DNA from: Trachythela sp. YZ-2020
Taxonomy: Eukaryota; Cnidaria; Anthozoa; Malacalcyonacea; Clavulariidae
Assembly (NCBI GenBank): GCA_016169945.1
Contig: JADLSH010000158.1
Coordinates: 655,001 to 719,000, forward strand
Length of the DNA stretch: 64,000 nucleotides
Direction: 5' to 3'
Both the position numbers and the translations under genes were made by a program. This document shows, piece by piece, positions 1-64,000 of this stretch (its first letter is position 1; the number at the start of each line of letters is the position of its first letter). A model generated the notes under the pieces. It saw nothing but the letters and a program-made list of their open reading frames with translations, was not told the DNA's origin and did no database searches.

Positions 1-862
1 AGATATTGATTGGCGCTGCACATTGTGCTCTATAAGCCTCCATGCTCTTGTTGCTGAGAGTACAGCAGTTGAAATGATATCATTCATGCAGTTGACACCC
101 CCAGGATCTTGTGTTTCCGGAACAGCCTCGGTCCTGAAGCAGTGTCTCATTCTCAAACAGGATCTGGTCTCGAACCAGCAAATGGTACCAAACCACCACT
201 TGACCCTGAACCAAGTTATAGTTACATGGTAAAAATTACTATAAACGAAAATCCCAGCGCTGTAAACTGTTATATATGAAAATCCAAGTGCTATTGTAGC
301 ATGTAAAATAAAGACAAATAGCTATAAAATGAACAAGTAAACCTGATGCTGCGGAGCCGGCTGTGACGGTTGTTGAAGCTGGACAGAAGCTTAGCCATTC
401 GCTGAGTTTCCTGTGATATTTGTTTCACGAACATCTATGTCCATGGCCCGCCTGTCAATTCTACTATCACTTCCATATGAACTTGTTGGACTGGACTGGT
501 TGATCGATATCGTAGCGGCTCAGCTGCAACACACGGTTGTATTGCAACACCCTTAGAAACTCCTAGGCTTCCCTCTTGCCAGCGCGAAATGGTGAAATGA
601 TGAAAACTGGGCACAGAGTGGGAATTACCCCACTGTGAATAGTTCAGCCGACAGAACATCAAACAAAAACAAAAATATTTTTCACCCCATCCACCCTCAT
701 TTAAAGCTAAGCAAATAACTTGGCTCAAATAGCTGGGTAAATGTTTTTCTTCCTTAATTCGTCATTTTAGCTGCAAAATACAGTACACCGCAATACCTAA
801 TAAAATAATTGTTTGATTTGAAATTATTCTGTGAGCCAAGTTGGTTTTGACTGGGCTGAGTT
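1..862. other. Unassigned sequence
   Basis: I see no convincing gene. Short open frames occur, for example about 69 codons from position 23 (+), but none has recognisable motifs or convincing splice sites. The right edge (about 832-862) carries degenerate copies of the same GTTGG/CCAAG-rich minisatellite that resumes after the MITE at 872. Confidence 0.4.
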
Positions 863-871
863 GGCATTGTG

Positions 872-1389
872 CTCTCTCCTCCGCAGAGGTTATTTATTAT
901 ATCGTATTTATTATCTTGAAATCTTATATTAAGTTTCTTGTGAGGGTGCTGTACAAAAATAACGAAGGCGCGGAAAACGGAAGCGAAGGGAGAATATAAC
1001 CTCTGCCATATTTCTCATCCAAAATGGTAGTATCAGGGGGGGTAGAATTTTCTGTCAATTCTTATATGGAAAAACTATATATATAGCTTATTTTGTATTT
1101 TCATATGTAATTTACATTGTACTTTGTACAGTAACCAAGGTAACCTAGTGTAAGCGCGGGAAAATATCAAATATTATATTCTACTTACATAAAGTAGTTC
1201 AACCACTATGTACAAGAAAACGACACTTTGTACAAGAAACCGACAGAAATATGGCAGAGGTTATATTCTCCCTTCGCTTCCGTTTTCCGCGCCTTCGTTA
1301 TTTTTCTACAGCACCCCTCACAAGAAACTTAATATAAGATTTCAAGATAATAAATACGATATAATAAATAACCTCTGCGGAGGAGAGAG
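872..1389. mobile_element. 518-bp long-TIR MITE with 9-bp target duplication
   Basis: The two ends are inverted copies of each other for about 145 bp: the left arm starts CTCTCTCCTCCGCAGAGG and the right arm ends with its reverse complement. The arms include a matching block with GGCGCGGAAAACGGAAGCGA. A perfect 9-bp direct repeat GGCATTGTG abuts both ends (863-871 and 1390-1398). No transposase is encoded. A 9-bp duplication with long TIRs suits a Mutator-like non-autonomous element, but the superfamily is inferred. It is inserted in a GTTGGTGGGCCAA minisatellite. Confidence 0.85.
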
Positions 1390-1398
1390 GGCATTGTG

Positions 1399-1515
1399 GC
1401 TGGGGCGAGTTGGTAATTGGTTGGGCCGAGTTCAGTTGGTGGGCCAAGTTGGTGGGCCAAGTTGGTGGGCTAAGTTGGTGGGCCAAGATGGTGGGCCGAG
1501 TTGGTAAGTGGACCA
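1399..1515 (+). repeat. 13-bp minisatellite (GTTGGTGGGCCAA)n
   Basis: Imperfect tandem units of GTTGGTGGGCCAA run through this stretch. Degenerate units also lie left of the adjacent MITE (about 832-862), so the MITE split a pre-existing array. Confidence 0.8.
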
Positions 1516-1796
1516 AGTTGACTGTAAAGCCTGAAGTCGTGTAAATAGCTTGTTACCACAAAGCTCTACACTTACCTTGGATCTTTTATAGTACTTGCTC
1601 TCAATAAGCAAATAGAATTTAACTCTTTATCAGTGGGAATAAGTTGACTCTTGCCTAGTACAGCCGACGTCATATTAAAGTTAAAGCTCAGTATATGAGT
1701 AATATACCTCGAATATATATTCAAACTCAGGCGAAATTAAGCACAAATATCAAAATATGTCGTAAACAATATCTTTGCCAAAAGGTGGGAAAATTG

Positions 1797-2114
1797 CATA
1801 GAAATAAGAGACATAGAATGCGTACTCCTATCTTTTCTCAGTCAAAATTTTGTCTCCACAAAATGGCGGTTTTCTAAGGGCTCTTTGACTCGTCCCAGAC
1901 TCACGTCGCAAGGAATTTCGCGCGGTAAAAATACTGACAGGTTTCCCTACCAGTCTTGTCACCGCTCTTTCTATATCTACTGCTACAACCTAATGCTGAA
2001 CAGGTATTTGGCATTGTTTTGCCATTCAAAATGGCGGTTTCTAAGGGCATGCATGAAAAAAAGTGGAGACATGATTCGTGATCAAGTACGCATTCTATGT
2101 CTCTTATTTCTATG
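1797..2114. repeat. Small inverted repeat with an internal direct repeat
   Basis: A 28-bp block beginning ATAGAAATAAGAGACATAGA (1797) returns inverted at about 2085-2114. Inside it, the motif AAATGGCGGTTT(T)CTAAGGGC occurs twice in direct orientation (about 1860 and 2029). It is probably a decayed foldback or MITE; I found no target duplication. Confidence 0.5.
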
Positions 2115-3780
2115 GAAAATTGTCTGCGCATACGCGAATGCTTTGTAACCTCCCTACCACGAAACGTGCGTGTAGTGCGTGTAATATGCGGGACGCTACC
2201 AGTGGACGCTACAGACTACAGTATTTGTTTTCGCGGGGTATTTAAAAACAAAACAAAGTGTCGTAAAAATTTCTGTAAAATTGTTCTTTCCATGGACCAA
2301 TGTAAAATTTGCGGCAAAAAAACAACATGCTGAAGTATTTTTTAATATCGGCAATGTATTGAACCTTCTTTTGGCGTTGAAGATAATTTGCAGCTGCTGT
2401 GTTTATAGCCTGTAAACCACTAAACTTCAGAGGGCCTTGAAGAAGATTCAACACAAGAAATAATAAATATTTTGAAGTGGGAGACAGAGAAAACATGCTA
2501 TGGCACGATACGGCTTGGAGTTAACGGAGAAGTCTTATCACCGGAAGGCGTATTTGAAAACATGGAAATGTTTTTAGGTACAATGTATGCAGGTTTTCAT
2601 TAGAGAAGTTTCCTATTATAAACGCTTCAAACAATATTATGATTTTTACAGTTTTAGTTTGTTAATGTGTAAAACTCATCTTATAAATAACACATTCACG
2701 AGGTTCGTCTCCAGTGTGTGCTCTTTTATGTTGCACCAAGCTTTAACTGGGTATCTTTTACATTCCACTAAGCTGTTAAATGGCCTTAACTGGGCAATCC
2801 TCTTCTTACAAACATAGCATTCATAAGGTTTTTTCCCTTATAAAGGGGGTTGCATGCACAATTTCTTGTCTAGAAGCTTCGTTTTGTAAGTATACACTAT
2901 CTGCATGCTCCTTCTGGTGTGCTACAGCTAATTACGTAGCCATTTATACACCATTGGTGTTGGCAATATGTTGACTTCTAAGACAGTGCAGAAAGTAGGG
3001 CACATGCACAGAAATTATATGTATTCATGACAAAATATTCTAGTCTAACTAAAACATCCATGCATGGTGCATGATTATAGTCTAGTATTTATAATAGCAT
3101 TGTTGGAAACATGCAATTTGTCTGAAGCAATTATAAATATAAACATTTGGCAATCTCCATGTATACCTACAATTGTGGCACATAAATTTCTTATCTTTTC
3201 ATTCAACAGGATGTGATATGAGAAATGAAATATTAATTATTAAGAACTATAAGAAGAAGGAATTCGTTGACAAAAAGAGAAGTATAATCCTGAAAGATTT
3301 CGGTTGAAGTGTATCTCTGCAGGAGCTCCAGCATTGTTTGGCACAATCTTATCAGCCATCACAGCTCCACGTCATTCTGCAGAAAGAATTGAAGCCTAAA
3401 CAAAAAAAGAATTGTGTATATGATCTATAAATTATGTTATTGTCTGAGTCAACAATGTAATCTGTTGCAGGTTGACCATGGGCTCTACTCACAGCAGCCA
3501 TATAAGTCAAGCTCTTGATACACAACACATATTAGGCAATAGTTGTTCCAGAAGGTCAATAACAATTTTTTGAACACTTTAGCAGGGCAACACAGACAGA
3601 AAGTTGAGGCATTATTACATGAAGCATACACAAATGAATGGTTATTAGTTTTGATATATAAAATGACTACACAACAGTTCATACACATCGCCGACCAAAA
3701 ACATCTAAATTATCCAGTTTAAACAGCATGTGCGCCATAGTGATCAAGGCATTCAAGCATCTGAGAGATTAAAGATTTTC
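2115..3780. other. Unassigned AT-rich sequence
   Basis: No gene, RNA or clear repeat was recognised. It may hold the lost 3-prime exons or UTR of the SLU7-derived locus on the minus strand, but I could not align anything with confidence. Confidence 0.35.
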
Positions 3781-4012
3781 GCTCACGTCCGTCATCTTTC
3801 TCGATCGCTGGAAGCTCTTGCTGAAAAAATCAATAAAATACATTTTAGATACGTGCGAATATCCGCTTCATATAGGCGCATGCGTGCGCTTATATACGAG
3901 GAAGTATAGCAATAATGGCGCCAAGAGAGCATATTCTTCCAGTTTTTAGTCAGCAGAATAAACATATCACAGTATATTATAAAAGAGCACAATGTATATA
4001 TGGGCCACTTAC

Positions 4013-4119
4013 TGAGTAGGCAGACTTTCCAGCTTCGCCTGTACAATAGGAACCTCGGACGAGAGAATGACAACAAGCGTAACCCATTTACCATCAACCC
4101 AATACGAGCCCAAAACACT
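4013..4119 (-). pseudogene. SLU7: SLU7 exon (GSYW region), frameshifted
   Basis: The acceptor is ATTTCAG at 4120 and the donor GTAAGT starts at 4012. The first part reads GSYWVDGKW. One base is missing directly after that tryptophan, and the conserved YACCHS, SYCTGEAGK part is then found in the next frame. The preceding intron is interrupted by the hAT element 16 bp upstream of this exon. Confidence 0.75.
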
Positions 4120-4135
4120 CTGAAATAATTGAATG

Positions 4136-7100
4136 CAGGGCCGCCCAGACAATTTTGGGGGCCCGGGGCAAAACTCTCATTGGGGGCCCCAATCTCTCCC
4201 CCAAAAAATCCCACAAAAATAACATATCAGTTCACAATTATAATATGTAATTTTGTGTACTTAATATTAATAATAATGTAAGTTTATACAGTACTACATT
4301 GCTGGGCTCTCGTATACTGATCGAATTCATAATTTTGCTTTTCGTGCACACCTCGAAGCAAATGCTTCAATTACATTGTCATAGTTGATCTTCCTCGCTA
4401 TGTCACGCTCCGAAGAAAGCGTAACTAATCCACTTAGACGCTCTTGCCCCATTGTAGATCGACGACAATTCTTCACAATAGCTAGTTTACTAAAAGACCG
4501 TTCTCCAGAAGCCGCTGACACTGGGATGCTTACAAAGATCCTTAGGGCAACGCAAATCTGTGGAAATATGCTTTGAAGTCCTTTCTCATAAATTTTGTTA
4601 AGCAACTGAAGGGACGACAATTTACCAAACAAGTTGTCATTTTGCTTTAGTTTATTAAGTAGCCGAAGTTCTTCGAGGATTTGGTCCTCATTTAGGTCAT
4701 TCGGATAAAATTTTGAGAGATTACGACAATTGCTTTTGCAAATGACATCCTCTAATTTTGAATTCTCTGGATCCTCTAACCCTGTTGTACTGGAAGGGTT
4801 CCAAAGGAAGCAAAACATGTTGTTCAATTGTTCACTTGTTTCAAATCTACGTGCCACTTCACTAATTACTGTGTCTAAAGTCACATTAAAAACGTTTATT
4901 CTGAACAGCGCTTCGTCGTTTGGTAATTCCCATTCGTTATCCCTGTTTTCATCAAAAAATGCTCTGCGAATCCGTCGTCGTTTTTCTTGAAACTGTTCAC
5001 TAAGACCCAAAGCACCAGCAACAAGCTTTGATTCCTCAAGGATAACATTCCAAGCCTCACGTATCCGCTTTAAATCATCTTGGAGAGATTTAATAAGTTG
5101 CAATTCTTCATCAATCGTAATTCCAGAACCTTGAAGCAACAGGCTAACATCATTGATGGCTTGCAATAACTTTAAACCAAAAACTAATCAATAAAGTATA
5201 TTCAAATGACTTTAACCATGTGCTGAGAATGTCCACATCATTACACAAATCTGGAGGTAAGTCATGTTCCTTCAGGTGGTCTAAGGCTTTCAAGATTTCT
5301 CTGGGCTTCTTCGCTAGTGGCTTTACAGCCTCAATTCTAGCACTCCAACGAGTAACCGACAATTTATGCAATGACATATGAGCAGTTTCTTGCAAAATTT
5401 TCCAGCGAGAAGGACTGGAACTGAATAAGTTGTACAGTTTTTGGATGTTCCCAAAAAACATTTTCACGACATCGTTAGACTCAGCTGCATGAACGCCACA
5501 AAGATTAAGGGTGTGTGCACTGCAAGGGGAGAAAACAGCCTGAGGATTCTTTTCCCGGATTAATGCTTGGGCTCCTTTGTAACAACCTGACATATTAGAT
5601 CCATTGTCATATCCTTGACCTCTACAATTTATTAGTTGAATATCATGCTCTTTAAGAACCTTACATATCAAATCTGCAATATCACACCCTTTCTTCTTCT
5701 CACAGTCTTCCATTTTTAAAAATCGTTCACAGACTTCCCAAAAATTTTTCTCATTTAGATGTGCATATCTTAGAATAAATGTAATCTGTTCAGTATGTGA
5801 TGTATCTAGTGTACCGTCCACAATAATACTGTAGTAAAGTGCTCGCTTTACTTCGTCAATAATGACGTTAATAACAATCTTTGCACACTCTTCAATGAAC
5901 TCATTCTGTGAGCGCCATGAGAGATAGTGTGCTTGCATTCGAGTTTCAGTCTCTTGGTGTTTCTTGACTTCATTTAGGTGTATTTTAAGTACTTGATTAT
6001 GACGGCTAAGTAACTCTAAATTCCCGAGAAAAAGTCCATTGTTTGGATCATCTAGCTTGGTGGTGGAGCCACGAAAGGGAAGATTTCTTTCAGACAAAAA
6101 CAAAACGACATCTAAAATACATCTAAATACTTCACGCCATTTTGCCATCTCAGTAGCAAATTGTCGCTGAAGACTAATGTCAATTCAACTGATTCATTAA
6201 GGTTTCTTTCAAGATCTTTCCAAGTTAAATAGCACGTGATATGGGCAGAATTTCGTTGGTGCGCCTCAATCTTTTCATACAACTTTCGCCAGTTGTCCTT
6301 GACTCCTGCAGCACTTTTTGTTAGTTGTGACGGTTGTGGCTTTTTTTCCTGCTGTGAAAAATCTTGAAATAGACAGCAAGCAAAGCAAAATAGTCCTTGC
6401 GCAGATGAACTCCATACAAGCCAGTCTCTTTTTACTTTCTCGCCATTTGGCAATTCTTGATAAAATATGCTTGTTGGAAAACAACGCCCTGAGCTATCTC
6501 GTGGAAAGCACTGGGGATTTTCAGGAGTTCCCTTTCGAATAATTGTTTCTTTCTGCATTTTGGTTAAAAGTCTCCAAGTCGAAGGGTCATTTACTGGTAT
6601 TACAGGTATAATAGACGGCTCCGTGTAGGTTTCACCAATGTTACTAATACAATTCTCGTTCTCAGTTTCCGAAGGGTTGGTGATGATTTTTACGATATTT
6701 TTCTCGTTTGGTTCTTCAGATTGCAAGCATGATTGATCTTCATTGTCATCGGGATTAGGTATTTCTTGATCTGTTGATAATTCCTGATTTTCAGTTGAAC
6801 TCTTAGTTAGTGTAGTAGCCATGTCAGAGTGATCAGATATATTACTGGTTTCACTTTCTTGGTCCACGCTAACTTTATGTGATTCAGAGGCAGTGTCGTT
6901 ACTTTTAGTGGATTTTATACACCAGTTAAGGTCTTCGAGTGTTCGCCGTGTTTTTGCTTCATTTTCAAGTCGGGTTTCGCGTTGTTTACGCTTCATTGCT
7001 CCCGACAAATATGACCGTTTGGACGCCATTTTTATTTTTTATCAATTGCATTTGCGCTAGACGATACTAATAAAAACTGGCAACTGACTCGTACATGTAA

Positions 7101-7412
7101 CTGGAATATCCAACGTCCACTCCACTTTATTTGCGAGATAAGCTCATACGGTGCACGGCAAATGGGTAAACACCGAACTAAACACGAAATTTATTAGTGT
7201 ATCACTGTGATGGAAAATGAAGTACATACAGATACTTAAATGTCCATACTTGCGAAAGTTCTGACTTCCCTATCATTTTACTTACCAATTTACGAATTTT
7301 TCAAATTCTTTGCACAGCAATAATATTTTTTCTTATAGTATTTCGGGGGCCCCCTGCCCGGCTGGGGCCCGGGGAAAATTGCCCCCTTTGCCCCCCCCTC
7401 TGGGCGGCCCTG
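4136..7412 (-). mobile_element. hAT-superfamily DNA transposon, 3.3 kb
   Basis: The ends read CAGGGCCGCCCAGA (4136) and TCTGGGCGGCCCTG (ends 7412), as inverted repeats. A perfect 8-bp target duplication ATTGAATG flanks them (4128-4135 and 7413-7420), diagnostic of hAT. The element carries one hAT transposase gene on the minus strand. It sits in an intron of the SLU7-like locus, transcribed in the same direction. Confidence 0.95.
4327..7029 (-). pseudogene. hAT transposase (ZMYM1-like/DUF4371 type), two frameshifts
   Basis: It is the transposase that would mobilise the element at 4136-7412. The start ATG is at 7029. The N-terminal part (7029-6112) has a basic, low-complexity leader, then a TTF-type zinc finger (WLVWSS...FCFACCLFQ). 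The middle part (6148-5150) has the RNase-H-like core with VDGTLDTSHTEQ and GYDNGSNMSG, each holding an expected catalytic Asp. The C-terminal part (5166-4327) ends with the hAT dimerisation region, SAASGERSFSKL. The three parts lie in different frames, with shifts near 6172 and 5175 and family sequence continuing across both, so the copy is inactive. A tiny intron is an unlikely alternative. Confidence 0.9.
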
Positions 7413-7841
7413 ATTGAATGTATAATGATTTAACAGTAACGGGCACGTCAATGAATTACATGCAGAATTACTTCTCATCAAGGTCGTAGTGAATTGGCTG
7501 AAACATACTTCTCAACAATTTTTTTATCTTCTAGATTCAACTACTAAAGGTCAACCAAACTGCAAATACTCGAACAATAATATACAGTGTACATGCAACA
7601 CAAAAGTTAATAACTCACTGTGTGGTTGTTTCTAATTGACCTAGACAGAGTTTTAGCATTATCATGTATATTTCACACGAAGTGTTGTGATGATAAAAGC
7701 ACAATGTGGTAATTTATATTCACAATTAATCATTTGTTGTCAGACAAATACTTTTGACCACTTCGCCTGTGTCCTTGAATATTCAACATAATTTTCCTGT
7801 TAAAGAAGATATTGCTGTATATTTACACTGGATTTTTTCCA

Positions 7842-7977
7842 TTAAGGCGATATTACACGGGACGACTTTTAACGACAACTCGCAATGCAAATGAGGTTAT
7901 ACGAAATTTGATTGGTTCTGTAACGACTTGCATTGCGAGTTGTCGCTAAAACTTCTCCCGTGTAACATCGGCTTTAA
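7842..7977. mobile_element. Short MITE flanked by TTAA
   Basis: Inverted ends of about 45 bp: left GGCGATATTACACGGGACGA, right ending TCCCGTGTAACATCGGC. Both contain the CAACTCGCAATGCAA block or its complement, with about 40 bp of loop. TTAA occurs at both borders (7842-7845, 7974-7977), suggesting a piggyBac-like target site. It lies in an intron of the SLU7-like locus. Confidence 0.75.
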
Positions 7978-8069
7978 CAACACTTGTCGAGCACTCGAGC
8001 TGTTTTGATCGGCTATTCAACATCTATCCTACAGTTACTCAGGACAAAATATAACGATGATATACTTAC

Positions 8070-8126
8070 CGTTTGTGCAAACAGCAATTCTTTCGGAGGT
8101 ACGTTTAGATGTTCTTCACCGCCATA
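8070..8126 (-). pseudogene. SLU7: SLU7 exon (YGGEEHLN)
   Basis: A 57-bp exon encodes 19 residues, YGGEEHLNVPPKELLFAQT. The acceptor is TTTCTAG and the donor GTAAGT, both intact, and the frame is open. Confidence 0.8.
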
Positions 8127-8302
8127 CTAGAAACACAAAAGAAAAAATGCGTGAAATATGTGCCATGTGGCAATCAACTACTTATTTCAAACAATTAATG
8201 ACTTAATTATTTTCTTTACCAATAAAAATCAGCGCAAATTGTAGAAATAACGTAATTTATCAGTAATTAATCAGCAATTAAGGAAGTAATTAAGTTAATT
8301 AC

Positions 8303-8448
8303 CTTTTCTAATACTCCACCCTTCAAGTCTTGTTTGAAGTCCTCCAACTCTTTCTTAACTTTATATTCACGATGAAGAAGTTCTAACTTGGTTGGATCTG
8401 CTTGCAGATGTACGTCTGTTCCTTTCTCATACGCTTCCCATGCGAACA
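8303..8448 (-). pseudogene. SLU7: SLU7 exon (FAWEAYEKG)
   Basis: The exon starts after acceptor ATTTAG and ends at GAAAAG before donor GTAATT. It encodes the highly conserved FAWEAYEKG and [12 protein letters not shown] stretches, then a lysine/glutamate-rich part ending GGVLEK. It is open throughout and is the best-preserved exon of the locus. Confidence 0.85.
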
Positions 8449-8529
8449 CTAAATCATTGAACGAAATAGACAATAAATACTTTGTGATAAGAAGGTTTAC
8501 GGCATACGAAGTCTTTTGGATCTTTTCAT

Positions 8530-8840
8530 GTAGTTCAGACACAAACGACGACAGCTTATTGTAGAATATTACCTGCACTGGACCACCATGTTTGAAATAT
8601 CTTTTTCAGGTAGTTCAGACACAAACGACGACAGCTTATTGTAGAATACTACCTACACTGGACCACCATGTTTGAAATATCTTTTTCAGGTAGTTCAGAC
8701 ACAAACCACGACAGCTTCTTGTTGAATATTACCTACACTGGGCCTCCACTTTGAGATATCTTTCTTAGGTAGCTCAGACACAAATCACGACGGCCTATTA
8801 TTTTTAATTCTTTATATTATAAGTGGTAGATAAGCACAGT
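8530..8840. repeat. 80-bp tandem repeat, four copies, plus a detached fifth
   Basis: Units start GTAGTTCAGACACAAA at 8530, 8610, 8690 and 8769, so the period is 79-80 bp. A diverged fifth unit lies at about 9000-9080. The array is intronic, immediately upstream (in transcription) of the FAWEAYEKG exon of the SLU7-like locus. Confidence 0.85.
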
Positions 8841-9489
8841 AAACAATTTTGTTCAAAGATCAATATTGATATTCTCCTAACATGTAATCACTGACGTCAC
8901 TTGCAAGCTTTTCAATGTTTTCATTGAAAATTATTTTCATCTTGAACCAAATATATCAGTGTTATCTAAATCAATGCCAAAATGGATAATATAAAGAATA
9001 ATACCTACACTGGACCATCACGTTTGAGATAACTATTTCAGGTAGTTCAGAAACAAACCACGGGAGCTTCTTGTAGAATACGCTTACTGAAAATATCTAT
9101 ATAGTAACTACAAAGTTGAAAACTTATTGTGTATTTGCAATCTTCCGTGTATCGCCTGAGTGGCGAACAAAGTTATCGCCTTGATATGTTACGCCCTATG
9201 TACAAAACAAAAACAAAACGTTAATAAAAAACACAACATTACAAAACAAAGTTAAATATCATAAATTATATAAGACTTATTTTCCAGCGATATATCTTTC
9301 TGACCAAATAGATTGGATCTCATTGATCTCGTTTTCGGATCATAATACGACGAATTAATTTGGATCCAAGTTGTACAAATACTATTGGATACGAAAATAT
9401 TACAATAACTTAATATGATTCCATACAACTTATTTAATACAGGCAACCGATTCTACACATGGAAAAATCTCACACATCCTGTCAACAAA

Positions 9490-9760
9490 ATGTGTTCGCA
9501 ACAGACCTGTAGCAAGCTTGTCAACAAGTTGTAACAATGTTGTCATTTTATCAAGTTGCTACTAGGTCGTCACTCACAACTTGTCAAAAAGTTGATGAAT
9601 TGCAGGAAAATAACAAAATGTTGGAACAACTTGTAACAAGTCTGTTGAGTCAACAATCCTGTAGCAAGTTGTCAACAAGCCGTCAACAAGCCGTCGACAA
9701 CTTGTCAACAAGCTGGGAACAAGCAGTGCGAACACATCCAGATATAACAAGTTGTTGAGA
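9490..9760. repeat. Degenerate CAACTTGTCAACAAG repeat array
   Basis: Many copies of CAACTTGT, GTCAACAAG and their complements are packed here, giving many self-complementary pairs. The apparent open frames are a by-product of the repeat. Confidence 0.7.
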
Positions 9761-9957
9761 CAGTTCATATACCTTCGCAGGCTTCGCTGCAGTATCCTCT
9801 CGGATACGTAAATTTCGGACAGTTGTTCTTCTACATAACAAATGTTCATAGAATTAGAGAGATGTTCTGTTCAGCTTGTAAGAAGAGTCTACTTTTCTGT
9901 TAGGAATAATGTCCCTCTTAACTTAATATGCTACATTGGGACACTAGCTCTGGTTAC

Positions 9958-10043
9958 CTCTTGCTGTCAAACTTCTGTCGAGGTATGATGACACCATCAG
10001 CATATTTGTCTTCATCTTCCTCGTCGTCGTCACTTAACTTTTC
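9958..10043 (-). pseudogene. SLU7: SLU7 exon (acidic, FDSKR)
   Basis: Acceptor TTTTTAG and donor GTAACC are intact. It encodes an acidic run (SDDDEEDEDKYAD) followed by IIPRQKFDSKR, matching the central SLU7 region just before the conserved TVRNLR block, which is not recognisable here. Confidence 0.8.
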
Positions 10044-10889
10044 CTAAAAACGACAAATGATTCTGTTGTTTGAATTTGAATATATAATGTTTATTATAGG
10101 AAAGCGATCGTATCGATTATTGACTGTATTGAATATCGATTGCAACCCATGCATTGACCTCAATGGCATTGAAAGAGGGCCCAATCATCAAAGGTCCAAA
10201 TATTGAGGGAGGGAGGGTGCGTTGTTGTAGCATTGTTACACAGTTATTCAAGGTTGTAGGGCGCCACACCGCAGTATCTTTCACTACCCATGTTGACTCC
10301 AAGACTGTCGAGAACAAAATGGGTAAATGGTCACCCCATGCTTGTTCACTGTCAAGTTTAAAATCATTGTTACCTCTTCTTCAATTTTTTTTCCATCCAT
10401 CAAGTCTTGATGTAGTTTATCAGACTTTAGTTGTTGCTTTGCCAAACAAACCAAAATACTGTGACTTTAGTCCAAGCTAGAAAAAAGCTTAATTTACATA
10501 AAACGCCCATTTTCTCGGCTTAGAAAACGTTGAATTCCAAAATTACTTCGCCAATAGCCTATCAAATGTAGCCTATTAACGCTCGACAATCGCCGCGCAT
10601 TTTAAATCTGATTCTTATTTTAATAAGAAAGAATTATAGACAAATGATTTTGTGCAGAAAGAATAATAGACAAATGATTATACATATTAAAAGTTAAACA
10701 GTTCAGGATTGGTTATAGAGGATATAGAGAGATTCATTAGGAATAATTAGTAGTAAATCTGGCCGATATATATCACCAGTTATTATTGAAGGGCTTCTAA
10801 ATCCAGGTAGGTCAGCATATAGTTTATACGTATTTACAGTTTGAAATGTTTTTGCGAGAAAGTTCAATACAGAATCATATCTCCATGTA

Positions 10890-11075
10890 AAATAATAATA
10901 ATAATAATAACTGAACTGAACTGAACTAAACTAAACTAAACTAAACTAAACTAAACTAAACTAAACTAAACTAAACTAAACTAAACTAAACTAAACTAAA
11001 CTAAACTAAACTAAACTAAACTAAACTAAACTAAACTAAACTAAACTAAACTAAACTAAACTAAACTAAACTAAA
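10890..11075. repeat. (AAT)n followed by (CTAAA)33 microsatellite
   Basis: AAT repeats (about 10890-10910) lead into three CTGAA units and then about 30 nearly perfect CTAAA units, 165 bp in total. It lies in an intron, 8 bp from the 5-prime splice site of the [11 protein letters not shown] exon. Confidence 0.98.
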
Positions 11076-11083
11076 TACTGTAC

Positions 11084-11184
11084 CTATCTCTTTTGCCATC
11101 GTAATCAAAGTTTAATTGTTCTGGAAGATATTCATCCGGCTTGATATCTTCACCAGTGAACTTCGCCCCAACACGCCGAGGTCG
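11084..11184 (-). pseudogene. SLU7: SLU7 exon ([11 protein letters not shown])
   Basis: Acceptor CTCTAG and donor GTACAG border an open 101-bp exon encoding [11 protein letters not shown] through [10 protein letters not shown], the SLU7 signature after the zinc knuckle. The donor lies only 8 bp from a 165-bp pentanucleotide array in the intron. Confidence 0.85.
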
Positions 11185-11521
11185 CTAGAGAATGATGAAT
11201 TCACTATAAATTATGAAATATACAAAACTGAAGAAACTTTAGTGTATTTATACTGGATAGCTTTAACAGTTCTTTCTAAATTGTTCTCCCTAGAGAAATA
11301 TGGATAGCAGGAGCCTAGGAGCATCTCCACCATGTTGGACGAGCCTTGGAGCAACGCTGTATCCCTGGAGTATATAACAAGCTATGGTATGACTTTAGAT
11401 CAAACTAGACGAAGACACTAGACTGGAGTGTCAAAACGTTAGGTCGTGAAATGTAATTAGTTCAAGGGATTACATTCAGTAGCGAGCAAAATATATGCTG
11501 AATAATGACGGCATCACAAAC

Positions 11522-11592
11522 CTCTAAACAGCCCTTCTTTTTACGAGTCATCGCTCTGCAATTACCAGACGCTCCTTTACGATATTTTATTG
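11522..11592 (-). pseudogene. SLU7: SLU7 zinc-knuckle exon, ligands lost
   Basis: It reads IKYRKGASGNCRAMTRKKKGCLE before donor GTTTGT. The family's CCHC knuckle has pattern C-x2-C-x4-H-x4-C. Here the first Cys is Ser and the His is Arg, so two of four zinc ligands are missing. At the 5-prime end of the exon no AG is visible (it reads TTCTGCAATAAAA). Confidence 0.75.
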
Positions 11593-11733
11593 CAGAAGTA
11601 TAATATTATAAAAGAATCATCATAAAACCTTTCTCGCCAATAATTTCACGTGAAATCGACCCGCTCTCGTCTTTCCTGTAAATCTTGTGTTTCGAGGTGG
11701 GACGTTTAATCTTGTCTAACACAATTTACCTAC

Positions 11734-11819
11734 CTCTTTTGTCCCTCGTTTCATATACGAAGCGTCTATTTGAGCAAATCGTTGCTGCTTCTCCTCTTGG
11801 GGTCTTTGTCTCTTTGATG
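11734..11819 (-). pseudogene. SLU7: SLU7 exon (KRQRPQ, MKRGTKE)
   Basis: Probable acceptor CTCTCAAG and donor GTAGGT. It encodes SKRQRPQEEKQQRF and SYMKRGTKE, matching the region before the SLU7 zinc knuckle. No upstream exon was recognised. Confidence 0.7.
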
Positions 11820-12502
11820 CTTGAGAGTTGGTACACAAGAAAACGACGATTAACTAAATGCCACGTTACATGAGGCAGTTTTTGCTGCAACTTGCAACGC
11901 AATTTCTACACTGAGCCATGTTATGCAGAAATGTACGCACAGAAAAACAGTGAACATGGCTCGCGTTTCGCTCCACCGATATTATCATTCTCATTCATTT
12001 CTTTGTTGCTTTCTGAGCATGTTTAGCAAGAAAAATATCGGCAAAGTGAAACGAGATTCATGTTCACAATTTCTCGGCGAATATACATTTTTTTGGATGT
12101 TTCACAAACCAAAACAAATCGTATACATTGCCATGCAAAAAGCATGCGAAGAACTTTTAAAATAGAATGAATTAAGAAAAACAAACTGGTAATAATGAAA
12201 TGATTTTAAGAAAATTCTTAAATGGGGTTTCTACGCACGCAGCAAATTAATTGGAAAAAAAACGCGCACTCATAGTTAATCATCCAATTACTTGTCATCA
12301 CAGTTGCTTCTCAAACGTGATTGGCCAAACGCGCGTTCATTAGCTATTGTTTCACGCTAATTGCTTCATTTCGAGAGTTCATTTCGAGAGTTCACAGCGA
12401 AATTCTGAGAGTTGCGAGATTGCTTATTGTATACAATTATATATAGTCTGAGAGTTACATTGTTTTCTATTATATATATTTGGATATATATCTTCTATTC
12501 TA

Positions 12503-12548
12503 TCTGCTCACGGAGTGAGCAGAATTTCACAGTTCCCCATGGGGAACT
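12503..12548. other. Two adjacent perfect DNA palindromes at a start codon
   Basis: CTGCTCAC-GGA-GTGAGCAG forms an 8-bp stem (12503-12521). AGTTCCCCATGGGGAACT is an 18-bp perfect palindrome (12531-12548) that contains the candidate start codon at 12539. Either could fold in RNA; function is unknown. Confidence 0.7.
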
Positions 12549-12694
12549 GTTTGTCGGTATGTTCTGGTTTCGACGAGAAGAAGAAAAAGAAGAAGAAATT
12601 GAAGTATGGAAAGACACGGTCGACATCACACCTTGAGGAAATACTTTTTGCAAGAGACCAGCCTACATTAATGGGAATGCCAACAGCAAGTGAT
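12539..12694 (+). CDS. Candidate first exon, N-myristoylated basic protein
   Basis: The ATG at 12539 opens 52 codons that end at a strong donor GATGTAAGT (GT at 12695). The N-terminus MGNCLSVCSGF fits a Gly-2 myristoylation signal with nearby cysteines for palmitoylation. A lysine run (residues 14-20) follows, a usual plasma-membrane anchor layout. The remainder reads HLEEILFARDQ and ends in MGMPTASD. I do not recognise the family and found no second exon in the window, because the following DNA is repeats and LINEs. It is divergent to the SLU7-like locus, so a shared promoter near 11.9-12.5 kb is possible. Coding status rests on the signal, donor and composition only. Confidence 0.4.
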
Positions 12695-12749
12695 GTAAGT
12701 GATATATTGTTCTATATGTTTGTGTTGTGCGTTCGTATTTTTGCGCCTT

Positions 12750-13022
12750 GGTCAAACGAGGATAAGAGTTTCAAACGAGGATGAGAGTTGATGAGAGTTA
12801 GCAAGCGAGAGTTTGCATGAGTGTTTCATCAACTCTGATGCCCCGGTCAAACGAGAACAAGAGTTGCACGAGAGTTGACTGGATATTACCACGCGTACCT
12901 GTCAAACGAGCAAAAACATTATAAATCAAAATTTAAACCAGCTCAAAGTTAATGAGAGTTGGTGGACAAACGCGAGCGGGAGTTGCGACTTTCTTTGACC
13001 CTCATCAACTCTCATCCTCGGG
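12750..13022. repeat. Repeats of TCAAACGAG / GAGAGTTGATGAGAGTT
   Basis: The motif TCAAACGAG recurs at least four times, and GAGAGTTG-type motifs are present on both strands. The left edge (GGTCAAACGAGGATAAGAGTT) and the right edge (CAACTCTCATCCTCGGGG) are roughly inverted, suggesting a decayed MITE. Confidence 0.5.
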
Positions 13023-13204
13023 GCTTTATATTTAGGTGCAATGCTGTAGAAGTTTTTACTAAGACGTGCGAAAAATAGGGATATTTAAATAGGGCCAGTT
13101 TAAGCTATTCTCCAATATGGATATTATTTAAAACGTAATTAGTTTAAGCACGGTACAATATGTGTAAATAAAATCAAAAAATCTTATCAAAGCATTTCTG
13201 TTCT

Positions 13205-13580
13205 TGTGTGTATGGGGGGTATTATTACAGGGGGAAAGGGCTTATTAGGGAGGAAGGCTTAAAAATATATTCACCTAAATGGGGAGCTGGGTAGAAGGGG
13301 GGGTACATATGGTATTATTTGGTAGGGGGGGTTATTATAGAAGTGGGATTAAATATTTCTTCACCTAAAAGGGGACTAGTTAGAAAGGAGAGATGTATTT
13401 GATAGGGGGAGTGGGTATTATATAAATGGGATTAAATATTTCTTCATCTAAAAGGGGGATTAGTTACAGAGCGGGGACTTAGTTCATAGCGAGAGGAGGC
13501 GTACTAGAGATGAATGCTTAAAGACTTCTTCATCTAAAAGGAGGGCTAGTTAGAAAGGAGGACGTATTTGATAGGAGGTT
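13205..13580 (+). repeat. G-rich minisatellite, unit about 82-90 bp
   Basis: Four units carry TTCWYCTAAAWGGGG (about 13271, 13361, 13443 and 13530), followed by AGTTAGAAAGG and runs of five to seven G. The plus strand is strongly G-tract rich. Confidence 0.7.
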
Positions 13581-13649
13581 ATGAGAGAAGAGGGCTTCAA
13601 AATAGTTCTTGATATTGTAGCCGGATTGTTTAATACACTACAAGGGTAA

Positions 13650-16125
13650 TACAAAGAAATTAATTGAATTAATGGGTGTTTACCAGTTAAAACAACTCAT
13701 TAAGGAACCTACACGCGTAACAGCTAACATGCACAAGAACATTGATAGATGTTATTATAACTCAATTGGGAAATACGAACGTTACTGCTTCTGGAGTCAT
13801 ATAATTGCCGCAAAATTAGTACGCTAAAAGGAAAACCAAAAATTGTTGAAACTAGGCAATTTAAAAATTTTAACAGTCGAGCATTTGAAAGTGATTTGAA
13901 ACAAGCCTTTGCTGGTAATACTAATGTTTATCATCATGATGACCCAAATGAGACTTGGAATGTATGGAAAACTATATTTCTCTCTTTAGCTAATAAGCAT
14001 GCACCTTTAGACAAAGGAAAGTTAGAAGCACTTACAACCCCTGGATAACTACGGAAGTTAAGAACCTTAGTCACCGCAGGGATTTCCTCAAAAAGAAAGC
14101 GGTCACCCATAACTCAATCTATTATTTTAATGAGTATAAACATTGTAGGAACAACTTAAATAAAACAATCAAAGAAACAAAAAGCAATTATTATAAAAGT
14201 AAACTAAATGCATGCAAGGACCACAAAGAGAATTGGAAATTGATAAACGAACTGCTGAACAATGCATCAAAAACTACTATAATTATAAATGAATTGATTG
14301 TTGATGAAGGGAAAATTGTAGGAGATGATAATATTGCTAATGAATTCAATAGTTTCTTTTGATCTTTTCGCGCATAGGTGCACGTTTGGCCGAGAATATA
14401 GACCCAAGCGATGTCGATCCACTGTGCTTTGTAACACCTACACCACACAACTTTGTATTTCAAACTATATCCCATGATAAAGTTAGGGAGGAAATTAGGA
14501 AAATGAAAATCATCGGGCTGTAACAAATTTCTGTAAAACTATTGCAGGCCGCTGGTAGTGCAATTGTTGAGCCACTAACGTATATATTTAACCGATCGCT
14601 TAAGACAGGTATTTTTCCAGATGACTGGAAAATTGCCAAAGTAACACCTATCCATAAATCAGAAGATAAAACTCTATGCAGTAATAATAGGCCGATTTCT
14701 GTCATTTCTGTAGTTCCCAAAGTACTTGAGAAAGTTGTGCATGTACAATTGATGAACTACATGGAACAACACCAAATAATATCTAAATTTAGTCTGGTTT
14801 TCGAGCAAATCATTCAACTGAAACATCATTACTTCATGTAACTAACAGCTGGTTAGCAAACATGGATGCTGGCTTGATTAATGGTGTCTTATTCCTAGAC
14901 CTCAAAAAAGCTTTTGATACAATAAACCATAAAATTATATTATCCAAATTAGAATGTTATGGGATTCGTGGATTAGCACTGTCATGGTTTCAGCCATCTT
15001 AGTAACAGGAAACAAGTACGCAAAGTAAATAACTCGCTACCAACCTTCCAAAACATTTCATGCGGCATCCCACAAGGATCTAACCTTGGGTCACTCCTAT
15101 TTACAATTTATATAAATGATTTACCAAATAGTTTAGAAATAACTGAACCCGCCATGTTTGCTGATGATACAAGTTTGACTACAACTGGAGAGTCTTTTTC
15201 CGAAATTGAATATAAATTGGGACTGGAAATCCAAAACGTTAAGACTTGATTAGATGCAAACAAATTAACGTTGAATGGAGAAAAAACCGAGTATATGCTA
15301 ATCGGCTCAGAAAAGCGCCTAAAACAGATAGAAAATGATCCTATTATTAAAATTAGAGATCATATAATCAAAGGAGTTTACAAGAAAAAGGTCTTAGGCT
15401 TAAAAATAGACGACAAATTACAATGGGCAAAACTGTAGAAAAACAATCCAAAAAGATTTCTTGTTCTATAGCTATGTTACGAAAGATAAAGTCTTACGTA
15501 CCTCAAACAACCCTACAGATGATGTACAAGTCACTTGTACTCCCTTATTTCAACTACTGCTCAACTATATGGCATGATGGTAATAAAACGCACGCCGAAA
15601 AAAATGGGTCATTACTAGTTCAGGCTTAGACGAACGATCTTCTAAAATCTTTCAAATGCTCAAATGGACAAGAATGCAATCAATACTTAAAAAACGAGAA
15701 TTGGTGATAACTTTCAAAGCACTTAAGGGTATGGCTCCAGAATATTTACCACAGATGTTTAATATCTCTGTCAACCAAACTTACCAACTACGACATAACC
15801 ATCAAAAGCTTTACCTACCAAAACCTAAGACAAATTTCTTAAAACTTCTCCTATAGAGGAGCTGTTTGATGGAACCAAATTTTGATGGAAAGATTTCCAA
15901 TAACAAAAATACCTGAAACTTCTATCAATTCTTTGAACTGGGAGGTCATAATGCCTAACCATACGTCCATGTTTATAGTGTATATGTTTATTTTTATAGC
16001 TAATAATTTTGATATTTTTATAATAATTTATAGTAAATGTGCACGGCTCTTTGAAAAACAGACATCTGAAAGACTACCGTGTGTAAATAAGCTTAAATAA
16101 TAATAATAATAATAATAATAAAAAT
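13650..16125 (+). mobile_element. LINE A: 5-prime truncated non-LTR retrotransposon (Jockey/CR1-like)
   Basis: The element begins inside the endonuclease C-terminus (LIKEPTRVT near 13705) and continues through the linker (AFESDLKQAF, NEFNSFF) into reverse transcriptase. RT pieces: 14542-14841 (FPDDWKIAKVTPIHKSED, NRPISVISVVPK), about 14810-14995 (DLKKAFDT), about 15059-15420 (GIPQGSNLGSLLF, FADDTSLTT) and 15423-15629 (YKSLVLPYFNYCSTIW). These are split by several frameshifts and a TGA near 15247. The 3-prime tail is (TAA)n at about 16097-16120. It is inactive. Confidence 0.9.
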
Positions 16126-16169
16126 AATAAGGGTTGCGTGTGGCCCGCTTCAAACATTAACACATACCA

Positions 16170-16322
16170 CGTCAGCGTACGCCTGATTTGAATCCAGGGC
16201 GCGCGTTATATGAACCCAGCGTGCGCCAAATATGAATCCAACGCGCGTGTGACGTGAATCCAACGCGCGCGTGGTTTGAATCCACTGCGCGCGTGATTTG
16301 AATCTAGCGCGCGCCAAATTTT
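16170..16322. repeat. GC-rich minisatellite, unit about 24 bp
   Basis: About six units of the type TGAATCCAACGCGCGCGTG alternate with variable bases. It lies between the tails of two converging LINEs and is much more GC- and CpG-rich than its surroundings. Confidence 0.85.
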
Positions 16323-16349
16323 GTAATGCGTGCAAGCACAACATAAATT

Positions 16350-18390
16350 AATATTATTATTATTATTATTATTACTAAACTTTATTTAAACACGGTACTA
16401 TTTCACAAAAATACATAAAGAAAAAGTGATCTAATAGGTCGTGTAATTAAGTGCCTTTTTTAGGGAGTTTGTTTTAGGCTTTGGTTGTAGGAAATCGTGT
16501 TTGGCTTGTCTCGTTTGGTATTCATGGGTTTTGAATTCATGTTGATTTCTTCTTGTTTCAAGGTTAGGCAGACGAAGTTGCTTTAGTAGGTTTACAGATC
16601 GAACTTCGTATCCACTCTTTGTAATAATACGAACAGCTCTATTTTGTAATCGCTGTAGTCGATCACAAAGTGTGGTACCGAAGCCTCCCCAAACCTGGGA
16701 ACAATAATCGAAATATGGTTGTACTAAAGTTTGATACACGGTAGTCAATATTTTTATGTCGAAGAACTTCCGTAATCTCCTAATGGCATTCAAGCCCTTA
16801 TTTACTTTTTTCGTAATTAATTTTACCTGCTCATCCCAGGTTAGAGTCTCATCTATCATTAATCCAAGCGATTTTGTAACTTTAACTCTTTTTATATGTT
16901 CATTGTCCGAAGTGATTTGTGGATCATTTTGAGTTTGGTGAAGTCTTTTATGAGAACCTATAACCATGTATTCTGTTTTACTTGCATTTAGACTTAATTT
17001 ATTTGCTTTCATCCAATCAGAAACGTTTGCCAAGTCTTTATTCAATATGTTAGCAATCGAATCAATATTACTGCTAGATGTATCAATTTGTGTATCATCA
17101 GCGAACATGTTACATCTAGTATATTTTAAACAATTGGGAAGGTATATTAGAAACAGTAGTGGTCCAAGTATGGATCCTTGAGGTATACCGCTGACCATTT
17201 CTAGTGGATGGGAAAGGTGGTCATTTACCTGGCAATATTGCTTTCTGTTTGATAGGTGAGATCTGAATCAATTGAGAGCAGATCCTTTCATCCCATAAAG
17301 GTTTAATTTTTTAGTAGTATTTCGTGATCTACTGTATCGAAAGCCTTCATAAGGTCAAGGAAAACCCCCCAATTTAGTTGGCCGATATCAATATTATGGA
17401 ACCATTTGTTTGTAATTTCTAACATTGCAGTAACTGTGGAATGATTAGGTCTAAAACCGTGTCGAGAGCTTGTAAACATGTCATTTGTTAGAAAATATGA
17501 ATAGAGTTGATTATACGCTAACTTTTCCATTGTTTTTGCAATAATAGAAATAACAGATATTGGTCTATAGTTGTTCATGTCTTCCCTTGGACCAGTCTTA
17601 TAAACAGGGGTCACTTTTGAGATATTCCATTCGCATGGAAAGGTTCCAGACATGATTGATTTGTTAAATATTGTCGTCAGTGCATGTGCTATTAAAGGGG
17701 CAGATAACTTTACAAGTTCGATAGATAGTCTGTCCATACCATAGTCTGTCCATGTTTAGTAAAAGAGTGAGTTTCTCTTGCTCAAATATTTCTCGAAAGG
17801 TAAATATTTTGTCCACATTGTTGATGTAATACTCGGGTGGATAATTAGGTTGAGGAATTTGTTGTGCCAAGTTTCTTCCAATATTAATAAAATGTTCGTT
17901 AACTGCATTGGGTATATCTTCGGCTATAATTTCATTATCATTGGTGTCTTTAATATGCATTATTTTGGTAGATTTAGGATTTTTATTCAAACATTGATTA
18001 ATGCTTTTCCAAGTCTTTTTCAAATTTCCTTTATTATTTTGAATATCGTTAGAAAAATGGCTTTGTATCGTGTTCTTAATGAGTTTATTATAACGATTCC
18101 AAACATTTTTGTAATTTTCCCAGTCGTTCAAATTACCAGTCTTACGGGCCTTTTGTTTTAATTAAATAGTTTTTATGCCTCTTTTCTTGCAAAAGTTGTT
18201 CAGTGATCCAATTAAGGATTGGCCTTGTTGCGTATCTGATGTCTTTTTATTGGAGCATGTTTATCACAAATTTGTGTAAAACTTTCTTTCCAGATAAGCC
18301 ACATTTCATTTGCATCTGTGTATTGTTCAAGATTGAAAGTGCTGAGCAATCTCATGTCGTCTAGAAATGCTCCTTCGTTCAAATTTTAAA
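16350..18390 (-). mobile_element. LINE B: 5-prime truncated non-LTR retrotransposon
   Basis: Reading leftward: the linker and RT N-terminus are at 18131-17664 (KNTIQSHFSNDIQ, KTWKSINQCLN), the RT palm N-terminal half at 17737-17303 (FPCEWNISKVTPVYKTG, NNYRPISVISIIAK, DLMKAFDTVDHEILL), and the catalytic half to thumb at 17198-16431 (GIPQGSILGPLLF, MFADDTQID, YQTLVQPYFDYCSQVWGG). Frameshifts separate the pieces. The tail on the minus strand is (TAA)n, seen as ATT repeats at about 16345-16375. It is related to LINE A but clearly diverged, and converges on it tail to tail. Confidence 0.9.
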
Positions 18391-19845
18391 AGCGCAAGTG
18401 AAAGGCTAACCTCAAAAACATTGCAAATAAAGATTCGAAGGGAAAAGTAAAGTTTAAAAAATCTGAATTTATTATCAATATACTTGTTATCAATATTTGT
18501 GGTATCGCTGGTTTCATTTTTTTGTCCGGTATAGACACGTGTATCTCGTCAATAACCCAAAAAATTTACTTCTGCGCTCATAGGGAATTTCTAGGGTTTC
18601 TATATAGAACAGCATATGTATATAGTGCATTGTTAAGAACGTCATGATCTTAGTATATACAAACATTTTCATACATTCTTGATTCTGCTACAAGATTTGG
18701 CAGCAATCATGAACCAAATCAATAAGGATGTAGCGAAATTAGTAAGTCATTTATCTCAATTTTGCATTGTATAGACTGATGCATGATCTCACTAAGCACT
18801 TTTAGAACACTTCTACTGGCGCAACTGTATAAAACACATATTTTTGGATAGCTTGCTGAAGATATTGCCGTGGCAATGATCGGTATATGGTATGGAAGTT
18901 TAGGTGTGAATAAACTCAGCAGCGAGGCCCCGTTTCATAAATTAGAAAAGGCTTACTATTAAAAGTACATATGTCACAATTACCATTTTTTTCAAATATC
19001 AGCCGTGACGAGACAATTCGAATGATATATAGGCTGAGTACAAATAGCCGCGATGACGTCAAATCGGGAAGTCATTGTTTTGTTACATTATAAAACAATA
19101 TAAAATATAGTCATGTTGGAAGCGAAAAACTGCCGAAATATTCTGGCATATTCGTTTGGAATTCGACTTCAGGATTTTACGCAATAGAAAGGTGAACATT
19201 GCCGTTCCCAGAATTTGGTAAAATATTTTCTATAATGGAGAGAACTCAAACGGTGTGAAGTCTAAAATATCGGCTGTAAATGAAGTCATGGACCCGTGCT
19301 GGACTTCGGCAAATTTACTCAAGTAATTTACATGAAGAAAATTAAAAGGATAAATGTGCTTAAACGAGTAAATACGACAACTAGAAGTTCGATACGAATG
19401 TCGACTTAGGTCTGTATGCACAGGATATCTGATATGATTCTGTCTGATGGTGACTTTGAAATACAGTTGAAAATTTACAGTTTGATAAACTCGTCTTGTA
19501 CTATTCATATTTTGAATTTCAAGATGACATTATTCTTCGGAATTTTTTTTATTTATATAAAATTGTCGGCTGGCGGTGGTTTGTAACTTTGTGGCGTTTG
19601 TTATCGGGATTTTTAGGAGTAATTTGCTTAGCCCAGAATTTCAACGAATTGAGTTATGGATTTCACAGTCCATTCCATGTTCAGGCGTAGGTTCCGGCGA
19701 TTCTTGGCCATTGGAAATAATAATTTTAATTCTATTTAACTTAAAAATTAAAAATTTAATTGTCTTGTTAAGGTAAAGAGTCCCATTGTAATTTAGCTTT
19801 GGTTCGTCATGGTTCTATGAAATTAATAACTTTATAGTCTTTATA
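18391..19845. other. Unassigned AT-rich sequence
   Basis: No convincing gene. One short exon-like stretch (about 18700-18752, reading AAIMNQINKDVAKL before GTAAGT) has a usable donor but no supporting context. Confidence 0.35.
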
Positions 19846-20871
19846 CTATTTACGTTTAATTTTACGTTTACTATTTACTTTTTTAGTTTTAATCTTTTCC
19901 ACAGGCCATTTCAATTTCCTTTCTGTAACATTTGCTCGTGTCGCAACAAACTGTCCATTCCTGCAAACGTGATGAGGTTTGTCGATAGAGCCTTTGCCAT
20001 AAAATTTTATCAAGAGCGAACCAGAGTTACTGGGACAGCGCGTTCTTATGCCTGCAAATGAACAATATTTGATCGGGGTTATCTCTCGTCCGTCAAACTG
20101 TATGTCTGGATATGGAATGTAGACTGGGCCCTTTTTGTATAGATAGACATCAAGAAAATTGTACTGGCCTAGTATTATACGAGCGGCCGGGGATACAATT
20201 GAACATGGGTCCATCTTTGTGTCCACCAAAACTCCTTTACAATTCATTCTTTTTCCGTTGGCAACATTCCAAGGAATGATTAAGTGAGGTTGTTTATCTC
20301 TTACTTTGATTGGACGTTTGGATTCCAGTTTTATTAAACGTGGGAAATCCTTTTCATGAAGACATATATCTATATCGTGGTCGTAAGGAATAAAATCCCC
20401 AGTACGTTGGTAACCTAGCAATGAGCCGTAACATAAGAAATATTCTAGGTTCCTATGCATCACTAATTTAATCCAATATCTTAAGAGTTTCTGCAAACGT
20501 CGATGAAATGGGTTACCGCCACATCCAGGGCCATAGATGGCTTCCGCTGTGGCTTTATTACCTCGATTAAAAACTGGCTTCAATGCTGCTTTCAAAAACG
20601 ATATCTTCTCCAGATCCTTTGTTGTAATATTACTATAATTTTTCTGGTACAAGTTTCCTGACCGAACAAGATGAAACTTAGTACTAAAAGTAACTGGATA
20701 TTTCAATATGATATCACCATGAATATCACCGAGTTCAGCTGTTGAATGAAAGTTTGCGTTATGTACAGCATAGTTGTACGTAAGCCAAGTTATCCAAGTG
20801 TAAAAGAGAAAGAACAGCACAATAAGCACTCTCGTCGATACTTTGTACTTTAACAATATTGATACCGTCAT
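19846..20871 (-). CDS. LicD/fukutin-family phosphosugar transferase-like type II membrane protein
   Basis: An intact single-exon frame of 341 codons starts at the ATG at 20871. Residues about 14-32 form one hydrophobic segment (VLIVLFFLFYTWITWL) after a short basic N-terminus, giving a type II Golgi/ER signal anchor. The luminal part holds the LicD signature: CYGSLLGYQRTGDFIPYDHDIDICL spans residues 147-171, with the DxDxD metal-binding acidic cluster at D164, D166 and D168. The C-terminus is a lysine/arginine-rich tail. NxS/T sites (N78, N81) fit luminal glycosylation. By family, such proteins transfer phosphosugars (LicD phosphocholine, fukutin/FKRP ribitol phosphate) to glycans. The actual substrate is unknown. 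It is the only intact host gene seen in the window; neighbours are repeats. Confidence 0.85.
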   Translation of the reverse strand: MTVSILLKYKVSTRVLIVLFFLFYTWITWLTYNYAVHNANFHSTAELGDIHGDIILKYPVTFSTKFHLVRSGNLYQKNYSNITTKDLEKISFLKAALKPVFNRGNKATAEAIYGPGCGGNPFHRRLQKLLRYWIKLVMHRNLEYFLCYGSLLGYQRTGDFIPYDHDIDICLHEKDFPRLIKLESKRPIKVRDKQPHLIIPWNVANGKRMNCKGVLVDTKMDPCSIVSPAARIILGQYNFLDVYLYKKGPVYIPYPDIQFDGREITPIKYCSFAGIRTRCPSNSGSLLIKFYGKGSIDKPHHVCRNGQFVATRANVTERKLKWPVEKIKTKKVNSKRKIKRK

Positions 20872-21445
20872 ATTATAGCACTTTAGTTTTTACAATAGCA
20901 ATTTGAAGCGATAATAACATAATTAATATAAAATTATAGCAAAATATATAATACATAGTTGCCCTGGCTGCATGTGTGAAAACACCCGTCGCACTTGACG
21001 CCTAAAGCCCCTTCTCCACCAGGCGAATTTGTTCGAGCGAAGCGAAGCAAAAAACAAAATTCGGCAACGTGATTGGCTAGCGAAAAATTTCGCCGCGAAA
21101 AAGTAGAAAGCGATCCTACTTTTTCGCGGCGAATTGTTTCGCTAGCTGGAGGTTTAGTGCCGTACCTTACCATGTGACTACTCACCCTCCAGATATTCAC
21201 AAATAGCACTGACACTCAAGGAAAGCTCAGATTGAACCTCCATTCTTTGAGTGTGAGTGTTAGAGAGCTTTCAGCATACAGGTGTTAGTCTTTACAATGA
21301 TCTGGTCATGTTCTGGTGGCGTTTTCGTTTCATTTCTTTTGTTGTAAACTGAACTAAAAGAGTTGTGCAAATGAAAAGATAGAAAGTTCACTTACCAATA
21401 TGACATTCAATTCTTTAAACATTCTCATTAAAGTGCTTATTAAAC
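20872..21445. other. Upstream region of the LicD-like gene, with a strong hairpin
   Basis: The only clear structure is the inverted repeat at 21076-21145. No promoter motif could be assigned. Confidence 0.4.
21076..21145. repeat. Hairpin / short MITE-like inverted repeat
   Basis: TTCGCCGCGAAAAAGTAG pairs with CTACTTTTTCGCGGCGAA around a 9-nt loop. The stem continues imperfectly to CTAGCGAAA / TTTCGCTAG at the outer edges. Confidence 0.8.
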
Positions 21446-21640
21446 TTTAACTGACTGAGCCTGCACGGCAGACGGTCTGCCCGCGGTGGGACACCCAAAA
21501 GGCGGGCGAGGCGAACTGAGGAGGCACCATGCAGCCAGGCTACCTGAACTAGAAAATCTCAAAAGAAAGATTAATAAAGATTTATGTAGCTGTAGCAACG
21601 CGTCTAATAGCAAATACATATTATATTTAAGAAATAAAAA
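21446..21640 (+). repeat. Direct repeat copy 1 (GC-rich 5-prime part)
   Basis: Begins CTTTAACTGACTGAGCCTGC and ends near CGTCTAATAGCAAATACATA. A second copy lies at 22176-22735, interrupted by a MITE. A third of the unit is GC-rich (GGCGGGCGAGGCGAACTGAG). Origin is unknown; it may be a SINE-like or duplicated segment. Confidence 0.8.
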
Positions 21641-22021
21641 AAGTTTCCGTGTCTCTATACAGTCATATAGAAACACGCGGGGGAGTTTGGGAGAACGTTA
21701 TTTCACTGAATTCAAACATGCATGACAATACCACGATTAAGCATTAAGCCATGGCTTGTTCAAGCACCAATTCTTTACGAAATCCTATTTCGTAATCCGT
21801 ATATAAATTATAAAACTTTTCAAAAACTATTGCAAAATGAAATATTGACAGTTCAACTTCTGAAGTGTGCATTGGAAAAACAAAATCTTTATCTTAGCCA
21901 ATCATGAGCTTGATAGCGGAGTGGATTTAGTACCTCTCGCCAAGGGCTTATTCCCGGGGATAAATCTTTTCGTTTCTTTACTTATAAGGTCACGAAGAAA
22001 TGTAGATTTAACGGGCCGCAC

Positions 22022-22174
22022 CAGGGGCCGGTTATATAAAAAAGTAGTTAATTAAGTTAACTATAGTTAGTGCGAAAGTAAACCAATCAGAATCGGGAAT
22101 TTTAGAGTTAACTACTATTTAACCACAACACGAGTAGTTAAAATGTAGTTAAGACTTTTATACAACCGGCCCTG
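22022..22174. mobile_element. GGGGCCGGTT-family MITE, 153 bp
   Basis: Starts CAGGGGCCGGTTATATAAAA and ends TTTTATACAACCGGCCCTG. The arms are rich in GTAGTTAA / TTAACTAC motifs on both strands. Two longer relatives lie at 23043-24135 and 28087-28888. Confidence 0.85.
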
Positions 22175-22175
22175 A

Positions 22176-22735
22176 ACTTTAACTGACTGAGCCTGCACGG
22201 CAGACAGTCTGCCCGCGGGGGAGCACCCAAAAGGCGGGCGAGGAGAACTGAGGAGGCGCCAGGCAGCCAGGCTACCTGATCTAGAAAAATTCAAAAAAGA
22301 GAGTACACTGTTATTTTCAGGGAGTTATTTTAACTCCAAAAACGGGGGTTAGCAAAAAAGGTTCAAAATAATCCGTTTTTTGGAGTTACAAATAACTCCA
22401 TTTCTGGGGTTAAAATTTAACTCCACTTTTGGAGTTACAATAACTCTCATTTCGGAGTCAATACAAATAACTCCATTTCTGGGGTTTACTAGAATTACTA
22501 GTCGTAACTCCAAAAGAGGAGTTAGATTTGATTAACCCCCCGAAGAGAGTTAATCTGGCATACTAATTAGCTCGCCAAAATCCGTAACCCCAATAAAGGA
22601 GTTATTTTAACTCGAAATATGGGGTTACAATTTTAACTCCCCCAAAAAGGAGTAATAGGAGAGTTAAAATAACTCCCTGAAAATAAAGATTAATAAAGAT
22701 TTAAATAGCAACGCGTCTAATAGCAAATACATACA
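22176..22735 (+). repeat. Direct repeat copy 2, split by a MITE
   Basis: It matches copy 1 at 22176-22300 and again at 22688-22735. The gap is filled by the TAACTCC-rich element, so copy 1 acts as the empty site. Confidence 0.8.
22311..22687. mobile_element. MITE with internal TAACTCC/GGAGTTA array
   Basis: Terminal inverted repeats of about 26 bp: TTATTTTCAGGGAGTTATTT at the left, AAATAACTCCCTGAAAATAA at the right. The interior consists largely of TAACTCC or GGAGTTA motifs at irregular 15-40-bp spacing in both orientations. Its insertion splits a duplicated segment. An extra GAGTACACTG at the left border may be part of the element. Confidence 0.85.
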
Positions 22736-23042
22736 TTAACATCCAACATCCGCGACTGATTCATTTACGATTTATAATATAAAAGAACGAATACGCAAAG
22801 AATATATAGATAATGCATATTAGAATAGTAAAAATAATACTTTTGCCGTGTAGTCATATATTTCCAAAATAGATATATAAAAATAAACGACAGTAAATTC
22901 ATTAACAACATATAAAAAGTACATGTGATTTTTTCTCATCTTTATCATCGTAACCAAAAGCTTCATTCAAAGATGAATCCATTTTTTCCTTCGCTAAAAC
23001 TCGCTTATCACGGTCGTGATACTCATGCGTTTGCTTATCGTA

Positions 23043-24135
23043 CAGGGGCCGGTTGTACGAAAGGCGTTTCTGCATTTCGCTTCAAAGACTTTCGGCTTCT
23101 TTATGCGAATGCAATAGCAAATACTGCATGTGAGTTGCGTTGTCTTGTCAGTTTTATGACTGAATATTTTGTTCCTTGACCTTGCACTAGATTCAAAATA
23201 GTTTTACTGTCGATGCAATGGAAGTGTTGATAAAATATTGCATCTATTCTTTTCCTCAAGTTGATCAATACATTTGCTCAAAAATTGCTCAACTTCCTGT
23301 GTGTGTGAATCGACCAATGGCGTCTCATTTCAGTGATTGATTGACCAATTGGGAACAAGTATGCTAGTAAACAGGAAGTTGAGCAATTTTTGAGCAAATG
23401 TATTGATCAAGTTGAGGAAAAGAATTGATGCAATATTTTATCAACACTTCCATTGCATCGACAGTAAGAACATTTTCTCACAAGTTTTGATTGGCTTATG
23501 AAAGCCATTAAGCAAGCGAACAAAGATTTTTCGTTTTCGGCGTCTCGTTGTCTGTTTATTTGTACACTTTTTTTGGCTTTCCAAAGGCAAAGTTGTGTCT
23601 TCATACACTAATTCGTTGTTTGTTTTTAAAAATAACTAAAAGTTGGAATTTTACTTACTGCTTGTTTTCAAAAGGAAAGAGAAAAAAAGCCAGAATACTG
23701 AACTCGTTTAAACCGACTGACACCGGCATGAAAATAAAATACATTACAACGAAGACATTGCATTGCTAGTTACCTTGGCTCCGTGAATTTTGAGACCATG
23801 AGGACTCAAGAGAAGTCAAAAGTGAGTTTTTATCCTTATTTGATATTGGAAAGGGACTCCCCAACAGGGTTTTTGCATTTTCATTACAATCTGACCCTCT
23901 TTCATGCGAAATATTCATTGTTTTTCTTGACTGATCTTCGAATTAATCCGCCGGATAGCGACTTAAACGACCTCAAGACACCGTTTAAATTTATCCACCG
24001 TTTAACAAAATTTAACCAGTGGATAGCGCTAAACGGACTTCGTACAACGCGATTTCTCGAGCGTTTAAATTTTATCCGGCGGATAGCGAGTTAAACGGTG
24101 GATAGGACTTAAACGCCTTTCGTACAACCGGCCCC
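23043..24135. mobile_element. GGGGCCGGTT-family element, 1.1 kb, with nested foldback
   Basis: TIRs of about 25 bp: GGGGCCGGTTGTACGAAAGG at the left and CCTTTCGTACAACCGGCCCC at the right, followed inward by GTTTAAAC-type and GGATAGCG motifs near the right end. Open frames inside (for example 23783-24094) look incidental. A palindromic element is nested at 23204-23467. Confidence 0.8.
23204..23467. mobile_element. Palindromic foldback element with about 100-bp arms
   Basis: The arms at 23204-23303 and 23368-23467 are nearly perfect inverted copies (TTACTGTCGATGCAATGGAA outward, GCTCAACTTCCTGT at the inner edge), separated by about 64 bp. It lies inside the GGGGCCGGTT element. No clear target duplication was found. 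Confidence 0.85.
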
Positions 24136-24640
24136 AGTTGCGGATATTTATACCACTCAGAAATTAGTAGTGATGTTTCATTGTCTGTAAACGCTCTCCT
24201 TTTTTCTTCACATTTTTTTGGGCAGGATTCTCAACAATTTCTAATTCTTTGCTAGCATTTTCTTCCGAAATAAGTGCTGCGGCCATTTTTTTTAAATAGT
24301 AAAATTTTTAATTTTTCAACGCGCTTCATGTAGTAGTCATAGCAACCTACGATAAATCGTAAAAATCTGTACCTTTGCTACAGATTTTTCTCACGATTTT
24401 TCGAGTTGGGATATTGTGTCGTCATCTTTATGCAATATTTGTTTCTTAAAGTGGCCACCTGCCCTTATTGTACGGGCACTTTGAAGAAAATACGTTCTTA
24501 CTTAGGAGAACATCGACCGCTTAGCAGAATTTATTATATCCCTGCCCAGGGGCGGTCTGAGCTTATTGAACATAGGTAGCACAGATTAAACAAGGGTTGC
24601 AACATACCAATACTGCCGCCAAAAGTGCCATAAAGTGCAC
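24136..24640. other. Unassigned sequence
   Basis: AT-rich sequence with no gene or repeat that I could support. Confidence 0.35.
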
Positions 24641-26990
24641 CATTAGGATAGAATAGGATAGGATAACTTTATTTAAACTGGCTTGCCTCATCAACTACAT
24701 AGCTGGTATTCCTGGGGGGCCTGTATTGAAAATAACGGAAAAGTAACAATACATAAAAATAGAAAAATACAAACAATAGCATGCAATTATGTCTAGGAAT
24801 ATCACTCGTGACCTACCTAGCTCTCACTCACTGATCACGACTGACTAATACTTCCATGTCAGTTTTTCTATCTCTCCTCTCTCTTAATTTACTGTCCTTC
24901 TTGCTTTCCATTCTCTCTTCTTTTTTCTATTCTATATTTCTGTTGTCCTGTTTGTACTGTCATGTCTAATGGCGAGCACCATGCATGGAACCTGATCTCG
25001 TTTGTGCTTCGCCACTTTTGGCACCTTCTTACATAGTGTTATGTTTCTATATTAGCCTGTGTTAGTTATGTACATGAGTAGTTATTTGTGTGCCAAATAG
25101 AGCTGTTAAATTAAATTAAATTAAAATTAATATTCAATTGTCCTAGAGTCCGCCGAATCAATGTCACCAATACACAATGCATTTTAGACTATGCCGCGCC
25201 CATTTGATGCCTCCAGATATGGAGCTTAAAACTAGTAAGGGAAGAGGTCTCTTTCACATTGGCAGGCAGTTTATTGTACTGGTGTGGTCCATTAAACCTT
25301 GGTAAATGAAGGTCTTTCTTTCTTCTTGTATTATAACTATAAATATTGCAATTTTGAAGTAGGATGTTGGACAAACTACTAGGTACAAGATCGTTTAAGC
25401 ACTTATAGACCAAAATACAGGCATGCATCGATCTTCTTTTTTCTAAACTCATCCACTTTAAAGTTTCGAGCGAGCCGGCAGTTGATGTACGTTGAAGGAT
25501 TATGCGAGCAGCCCGATTTTGGAAGCGTTGGAGTTCTTGATTGCATCCCTCAGAAAGCTTAGACCAGGTCACGTTACAATAGTAAAACACCGGTAGTATT
25601 AGACCATTATAGAATGATTGCGCGGCTTCTAGAGTCAACATTATCTTATTCTGGTCAACAGCTTCAGTCTAGCACTTATCTTCAGATATACTTCTTCAAC
25701 GTGCTCTTTCCAATTTAATTGTTCATCTAGAACTACTCCCAGATATGTAAATTTAGAGACACGAGTCAGCTTATGCTCCTGGAGATAGATGTTAAATTCA
25801 AGAGCACTGTCCAGTTTTTGCCTAGTACCAAATAACATAGATTTAGTTTTTGACTTATTTAGAACCAATTTATTGTATTTTAACCAAGAAACTAATCTAG
25901 CTAATAAAATCATTTTGTAATGTCTCCTGAATTCCAATTACAGACTTATCTGAGTAATATATCATGGTGTCATCAGCATGCATACTCACACGACAGTTTA
26001 AAAGGCAGTGAGGAAGATCGTACGTTTATGTATAAAATGAATAATAGGGGACCACGTAGGGGGGCCTGAAGTACACCATACTCAATATTCGTTCGGTCTG
26101 AAAGTTCTTGACAATATTTTACTCTTTGCATCCTTGATGTTAAATAATTCCGAAACCATTCCAAACTATCTCCTCTTATTCCATGATCTTCTAATTTATG
26201 GAGGAGGCAACTTAGATCTACAAGATCAAAGGCCTTTTTTTAGATTGACAAAAACAGCGCCAGAAAGTTTTTGACTATCCATATCATAAATAATTCTATC
26301 AGGTAGGGATATTATGGTGGTATGAGTTGAGTGACCTTTTCGAAAGCCTGATTGGTGATCCGAAAGAATGTTCATTTCTGTAATAAAATCAAGCAATTGC
26401 ATTTGAATGGCCCTTTCCATGATCTGTGACACAATTGGAAGTACTGATATAGGGCGATAGTTGTTTACATCGTTTTTCTTGCTATGTTTGTGGACAGGAA
26501 TCATTTTGGCCTCCTTCCAGTCGGATGGAATCTAACCAGTAATGATGGTTAAATTTATTAAATAAGTGATGGTGGAGCACTCCGAGCTCGACAGGCTTAG
26601 ATGTAGACGTAGGGTTAATATATATATTACCTTTCCTTTCTTATAAAGTGTTTTTATTCGATCTAAAATTACAGTAAACAATAACTAATGTAGGCCTATT
26701 ACTCTACGGTTTATTAACGTCAGCGTAACAAATGGACTTTGCCATGCTATAATTGGCCCAGCCTCTCTGATTAATCTGTCAGTAATACCATCTAGCCAGT
26801 AGCTTTGGTCTGGTTAATTTTATTTAATTGATCTTCAACAAAGGAGATGGGAATTTGCTGTATCACAAAATTTTCAGGAATTCTCGGTGTTAGGATATCC
26901 GGCATACTTCCAAATCTGAAATATTGGAAGTTTGCCGTTGGGTATGCATTGTTCAGGTTTAACAGGTTGATAAGGACAACTTCCTTGCCT
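24641..26990 (-). mobile_element. LINE C: degraded non-LTR retrotransposon
   Basis: Read leftward: linker (about 26940-26820, FVIQQIPISFVEDQL), RT start (26504-26226, MIPVHKHSKK, NNYRPISVLPIVSQ, SGFRKGHSTHT, VFVNLKKG), then about 26164-25973, 25937-25641 (WLKYNKLVLNKSKTK, SKFTYLGVVLDE) and 25641-25189 (FYNGLILPVFYYCNVTW, RFQNRAARII). Frameshifts are many. The catalytic block falls in a poorly preserved stretch near 25.95 kb. The 3-prime tail is a TATCC-type repeat (AGGATA repeats at 24645-24665). Confidence 0.85.
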
Positions 26991-28086
26991 ATATATAAAT
27001 TCAGGCATTAAAATGGCAACAACAATTTATATACAAGAACTGAAGAACTGTAAATTATCTAAAAACTGCTTCAACTGACAATATTTTTAAACACACAATT
27101 AAAGTCTGAGTGCTGAAATGTTTTGTAATGTCTGCAGTTGAAATATTTACTGTTTATAGCATCAGTTGTGATATAATATTTACGCATTCTCAATATATAA
27201 TTTTGAAATTTTCTGTGTAAGGTAGCTGGCGAAACACAGAGGAGTATAAAAAGTAGGAAAAAGTTTAATTAATCTTACCAGTGAGAAGTAATATTGAATT
27301 ATGACATCCACAAGCAGAACAAAAAGTCACTTCTTTCTTGATGTTGTATTAAAAACAAGCAAAGTGGGTGAAAATATCAAGAACCTGGGGGTGAAGGATG
27401 CCGTTGGAGGCTTAGGATCGTGGTTTGTCAGTGGTAATTACCATGGACAAAAGGAACCCTGTGGCGTCAGCAAAGGGAAAAATCCGCCATCTTTTTGCTG
27501 ACACTTTCTGCCTGGCTGACACAGTGAACTCTAAGTAAACTGGAATGACAAGTCAGGGGGGATTGAAGCCGTGCTCTGTAGGTAGTGGCAGTCCTTTTTT
27601 ACAAATTTATTTGAAAAATATAGTTTTTAAATCTACAAATTTTGTCACTTTGACTTTCATTTACGCCTTCCTTTTTCACCTTAGAGCACACTAGGACAAT
27701 TTAAATTTTTACCCAAGACCTTATGATAAACATAATGTGTGCAGTTACTGAAATAATCCAGGAACAAAACATAATTTATCAAAAAACCGCGCGAATATTG
27801 TTGGTTTTTCTGAGTTTTTGGGTCTCCGGATAGAGTTCGGATAAATGACAATGTAATTTATGTCGAAGAATATTAGATGTCAAGCATGCAGTAACCTATT
27901 TTTAACAGTTAAAATAAGGATTATATAAGCTAGCTCAGTCGCCATATTCAAAGTGCTCATTAATGACTGAATGGCCAACAACAACAAGGCGTGAAGCCGA
28001 AAATAACACCACTTGAAAATCGTCAATTTTGTTATTAGTTAGAAGGGTTAAAGTAAGGACTAAAAGCGCAAGATAAAAAGCAATAC
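26991..28086. other. Unassigned AT-rich sequence
   Basis: No gene supported. A 66-codon frame at 27301 (+) has no motif. Confidence 0.35.
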
Positions 28087-28888
28087 CTGGGGCCGGTTGT
28101 ATAAAAATGTAGTTAAAGTTAACTATAGTTAGCGTTAACTACCGTAGTTAAATCCTTAACTATAATTAGTTAACTACAGGACTTAACTGCGTTGCACAAA
28201 ACGTAGTTAGTCGGGTAGTTAACTAATCACACAGTTAACTGCGCGTGGGGTTCGTGTGGGGTGATTAAACATGAAATAACACAAAGTAAGCACTGATTAG
28301 CAACCGCTGACAAGCATTTTGAAAACGACTGCGGACTCATACCAAAAATGGCGGTATTTTGATTCAAAATATTGAAAAATATGCAAGAAAAGATTAGAAA
28401 ACAAAACATAAAGACCAATAAAGTCTACGAAAAAGGCGTATTTACCATGAAAGTCAAACTGCAGTTCTTTGGTAAAAACGACATTGTTTTTCTTTGTTAT
28501 GGGTCGCCTCTCGTCATCGATAAATCTTCCTATGCAAAAAATATATTCCGTTTCGTCGAAAAGACCAAAATTATAGCGTTTTAAAAGCTCACGAGTATCA
28601 GAAAAACCTTTCTAGGGAAGATGATGATTGAAAACCCTCGGTAAGCGTTGCTTTTAGTATTTTTTGACTGATTAAAGTTCATCACTCCTACAAAACGCCA
28701 TATTTAACTGCGCTTTGGGAAGTTAACTATGCCCTTGAGCATAGTTAACTTTAACTACTTTTTAACTGCAGTTAACGCTAACTAGGTTTTTATACAACCG
28801 ACTTAACTACGTGGTTAAAGTTAACTACCATTTAACTAGAAAATGGGTAGTTAAAACGTAGTTAAGAGTTTTATACAACCGGCCCCTG
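28087..28888. mobile_element. GGGGCCGGTT-family element, 0.8 kb
   Basis: Left end GGGGCCGGTTGTATAAAA, right end TTTTATACAACCGGCCCC. Both flanks are packed with AGTTAACTA / GTAGTTAA motifs. An internal TTTTTATACAACCGACTTAA near 28790 looks like a duplicated terminus. Confidence 0.85.
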
Positions 28889-30106
28889 GAGTATAGTGCA
28901 AAATCAATTTGGGGACTACCGAAGTGTTTTATAGTATATTTTTTCTGAGTTAAAGAGCAAAGTTTGCTTCGGTACGTTCAAACATTTGTCATTTTCCCAC
29001 ATCCCCCTCATTTTCAGTCAAAACTAATCCGAAAACCACATTTGAATCCCAAACATTAAAGTCTTCTAATGTAAAAGTATCTTTCTTGCACAAAAACAAA
29101 CTTTTGACAGAATTTTCGAATTGCCGACATTTTAATTGTGGATTGATTCAAAATTCAGGAGATAAAGTTACATAGCTGGGAGATGGCTTTCATGCTCTTC
29201 GAGTATCTATTTTCATTCGTGGATTACTACAACTCGTGCTGTTCGTCTCATGAGTCCCAAAATTGGCATGAACGTAAACCGGTAACCAAGAACTATAAAA
29301 AAATAGCTTTTTAAATAGACAAACTTTATTCTGTCAAAAGGATGAGGGTAGATAAACGTGCTACTGCATACCAGTGATTTCGAAGAAACTATGTCACGTA
29401 TTTGACATAGTATAAAAAATGGGATATGGGCTCAAATTTTGCTTTTTGCAATCCGAAAAAAGGTAGGAAAACTAGTTACACTATATGGGGTTTCTATTTA
29501 TATAAAGTATTTTTTAGAAGGGTCAAAATTTTTCCGAGAGAAAATCATAGTTTCTACCGAAAAACTGTTTTTTGGATTGAAGGTCCAAGGACCCCTCCTT
29601 GTATAGAAGCATTTGCGGATTCCTAAAAACCTTGACTTTTCCTCAAAAAAATAAATAACAAATTTCGTTTTGCCTTTGTTTGTTGTGCAATATAAACATG
29701 ATTTTTTGCATATAAAAATTGCGCCTAGTAGCGAAATCTTGGATTATGTTTGCTATATTGGCTATTTGTTTGCTTTTGGTGACCAAAGTTTGAGGTTCCA
29801 TGATTTCCAAAGTTTGCGAAGTACCCAGCTACTTGTTTGCTGTAGTTTAAAGGTTTTATGTGCTGATTAATGTGGCTCGATATAGTAATCCCAAAAACTT
29901 TATTCAAGAATCGCGAATACAAAAGTTCATACTATATGAACAATCCCGCCTGACCATTTGTGCGCGAGATTATTAACGAAAGAACTTACAAAATGATCTG
30001 ACGTGAGCAGTTGCTCGCGCCATCTCGCGTCATTGCGCGTGTTATATACCGTTTCATGTCAATTGTTGACGTCATTAAAAACTTCCATATTTGAAAAACA
30101 ATGCGC
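28889..30106. other. Unassigned AT-rich sequence
   Basis: No gene or clear repeat recognised. Confidence 0.35.
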
Positions 30107-33100
30107 TATATGTATGTATGTATGTATCTATAAACTTTATTTCAACACGGAAATCTCATCATTACATAAATAATGCTCTTCCTGAGAGCCGTGCACATAT
30201 ACAAATATATAGATCTATGTAAATATAGTAAGAAAAGAAAGAAAAGGAAAACAAAGAAGAAACTAGATTTTACAATAACTTGAATGATTAACTATATTAC
30301 ATATATACAATAAAAGCATCAGAGACTAAGAGAATCTCGTATATCATTAGAAACCTTCGTTTTGAATGCAATGACATCCTCAGTTGATTTGGTGTCATCA
30401 CTTAGAGAATTCCAGGTAACCGCTCCACTGTATGCTAGACAATTTTTCATAAAGTTTGTGTTAGGTTTTGGAAGGGAAAAATTCACCTGGCTGCCCCTTA
30501 CATTGTAGTCATGCATTAGATTCCTTCTGGAAAATTGTGATGTTAGATACATAGGTGCATCATTATTTGCTATTTTATGCATTAGTAATACCTTATTCAA
30601 ATGCCACCTATGTTCCAACGTAAGCCAGCCTAATTTTTCTAAGATCTAATATCATAACGCCCAGCACGATTTTGCAATTTCTGAAGTTTCTCCTTAGAAC
30701 CCTTATTACAGTTATCCCACACCGATGAACAGTAGTCGAAATGCGGTTGTACAATTGCATAATATACTTTCTTAAATGCGTCTACCGGGACAAAATCACG
30801 GATTTGTCTCAAGGCACTAAGGTCGCTCTTTACCTTCTTAACAGTATTACTTATATGGTCATGCCAGCTAAGACATTCATCAACGGTAACACCTAGAATT
30901 TTCTTGTGTTTAACTCTTTTCAGTTTAACATTTCCTATGAATAATGAAGGTTCCCTACTTAAGTTTCTAATTCGTTGGACTGAGCCAATGATCATATATT
31001 CGCTTTTGACAATATTGAGACTAAGATGATTGGCTCTCAGCCAAATGCACAAATTTTGTGGATCTTCATTAATTCTGTTTTCCATCAGGTTAAAATTTTC
31101 GTTTCCCATAGTAATGCTGGTGTCATCTGCATACATATTTGGTGTTGTATGAGCGAGACAGCGCGGAAGATCATTAATCAAGATCAGAAACAGGAGCGGG
31201 CCTAGTATCGATCCCTGTGGTACACCACATTTTATTATACCTGGATTTGAAAGAATCCCATTTATAAAGCATTTTTGGCTCATATTAGAAAGATATGATT
31301 GGATCCATTTTAATTCATCACCAATGAATCCGTAATACTGCAATTTATTCAACAAGATAGTGTGGTCCACAGTATCGAAGGCTTTCTTAAGGTCAACAAA
31401 GACAGCTATGTTCAGGTTCCCTTCGTCCATGTTATTGAACCAAAACATAGTATCTTTATGTAAAGCCGTCAAAGTAGAGTGTCGAGGTCTGAAACCCGAC
31501 TGATTTTGTGACAATAAGTTATTATCACTTAAATATTCATAGAATTGTTTAAAAACGATTTTCTCAAAAACATTAGCTATTACTGACAACACAGATGTTG
31601 GTCTATAATTATTTGCATCCGATCGTTCTCCGCTCTTAAAACTTGGGGCTACCCTTGCACTTTTTAGGTCATCAGGAAAGATACCACTTATTAAAGATTT
31701 ATTAAAAATAATTGAAAGAGACTCTGATATGATACCTGCAACACCCTTGATCACGTTACATGGTATTTTATCTAGGCCAGATGCCTTTTTAGAGCGGATA
31801 TCCCTTATAGCAGCCGCAACCTGACCAGCACCAATGTGCTTAAAATTGAATTTACTTGTACTTTGATTCACATAAGTGCAAGGATTTAAAGTTGTACTCG
31901 GAATCTCACGGGCGAGGTCCGGTCCCAATTTAATAAAATGTTCTTAAAGTTTTCAGCTATAAGTTTCTTATCACTTATAATACCCAATTCGTTTTTTAAA
32001 ATATTTACATTAGTCCCTTTTATAGGTCTATTCAAAAGGTTATTTAGCAATTTCCACGTTTTTTTTGGTGTTGCCTTTATTCGCCTCAAGGTTTTGAACA
32101 AAGTAATTTCTTTTGCATGTTTTTAGCTTATTATTAACCTTGTTCCTCAGTTTACGGTATTCAATCCAGTTTGCTTCAGAATGATTTTTGACAGCATGCT
32201 TTTTTAAATAATCCCTACGAAACATCATGTCTCTAATATCAGATGTAATCCACGGGGCATCACGATTTCTAACTCGTTTAGTTCTAATTGGTGCATGAGC
32301 ATCCAAAACTCTATTAAAAAATTCCTTCCACATTCGCCACATTTCGTTAGGATCATGAAATCTGTTGAACAGTTCCCATGGTATTTTTTGTAAATCTTCT
32401 GCAAATGCATTCATGTCAAAGGTTTTATAATTACGGGTCTCAATAATCATAGGTCGCTCGCGTGGTATTATCATACGACGCACTGCATATATCAAACTAT
32501 GGTCACTGATAGAAAGGTGGCATACTCCACTACTCCTTATACGATGAAACGCTGTTGTAACAAGGTGATCAATTAAAGTTTGAGTACTGCTTGTTATCCG
32601 TGTAGGTTGTTTAATAAGCTGAGTATACTGATATTCGTCATATAGAGAAGTAAGTTTTGATGTATGTGGAGTTTCATTTATCCCCAGGACATTACAATTG
32701 AAATCACTTAGTATTATAGATCCCTTTTCCTCCATTTCTAGCGACTGGAGATAGGTTTCAAATGTATCAAGAACATTCAATTCACTTGCAGAACCCCCCC
32801 CCCCCGTGTCTATTTCTATCCTTACGTACTATATTGTATCCTATTATTGAAATATCCTTGTCAGCAATTGTGCTGTCTAAACGCGTCTCGTTGATTGCTA
32901 AAATATCAAGAGTTTGACTGGACATGACCATTTTTAATTCATCTATGTGCCTTACAAGACTAGCAATATTAAGTGCCGCAATTTTGAAACCTTTCAGCGC
33001 TTTGATATTCGATAAAAGATCGCAATTGCTGGGAGATTTATCACACGCACTCTGACTATTTATTTCTGGATTTACATCAAGCATGCATGTATTATCTATT

Positions 33101-33285
33101 AATGGAGCAGTACCAAATAATTCGCTTTGCAGATTCTCCAAGCTCATCACTTCCTTGTCGTGTATGTTACACGATTTAGGTGAGCTCATTATTTTGTCTG
33201 GTGACCTATCTTCAAATTTTGCATGCTGTATTAAACCGCAAAAATCTTTCATTGTACCAAAAATAAGACAATTCTGTAAGGCCAA
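30107..33285 (-). mobile_element. LINE D: nearly full-length ORF2 of a Jockey/CR1-like LINE
   Basis: Endonuclease start in 33285-32782 (GFKIAALNIASLVRHIDEL, LAINETRLD, HGGGG), endonuclease end in 32780-32040 (GSIILSDFNCNVLG, LIDHLVTT, ISDHSLIYAVRR), then linker and RT in one long frame 31928-30639 ([77 protein letters not shown]) and the C-terminus in 30618-30319. A C12 run (32794-32805) marks a break where the centre of the endonuclease is missing. The tail is TACA repeats at 30107-30130. Several frameshifts; inactive. Confidence 0.9.
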
Positions 33286-33289
33286 AAAA

Positions 33290-34506
33290 ACTTTATCGAA
33301 GAAAACGACATTTTTGCCTTTTTCAAAAAAATGGCATTACAGAATTTTTTTATATTCTGTCTTGCAAGAAAATAATGCACGAAAAAAAATTGGGGGTCAC
33401 CGTGCTTCTTTTCCAACTACACGAGGCGATATGCTATTTTAGAGTGAATTTCGTACGCGTATGTTGCCATAGCAACGAACTATGTGTTACTAAAACTAAC
33501 ATAATTTGAAAGTAGAAACATCAAGATATTGGAAAACCCCGATAGCTGGTAAATAAAACCTAAAAGTACGGAGTTTAGAAATTTCAAAATGTTGAACACC
33601 TGAATTTTTGAAAACTGTGTCGAGCCACCTTAAGGTGGCTCCCTACATTTATAGTACAGTTTGAAACACGATCTATATAGATCAGACATCGTCCTCGCAT
33701 CCCACCCGTGGAATCTTCTTGACCCGGCAGAAATTTTTGAACAAGCCGCCGGAACTTTATAGCGAAGAAACCACAGGTTTTTCATTGGGATTTACCTATA
33801 GTTTTTTCACTGGACAACTGGGAATTGGTTTTGAACCACTGGCAAATCTGTTCCATAGTTATGACTGCAATTCAAACAAATTGCTGGCGAAAAAATGGGA
33901 TTCAATCACCCCCCTCCCACTCCCCCCCTTGCGCCTTTACAACCCTCATGCAAGCATGTATTAATTAGACATATAGTTTTCATACTCAAAATTGTCATTA
34001 TATCCTTTCAAATCATCATCATTCGCTTTGAAAGCTGCAGATAGCATGGGAAGAACAAGATCACTGGTATTTTTTTCTTGCAAACCAACAGGAACTAATC
34101 CAGTTAATTGCATGTACGTCACCATTCAACTGCATGCATGTACGTCATCATTCTCTGTCATTGTTTACGACAGTAGTTTTTGCAGCTAAAACTGTTAAGG
34201 TTAAGTTATAGAAGCTCTTTCTTCGTCGTGTCACCGTACTAGATTAAGCATTGCTTTTAAGTTCTCCAACATATTTCAGGTAGATTGTTGTTGCTATTAA
34301 TTATTACTACCAATTAAATACTAATTATTATTATTATTATTATTATTAATCCCTTCTTAGTGATTTTGGCGCTCCACCTGCATTTCGGTGCCCCCATTGA
34401 AACCATCGCTGGCGGGGAGCATGATCCCCCCAGCCACCACGCCACTGCTGGTTGGCTATAAGTTACTTGCCTTGATGAGAAAATGCAAACAAGTGATATG
34501 TTTACT
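33290..34506. other. Unassigned sequence with a short (ATT)n
   Basis: (ATT)n at about 34326-34348. No gene supported. Confidence 0.4.
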
Positions 34507-34515
34507 CTGGCTTTG

Positions 34516-36238
34516 GATCGTGACTAAAACACCACACGAGTAACACGAGTGACATACGAGTTACATAGGAGTACATACAACACACGAGTACATACGACTA
34601 ACGTAACATCGAGTACATACGACTAACATACGGGAACATACGAATACATACGACTTACATAAGGGTAATAAACTCGTTTTAAAGAATGAGTTGAGTTATA
34701 TTTTTAAACTCCTTATCAACAGGCCAATCAAAAGCCCGACACGGAAACTGTCCAAAGCCCTATCTTCGGTTCAGTGCATGGACCAAATTTTTGAATACAA
34801 GCGATTAATCGCTTTTCAAAACTATCAATTAAGTATTTTTATGAAAATTTATACAAGTTCCTTATATGTCGCATTATTTGAGCATTTCGATTTTTTTCAA
34901 CAGCGAATTTTCGCGCTAATATTCAGTGCATGTCCTTTATTTTAATAGTGCTATTTCAATTCTTTCCTGTTGATAAAGAATTGAGCTATCGTACAAGTTC
35001 ATGGCATCTTTAGTATCGCAATATAAGTCAGTTTATTCCAAACTCTCATTAGTTGCTGGGGTACAGCAGCAACTATAGGATTCGGCAAGCACCTACGTCA
35101 ATATTTTGACGTCATGAAAATTATCCATCAATAACCCAAATTTTCTGAAACTTTAGTCCCACTTTAGTCTTTAATATCCAAACGTTTATCTCTAAATATC
35201 CCATATACGCACCAGGCTTCACCACGCCATGTACCATGCAAGAAGATAAACAATGTGCGAGTTTCTGTAATTTTAGAATTCATATCTTTAAATTTGCGGC
35301 TTTTCAAAGCTCGTGCTACTATAATGCTTTATACACCTAAAAGAGTGTGAAAATGCGCACAACATAGTCGAATTTCGACCCAATCGTGTGTCCAGATTTT
35401 GTGCAAATTGCTTCTGAATATAGAACTCTAAAGTCTAATTAACAAAAGCGGCAGTGTATTAAAGCGGCGGTGTAATTCTTAGTCTAACAATATATAACAT
35501 GCACAATTGTAGTTTGTATATATCTCTAAATTGTCGGCTTTTCTATAGGTCTGTACGACCGTTACAAGGAGCGTAACATTTTGGACAACATGGTCGAATT
35601 TCGATGCAATCGTATGATCGATTTTGAATATATAACTCTACAAAAATAAAAGCGGCGGTGTAATTCTAAGTTAAGTTAAACTAACAAGTACGTAAATTAC
35701 TCAGAACTATATTTAAAAAGATCCAGCAACTTAACGCTCAACAGAGCGTCTTGTTGTAATAAAAGAACGTGGCCATATAGCTAACGAGACTGCCGAACAT
35801 TTCCTGGCATGAAAATGACCAAACATTCAAGTACTTTTGATATAGACGGAGTGTTTCTACTGTATTTAATATTTCTTGTAAAGTAGGACATTCATTGATT
35901 TTTATAAATTACCGTTGATTTTAAGCGTTATTTTTGCGTCGTTTTTATAGCAAAGTAGTATGTCGAGAGTAAAATTCGATTGATATTTTTCGCAGACATA
36001 AAAAATTAGCTTCAACCAATCAAGTTTGTCGACCTAGAATCGAATACGATATTTTTTGTCAATAATGCAATATACAAACACTGAAACGAGTTTACTACCG
36101 TATGTAAGTCGTATGTACTCGTATGTAAGTCGTATGTACTGGTATGTTAGTCGTATGTATTCGTATGTTAGTCGTATGTACTCGTATGTAACTCGTATGT
36201 CACTCGTGTGTTACTCCTGTGGTGTTTTAGTCACGATC
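34516..36238 (+). repeat. Foldback left arm
   Basis: The arm has its own inverted ends, each with ATACGAGTACATACGACT-type arrays (34540-34670 and 36097-36215). Its interior has no coding potential. It matches, in reverse, 36283-36803 and 48154-49363 of the right arm. Confidence 0.9.
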
Positions 36239-36282
36239 GGTTTACAATAAGCAGTTTTGTAGATTTGGCCGATCAACTATAG

Positions 36283-36803
36283 GATCGTGACTAAAACACC
36301 ACACGAGTAACACGAGTGACATAAGAGTTACATACGAGTACATACGTTACATACGAGTACATACGACTAACATACGAGTACATACGACTAACATACGAGT
36401 ACATACGACCAACATACGAGTACATACGACTTACATACGAGTACATACGACTTACATACGAGTACATACGACTTACATACAGTAGTAAACTCGTTTCAGT
36501 GTTTGTATATTGCATTATTGACAAAAATATCGTATTCGATTCTTGGTCGACAAACTTGATTGGTTGAAGCTAATTTTTACGTCTTTGCGAAAAATATCAA
36601 TTTCTCTGCCCTCACTCCTACCGACTTTTTGCCATCGAATTTTACTCTCGACATACTACTTTGCTACGAAAACGACGCAAAAATAACGCTTTAAATCAAC
36701 GGTAATTTATAAAAATATGAATGTCTTACATTACAAGAAATATTAAATACAGTAGAAGCTCTCAGTCTATATCAAAAGTACTTGAATGTTTGGTCATTTT
36801 CAT
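36283..36803 (-). repeat. Foldback right arm, inner segment
   Basis: Inverted copy of about 35.80-36.24 kb of the left arm, including the array at 36310-36485. It carries about 30 bp not present in the left arm (around 36604-36632). It ends at the Polinton TSD TTTCAT (36798-36803). Confidence 0.9.
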
Positions 36804-36994
36804 AATAGTATAGGAAATGAGGGTATCGGCACAGTTTTCCTAAAGACCGCCCTCCCACGCAAACCTAGGAGTTTGGGGAGACCATTTCCCAGACGCACTA
36901 TGGTCACCACTTACGCCGTCATATTTGCGTGGAAACGCGGTCAGTCTGAAACTATGACCGATACCATCATTTCCTATACTACTATATGGTTACG
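36804..36994 (+). repeat. Polinton left TIR
   Basis: It matches the right TIR in reverse over about 190 bp. It is itself bounded by an inverted pair: AGTATAGGAAATGAGGG at its outer edge and CATCATTTCCTATACT at its inner edge. Confidence 0.9.
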
Positions 36995-36998
36995 TAGA

Positions 36999-37471
36999 CT
37001 AATCTGCGGATTCACATTTCTTCTTATAGACATGCTTTGCTGTTATAACTCCCCCACTCATTAATCCTAGCAAAGGAATGTACGGACTTATTTTCTCAAC
37101 CGCTTTAAGAACATCGCCCTTTAAAAGAGTGTTATCATTCAATTCTTTAGATAGTTCATCAGATGACTCTATAGCCTCAAGGCCACCAAGGATATCAGAG
37201 AATTTTGATATAATTAAATCAGTGAGATACTCATTCGCCTTTTTCATTTTATCCTTTTCCCATTTCTTATATAGTTTCTCTATTGTTTTGCTACTAGCCT
37301 TTTTGAGGTAGGCTACGGTTTTGTCATACTCCCCATCTTCAGCCAACTTAATTAACTCACTTCTGGCATCTATTTTATTATTATTATTATTTTCACCTTT
37401 ACCATCAGGTTTTAGTATTTCTTCTATATCACTATCACTATCATCGCTGACGACATATCTTTCCTAGGCAT
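36999..37471 (-). pseudogene. Small acidic Polinton protein with one membrane segment
   Basis: The ATG at 37471 lies 9 bp after the ATPase stop and opens MPRKDM. The frame that codes for the rest is open from about 37462, so a frameshift near 37455 is likely. The readable protein (about 150 aa) has an acidic serine-rich start (SDDSDSDIEE), an asparagine run, a lysine-rich helical middle, a hydrophobic stretch near the C-terminus (ISPYIPLLGLMSGGVI) and a basic tail. It ends just inside the left TIR. I do not recognise the family. Position and gene spacing suggest it belongs to the virion gene block. Confidence 0.55.
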
Positions 37472-37479
37472 TATATATA

Positions 37480-38070
37480 CTATACCAAGCTATATATTCC
37501 ATTGACTAGGTTGATATCCAAGTACTTAGCGTTGTTAAGACTAGATAACAAAGATTTCCCACAATCATTTGATATTCCCCCAAATAACTCATCGGTTAAG
37601 ACCTTCATACTGCGCTTATTATGCGTCTTAAAGAAGACAATTCGCGTAGTGTTATCCCTAACCCCAGTCGCTAAGCTATTCAACTTTTGGGATACTATAA
37701 ATAAGCTAATCCCATGGTGTCTACCACTATATGCTAAGTAGCTAAGCGTACCAAAGTTGCTATGTTGTTTGGTTTCATTAGAGATGTCATCAATTATAAC
37801 AGCTACTCTACTACCACCGGCATCAGCACAAAGGTTTTTAATGATGTATTTAAGCATACTATCAAGTTTATCACCACTCACCTCAACCGCTATTACCCCA
37901 TCATCTGTGTCAATTGGTTTCCATTCCGCATACGTTTTATTAATCCAAATAGTTGGACATAATATGATCACATAATCAAATTTACCTGGTTCTATTAAAT
38001 GGTGTAAAAACACATATGTCTTACCAACTCCTGAGGGGCCAACAATAAGTGTTAACTCCGGTTTATCCAT
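37480..38070 (-). CDS. Polinton DNA-packaging ATPase (FtsK/A32 type)
   Basis: A 196-codon intact frame begins at the ATG at 38070. Walker A GPSGVGKT is at residues 11-18 and Walker B VAVIIDD ends at D94-D95. A sensor-like IVSQ and an Arg-rich C-terminal half follow. This matches the A32-like genome-packaging ATPases that Polintons share with large DNA viruses. They drive DNA into preformed capsids. The start lies 9 bp after the capsid gene stop, and the stop lies 9 bp before the next ATG, a tightly packed minus-strand gene train. Confidence 0.9.
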   Translation of the reverse strand: MDKPELTLIVGPSGVGKTYVFLHHLIEPGKFDYVIILCPTIWINKTYAEWKPIDTDDGVIAVEVSGDKLDSMLKYIIKNLCADAGGSRVAVIIDDISNETKQHSNFGTLSYLAYSGRHHGISLFIVSQKLNSLATGVRDNTTRIVFFKTHNKRSMKVLTDELFGGISNDCGKSLLSSLNNAKYLDINLVNGIYSLV

Positions 38071-38079
38071 ATACTACTA

Positions 38080-39272
38080 TTATTGTATTGATTGCAGGTC
38101 CTTATTAATGAGATTGACAAGTCCGTCACTCACCACAAAGATGTGGCACATCACATTAGCTGCAGTCGCCTTTTTAACAATCTCGAGAAGTATACCAGAT
38201 TGTGTATTTACTATCCGCTTACCATTAGCTGTAACATTACCCTGATTACTTCTAAGATCAACAACAAGAGCAAATGAGTCCTTATAAAAGCCCTTTATCC
38301 CCATGTACTGGTCTGCAACCGGTGAACCGATACCAAACACTCTGCTAGCCTCCTCATAGAATCTCTCCTTAGTAATTCCCTGAGAGTAGACAGAGTTTGG
38401 TACCCCTTCAATGGTGACCTCACATTCTCAATATTGGGATAAATATACTCCTCTGTGTCACCTCTTACTTTTTTGGTGAATAGCAGAACTATGGACTTCA
38501 TTGATTTCCTAGGTAGGTTAATACTTTCATTAACAATAGTCTGATCCTTACCCCATTCTACTGTTTTCATTAAAGTCACATGTTCATATGATAGTGATCG
38601 ACCAGCTGAGTATAAATTAACTATTTCACCGGCTAACTCTTCATTATCCACAGTCTCGTACTCCAGTTCCAAGTTTCCCAGTTCATACCCAGCTACAGTC
38701 TCATCACCCTGCGCCTCCATAATATCAATAGCTTTGCTGAGTGTCAGTACATATTGGAATCTATTATTCATATAAAATGGCGCAAACAGCCCATGATCAC
38801 TAATGATACGGTCTATTTGAACTCTTAGCTTATTCCCATACACCGAGAACATCAACCCATCAGACACTTTCCCAACATCACCGGATGTGGCTCCTGTGTC
38901 GTCACCAGACATAAGCTTTCTAAGGTTCTCACTACCAATTCCATACTCAACTCGTTGGTCCCTTTCTGACTTACTCAACCATAGGTCCTTATATACATTA
39001 TACAATCCCTCACTCGAGCAGTCATATACTATCTCCCCAGCTAACTTTACCCTAAACCTCTCTATTATTGACTTCGACAGGTTATTCAGGAACCAACTCT
39101 TTGCGTTATTGTTTTTAAAGTCAAACAGCAAGTGAAGTGACCCGGGAACTAAGCAAGTATCTGGCTTTAGCTTTGGGATGTCTATATAAAGCTCTTCGCC
39201 TGGTGAGACCTTATTGGGGTTCATTGTTATAACATGCCTAGTCCTCACTCCTTTAACGCTAGACATTTTCAT
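38080..39272 (-). pseudogene. Polinton major capsid protein (double jelly-roll type), frameshifted
   Basis: Start ATG at 39272. About 285 codons are readable, with a segment typical of Polinton capsid proteins: GEELYIDIPKL, CLVPGSLHLLF, LAGEIVYDCSSEGLYNVYKD, LWLSKSERDQ and a Gly/Asp-rich loop. Near 38415-38425 the frame shifts; the proper C-terminal part (about 110 codons) runs in another frame to the stop at 38080. Family length (about 400 aa) fits the sum. The identification is by motif and by position beside the packaging ATPase, not by a search. The shift would remove the C-terminal quarter. Confidence 0.65.
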
Positions 39273-39413
39273 GCGTCGATAACCCGGCTGAAGTTCTGAC
39301 TCTGTGTTGTTAATATATTATTACTACGTTTTATTATTTTCACTGCGCTGCACACTGTGCTGTACACATTTGTGAAAATTTTGTGTTAAACAAATACAGC
39401 TTGCCATCTGTGT
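39273..39413. other. Short intergenic gap in the Polinton
   Basis: The only gap over 100 bp in the minus-strand gene train. It probably carries the promoter of the capsid/ATPase group. No motif assigned. Confidence 0.3.
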
Positions 39414-40895
39414 TTACTCTACACGGCGGCGGCGCTTATAATTATCATAAATAAACCACGCTACAGCTAGAGCTAATAGCCATAAGTTGTTGGCTAGAAA
39501 AGCGAGGCCTTTCGCTCCATATTTTAACAGTGTGCTTAGGATGGTGCCAATTGCTGATACTATTGGCCCCAAATAAGGACCAACTGTAGCGGCGATCTTC
39601 TTAAACACATTATAAACAGCTTTAGATAATTTACCAACCGCCGAGGCTCCTTTGTAAACTGCCGTGCGCCCACTGACTATAATACTAGTTATAACCCCAC
39701 CAATACTCAAGGCAACAGCGGATAACCCAACTGTGAGCTCTTTGTTATTCTTAAGCCATTCCTTAAACCTTTCATACCTGCTGATATCCTCTTCTTGTTG
39801 GGCGCGAACCTTCTCCACTTGCTTTTGCTCTATTGTTCTGTCCCTTGCATTTCGTAGCCCAATAACTCTTTCCTCTAATGATATAAAATCCACTGTACTA
39901 GTATCCGGATCATCCCTTTGGTCAATTACTTCATTAATTGTGTTATTAAAGTGGTCTGCCTGGATCTGTAAGGACCCGTTGGGACCAATTCTTGATTCGG
40001 GGTCCATACTACTTGATGGGTTTAACACACCCTCAAGCTCTCTGTTTTCCTGTGACGTTAGTTCTTCTATGTTTTGGTATTCCCTGTGTGTCTCAATTCT
40101 TTGAAACTCCTCTCCGGGAGTCCCGGGGGTCCCGGAGGTCTCCTGGGCTTCCCCCGGGATTTTACTTACCATATCTCTGAACTGTTCTAACGCTAACTTA
40201 ACGGACGGGTCTTTACTTTTATTAATGACTAACTTTCCTTTGGAACTTGAAATGAAGATTGGGGCTGGTTCACTTAGGTTACCGTCACTATCTTTCGCCT
40301 TGAAAGATATAGACCCTCGGGAGTCATCTGTGGCATATGTTCGTCTGACTATGTCTCTCGACACAGTGTCCTTACCTAATACCTTTCCTCCTTTCATTTG
40401 TCCGAGCTTCTTATTTATTTGCCATACGTGCTTCATTTGGTCGGTCACCACTATTCTTTCATGTTCATCCGTATCTAAAGTAACCCTACCGTCCCTTAAT
40501 ACAGCCAAACGCTCACTTAAGTCATATGTATCTATCGCTAAATTATAGTTTTCATCAGTCACATCTCCGTAGTCACCCGCTTTCTTTACGAACGTTACCT
40601 TTGGCGTACTTACCTTACCATTTATTGTTACGTTACTGTTGTCACTAGGGTTGTCTATAAATGACGTACTTGCCTCATCACTGGGGTCATCTAAAAATAA
40701 TGAACCTACTTCCGGGTTCTTAAGCTGTCGAAACCGATCCACTACTTTCATTTTACCGTAGATTTTTCCGTATGACTCTGGGTTTTTCACTAAAAGATCT
40801 CTTAGTCGACCATATATTCCGTCCAACTGTTCATAACCCATATCGTTATATTCTGGATACTTTTCGAGCTCTCCCATTTCAATGTCTTCATCCAT
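39414..40895 (-). CDS. Polinton virion-like protein with hydrophobic C-terminus (PW-like)
   Basis: An intact frame of 493 codons. The N-terminal two thirds are hydrophilic, with acidic and Asp/Ser-rich stretches, a short Gly-Pro-Thr run (SGTPGTPGEEF, about residue 255) and a charged helical stretch (about 345-385). The last about 105 residues hold two or three hydrophobic segments (about 395-417, 435-465, 470-485) and end in a basic tail (YDNYKRRRRVE). Long proteins with this layout occur as conserved unassigned genes (PW or similar) in Polintons; this assignment is an inference. The ATG is 3 bp past the integrase stop. Confidence 0.5.
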   Translation of the reverse strand: MDEDIEMGELEKYPEYNDMGYEQLDGIYGRLRDLLVKNPESYGKIYGKMKVVDRFRQLKNPEVGSLFLDDPSDEASTSFIDNPSDNSNVTINGKVSTPKVTFVKKAGDYGDVTDENYNLAIDTYDLSERLAVLRDGRVTLDTDEHERIVVTDQMKHVWQINKKLGQMKGGKVLGKDTVSRDIVRRTYATDDSRGSISFKAKDSDGNLSEPAPIFISSSKGKLVINKSKDPSVKLALEQFRDMVSKIPGEAQETSGTPGTPGEEFQRIETHREYQNIEELTSQENRELEGVLNPSSSMDPESRIGPNGSLQIQADHFNNTINEVIDQRDDPDTSTVDFISLEERVIGLRNARDRTIEQKQVEKVRAQQEEDISRYERFKEWLKNNKELTVGLSAVALSIGGVITSIIVSGRTAVYKGASAVGKLSKAVYNVFKKIAATVGPYLGPIVSAIGTILSTLLKYGAKGLAFLANNLWLLALAVAWFIYDNYKRRRRVE

Positions 40896-40898
40896 CTA

Positions 40899-41993
40899 CT
40901 ATTCAACGATATTACTTTCTGGAATCCAACTATTGTGTTTATTATCATAACCTAACCACTTCACCAGAATCATCTTCTTTCCATTGAGTGTTTTCCTTTT
41001 TAGTATTTTCTCAACTTTAAATACACCACCGTCTCGCTTATTACTGACAGCTGATAACTCCTGCTCATAAAATTTACCAATAATTGGCTCACCGGAAAGA
41101 TCAACAATCTCATAAACGTTTGGATCGCCACGAATAACCTTTGCAATTTTAAACAATTCCTCCGTAAAGTTAGCCTCATAGCCTTTAGTAAAGGTGGACT
41201 TATAACTGGATACTCTAACAGTATCATCAACCTTAAACTTATTTAGTGGTAGGTCTCCATATATATGACCATAAAGTGTTGTCCAAACTTGACCTTCGTT
41301 ATCCAGATTAACATATTTCGGCTTCATTAAAATGCTTGTATGCTTTGTACTATTATAGTTATCCACTAGTTGCTGTAACACATCAATCCATTTGTAGGTG
41401 CCACTATTATAGAAGTACTTCCACATAGCGGTCTTAAGTGTTCTGTTAAATCTCTCAATAATAGCAGCCTTCTTATCGGATAAAGTAGAGAAATACCTCA
41501 CACCGCGCTTCTGTAACAATGACTTCACACCAACATTATAGAATTCCTTACCATCATCAAACTGAGCTAACTTAGGGTACCGGTCGCCGAATTGATCCTT
41601 AAACTCAGATAATACCTCATCCACTGCTTTAGTCATGTTACTAGTGTCCTTTCTGTAAACCGGAATGGCAAAGGCATATCTGCTAAGAATCTCTACGACT
41701 GTTAATATCCAGTAATATCCTTTGTTCTTACCCTTGTATTTACCCATATCAACAAGGTCCATCTGTATTTGCTCGCCAAGGTAGTCGGCGCGTGTTTGTC
41801 TAAACTTATGTCTTCTAACAGTTGGTTTATATCTTGTGTAGGTGTCTTGCAACTTTAACCACTCTTTTACTTGTTTCCTACTTACTTGTAAACCATCCTC
41901 CAACGCTCTCTGATACAATCTTTCAACACCGGAATATCCCGTTTTAGGGTTATAATAAAGGTCCCTCAATCCCTGCTCCGACTCTAGTTCCAT
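40899..41993 (-). CDS. Polinton retroviral-like integrase with C-terminal chromodomain
   Basis: It inserts the element, making the 6-bp TSD. The frame has 364 codons. An N-terminal helical domain (residues 1-60) is followed by the DDE core: D79 (QIQMDLVDM), D146 (AQFDDGKEF) and E180 (AAIIERFNRT), with the usual KHTS and KPKYVN region after it. An SH3-like basic part follows, then a chromodomain at about 322-364 (VEKILKRKTLNGKKMILVKW, LGYDNKHNSWIPE), known to guide integrases to histone marks. All catalytic residues are present, so this gene may still be functional. The 10 bp at its start overlap the neighbouring gene's end. Confidence 0.95.
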   Translation of the reverse strand: MELESEQGLRDLYYNPKTGYSGVERLYQRALEDGLQVSRKQVKEWLKLQDTYTRYKPTVRRHKFRQTRADYLGEQIQMDLVDMGKYKGKNKGYYWILTVVEILSRYAFAIPVYRKDTSNMTKAVDEVLSEFKDQFGDRYPKLAQFDDGKEFYNVGVKSLLQKRGVRYFSTLSDKKAAIIERFNRTLKTAMWKYFYNSGTYKWIDVLQQLVDNYNSTKHTSILMKPKYVNLDNEGQVWTTLYGHIYGDLPLNKFKVDDTVRVSSYKSTFTKGYEANFTEELFKIAKVIRGDPNVYEIVDLSGEPIIGKFYEQELSAVSNKRDGGVFKVEKILKRKTLNGKKMILVKWLGYDNKHNSWIPESNIVE

Positions 41994-42568
41994 AAGTATA
42001 GTTCTAGTAAGATATTTCCTATATCAACAGGATGGTCGTTCTGATCAGTAACATTGAATACTAATTGATTAATAACACCATTCCCTACACTAACCTTAGA
42101 CTCGATGTCAACAAATGTTTGGACTCTGCCAAATAGACTTTTATCAGTGGTCACCAGTAAGCTACAGATTCTTCTACTTTTCCTACCCGATTCATCTATA
42201 TTACATGCCGGATCCGCAATGTTACAACTAATCTTAACGTATTCCAATCCGTTGTTAATGTTAACAGGATTATCACTGACGGTGGTTGTACCTCCTTTGA
42301 AGCTTCTGTTATCACTATTGAAGTCCAGTAGCGTAGCCAACCTTTCTGTTATATTCACAACAATACCAGAGTGTGTACATGTCGTTATTCTACACTTTCC
42401 TGTCTGCTCAATAGCCTCCAATGTTACAGTTTCACCCTTAAATAACGACTGTAAGCTCTTAAAGTTGTGATACCCAGCAGTCATTACTATAACCTTTCCA
42501 TCAATAGACATTGCTGTGAAGGCAGAGGGGGAGTTTTTAAAACGCCAAAATATGGTCGCCTTCTTCAC
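41984..42568 (-). CDS. Putative Polinton minor capsid protein, paralogue 1
   Basis: The readable frame has 194 codons. It shares with the next gene the C-terminal signature FxDIESKVxVxxGxxI, VTDQxDxPxDIGxIxxExYL, as well as GLEYxKI in the middle and a similar N-terminal layout. Compared with its paralogue it lacks about 25 N-terminal residues; the frame stays open upstream but I see no ATG, and it is shown from the GTG at 42568. The size, beta-rich look and place among virion genes fit a single jelly-roll minor capsid (penton) role. That is an inference. Confidence 0.5.
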   Translation of the reverse strand: MKKATIFWRFKNSPSAFTAMSIDGKVIVMTAGYHNFKSLQSLFKGETVTLEAIEQTGKCRITTCTHSGIVVNITERLATLLDFNSDNRSFKGGTTTVSDNPVNINNGLEYVKISCNIADPACNIDESGRKSRRICSLLVTTDKSLFGRVQTFVDIESKVSVGNGVINQLVFNVTDQNDHPVDIGNILLELYLWN

Positions 42569-42591
42569 GAAGAGACTGACCGCGGACGAAG

Positions 42592-43341
42592 TTAGATGAG
42601 ATAGGCTTCTATTATTATCCTACCTATATCCATGGGTTGATCATCCTGATCTGTTACCACAACATGGAAGCTGCTGATTTCATTACCGGTATTAACCTTA
42701 ACCTTGGACTCAATGTCATTGAACTCCTGTATTTGACCAAAGACATTACCGTCCTTAGGAATTGGTAGATGCAACACAGTCGAGTACTCAATAGCAGTCC
42801 CGCTCAACTCCTTAGTTTTTGCGGTGTACGTTTTATTATCCAATGTGTCAAATACAACTGGTCTGCTTACATTGGAGATGTTATTAGCCTCATCTATTAA
42901 TCGATCGGGGAAGTTGATTTTCAGGTATTCCAATCCGCGATTCATATTAAGTTTAAGGTGTGCTGTTCGGGTTGTATTGACATTCCATATTGTATTACCA
43001 GGTGTAATGCCTAGAAGTTCAGCCAATTCAGGGTATAACTTCAATGTCTTGCTCTTGGTTGTGATTATACAGAAGCCATTCCCACTGTAGTACTTTACCT
43101 TAATGTCTGGATCATATGCATGAATTGCCTTAACTATGTCAGGGAAGGTGGCGTGACTAGCCTTAGTAGTAAATGTTGCACCATCCACGTCAAACAGGTC
43201 TGTATTTTCAGGGAAATTCCAAAACTCCCAAAGTATTACAACCCTTTTTACCAGTAAATACTCATATCTGTCTAAGGATATTGGGACCTTTGGTGTGATA
43301 ACAGCTTCGGCAGTTTGCACTACCAACGTCAATTTTCTCAT
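42592..43341 (-). CDS. Putative Polinton minor capsid protein, paralogue 2
   Basis: I chose the ATG at 43341 (MRKLTLVVQTAEAV, 249 codons) over the one at 43428. It leaves a 9-bp gap to the divergent start at 43351, whereas the longer version overlaps that gene. The protein reads VPISLDRYEYLL at the start, GLEYLKINFPDRL in the middle, and ends with FNDIESKVKVNTGNEI and VVTDQDDQPMDIG. It is homologous to the neighbouring 194-codon protein, so the pair arose by tandem duplication. The capsid role is inferred from context. Confidence 0.5.
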   Translation of the reverse strand: MRKLTLVVQTAEAVITPKVPISLDRYEYLLVKRVVILWEFWNFPENTDLFDVDGATFTTKASHATFPDIVKAIHAYDPDIKVKYYSGNGFCIITTKSKTLKLYPELAELLGITPGNTIWNVNTTRTAHLKLNMNRGLEYLKINFPDRLIDEANNISNVSRPVVFDTLDNKTYTAKTKELSGTAIEYSTVLHLPIPKDGNVFGQIQEFNDIESKVKVNTGNEISSFHVVVTDQDDQPMDIGRIIIEAYLI

Positions 43342-43350
43342 TAAAGTAGT

Positions 43351-44622
43351 ATGGTGGATTATTCTAAATGCAAGATCGAGCTTGATTTTAAAACTAAGTA
43401 TCCTTACGCCGATATGAGTAGGTTTCACTTTGAAACATGGGCCGCCACTGATGGGTCAGGTGATAGAGGTACTAATGTTTATTTTATAACGAAGGATTGG
43501 ATACTAGTTGATATTAAAAAGAAGGAATTTACGGGTAACAAAGAGTACCAAAAGTATCTAACAATAAATAAGTACTACCACTGGCCTAAGTTGTGGCTAC
43601 CCTCAGGTGTAAATATACCCTTGACAACGCTCAATGATATGAGTGTTGGTGCTGTACTAAGTAACTTTGATGTATACGTTAACGATAGTGATAGATTTCA
43701 GAGTGACCTTAGTAAAATTGAGATTGCGGCGCCCAAGAAACTAATGCAGAGATTCGATATTAATACCGTCATTACCGAACCATATTACAGCAGTATTTGT
43801 GCTATGTACGTAGCAACACATCTCTCAGGGATATCCATGGAGCATCTACAGGCGGAAACCCCCGGGAGTCCGGAAGTTGAAAGTCTTATTAGGTATCATA
43901 TTTATTTTTGGATTAGAAGATTCCTAACAGCTCCGGACGGTCTTAAAAGATACTCCAATCAATTGCAAGCGATTGTTAAGGTGCTTCCTATTGTCACAAA
44001 GAGGTCTGGTAGAAAGTTCTACCAAGGGGTTCCTACAATTGGCACATTTAAGAAAGATCGTGGGTGGAACAAAGTTAAAGATGTTACATACGCCATAAAT
44101 AGCCGAGGACGACCAGTTGGAATATACTACAAGGAAAAGGTGGGCGAGTCGGTAAGAAACGCATCTGCAGACTATAAGTCATTTATACCAAAAACTGGAA
44201 GTACTGGACTAACAACACTTGGACAGAAGCTCCTACAGGAAAGCATAGAAAGCTACGTATATTCAGTCCTTGGATCTCAGGCAAGAACTAGGTGGCCGAT
44301 AGTTAACAGTGGGGCAAAGAGTTCGCAAACACAAGATATATTTCGTAAAATTGTTGAGGATACTGTAGTACAAAGCGATACAACCGTTACTATTGAAAAC
44401 ATGAGGAAAGCAATAGCAGCTACGAATGTAGTGCTTAACACTGCCATTAGTCCAGGCATTATTCTAGTTCCAGGAAATATGATTATTTTACAGAAGCCAA
44501 TTGCTGGCTATAATAATATTCTAACTATTGCGAAGAAGACTATGACCTTCGGAAAGAACGCCAATGTGAACTACAGCGCCGCGCAGTCGGTGAGCCACTC
44601 CACAGTACCAGCGGGACACTAA
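43351..44622 (+). CDS. Unidentified 423-aa Polinton protein upstream of the polymerase
   Basis: An intact frame begins at the ATG at 43351, divergent to the minus-strand block, and ends 14 bp before the readable polymerase frame. I do not recognise it. No membrane segment, Walker motif, DDE or cysteine-protease pattern is visible. The centre is rich in basic residues (FWIRRFL, KRSGRKFYQG, KKDRGWNKVKD), and the C-terminal third contains GQKLLQESIESYVYS. It could be a replication partner, a terminal-protein-like factor, or the detached N-terminus of the polymerase. Confidence 0.6.
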   Translation: MVDYSKCKIELDFKTKYPYADMSRFHFETWAATDGSGDRGTNVYFITKDWILVDIKKKEFTGNKEYQKYLTINKYYHWPKLWLPSGVNIPLTTLNDMSVGAVLSNFDVYVNDSDRFQSDLSKIEIAAPKKLMQRFDINTVITEPYYSSICAMYVATHLSGISMEHLQAETPGSPEVESLIRYHIYFWIRRFLTAPDGLKRYSNQLQAIVKVLPIVTKRSGRKFYQGVPTIGTFKKDRGWNKVKDVTYAINSRGRPVGIYYKEKVGESVRNASADYKSFIPKTGSTGLTTLGQKLLQESIESYVYSVLGSQARTRWPIVNSGAKSSQTQDIFRKIVEDTVVQSDTTVTIENMRKAIAATNVVLNTAISPGIILVPGNMIILQKPIAGYNNILTIAKKTMTFGKNANVNYSAAQSVSHSTVPAGH

Positions 44623-44635
44623 TAGTTAGAGACAA

Positions 44636-47600
44636 GTGAAAGCCCTGCGTGGATACACCAAATCAGTTCAAATACATGCGCACATTGATGACATAAATCC
44701 TATAAGCGTATTAGAGGAAACAAGGAAATCGGTTCGTAAAGTAATAAGTGAGGAATTAGAAACCTCACTGGGTATTAAGTTTGTTAGAACTCTTGTTATA
44801 AAGTTCTATAAGGAGGGGAAAGAGGCACTTACAACTTATAAGGATGTGTATATTAATAGTAAACCTGATATTATCCTACCATCATCTGGTGGCAGTATAG
44901 ATAAACAACTACAAATTGGTGAAGAGCGGATTATGAGTGTGATAGATGCATGGATGGAAGCTGGGTCTGGATGGGCGATTGAAAGCGTTGATCGTCAGTA
45001 TATTAACCTCAATAAATACTCTCCGCTCCGGGGTAGTAGCTATGTACCATTACCTAATGAGCTACGACACAACCGTAAGGGATTGGTTAATATACAGAAC
45101 TATGATAATGAGTGCTTTAGATGGTGCCATCGGTGGCGAAGTGGTTAGCGCACTTGCCTTTCACCTCTAAGGTCGCGGGTTCAAGTCACAGTGAGAACTT
45201 TCTCAATGCGACTCGAACCCAGTCCTCAAGTGAAAAGAGTAAAGTCAACGCTCTGCCGAAAGTCGTGGGTTTTCTCCGGGTACTCCGGTTTCCTCCCACA
45301 TGGAAAGTTGACAGGGTGGGTTGGGTAAAAGGGCCCACAGTAATTGGCATATGCTGTTGTGGTGACCCTGCCCAAGTTGGCGAAGCTAAATAAATAAATA
45401 AATAAATATAAGAATGCTAAACCCTCAAAAAACAAATGCATCAAGGATTAGAAAGGATGATCGGTTGTTTGTCAAGACGTTGGGTTTAGGGTACAGTGGA
45501 ATTAACTTCCCAGTAACCATGAAGCAATACCCCAAAATTGAGGAGCAATGTGGGATAAATGTTAATGTATTTGGATACTCACAGAAGGGAGAAAAGTACC
45601 CTTTGTATATTAGCAAACGTGGTAATGATAAGGTTCTTAACCTACTGTTGTACAACGGTCATTACGTACTTATAACGGACTTCAATAGGTTTATGTATAA
45701 TCATACCAAACACCGCAATGAAAAGCATTTTTGTATGTTCTGTCTACAGTGTTTTAGTAGTGATGAACTGCTTAATGACCATAAGGATGTTTGTATAACT
45801 GTTAGCGGTAAGCAATCAGTTCAGATGCCTAAAAATGGTAGTCAAGTTAAGTTTATTAATTATCATAAACAACTACAAGTTCCCTTTGTTATATATGCTG
45901 ACTTTGAGGCTATTCTGAGGGGTAGTGAAGACCCTGGGAAGCTTCAGGAGCATGTTGACTGTGGATATGGATATAAGGTTGTTTGTGGGTATGATAACTC
46001 ATTTAGAAAGCCGGTTCAGGTGTATAGAGGGTGTAATGCTGTAAATAAGTTTTTGAGAAAGATGTTAGATGAGGTTGAGTACTGTAATAAGGTTAGGAGA
46101 GAGGAGTTTAATAAGTGCTTAAAAATGACTAAGGGCAATGGAAAGCATTTTAAGTCTCAGAAAAGCTGCCACATTTGCGGTGTAAAGTACAGTAAAGACG
46201 ATATTATTGTTAGGGATCACTGTCACGCCACGGGAAAGTATAGAGGATCAGCTCATCAATTGTGTAACAGGAACTTTAGGATGACTAATAAAATACCTGT
46301 AATCTTTCACAACCTGAGCGGTTATGATAGTCACCTTATAATGCAGCAAGTTGGTGAGGTGGCTAGTGAATTTGGGTTGACTGTTAACTGTATTCCGAAT
46401 AACATGGAGAGATACATGGCTATTATGCTTGGTCCTAATCTGGTGTTTCTAGATAGTATGCAGTATATGAGTAGTTCTTTGGATAAGCTAGTTGCTAATG
46501 TCCCACCTGATAAATTTAAATACACCGCTCAGGAGTTTGGTGATGACATCACGGTAATGTCTAGAAAGGGGGTTTACCCGTATGATTACATGGACTCTTT
46601 TACAAAGTTTAGTATACCAGAATTACCTAGTATTGAGAAGTTCTACTCCAAATTGGATGACCGTGGTATCTCAGAGGAGGACTACGGTCACGCTAAGAAA
46701 GGTGGGCAATGAGCCAATCCTTGCCAACTGGTGGATTTAAGTGGTTGGACCCTGGTGAGGCCAACCTTAGCAAGTACACTCCAGATAGTAATAAGGGTAT
46801 TATATTGGAAGTTGATTTGGAATACCCTGAGGAACTTCATGATATGCATAATGACTATCCACTAGCTCCTGAACATAGGTTAATTAATAAGTCTGAATTA
46901 TCTAAGTATTGCCTTGGTATCTGCAATAAATTCGACCTTAAAACTGGTAATATGAGAAAGCTAATGACTACATTGTATAATAAAAAGAAGTATGTCTGTC
47001 ATTATGAAAACCTTAAACTGTATATGGATCTTGGTATTAAGGTCACTAAAGTTCATAGGATTCTAGAATTTCGTCAGAGTAAGTGGCTGGGGGAGTATAT
47101 TGACTTTAACACAGTTAAAAGAACAGCTGCTAAGAACGCCTTTGAAAAGGACTTCTTCAAGCTTATGAATAATAGTGTGTTAGGTAAAACCATGGAAACC
47201 TAAGGAAGAGGGTTGATGTTAGACTTGTGACCAATGAAAAACAACTGTCCAAGTTAGTTAGTAAACCAACATTTGTTAGCAGCAAAATAATTAATGAGGA
47301 CCTAGTAGTTGTTCATAAGATCAAGGAGTCATTATTATTGAATCGTCCAGCGTATGTAGGGATGTGCATCCTTGATCTATCTAAAAAGCTGATGTATGAC
47401 TTCCACTATAACTACGGAGATGGTGTTAAGTTACTCTTCACGGACACCGACTCTTTATTGTATGAGATAGTGACTGAGAATGTGTATGAGGATCTAATAA
47501 AGGATAAAGAACTATTTGATAATAGTGACTACCCTGAGGATAGCCCCTTTTACTTTAAGGAGAATAAGAAGGTAATTGGTAAAATGAAGGATGAAACAGG

Positions 47601-47937
47601 TGGAAGACCAATAAGGGAGTTTGTTGGTCTCCGCAGTAAAAACTACTCTGTGGATGTTGGTACTCCCGGGGGTGAGGTGATAAAGAAATGTAAGGGGGTT
47701 AAAAAATCGGTGGTTAAGAATAATATTAAACACTCTGGCTATATGAAAGTGCTATTCAAATCAAAGATTCTTAGACATGATATGAAAAGCATTAGAAGTA
47801 AAAATCATAACCTTGGTACTCACAACATAAATAAGATATCATTAAGTTGTTTTTATGATAAAAGGTATCTACTAGACAATGGAGTTGACTCCCTAGCCTA
47901 CGGACATAGGGATATATCCGCAGAATATTCTGCGTAA
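44636..47937 (+). pseudogene. POLB: Polinton protein-primed DNA polymerase B, broken
   Basis: It would replicate the element from protein-primed termini. Readable parts: N-terminal domain 44636-45125 (YTKSVQIHAHIDD, GSGWAIESVDRQYINL, NELRHNRKG, ending NECFRW); 45414-46710 with the exonuclease (VIYADFEAIL and IPVIFHNLSGYDSHL) and a Cys/His-rich insert (CHICG, RDHCHATGKYRG); 46709-47203 with GGFKWLDPGE and motif B (KLMNNSVLGK); 47227-47937 with motif C (LFTDTDSLLYE). Breaks: a SINE at about 45129-45410; a junction near 46705 where the frame changes and roughly 115 family residues including polymerase motif A are missing; and a frameshift near 47200. Not functional. Confidence 0.95.
45129..45410 (+). 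mobile_element. tRNA-derived SINE inserted in the polymerase gene
   Basis: The head resembles a tRNA. Box A TGGCGAAGTGG starts at 45133 and box B GGTTCAAGTC at 45177. The anticodon-loop-like CTTTCACC suggests a tRNA-Glu (TTC) origin. A tRNA-unrelated body follows (GTGGGTTTTCTCCGGGTACT, then GGTTTCCTCCCACATGG), then an (AAAT)n tail at about 45388-45409. Polymerase coding sequence resumes directly after the tail. No clear target duplication was found. Confidence 0.85.
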
Positions 47938-47962
47938 TTGTTGCGCAAAAATACTCGAAAAG

Positions 47963-48153
47963 CATAACCATACAGTAGTATAGGAAATGAGGGTATCGGT
48001 CATAGTTTCAGATTGACCGCGTTTCCACGCAAATATGACGGCGTAAGTGGTGACCATAGTGCGTCTGGGAAATGGTCTCCGCAAACTCCTAGGTTTGCGT
48101 GGGAGGGCGGTCTTTAGGAAAACTGTGTCGATACCCTCATTTCCTATACTACT
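47963..48153 (-). repeat. Polinton right TIR
   Basis: Inverted copy of the left TIR with a handful of mismatches. It starts 25 bp after the polymerase stop codon and shows the same internal inverted borders. Confidence 0.9.
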
Positions 48154-49363
48154 TTTCATGCCAGGCAATGTTCGGCAGTCTCGTTAGCTATATGGCCACG
48201 TTCTTTTATTACAAGAAGACGCTCTGTTGAGCGTTAAGTTGCTAGATCTTTTTAAATATAGTTCTGAGTAATTTACGTACTTGTTAGTTTAACTTAACTT
48301 ATTCGCAGTCAAATTGTTAGAGTATAGAATTACACCGCCGCTTTTATTTTTGTAGAGTTATATATTCAAAATCAATCATACGATTGCATCGAAATTCGAC
48401 CATGCTTTGTAACGGTAGTACAGACCTAGAAAAGCCGACAATTTAGAGATATATTCAAACTACAATTGTGCATGTTATATATTGTTAGACTAATAATTAC
48501 ACCGCCGCTTTAATACACTGCCGCTTTTGTTAATTAGACTTTAGAGTTCTATATTCAGAAGCAATTTGCCCAAAATCCAGACACACGATTGTGAAGTCTG
48601 GTGCGTATATGGATTATTTAGGGATAAACGTTTGGATATTAAAGACTAAACTGGGACTAAAGTTTCAGAAAATTTGGGTTATTGATCGGGATGGATAATT
48701 TTCATGACGTCAAAATATTGACGTAGGTGCATTTTGTGTCCAACGACGTAGAAGAAAAAATGCTTGCCGAATCCTATAGTTGCTGCTGTACACCCCCAAC
48801 TAATGAGAGTTTGGAATAAACTGACTTATATTGCGATACTAAAGATGGCATGATCTTGTACGATAGCTCAATTCTTTATCAACAGGTAAGAATTGAAATA
48901 GCACTATTAAAATGAGGGACATGCACTGAATATTAGCGGGAAAATTCGCTGTTGAAAAAAATCGAAATGCTCAAAAAATGCGACATTTAAGGAACTTGTG
49001 TAAATTTTCAAAAAAATACTTAATTTATTAGTTTTGAAAAGCGATTAATTAATCGCTTGTATTAAAAAATTTGGTCCATGCACTGAACCGAAGATAGGAC
49101 TTCGAACAGTTTCCCGTGTCGGGCTTTTGATTGGCCTGTTGATAAGGAGTTTAAAAATATAACTCAACTCATTCTTTAAAACGAGTTTATTACCCTTATG
49201 TAAGTCGTATGTACTCGTATGTTAGTCGTATGTACTCGTATGTTAGTCGTATGTACTCGTATGTTAGTCGTATGTACTCGTGTGTTACTCGTATGTACCC
49301 GTATGTACTCATATGTAACTCGTATGTCACTCGTGTTACTCGTGTGGTGTTTTAGTCACGATA
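48154..49363 (-). repeat. Foldback right arm, outer segment
   Basis: Continues the arm after the Polinton, starting with the second TTTCAT copy (48154-48159). It matches in reverse the left arm from about 35.82 kb back to 34516, with small substitutions, and ends in the CGTATGTACT array and GTGTTTTAGTCACGAT. Confidence 0.9.
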
Positions 49364-49372
49364 CTGGCTTTG

Positions 49373-51290
49373 CCAAAATGTCGGCGAGTTGTGTCACCCT
49401 GTTGTGCCAAGTTAACAGCCACAATATATATTATATATTACTAAAATAGCAAGGATATCACTTTATAAAATAACTGAAGTAAATAGAGCGCGCTGATTGG
49501 TCAATACCCATGCAGGATGAGAGAATCATGCACGGGAAATTTTCCCGCGCCTGAAATTTTAAAAATGTCGGGCGATAATAGTTCTTTTTTTTTGACAAAG
49601 AAAAAAAAATAATGGCGAAAAAACAACAGAGGTTCTTCTTTAAGTCGGATAAACAAGTTGACGAGTTGGGAAGATAGCGCAAAAGCAAAGCACAAAAACA
49701 GTATATACGCTGTTGTTTGTTTTTTTTTTTTGGGGAATTTTAAAATGTCAAATATATATATAAATTTTTATTTTATATTGGTGTGTTATTTATTTAACAA
49801 ATACCGCATTGATTTTTTTGCTTTTGATTCTTTTTCTTACACTTGGGATGTGCTCGACTTTCGTAAAGCTAAAAAAAACTCGCCTATCGGCTCGTTTTTT
49901 TTTACGCTTTTCGAAAGCCTCGCAACAACCCGCGTGTAAGAAACAGAGAATCATGCACGGAAATCAATACGGTATTCCTTTAATCTAGCCTGTTAACTTG
50001 TCCACATAGTGAAATAATGTGCGTGTCTACAATATGATGATGAATTTTAAGGGACCAAATGTTATGATAATATTAAGGTATGACCTGGAAACTGACCCTT
50101 TAGACCTTGAATCATCTTTATTTCAACATGGTTGTACACGACATGTTTTGAAAAGATCTGATTAAAAGCAATTTTCAAGACCATCTATTGACCAGTATGG
50201 AATCTTGTATTTTTATGCGCCGGACAGCCATGCGGAAATTTTTCGTGTCCGCCAAGACACTCAAATTCAAATTCAAGACACTCAAAGTGCAATGTTTCTG
50301 CTACCGTCAAGCGAAATTGGTTTTCTTATTCTACCGAAATTCGAATATTTTTGTGCGCCAAGTATCAATTTCCGGCACTTTTAATATTTTTGCACGCCGA
50401 ATTTTGCGCCGGCCAACACACCGAACATGTGAAGGTTTCAGCTCAGGATGATTTGTAAAAGACCAAATGAAAGATAACTTTGAATTTGAATTTATTAATA
50501 AAAACGCATTGCAATCAAAGATTGAATTGCACGATTTTACAATGATGTCGTTATACTGTTATACTGTTATACTAAGGCAGCCACTTCAGAGAAACAGTAT
50601 CATGCTTTTGCTATTCTATCTCACAACAATTTAACCTAGTTTAGCTATTGAATTTCGAACAAACACTTAAATGTTAAGGCCTCACACGACATTTACAGAT
50701 AGAAAATTACTATATTTGCACAATCACGTGACGAAATTCTAAGATTTTTAGCTACGTTTTTCCCAAACCTAACGCAAAAAACTTAGGTTAGCTTTTAAAA
50801 GCAATCTATAGTATGACAGTAAATAGAATATAGAATTTTGTTATAAAACACATAATTTCTTGAGCATTTGTGTTTTGGCCGCCATGTTGGATCTATTTGC
50901 ACAAAGTACTTGCGATTCCACAATGATATTTTTTCACATTTTCAACATTGCCTGAAATGAAGACAATTTTTCTTGGTAAATATTTACAACGGTGACCCCG
51001 AACATAAGAAAACATTTTTATTTTTCTACGACAACGTTCCGACTTTATTTTAGTCATCACCATCAGGCCGAATTATTCACTAAAATATAGTCGAAACGTA
51101 GAGTCAAATAGAACTGCGAAATTCAGTGCCGTTGTTGTATATTTTACCCAGTTAATTGAGAAAGCGGCTGGTAGCCGGCCACAAACGCGCTTTGATCGGG
51201 TGGACGAAATTGCCAAAAATATTGAAAGAATATTACCTGCACCGGGGAATAGTTCCCGGAAAATATACCCTCTCCTTTTTTAATTACCCG
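49373..51290. other. Unassigned sequence
   Basis: No gene supported. A 16-bp direct repeat AGAGAATCATGCACGG occurs at about 49520 and 49945. CCGCCATGTT at 50879-50888 matches the YY1 core consensus but has no linked exon. Confidence 0.35.
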
Positions 51291-51296
51291 CTCCTT

Positions 51297-53325
51297 TTAC
51301 CCCCGACTCGCTCCTCTCACCCGCGACCAACGACCTGCTCCAAAATTCAGTACTGAATCGTGTCTCCATGTAAATCGTTCCAAGTAATGTTGACAACCGG
51401 CAACAACGTGTGAAAGGGTTTCAGGCTGTAAACAGAATGAGCAGTCAGGACTTGATGAGATACCCCATCTATTTAGGTTCTTTCGAATAGGGAGAGTGTT
51501 GTTTATGTAGCGAATTGTGAAATTAAAAATATTCTTTGGTAGTTTTGATTGGGATAAAGACCATATCGCGTTAAGTTGTGACAGGGAGAATTTGGAAACA
51601 TTTGTAAAAAAGGAACCTTGACATGTCAAGTGGTCCCTAAGTTTATCCTCTTGGACAGATATAAGTTTATCCTCTTGTCGATCTTAAGGTTCATTGCATT
51701 TGAAGAAGTAGAAGTATTTATTTTTATTTTTTGAAAGTCGCATACAAAATGCCGAGATCGTTGAAATTTGATTCCCGCACGCGCAATAAATTACGAAATG
51801 CCATATAAGGTCAGTGTTGATTGCTATAAACCAATGAAAATCCGCCATCTAGGCAATGACATCACGAGGAATCGATTGCCGGTACTTTCAATACGCTAGG
51901 GTGCAAAGTCGCGGAGATTTTAGGTTCCGAATTGTCCGAGCGACAAAACCGGCTTTTACAATAAATACACAATATAAACGAGAATTGCCGTAAAAGGGCT
52001 AGATTATGTCCTATGATTACACAAATGGTATCAAACTAAAGGGATTGGAAATCCCCATCGATTGGCGGCATTTACGAGTTTGTAGTGTGTAAACGAAAGG
52101 TAGGAAAGCGAAGTGAATATATAATTAGTTTGTATTATTGTTAATTTGTAAACAATACAAAGTTCAGAGGTGTTTGAAAGGGGATAAAGCGGCCGCATAG
52201 CGTTGTAAACAAACACAATTTACTTGGCTAAAGAGATCGTAAAACGCTGAATCGAACGGTGGTATTGTCATCTACATAGCATGCATTGAACCGAAGATAT
52301 GAACATAATTATCATAGCGATATCGCTATGACAACATCAGCCGTCAACGATAAAGAGTTAAAACTTCCTTGGTTGAGTTGTAGCTATCGCATTGGATGTT
52401 AGTATGAGTATTAGTTGACTTCCAGAGTTCTTTTATAGAATCGTTTTGAGATGTTTTTAAGACGTTGCGTAGAACTGTTTGACACTGAATAAATTTGACG
52501 GATGCAGGTAGGATGTTTAAACCAAACTTGTTGCGGGTTAGATAGACGTTAGTAAGTGTTCCAGATATAGGTACTTCCAGCCATTTACGAATGTAATTGT
52601 TTACCAGAGAGTCAATATTTTCAATGACCCAAGTTTTAGATATAGCAGCAACGGTAAAATGCCAGGAGCGTTTAGACAAAACATAGCGACTGTAAAGAAG
52701 AAGTTTATTTTTCGGATGCAGAGGTTTAAGATCTATATCAGACATCAATTCTTCTATCAGAGAGAGTAGTTTAGATTTATGTGCTTGATTGGACATATCA
52801 AAGTCAAAGAATCGTCCCAAATATTCAAATGATTCCCCGATTTTAGTGGTTGGTATGACATGCTTATTGATAAACAGCTTCGGCAGATATTGCACAGATT
52901 TTGTTAGGACTTTCTTGATACCGAAAGTACTACATTTCTCAACTCTAATAAACATGTTGGACCATTGGCACCAGATAGAGAATCGATTAAGGAGATGGTG
53001 GTTTTCAGACTCCTGACCAGTAATAACTGCAGCGTCATCGGCAAACTGATGGATGGGGTTTAGGAATTGGAGAGAGAAACCAAACTGACGATACTTTTCA
53101 TCTTTAATATGTTGGATGTAAGTGTTAAAACACATATTAAATAGTAAAGGACTGAGACCGTCCACGGCCAACAGGTATAAAAGGGGTACGGAACTCAGAA
53201 GTAATAATAGAAGTCTTGAAATCAATGTATAGACTTTTTATAATATTGTTGATGTGATTAGGAATGTGATGATAACCAAGGACGGATTGGATTAAGTTGT
53301 GATGAACTTCACCAAAAGCGTTCTA
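51297..53325 (-). mobile_element. R2-like (zf-RVT type) LINE fragment
   Basis: Read leftward: RT palm from about 53322 (AFGEVHHNLIQSVLG, then LSPLLFNMCFN and FADDAAVITGQ) through the thumb to 52344 (STKEVLTLYR). After a foreign stretch comes the C-terminal domain at 51665-51297 (QEDKL repeated twice, HLTCQGSFF, then NTLPIRKNLNRWGISSSPDC, SFCLQPETLSHVVAGC), a Cys/His zinc-binding end. It differs from the other LINEs here. Frameshifted; no 5-prime part because LINE F is joined to it at 53325. Confidence 0.85.
51672..52338. other. Insertion of unknown type in the R2-like LINE
   Basis: About 660 bp separate two collinear parts of the R2-like protein. No coding potential, clear TIR or tail was seen. 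Confidence 0.5.
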
Positions 53326-56300
53326 TTCTTTGGCAGTCCTTACAGCAAAGGTGCGGCCTCCTTCTGTTTCACGCTTATACTTTGCACATACCAAATTGAG
53401 ACTACTGTGGCGGGTGGACCTATTATGAAGATCACAGTTTCTTACTAACGAAGTGCATAAATAATCTGGAACATAATATTTACTGTTTATCCTCTTATAA
53501 ACTAATGTGTTGCGCTTTATAGTACTTTCTTTATAAAAAGGCAGCCAACTTAATATATTAAAAAGATTAATTGAGGGTGTCTTCTTATCCACCCCAAGAA
53601 TAATCCTAGCAGCTCTTTTCTGGAGTTTAAGAATTCTCAATGTACAGTTTCGGGTACAATTGTCCCACACCGTGCTTCCATACATAATTGTGGGTTTAAT
53701 TACACTGGTATAGTACATCTCTCGTTGACTTTGCTTTAGGTATGGACTAATATGCTTTAGCAGTCCCAGGCGCTTTGCAATCTTTTTTGAGAGTTCCTCA
53801 ACATATGATTCATAGCTCATCTCCGAGTCTAATGTCACGCCTAATAACTTATGAGACGTGACATCACTAATTGTTACGCTGTCGATCTTAAGGTTCAAAC
53901 ATTGACTAGCATTATAGCCTAATTTAGCCGGTATACATTTACCCACCACTGTTTATGAGCATTTTATTCTGTACCGACCATTTCTTTAGAGCACCAAGGT
54001 CGCCATTCAAACTGTCGGTCAAGGAGGAAAATTCAGCCAAATGCGCATTTGCAGAGAGAGTGGTGTCATCAGCAAAAATATTAACAGAAGAGCGCTCTAG
54101 ATGAAGTGGTAGGTCATTTACAAATGCCAAAAATAGTATAGGACCAAGTACCGATCCTTGTGGCACACCTTGTTTTACTGCGAGACGCTCTGATAGATTT
54201 CCCTCAAGAGCAACAAACTGGGAACGATCCGTGAGGTATGACGTAAACCAGGACAAAGCAGCATCGCTAAATCTGTACAGATCAAGTTTTCTCAGGAGAA
54301 GGCGATGGTCCACAACATCAAATGCTTTCTTGAAATCGACGAACACTAACCCTGTTACTTCATCTTGATCCAAGCCAAACAGAATCTGATCCGTTAATTT
54401 AATTAAGGCCGTCTCGGTTGAGTGGCCTTCATGGAAGGCTGATTGCTGGTTGTAAATAAGTCCATTTTGCACCATGTAGTCCATAAAGGATCGCGCAACA
54501 TGCTTTTCAAGGAGCTTGGACAATACAGACAATACAGATATTGGTCTGTAATTGTCCCTGATGTCCTGCGCTCCGTCTTTGTGAATGGGTGTAACACGTG
54601 CAACTTTCAACTTCATGGGGAAACATCCTCTCTCCAAGGACAGGTTGAATAACTTTGTTAGAGGATAACACAAAACAGGTGCAGCCAATTTCAGCACCTT
54701 TGCACTGATGCCATCAGGACCAGTTGCTTTCCACTTGGCAAATTCTCGATTAATCTCAGGGTGTTTTGTACTGTTACTTCAGGAATGTTGAATTGATTTA
54801 TGTAATTATCAAGCTTGGATGAAATAAAGTTTTCCAGTTTGCCTGTATCGGCTTGAGTTGTAGTGAAATTTGCTCCTAATTCACTCACAATATTAACAAA
54901 ATAATCATTATACATGTTCGCAATCCCCAGCGTGTTCGTATCCATACTGCCATCCTCCCGGGTTATCTCTGTAATTTTGTTTTGTTTTTAGACTTGGTGA
55001 GCGATTTCAGAGCCTTCCAAATTCCCTTCGGGTTCCCCTTATTGTTTTCAATAGATTCTTGAAAATAAACTCGTTTTGATTTCCTTATTTGGTTTATAAT
55101 AACACTTGGTCCGTTTGTACTTTGCCCAGTCATCCGAATTATTTGTTTTTCGAGCCCCTTTAAGTTCATTGTCGCGTTGTTTTATTGCATCTACAATGCG
55201 ATCATTCATCCAATCGGGTTGTTTCTGTTTCTTAACACGCCTTTGTTTTTGTGGGATATGTTTTTTTACTGTCTGATTTAGCAGCAATTCAAGCGCATCT
55301 AATACATCATCGACGTCATCAAACACGAATGCGCTATCCCAAGGGGAGTTGCTAAGATCATTCAGTAAGGCTTCCGTATTCAAATTTTTGAAATCGAGAT
55401 AGTTAATAACCTTATGACCAGAGTCCTTATTTTGATCAAAATATTTGCGACAAGCAAAAACAGGAAGATGGTCGACCAAGCCAATGTTCGGCACAACAAT
55501 ACCAGAAATAAAATGACCATGAGTCGAGTATACGTGATCTAGACATGACTTACTCTTAGGTCTTGTTATCACGTTCACATGTTGAGACATAATCAAGCTC
55601 TTTAATGTTTTAGCAAATCGGTGTTTAGAGTAAGCTGATTGATTGAGGTAATCAATGTTTACATCCCCGACTAAAATTACTTCATGACTTTCAAGATACG
55701 CCGATTCAACGAGATGTTAAATTTTCGTGTCAGTGTTTAAAAGTGTAGACGAGGCCGGACGGTACAAAACCCCAACCAAAATTGATCTATTTGATTTATG
55801 TGGGTATACATTGAACCAAAGCGACTCAACACATTCATCGTCAAGGTCAAGGTTTCTCTTTACCCTAACGCCGTCAGCAACATATGCGAGCAAACCGCCT
55901 CCGGATTTAAACCCTCTTCTATCGCGACGATACAAACTATAACCTTGGATATTATATACATTATCGGGCTTCGTGGCATTTAGGAAGGTTTCCTGTGGGA
56001 ACATAATGTCGATGTTCTTACACGTTGTTAAAAACAAACTGACCTGTTCAAACTTAGAATCAGTAAGGTGTTCAACATTCCATTGCCCAATCTTTAACCC
56101 TTTCTCCGGCAGCTTAACTTGCACTAAATCATCTCCAGGATTAGATTCGACGTCGCCAGCCTTTAACAGCTCGATGGAGATAATAATTGGGTTGAACGAC
56201 GAGACGCCATTTGTCGTATATCTCGCAGACGATTTCATAAACTTTCGCTTTGGAACGCTAAAAACAACAGGAGATCCCCTACAATACTCTGATATTGAGA

Positions 56301-56420
56301 TAGAAGTCTTTAGGCATCTACGGGTAGCATCCAAAGACGTTAAAAGTAGACTTAGATACAGCATTTGTAGCACAATTAACGGAGCTCTCAATGAAGCGAC
56401 CGCCATCGATGACTATTATA
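53326..56420 (-). mobile_element. LINE F: non-LTR retrotransposon with 2A-like N-terminus
   Basis: Endonuclease in one frame 56406-55048 with a single TAA near 55717 (GLKIGQWNVEHLTDS, PQETFLNAT, ILVGVLYRPAS, then IMSQHVNVITRPKS, CLDHVYST). The linker is at 55169-54691. RT is at 54697-53939 (LKVARVTPIHKDGAQ, NYRPISVLSVLSK, VDFKKAFDVVDH, GVPQGSVLGPILF, IFADDTTLSA), and the C-terminus at 53949-53323 (KPTIMYGSTVWDNC, LQKRAARIILG). Upstream of the endonuclease lies AGDVESNPG. Frameshifts separate the parts. The 3-prime end is cut inside the coding region and fused to the R2-like LINE. Confidence 0.9.
56134..56157 (-). other. 2A-like translational-skipping motif, last residue altered
   Basis: The coding sequence reads GDVESNPG followed by DD. 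The 2A consensus is D-x-E-x-N-P-G-P with skipping between G and P; here the final Pro is Asp, which should abolish skipping. It lies between an N-terminal extension and the endonuclease, where 2A motifs are known in some LINEs. Confidence 0.8.
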
Positions 56421-57668
56421 GAGGCGTTGTCCATCAACGCAGTCAATGCAGTAAGATATGTCGATTTCAAAAATTACGTGTAATTGAGATGTCAACTTGG
56501 AGTAACAACGCCCATTGACCACGCCCTGTTGTCGGAAAATGTGATACTCATCCCCCCCCCTGCTTAAACCGCCTAGCGACGGCCCTGATTCACTTGGAAT
56601 AGATCCTGAAAGCCAGACAGCGCGTATTAGTTCAGTTAAATATGTTCTTAGGTAAGGACATCGTTTAAAGCATATAATTGAGATTTGATCGAGAGGACAC
56701 GAAGAGCCAGATGCTTTCATTTTACGGAAATATTGTAGGATACGGCTTAGCGGAGAACATAGACTGCAAAAATTCATGGTTAGCAAACCAAATGTTGCTG
56801 TTGTCCTCAGCCAAGGCAATACTTGTGAAAGACGGAGGGCGTTAGTCTGAGGATTTTTACAAGTATTGCCGAGGCAAAGGAGAAGTTTAATTCCATCAAT
56901 TTTGTAATACTATGATCGCCGAGGAAAACTTTGCGAACCTTACCGACGAGCATGCGTACAAGCAAAATATACGACACGCAATGATAGCGGCTAAAGTACC
57001 CTTATAAGTTTCATTGATTTTGAACACAACTTTAACCCGGCCGCGAGAAGCAGTTTTACGAAGCCTTGCTGATTTTCTAGTACGCATGATGATGATATGG
57101 AAGCGGGATATAATCATAATGTCTTCTAATTTTACTTCATCGACATGCAAGGGAAGTTATTAAGAAGCCAAAAATACCTTTGACCTTTGTTTCCGATTAG
57201 ATTTCCCGCTTGTATATCACATTATGAGTACAAAAAGACAAAAGAACAACTTACCTCGTTTGTGAGCAATGAGGAAAATACGAGGTTTACAAATTGAGTC
57301 CGAGACGATTATGGTATTGCACTAATAAACTCCTAGTAAATCGGGCTAAAATCACCTGATCATCAGTTTAACGACCTCATGCTTATATTTCGACATATAA
57401 TTAGAAATAACCAATATCCTGGCCAAATCAAAGTTGAGTGAAGCGAACACGTCTTCAGAAGTCCGTTTAATCAACACTCGTACAGTTTCGACAACAATGT
57501 CTCTCTAATCTCTAAATCTTTCTTTCCAGTTTTCCATCGTCTCCAACCACTTCGCACAAGTGACTTCATATAGCTTATTTATTTCGCTTTTTGATGACTC
57601 TGCTTTTTCATATGATTCTGCATTTTTGAAGACGTACTACGTATACTTCTCTCCCATATCAGAGTTGT
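56421..57668. other. Unassigned sequence
   Basis: No gene supported. CGCCTAGCGACGGCCCTG near 56569-56586 resembles a hAT-type end, but no partner end or duplication was found. Confidence 0.35.
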
Positions 57669-57971
57669 TCAAGGGGGGACAAGACCAGTTATGTTAGCAA
57701 ACCAGTACAAACCCAATGGCGGCTGAATTTCACCTATTTCGTTGTAAATCATATCAATAGGTTCTCTAAGTGCTTCAAATATTTCCTGAAACTCGGCTAT
57801 CTCAACAGGCAAATAATAAGCAACAGTTTCCACTTGTACAATAGGTGTATTTTCCCCCCCTACATTGACTCTTATCGTTATTTTCCTGCTATAATTCCGC
57901 ATTCTATCTTCCAAATGGATGCCAGAAATATTCATTTTTCGTCCACTTGGGAGGTGAAATTCAAATGAATT
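57669..57971 (-). CDS. Probable 3-terminal exon of an unrecognised gene
   Basis: An acceptor TTTCTAG at 57972 precedes an open frame of about 100 codons ending at the stop at 57669. The protein reads FEFHLPSGRKMNISGIHLED at its start, then NYSRKITIRVNVGGE, VQVETVAYYLPVEIAEFQEI and PLGLYWFANITGLVPP at the end. Composition is protein-like (alternating hydrophobics, few repeats), but I do not recognise the family. It may belong to a gene whose upstream exons lie to the right; the promoter-like motifs at 58579-58616 would fit. Confidence 0.45.
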   Translation of the reverse strand, partial: NSFEFHLPSGRKMNISGIHLEDRMRNYSRKITIRVNVGGENTPIVQVETVAYYLPVEIAEFQEIFEALREPIDMIYNEIGEIQPPLGLYWFANITGLVPP

Positions 57972-59814
57972 CTAGAAAGATAGATATATACAAAATATGC
58001 TAACCGAATTATCACAAGGTACTGAAAAGGAAATGAATTTGTAAACCAGGATATACGTTTTTAATAATGTATATTCGCGTTTCCAAAGTATAAACTATTG
58101 CGAATATGACATTTTGTAACAACATACAATATGTACGCGCCTTTGATCCGTCCACCTTTCTGTACTATCCGTCCACTATTCTTACCATCAAGTAAATGTA
58201 GATTTTTGAATTAATGATTTGTTTTTAATAACGTTTTAATAATGTTTTTAAGCCGCTGCTGCCAAATAGGCAAACCAAAGCGCCTGGGTACGAGGCAAAT
58301 GACTTGTTTGAAATATAGGTTTTTGAAATTGGGATTTTTAGAATCTTTACTGTCTAAATTGTTTGAGACCTTAAGTGGTATTTAATATTGCTAAATCAAC
58401 ATTTAGATGCTGCGTGGTGGATTAATTCGTGTTTTTTTCGTAATTATATCAATGAAGCTCTTGTGACCGCAGCAGGCTGAGTGATTTTATCACTTACCAT
58501 TTCAGTGGAGCTGTCTTCAGGTCGTGACCACTGACATGTACTAAGACTGGATAGTGCATCTATTGCTTAGAATTGAAGCCGGAAGTGAGTCGTGTTTTGA
58601 GAGCGGCCGCCATGTTTAACGACCCCAGATGGCAGCAGATTTCTGTTTATTTCTGTTGCGGAATTTGTAGTTTTCGTTTTAAAACGCCTGTTTCTCTTCT
58701 TGAACCTTAACAAACCTTGTCTCAGGAAAAGAGTATGCATCATGAATGTCTCGAAAAGTAAATTTGAAGTTTTTTAACCCTGAATCGCAGAGAAAACGAA
58801 TGTTTTCCGTCGTGTTAACGAGTGCCATGAGTGAAGATATGAAACAGACTCGTCAATGGAGGCCAACAAGAGAAGGATTATATGTTATTTAAACGTTGGA
58901 CCATTTAGTGAACAAATTCGCCAACTTGACTAACTTAAATGGTTACAACGGTGATCATGGCGACAAGTTGCTGTGGTAAGTTTTGATCATGAATATTTAT
59001 GTTATGGTTGTCCAGACTGCATTCGAAAGGTTTCCCGCCGGAAATCTCCGGCGGGAAGAATCTGGTAATACTAGTCCGCCAATACAAAATTGGCGGGAAA
59101 ATTTCCTGCCGGAGCAGTGGCGGCGGAAACAATCTCGATTGTTGCGAATTCTGTATTCTATAACAGAAATTCGTTAATTTCATAAAAATCTGGGAGGAAA
59201 TATCTAAGAAAATATACGCATTTTTGGCAAGAATTGACAAAAAATGAATTTTCAACTTTCAAGTGGTTGAGATGGAAATCATCGTTATCAACGTGGAAGC
59301 ACTGTCAAAACTCTTCCTGAAACGGCAATGGCAAAACAAAGGATTTGTAAGGTGAGAGTTTATTTAAATCTCTTAAATTTGCATGAATTATTAAACCATC
59401 GGTTGTTAAAAACCAGTGGAATATAATCAGTATTTCTTTAATCCTTGGGATGGTACCTTTTCGAAATGTGTTTCAATTGTTTTTATATTTTTAGAAAAGA
59501 TTAAAGCAAACAAAGGCAAAGGACAAAGACAAAGATATAATGAATTTCATATAATGACGTGAGTACAATAATTGTCTATTAATTGTTACTTGTAATTCAG
59601 TTGTATAAATATAATTGCAATTCATAGGTTGTGTTTTGTGCCTAGCTATAAGCTAGTTAGTTGCGTGAATAGCTTGATTAAATCATTAATATTTTTGTGT
59701 TACCTTTAAATTTTTATTTTGAATTTTTTTGCATATCAGCGACATTGTATTAATGTATTATACATTACATGGTGTTGGTAGCGATCTATAAAAGCTATGA
59801 AATATTTTTCCTAG
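57972..59814. other. Intergenic region with short hairpins
   Basis: Beside the promoter-like motifs, two perfect hairpins lie close together: CCCGCCGGA/TCCGGCGGG (about 59034-59056) and CCGCCAAT/ATTGGCGG (about 59079-59098). No coding exon could be supported. Confidence 0.4.
58579..58616. promoter_or_regulatory. Candidate TATA-less promoter motifs (ETS and YY1-like)
   Basis: CCGGAAGTG (58579-58587) fits the ETS core, and CCGCCATGTT (58607-58616) fits the YY1 consensus, 20 bp apart beside GCGGCCGC. Such pairs are common at animal gene starts. Which gene it would serve is unclear. Confidence 0.3.
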
Positions 59815-62182
59815 ATGGCAGAAGTTTCTCTATGTTGCGTTTGCCTGTCAGATTGTACAGGCGCACATACTTGTTCTGTGTGTCAGAAAATTGTTCATGT
59901 CATTTGCGCAGAAGCAAGTGCAAATGATGAAGATGAAGGCTTTGGTAGTACTGTGATTTGCCAAAAGTGTTCGAAGCAATCAAACGATGAACCACCAATT
60001 AAGAAAGCTGACTGGGTTATTAAATACCCCCCGAAGTCGGACACTCTCAAACATAAAAAAACCACAACCAAAGTCTACTGTTTACCAAAAGTCCAATCGT
60101 CTTTCTGAGCAGGAAAAACGGTGCATTTGCTTAACCTGTTTTAGAGATGGTCTTGAGCCTAACATTTATGTTATGTCTCGGCGTGATAGTAGCACAAAAG
60201 AACGTCACAATGTACGACGAGACGAAGGAGAAAATAGAAATGATGTTGATATAGTGAACTGGGATTGTTCTGGAAAAGAAGTGGAGCAGGCACGTGCGAA
60301 ATATTCTAGTCTGGAAAAACGAAATGATACAAGTTTGAGACAAAAACCCAGTATGAAACAGAAGCTATTAACAGCAAGTTTCAATCAGCAGAATGAATTA
60401 GAATTAGAATTAGGTGATCAGGTAATGTACAATATATAATGGTCTTACCCATGAACAAATTACTATCAAACCCTTATACACTCATTGCTGTCTTTAGAAG
60501 TTATAGATGTCAATTGGGACGAAAGTTCTGTTCTTTTCTCATTGTTTGTCTAATGTTAATGTTATAACTTGTATAATATGTAGCTGTTATAAACGATGCA
60601 AATGGGACAAATTTATTATTATTATATTGTTATTGCTGATTGATAAAATGGGTAAACAAAGTTAAACTTGTTAAAGCGGTAAACTTGTTAATTTCCTGTG
60701 AATTACAATTTTTAGTCATCGATAAAGGTCGAAGGACAAACTCCAAGTATTGACATGACGAAGGAACAAGATAGTGAAACACTTTCGGTAGCTCCTAAAC
60801 CTAAAATCATGAATACGGGCGTAAGTTGTATTACCGTTTCTGAAACTGGCAGTACCGAAACAAAGCAAATTAAAGTCCTTGGCACTGAAGCAGCTTCTTC
60901 TGACTCCTCTTTAAAAGATGAAGTTCAAAGCCTTCACAAAAAAATGGATGAACTAGTCGGTGCAGTAAAAAGTATAAAAATAACAGGTTGCAATGTTTCA
61001 AAATCAGCTCCTGCCCTACGTGTTGGAACCGAAAGTAAGCAGATAGACTGGGAAAATCTGAAAAACATTGTTGATCTCACGGAAAACAATACAAGAATCA
61101 GGTTTTATGCTGGCAACTTGGCAGAAAAAAACCCTTCCGTTTTACGTTGTGAAACATGTTACAACCTTTTAGAGTCAAGAATGAAGATATAAGCTCCACA
61201 AGACCCACGAAAAATTGCCCTGAAAGGCATTGGAAAGTACTTGGGTTCTTTATCGTCCGGATTGATGTTATCGCCTGAAAAATCAGAGTTACTCATAAAT
61301 GGAAAAAACGCATATTGGTACCATATGAAGCACAACGTCAAGCAACATTTGGCATGCAGCGGAGAACACTCACAGTTGCATTATGACGCCCTGCAACACG
61401 AAGCAATCATGAAGAAGCGACAGGAAAGAGGTGAAAGAGTCACTCAAAATCTGATTAGAATTGCCGTTGGCGTGATCAAATCAAAGTCTGCAGCACAACA
61501 TTTTGAGAGCCAAATCGCTGCTCATGTTTCAACTGGAAGTGATTTCGGTGATTTGGGACATTCTCGTAATCACTTCAACCAAATTATGGCCGCCATAAGT
61601 GTTTGGATTGACCGCCAGACAGCCACTTTTCTTGCAAAGCCTCTGCCTTCAACATCTTTTCCACCTCACTTTTTCATAACTGCTGATAAAAGCTCTCCTC
61701 GACGTCTTTCCAATCAAGCTGTGATGATCTGTCCAGTGGTCAACGGTGAACGCGCTGCAATTCCAGTTAATTCCCCTATTGTTTACTCCTCAACGAATAA
61801 AGATGATGTTGGAGATGTTAGTGGTGCATGCGACGGACAATATCAAGCAAAATAATTTGGCGAGACGCTGCACAAAATCCTGAATGTAAATATTGATCCT
61901 GAATTCTCTTCTGTGATATGGGATCCATCTCACTGGATCAACCTTGCCATTCTAGATATACGAAATGACAAATTAGGATCATCTTCTGTCTTTTTGAAAA
62001 AGCTAATAAACCGTTCTAAGAATATTCACGCAATGTTCGGTAGAGGGAAGATGCTTAGTAGCGCCATAGCTATTGCTAAAAAAAGAGATGTGAGACTAAA
62101 AATGACCCGAGGTAATTGTGCAACCCGATTTTGGTCGTCACAGTACCATGAGTTCCTTAATATCATCAGCGGTTTTGAGGTA
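59815..62182 (+). pseudogene. Transposase-like (hAT-type) gene, one intron, frameshift and two TAA stops
   Basis: ATG at 59815. Exon 1 starts with a Cys/His zinc-finger-like module (CCVCLSDC, HTCSVCQKIVHVIC, VICQKC). A frameshift near 60095 separates this from the continuing frame to 60420 (CICLTCFRDGL and a charged region). An intron with GTAATG donor and TTTTTAG acceptor (60421-60714) follows. From 60715 to 62182 a single frame continues, broken only by TAA at 61190 and near 61853. It includes a coiled-coil-like stretch (LHKKMDELVGAVKSI) and an RNase-H-like region (HFFITADKSSPRRLSNQAV, GACDGQYQ, IWDPSHWINLAI). The C-terminus is cut off by LINE G. It looks like a domesticated or recently dead hAT-type transposase; the family is inferred. 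Confidence 0.6.
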
Positions 62183-63470
62183 TAGATAGATAGATAGATA
62201 GATAGTTCTTTATTGCCTCCAATTCTGAAGAGTCCTTTCTTACAATATATAATAAAATACTATTACTAATTACTACTAAGTGGATACTATATATATAACT
62301 TATTTACAAATAAATTAATTCACGACTATATTATACTGTTTAAAAGTTGTTCTATTCCTAAGAAAATCACCACGATTCCATTGAAACAAATTATGATAAA
62401 TTGGTCCCTTTCATAGTTTGAGACACTACATGGCAGTGACCCACTTAAAAAACTAGCAAGTATGCCATTATCATCTTGGTTAAAAAGACTTGCACAAACA
62501 TTTAAACTCAATTTGTCCTGCAAATTGTCCCACAATAACTCTCTTTCGATCGATACGCTGTAACAGTCCATGATAAAATGTTTAAGGGTTCCTGATACTT
62601 GTCCGTGACATATCCTACAGTTATTCTGATCACCATGATCTTCCACAACATCATTAAGTTTTGATGGAATATTTCCACATAGAAGATTTACAAGGGTTGC
62701 TATAGGTTTGAGGTACATTGGGTTCCGCTTCGCTGCATTCCACAATTCTAAGGGCTGCAGTTCGGTATGAACATCCCGAAAATATTCAAGCTCGGGTTTG
62801 ATATACAAGCCTTGCCTCCAACACTGGATTTGAAACTGATGAATTTCTGTTTTTACTATTGATTTCCATGAGGATTTAGTAGGGATTTGACCTGTTTGTA
62901 TGTAGGTGGTAAGATAGTCCCCAAGTCCGTATTTATTCAAAACTCTAACAATGTTTGGAATGAATCCCATTTGCTTTTTTGTCACTCTATTGAGGAAAGA
63001 CGATAACCTAGCAACAAATATAATTTTTTCCACATTTGTTGGTTCCAAGGATAGTAATTTATGGAGAAACATCAATTGTACTTTATCAATATGTCCCTCG
63101 ATTGTCCATATTCCCAAACTTCCAAGTGCTGCTTCTGATCGCGTTGATGGTGCAAGACCTTGAGCTCGCTTTGCTGCAAAACGATTCACTCGTTCAAGTA
63201 TCTCGTGCTCAGTTTTTGTGACATTACTCCACAACTCGCTCCCGTATAACATTGTTGGAAAGCCAACGGTTGACCATACGTTGATTCCGCAGATTGGATT
63301 TAAACCGGCAGGACGAACTCCTGCGCTCATCAAACTTGACACAACTGCTTTACCTTTCCGTGCCATCTCCAGTGTGCGCTCTGTGCCTGCGAAATTGCCA
63401 CTCAGACGAATACCGGCATGTTCACAGGACAATTTCTCTTTAATCTGTTTTGCAGCCAAAGGCTGAATTA
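62183..63470 (-). mobile_element. LINE G: 3-prime fragment of a non-LTR retrotransposon
   Basis: A continuous 377-codon frame 63459-62326 carries the region after RT: TMLYGSELWSNVTK, VNRFAAKRAQGL and a zinc-binding end (CRICHGQVSGTLKHFIMDC). The RT catalytic core is absent. The tail is (TATC)n, seen as ATAG repeats at 62185-62205. It is inserted at the end of the transposase-like gene. Confidence 0.8.
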
Positions 63471-64000
63471 AATGAAGTTTACAATGAATTAAAATACAAA
63501 ATTAGAGTACATATATATAATCTAAATATGAATTAGCCAATAAAACAAGGTATGTACAACTTAGATTGGTATTTACAAGTTAAAAACGTTAAAATTATGC
63601 TTTCAACGCATTAGATATAATAAAACTGTTCTTAAAACGGTCCGTACTAACTTTAGGCAGTGTAAATTTAGATTTATTTCTTAAGTTTACCGATATACTA
63701 TTAACAGCAGGCAATAGTTTATGCAGTTTATGGGTGTCATCATTCGAAATTTGTTGAAAAAGTTTATCAGTGATCTGTTGGCGTCGTTGAACTAGAGGGA
63801 TCAATCCTGCAGTTGAAATTGCTTCATCATATGATTTAGAAGGATAGATTATGTGCATAGCTCTCCTTTGAATTCTTTCGAGAACCTTCGATAGATATCT
63901 GGGAAGGCTGTCATGAAACACAGGACAAGCATACTCGACCAGTGATCTTATACAAGATTTATAAAACTGGACTAACTCCACACAACCTACATTCGAGCGC
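63471..64000 (-). mobile_element. LINE H: C-terminal end of a CR1/Jockey-like LINE (runs off the window)
   Basis: Frame 63981-63595 encodes the RT C-terminal region: FYKSCIRSLVEYACPVFHDS, LERIQRRAMHIIYP and ending in NSFIISNALKA. The 5-prime part would lie beyond the window. Confidence 0.8.

Follow-up and report, generated by a model that had tools for sequence, protein, structure and literature searches.

The locus at positions 34507-49372 of the window (the whole 64,000-nucleotide stretch of DNA analysed here) raises the question of how two near-mirror copies of a small element, one of them carrying a Polinton, came to lie nose to nose within a single pair of target-site duplications. A preliminary description of this DNA reported a foldback element with arms of about 1.72 kb, a 44-bp loop and a 9-bp target-site duplication, and this anatomy was borne out. 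With the Polinton excluded, positions 34516-49363 form a 3,492-bp palindrome with arms of 1,723 and 1,725 bp and a loop of 44 bp; the right arm spans 36283-49363, its 1,725 bp being the length after subtraction of the Polinton and one TTTCAT. The features of the palindrome are as follows.

34507-34515, unstranded: left 9-bp target-site duplication CTGGCTTTG (exact border repeat)
34516-34533, plus strand: end motif GATCGTGACTAAAACACC (motif search of the window)
34516-34680, plus strand: left outer terminal repeat, irregular tandem units
34516-36238, plus strand: left arm, a complete 1,723-bp element bounded by inverted ends of its own (both borders bear the end motif; relatives occur as single units at other genomic places)
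36084-36238, minus strand: left inner terminal repeat, 21-bp tandem units
36221-36238, minus strand: end motif GATCGTGACTAAAACACC (motif search of the window)
36239-36282, unstranded: 44-bp loop between the arms (single genomic occurrence at up to 3 mismatches)
36283-36300, plus strand: end motif GATCGTGACTAAAACACC (motif search of the window)
36283-36490, plus strand: right inner terminal repeat, 21-bp tandem units
36283-36803, minus strand: right arm, inner part, through the first Polinton target-site duplication
48160-49363, minus strand: right arm, outer part (alignment to the left arm)
49179-49363, minus strand: right outer terminal repeat, 21-bp tandem units, last base changed (TATC for GATC)
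49346-49363, minus strand: end motif GATCGTGACTAAAACACC, one mismatch (motif search of the window)
49364-49372, unstranded: right 9-bp target-site duplication CTGGCTTTG (exact border repeat)

The CTGGCTTTG repeats match at 9/9 positions and immediately flank the outer GATCGTGACTAAAACACC ends. An exact 9-bp match at the outer borders has a chance probability of ~7e-6 (base composition), and a control of up to 2,000 random border pairs, examined with the same shift tolerance, gave one perfect repeat of at least 9 bases and none unshifted. When the arms were treated as separate elements, by comparison, their flanks matched at 0/9 (left) and 3/9 (right) positions, and shifts of up to 3 bases revealed no perfect repeat of 6 bases or more at the inner borders. 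The direct repeat is therefore single and restricted to the outer borders, as had been described. The suggested one-step entry of the palindrome would leave this pattern, as would a single copy at this site that repair turned into a pair.

Two independent insertions 44 bp apart, with the outer match arising by chance or the inner duplications subsequently lost, would be the simplest alternative, and close neighbours do occur in this family (locus L015 carries two members 457 bp apart, with repeats of 9/9 and 8/9). However, the inner borders lack a repeat even at 3-base shifts and the exact outer match would be a rare coincidence; hence, this explanation was rejected for want of an inner duplication and we regard it as highly improbable.

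At up to 3 mismatches, the window contains four occurrences of the end motif, against 0.03 expected in shuffled sequence, and these mark all four arm ends, indicating that both loop joints coincide with element ends. The attribution of separate inverted ends to each arm was thus correct, and solo relatives with 9-bp duplications of their own concur; the right outer end, on the other hand, had been given as GATC and actually reads TATC. As excised, the terminal repeats measure 155-208 bp. Six pairwise comparisons of the four repeats placed outer-outer (0.969) and inner-inner (0.960) at the top, with left inner-right outer (0.954) close behind, suggesting that each arm is directional and that the arms face each other. 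The very long inverted repeats, tandem units and short middle of a foldback element are all present, in a palindrome built of two complete elements; with the Polinton in place, inverted segments of 439 and 521 bp lie close together on either side of the loop. As the arms are 3.6 % apart and differ by many indels, the structure is less palindromic than its first appearance. The locus is an unusual arrangement of familiar parts, namely two different copies of a small element nose to nose, with a virus-like element, the Polinton, in one of them.

What kind of element makes up each arm could be addressed in the host assembly (578 Mb, 396 contigs), in which the window spans positions 655001-719000 of one contig and the left arm has at least 159 matching pieces. 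A search of the assembly with the arm, as proposed in the preliminary description, did recover solo units among the relatives fetched at 35 other places, some with their own 9-bp duplications; several of the fetched relatives are internal fragments only. Of the 35 fetched loci, 13 retain both ends at up to 3 mismatches. Perfect 9-bp repeats lie at the exact ends in four of the 13 (L013, the first element of L015, L017 and L031), and a one-base shift adds L018, L022, L023 and L024, bringing the count to 8/13; these last four have flanking sequence in common and may represent one insertion that was copied. The five two-ended loci without a perfect 9-bp repeat are L009 (9/10 at a shift of 4), L025 (7/8), L010, L019 and L028. 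The occurrence of single units with their own 9-bp duplications indicates that the arm is an ordinary single-unit element.

No ORF of 100 aa or more was found within the arms, and no Mutator transposase was recognised by eye in the longer copies (stop-to-stop segments of at least 90 aa in eight stretches, from 8/35 loci). The insert in L019 is presumably a Harbinger-type element and we take an ORF in L028 to be reverse transcriptase-like, both on resemblance by eye. The exact end and tandem-unit patterns had no match in the viral contigs or prokaryote genomes searched, a set from which records near the window are possibly absent.

On sequence grounds, the arm family is most like Mutator, with 9-bp duplications and long terminal inverted repeats. 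The 9-bp length found here falls within the 8-11 bp given for Mutator-like elements (MULEs) in the available text of PMC6446971; long terminal inverted repeats, a MULE character that some MULEs lack, are present in the arms. Closely comparable elements are Tm1 of root-knot nematodes (9-bp duplications; PMC3169594) and Tetris of Drosophila virilis (8-10-bp duplications; PMC4079207), both of which, in the portions of these reports at hand, share with the arm family long terminal repeats, a variable number of tandem units and many transposase-less copies. These Mutator/Foldback elements are, however, described there as single elements with one terminal-repeat pair, whereas the present locus comprises two whole elements and four terminal repeats. 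Plant MULEs with multiple terminal repeats likewise have extra internal repeats and a duplication that is recognizable at the outer but not at the inner borders. As far as the consulted part of PMC3310237 goes, however, most of them carry either tandem repeats at each end or a single additional repeat, while the additional repeats here are the inside ends of two full-length elements.

Whether the arms are sisters or strangers bears directly on the origin of the palindrome. The arm-arm alignment contains 1,480 matches, 55 mismatches and 378 gap columns (96.4 % identity over aligned bases). Read processing can generate artefactual palindromes, and an assembly artefact would be a conceivable source of such a structure. 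We nevertheless ruled this out and consider it barely credible, as 55 substitutions and 378 gap columns separate the arms, the borders are duplicated, the Polinton is in one arm only and the outer flanks are not inverted copies of each other (score 10; shuffles: mean 9.4, largest 15).

The preliminary description had suggested a head-to-head dimer of a simpler element. A simple element does make up each arm, but the doubling of one copy fared less well. Across the core, the arms differ at 44/1229 positions (3.6 %), which ranks 71 of 120 pairs (median 3.4 %, range 0.9-5.5 %) among the 16 rows, both arms included, that cover 880 or more of the 1,515 core columns. When the 44 differences were compared with 31 other rows, the left-arm state occurred in fewer than two of these rows at 21 sites and the right-arm state likewise at 16; at the remaining 7/44, both states were found in at least two of the other rows, so that the arms have different alleles of the family. 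The left arm and L013 have a rare state in common at four of these seven sites, and the best tree, which is star-like, pairs the left arm with L013 (86/76) and not with the right arm. A tree constrained to unite the arms is 14.6 log units worse, with a marginal p-AU of 0.084. An arm distance typical of random family pairs, together with the different alleles, favours the joining of two different copies head to head; judged by these comparisons, the arms are probably two different family copies and not one copy doubled.

Had fold-back replication doubled one copy, after which the palindrome moved and its arms diverged, the opposite orientation, similar length and shared internal sequence of the arms would be expected. 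Two core states common to both arms, one seen in none and the other in only two of the 31 other rows, are also consistent with such an inverted duplication, and sisterhood is not rejected at the p-AU above. Nevertheless, the arm distance is that of random copies, the arms carry different alleles at seven sites, and the symmetry extends precisely to the element ends and no further (the loop ends match at 1/9 positions when inverted), where fold-back replication should presumably have taken some flank as well. We therefore consider an inverted duplication improbable.

The suggestion that the palindrome itself became mobile was not upheld. A mobile palindrome family should show several whole-palindrome copies, whereas a search of the 578-Mb genome that allowed up to 3 mismatches yielded no second copy of the 44-bp loop; being unique genome-wide at this threshold, the loop looks like a one-off. 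With up to 4 mismatches allowed, the 35 fetched loci contain neither half of the loop, and the loop has no match longer than 11 bases within the window. A genome search for exact 14-base end pairs 0-30 bp apart also returned none, although it had no positive control and its range misses both the 46-bp case here and the damaged joint of L010. At L010, a near-full-length relative adjoins a second element end to end, the two having the same terminal sequence and different interiors; six bases are absent at the joint by our reading, and the far end is cut off. Head-to-head neighbours were thus encountered at two places (the present locus and L010), with readable outer duplications in one.

These observations lead us to propose, with roughly even confidence, that two different copies came together head to head and entered this site as a single unit via their outermost ends. 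Two different copies of a transposase-less Mutator-like element would have come into a head-to-head position 44 bp apart, and a Mutator-type transposase acting in trans would have paired the outer ends of this closely spaced inverted pair. Transposition may then have been of the composite type, with the pair moving intact, or of the alternative type, involving re-replication plus end joining within the loop; insertion in a single event would leave one 9-bp duplication at the outer ends. What we observed of such a composite insertion is the one outer duplication and arms that are distinct by distance but not decisively so by p-AU (0.084). A search for a source pair, a second loop copy and a transposase found none (loop: genome at up to 3 mismatches; transposase: arms and eight fetched stretches, by eye).

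Formation of the pair in place is the main rival, and we regard it as somewhat improbable. Here, one copy would have sat at CTGGCTTTG until a break or excision opened a gap, for whose repair other copies served as template; with ends that are inverted repeats of each other, each side of the break could have copied an entire element plus some flank, the two products being joined in the loop. Such gap repair would equally account for the 9-bp repeats at the outer borders, for arms from two different family members and for a loop of patchwork origin, and gap-repair growth of inverted repeats has been proposed for Galileo in the accessible part of PMC3573991. It requires, however, two copying events in opposite directions within one repair, and the absence of the loop halves from the fetched loci tells slightly against it.

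The proposed joining of two copies before insertion has counterparts elsewhere, and the experimental cases that we found for such composite events come from plants. Ac/Ds elements of maize belong to the hAT superfamily. Their composite insertions, as presented in the sections of PMC4270019 at hand, likewise have two element ends outermost, one target duplication, and elements and flanks joined centrally, but with 8-bp duplications and, in the insertion described, much longer flanks than the 44-bp middle of the present locus. A similar arrangement is the VANDAL21 pair of Arabidopsis Tsu-0 (PMC12312487), in which two Mutator-class elements also lie head to head across a short spacer; this spacer is ~200 bp long, the pair is active in a mutant background, and the part of that report available does not mention an outer duplication common to the two elements. 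Rearrangements at the Arabidopsis pair fit alternative transposition, which suggests, by analogy, that a head-to-head arrangement can provoke such events (PMC12312487, as excerpted).

More tentatively, and somewhat short of an even chance, a Mutator-like system in an animal-like genome may have made a composite insertion here, treating two different copies, head to head across 44 bp, as one element and leaving a single 9-bp duplication. If true, the range of alternative or composite transposition, as studied in maize, would widen to take in Mutator-like elements from an animal-like genome. The available text of PMC3169594 accounts for foldback elements by a single element whose terminal repeats gradually became longer; the present locus suggests a second route, in which two separate copies are joined and inserted together. 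A literature search restricted to open-licence papers found no report of this exact arrangement, which may be in print elsewhere.

The locus is also a nested example with an internal empty site, on account of the Polinton in the right arm, for which the features are as follows.

36798-36803, unstranded: Polinton target-site duplication TTTCAT, left
36804-48153, unstranded: Polinton/Maverick, 11,350 bp, genes apparently decayed (terminal inverted repeats, end motif, Pfam matches)
48154-48159, unstranded: Polinton target-site duplication TTTCAT, right

As previously described, the Polinton entered the right arm in an insertion of its own: TTTCAT lies on both sides, and the uninterrupted left arm serves as the empty site. 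Its terminal inverted repeats are 180 bp long with 5 mismatches, and its ends are AGTAGT/ACTACT, the left end being altered to AATAGT, so that the 6-bp duplication and AGT-type ends of a Polinton/Maverick are both present. Pfam matches above the respective cut-offs were obtained for Pox_A32 (A32-like ATPase), rve and Chromo (integrase) and a DNA_pol_B_2 fragment, while an endonuclease VII match fell slightly below the cut-off. The PolB match is limited to one 164-aa ORF (profile positions 285-385 of 468), which lies between ORFs on the same strand. A further ORF of 325 aa, which we take to be capsid-like, compares with ~390-415 aa in most of the best 120 of 361 relatives. The claim of a complete Polinton therefore stands for its two ends, which are retained, but not for its genes, which look decayed: with PolB confined to one ORF and the capsid-like ORF short, the element does not look intact.

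Polintons/Mavericks, as characterised in the consulted part of PMC8097293, share with this element the 6-bp duplication, (AGT)2//(ACT)2 ends (one of the named Maverick end motifs), ATPase, integrase and PolB, here a fragment; the present copy differs in its broken genes and in the inverted edges of each 180-bp terminal repeat. In the series of events proposed above, the Polinton would later have landed in the right arm and then decayed. Its terminal repeats differ at 5/180 positions and the arms at 55/1535, with no detectable difference between the two (Fisher p 0.83), so divergence does not tell whether the pair or the Polinton came first.

The Polinton end pattern had no match in the viral contigs, a set from which records near the window may again be absent, and nine stretches in viral contigs fitted the integrase pattern, none of which was confirmed as a relative. 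No solved structure related to the capsid-like protein was found by sequence at E <=1, and the structure model of a relative is weak (mean pLDDT 63.9). Every organism-naming row among the best 120 of the 361 relatives of the capsid-like ORF is from the octocoral Paramuricea clavata, which hints at, but does not establish, a cnidarian host. By these sequence relatives, the capsid-like ORF does belong to a conserved protein family.

Among the 116 inverted pairs in the window that were scanned for 9-bp end repeats, only three carried such a repeat: the element at 872-1389, the foldback (the head-to-head pair of Mutator-like elements) and a doubtful pair at 22152-28110 (TGTAGTTAA). The 872-1389 element is 518 bp long, has terminal repeats of 145 bp that are 98.6% identical and is flanked by a perfect 9-bp duplication, GGCATTGTG (863-871 and 1390-1398). 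It is a second short Mutator-like element in the window, with ends that differ from those of the foldback family. An imperfect palindrome of 282 bp (23195-23476, 82%) was also detected; inspection by eye revealed no duplication.

Both 180-bp terminal repeats of the Polinton inserted in the foldback's right arm (36804-36983 and 47974-48153) have inverted edges of their own (AGTAGTATAGGAAATGAGGGTATCG, with no edge carrying more than a single change), and each therefore looks like a small palindromic unit.

Elsewhere in the genome, five loci related to the foldback arm (L018, L021, L022, L023 and L024; five places, four contigs) have one flanking sequence in common, suggesting that these copies may be passengers within a larger repeat. 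Three of them (L018, L022 and L023) are located on contig C351. Loci L011 and L012, positioned on different contigs, share one flank and cluster in the tree of family copies (support 100/100), a pattern resembling that expected after segmental duplication.

At locus L010 (1643-4422), two elements with common terminal sequence and differing interiors are joined end to end; by our reading, the joint lacks six bases and the pair is truncated at its outer right end. Locus L015 (1016-3274) holds two family members separated by 457 bp. The 9-bp repeat is perfect for the first of them and matches at 8/9 positions for the second.
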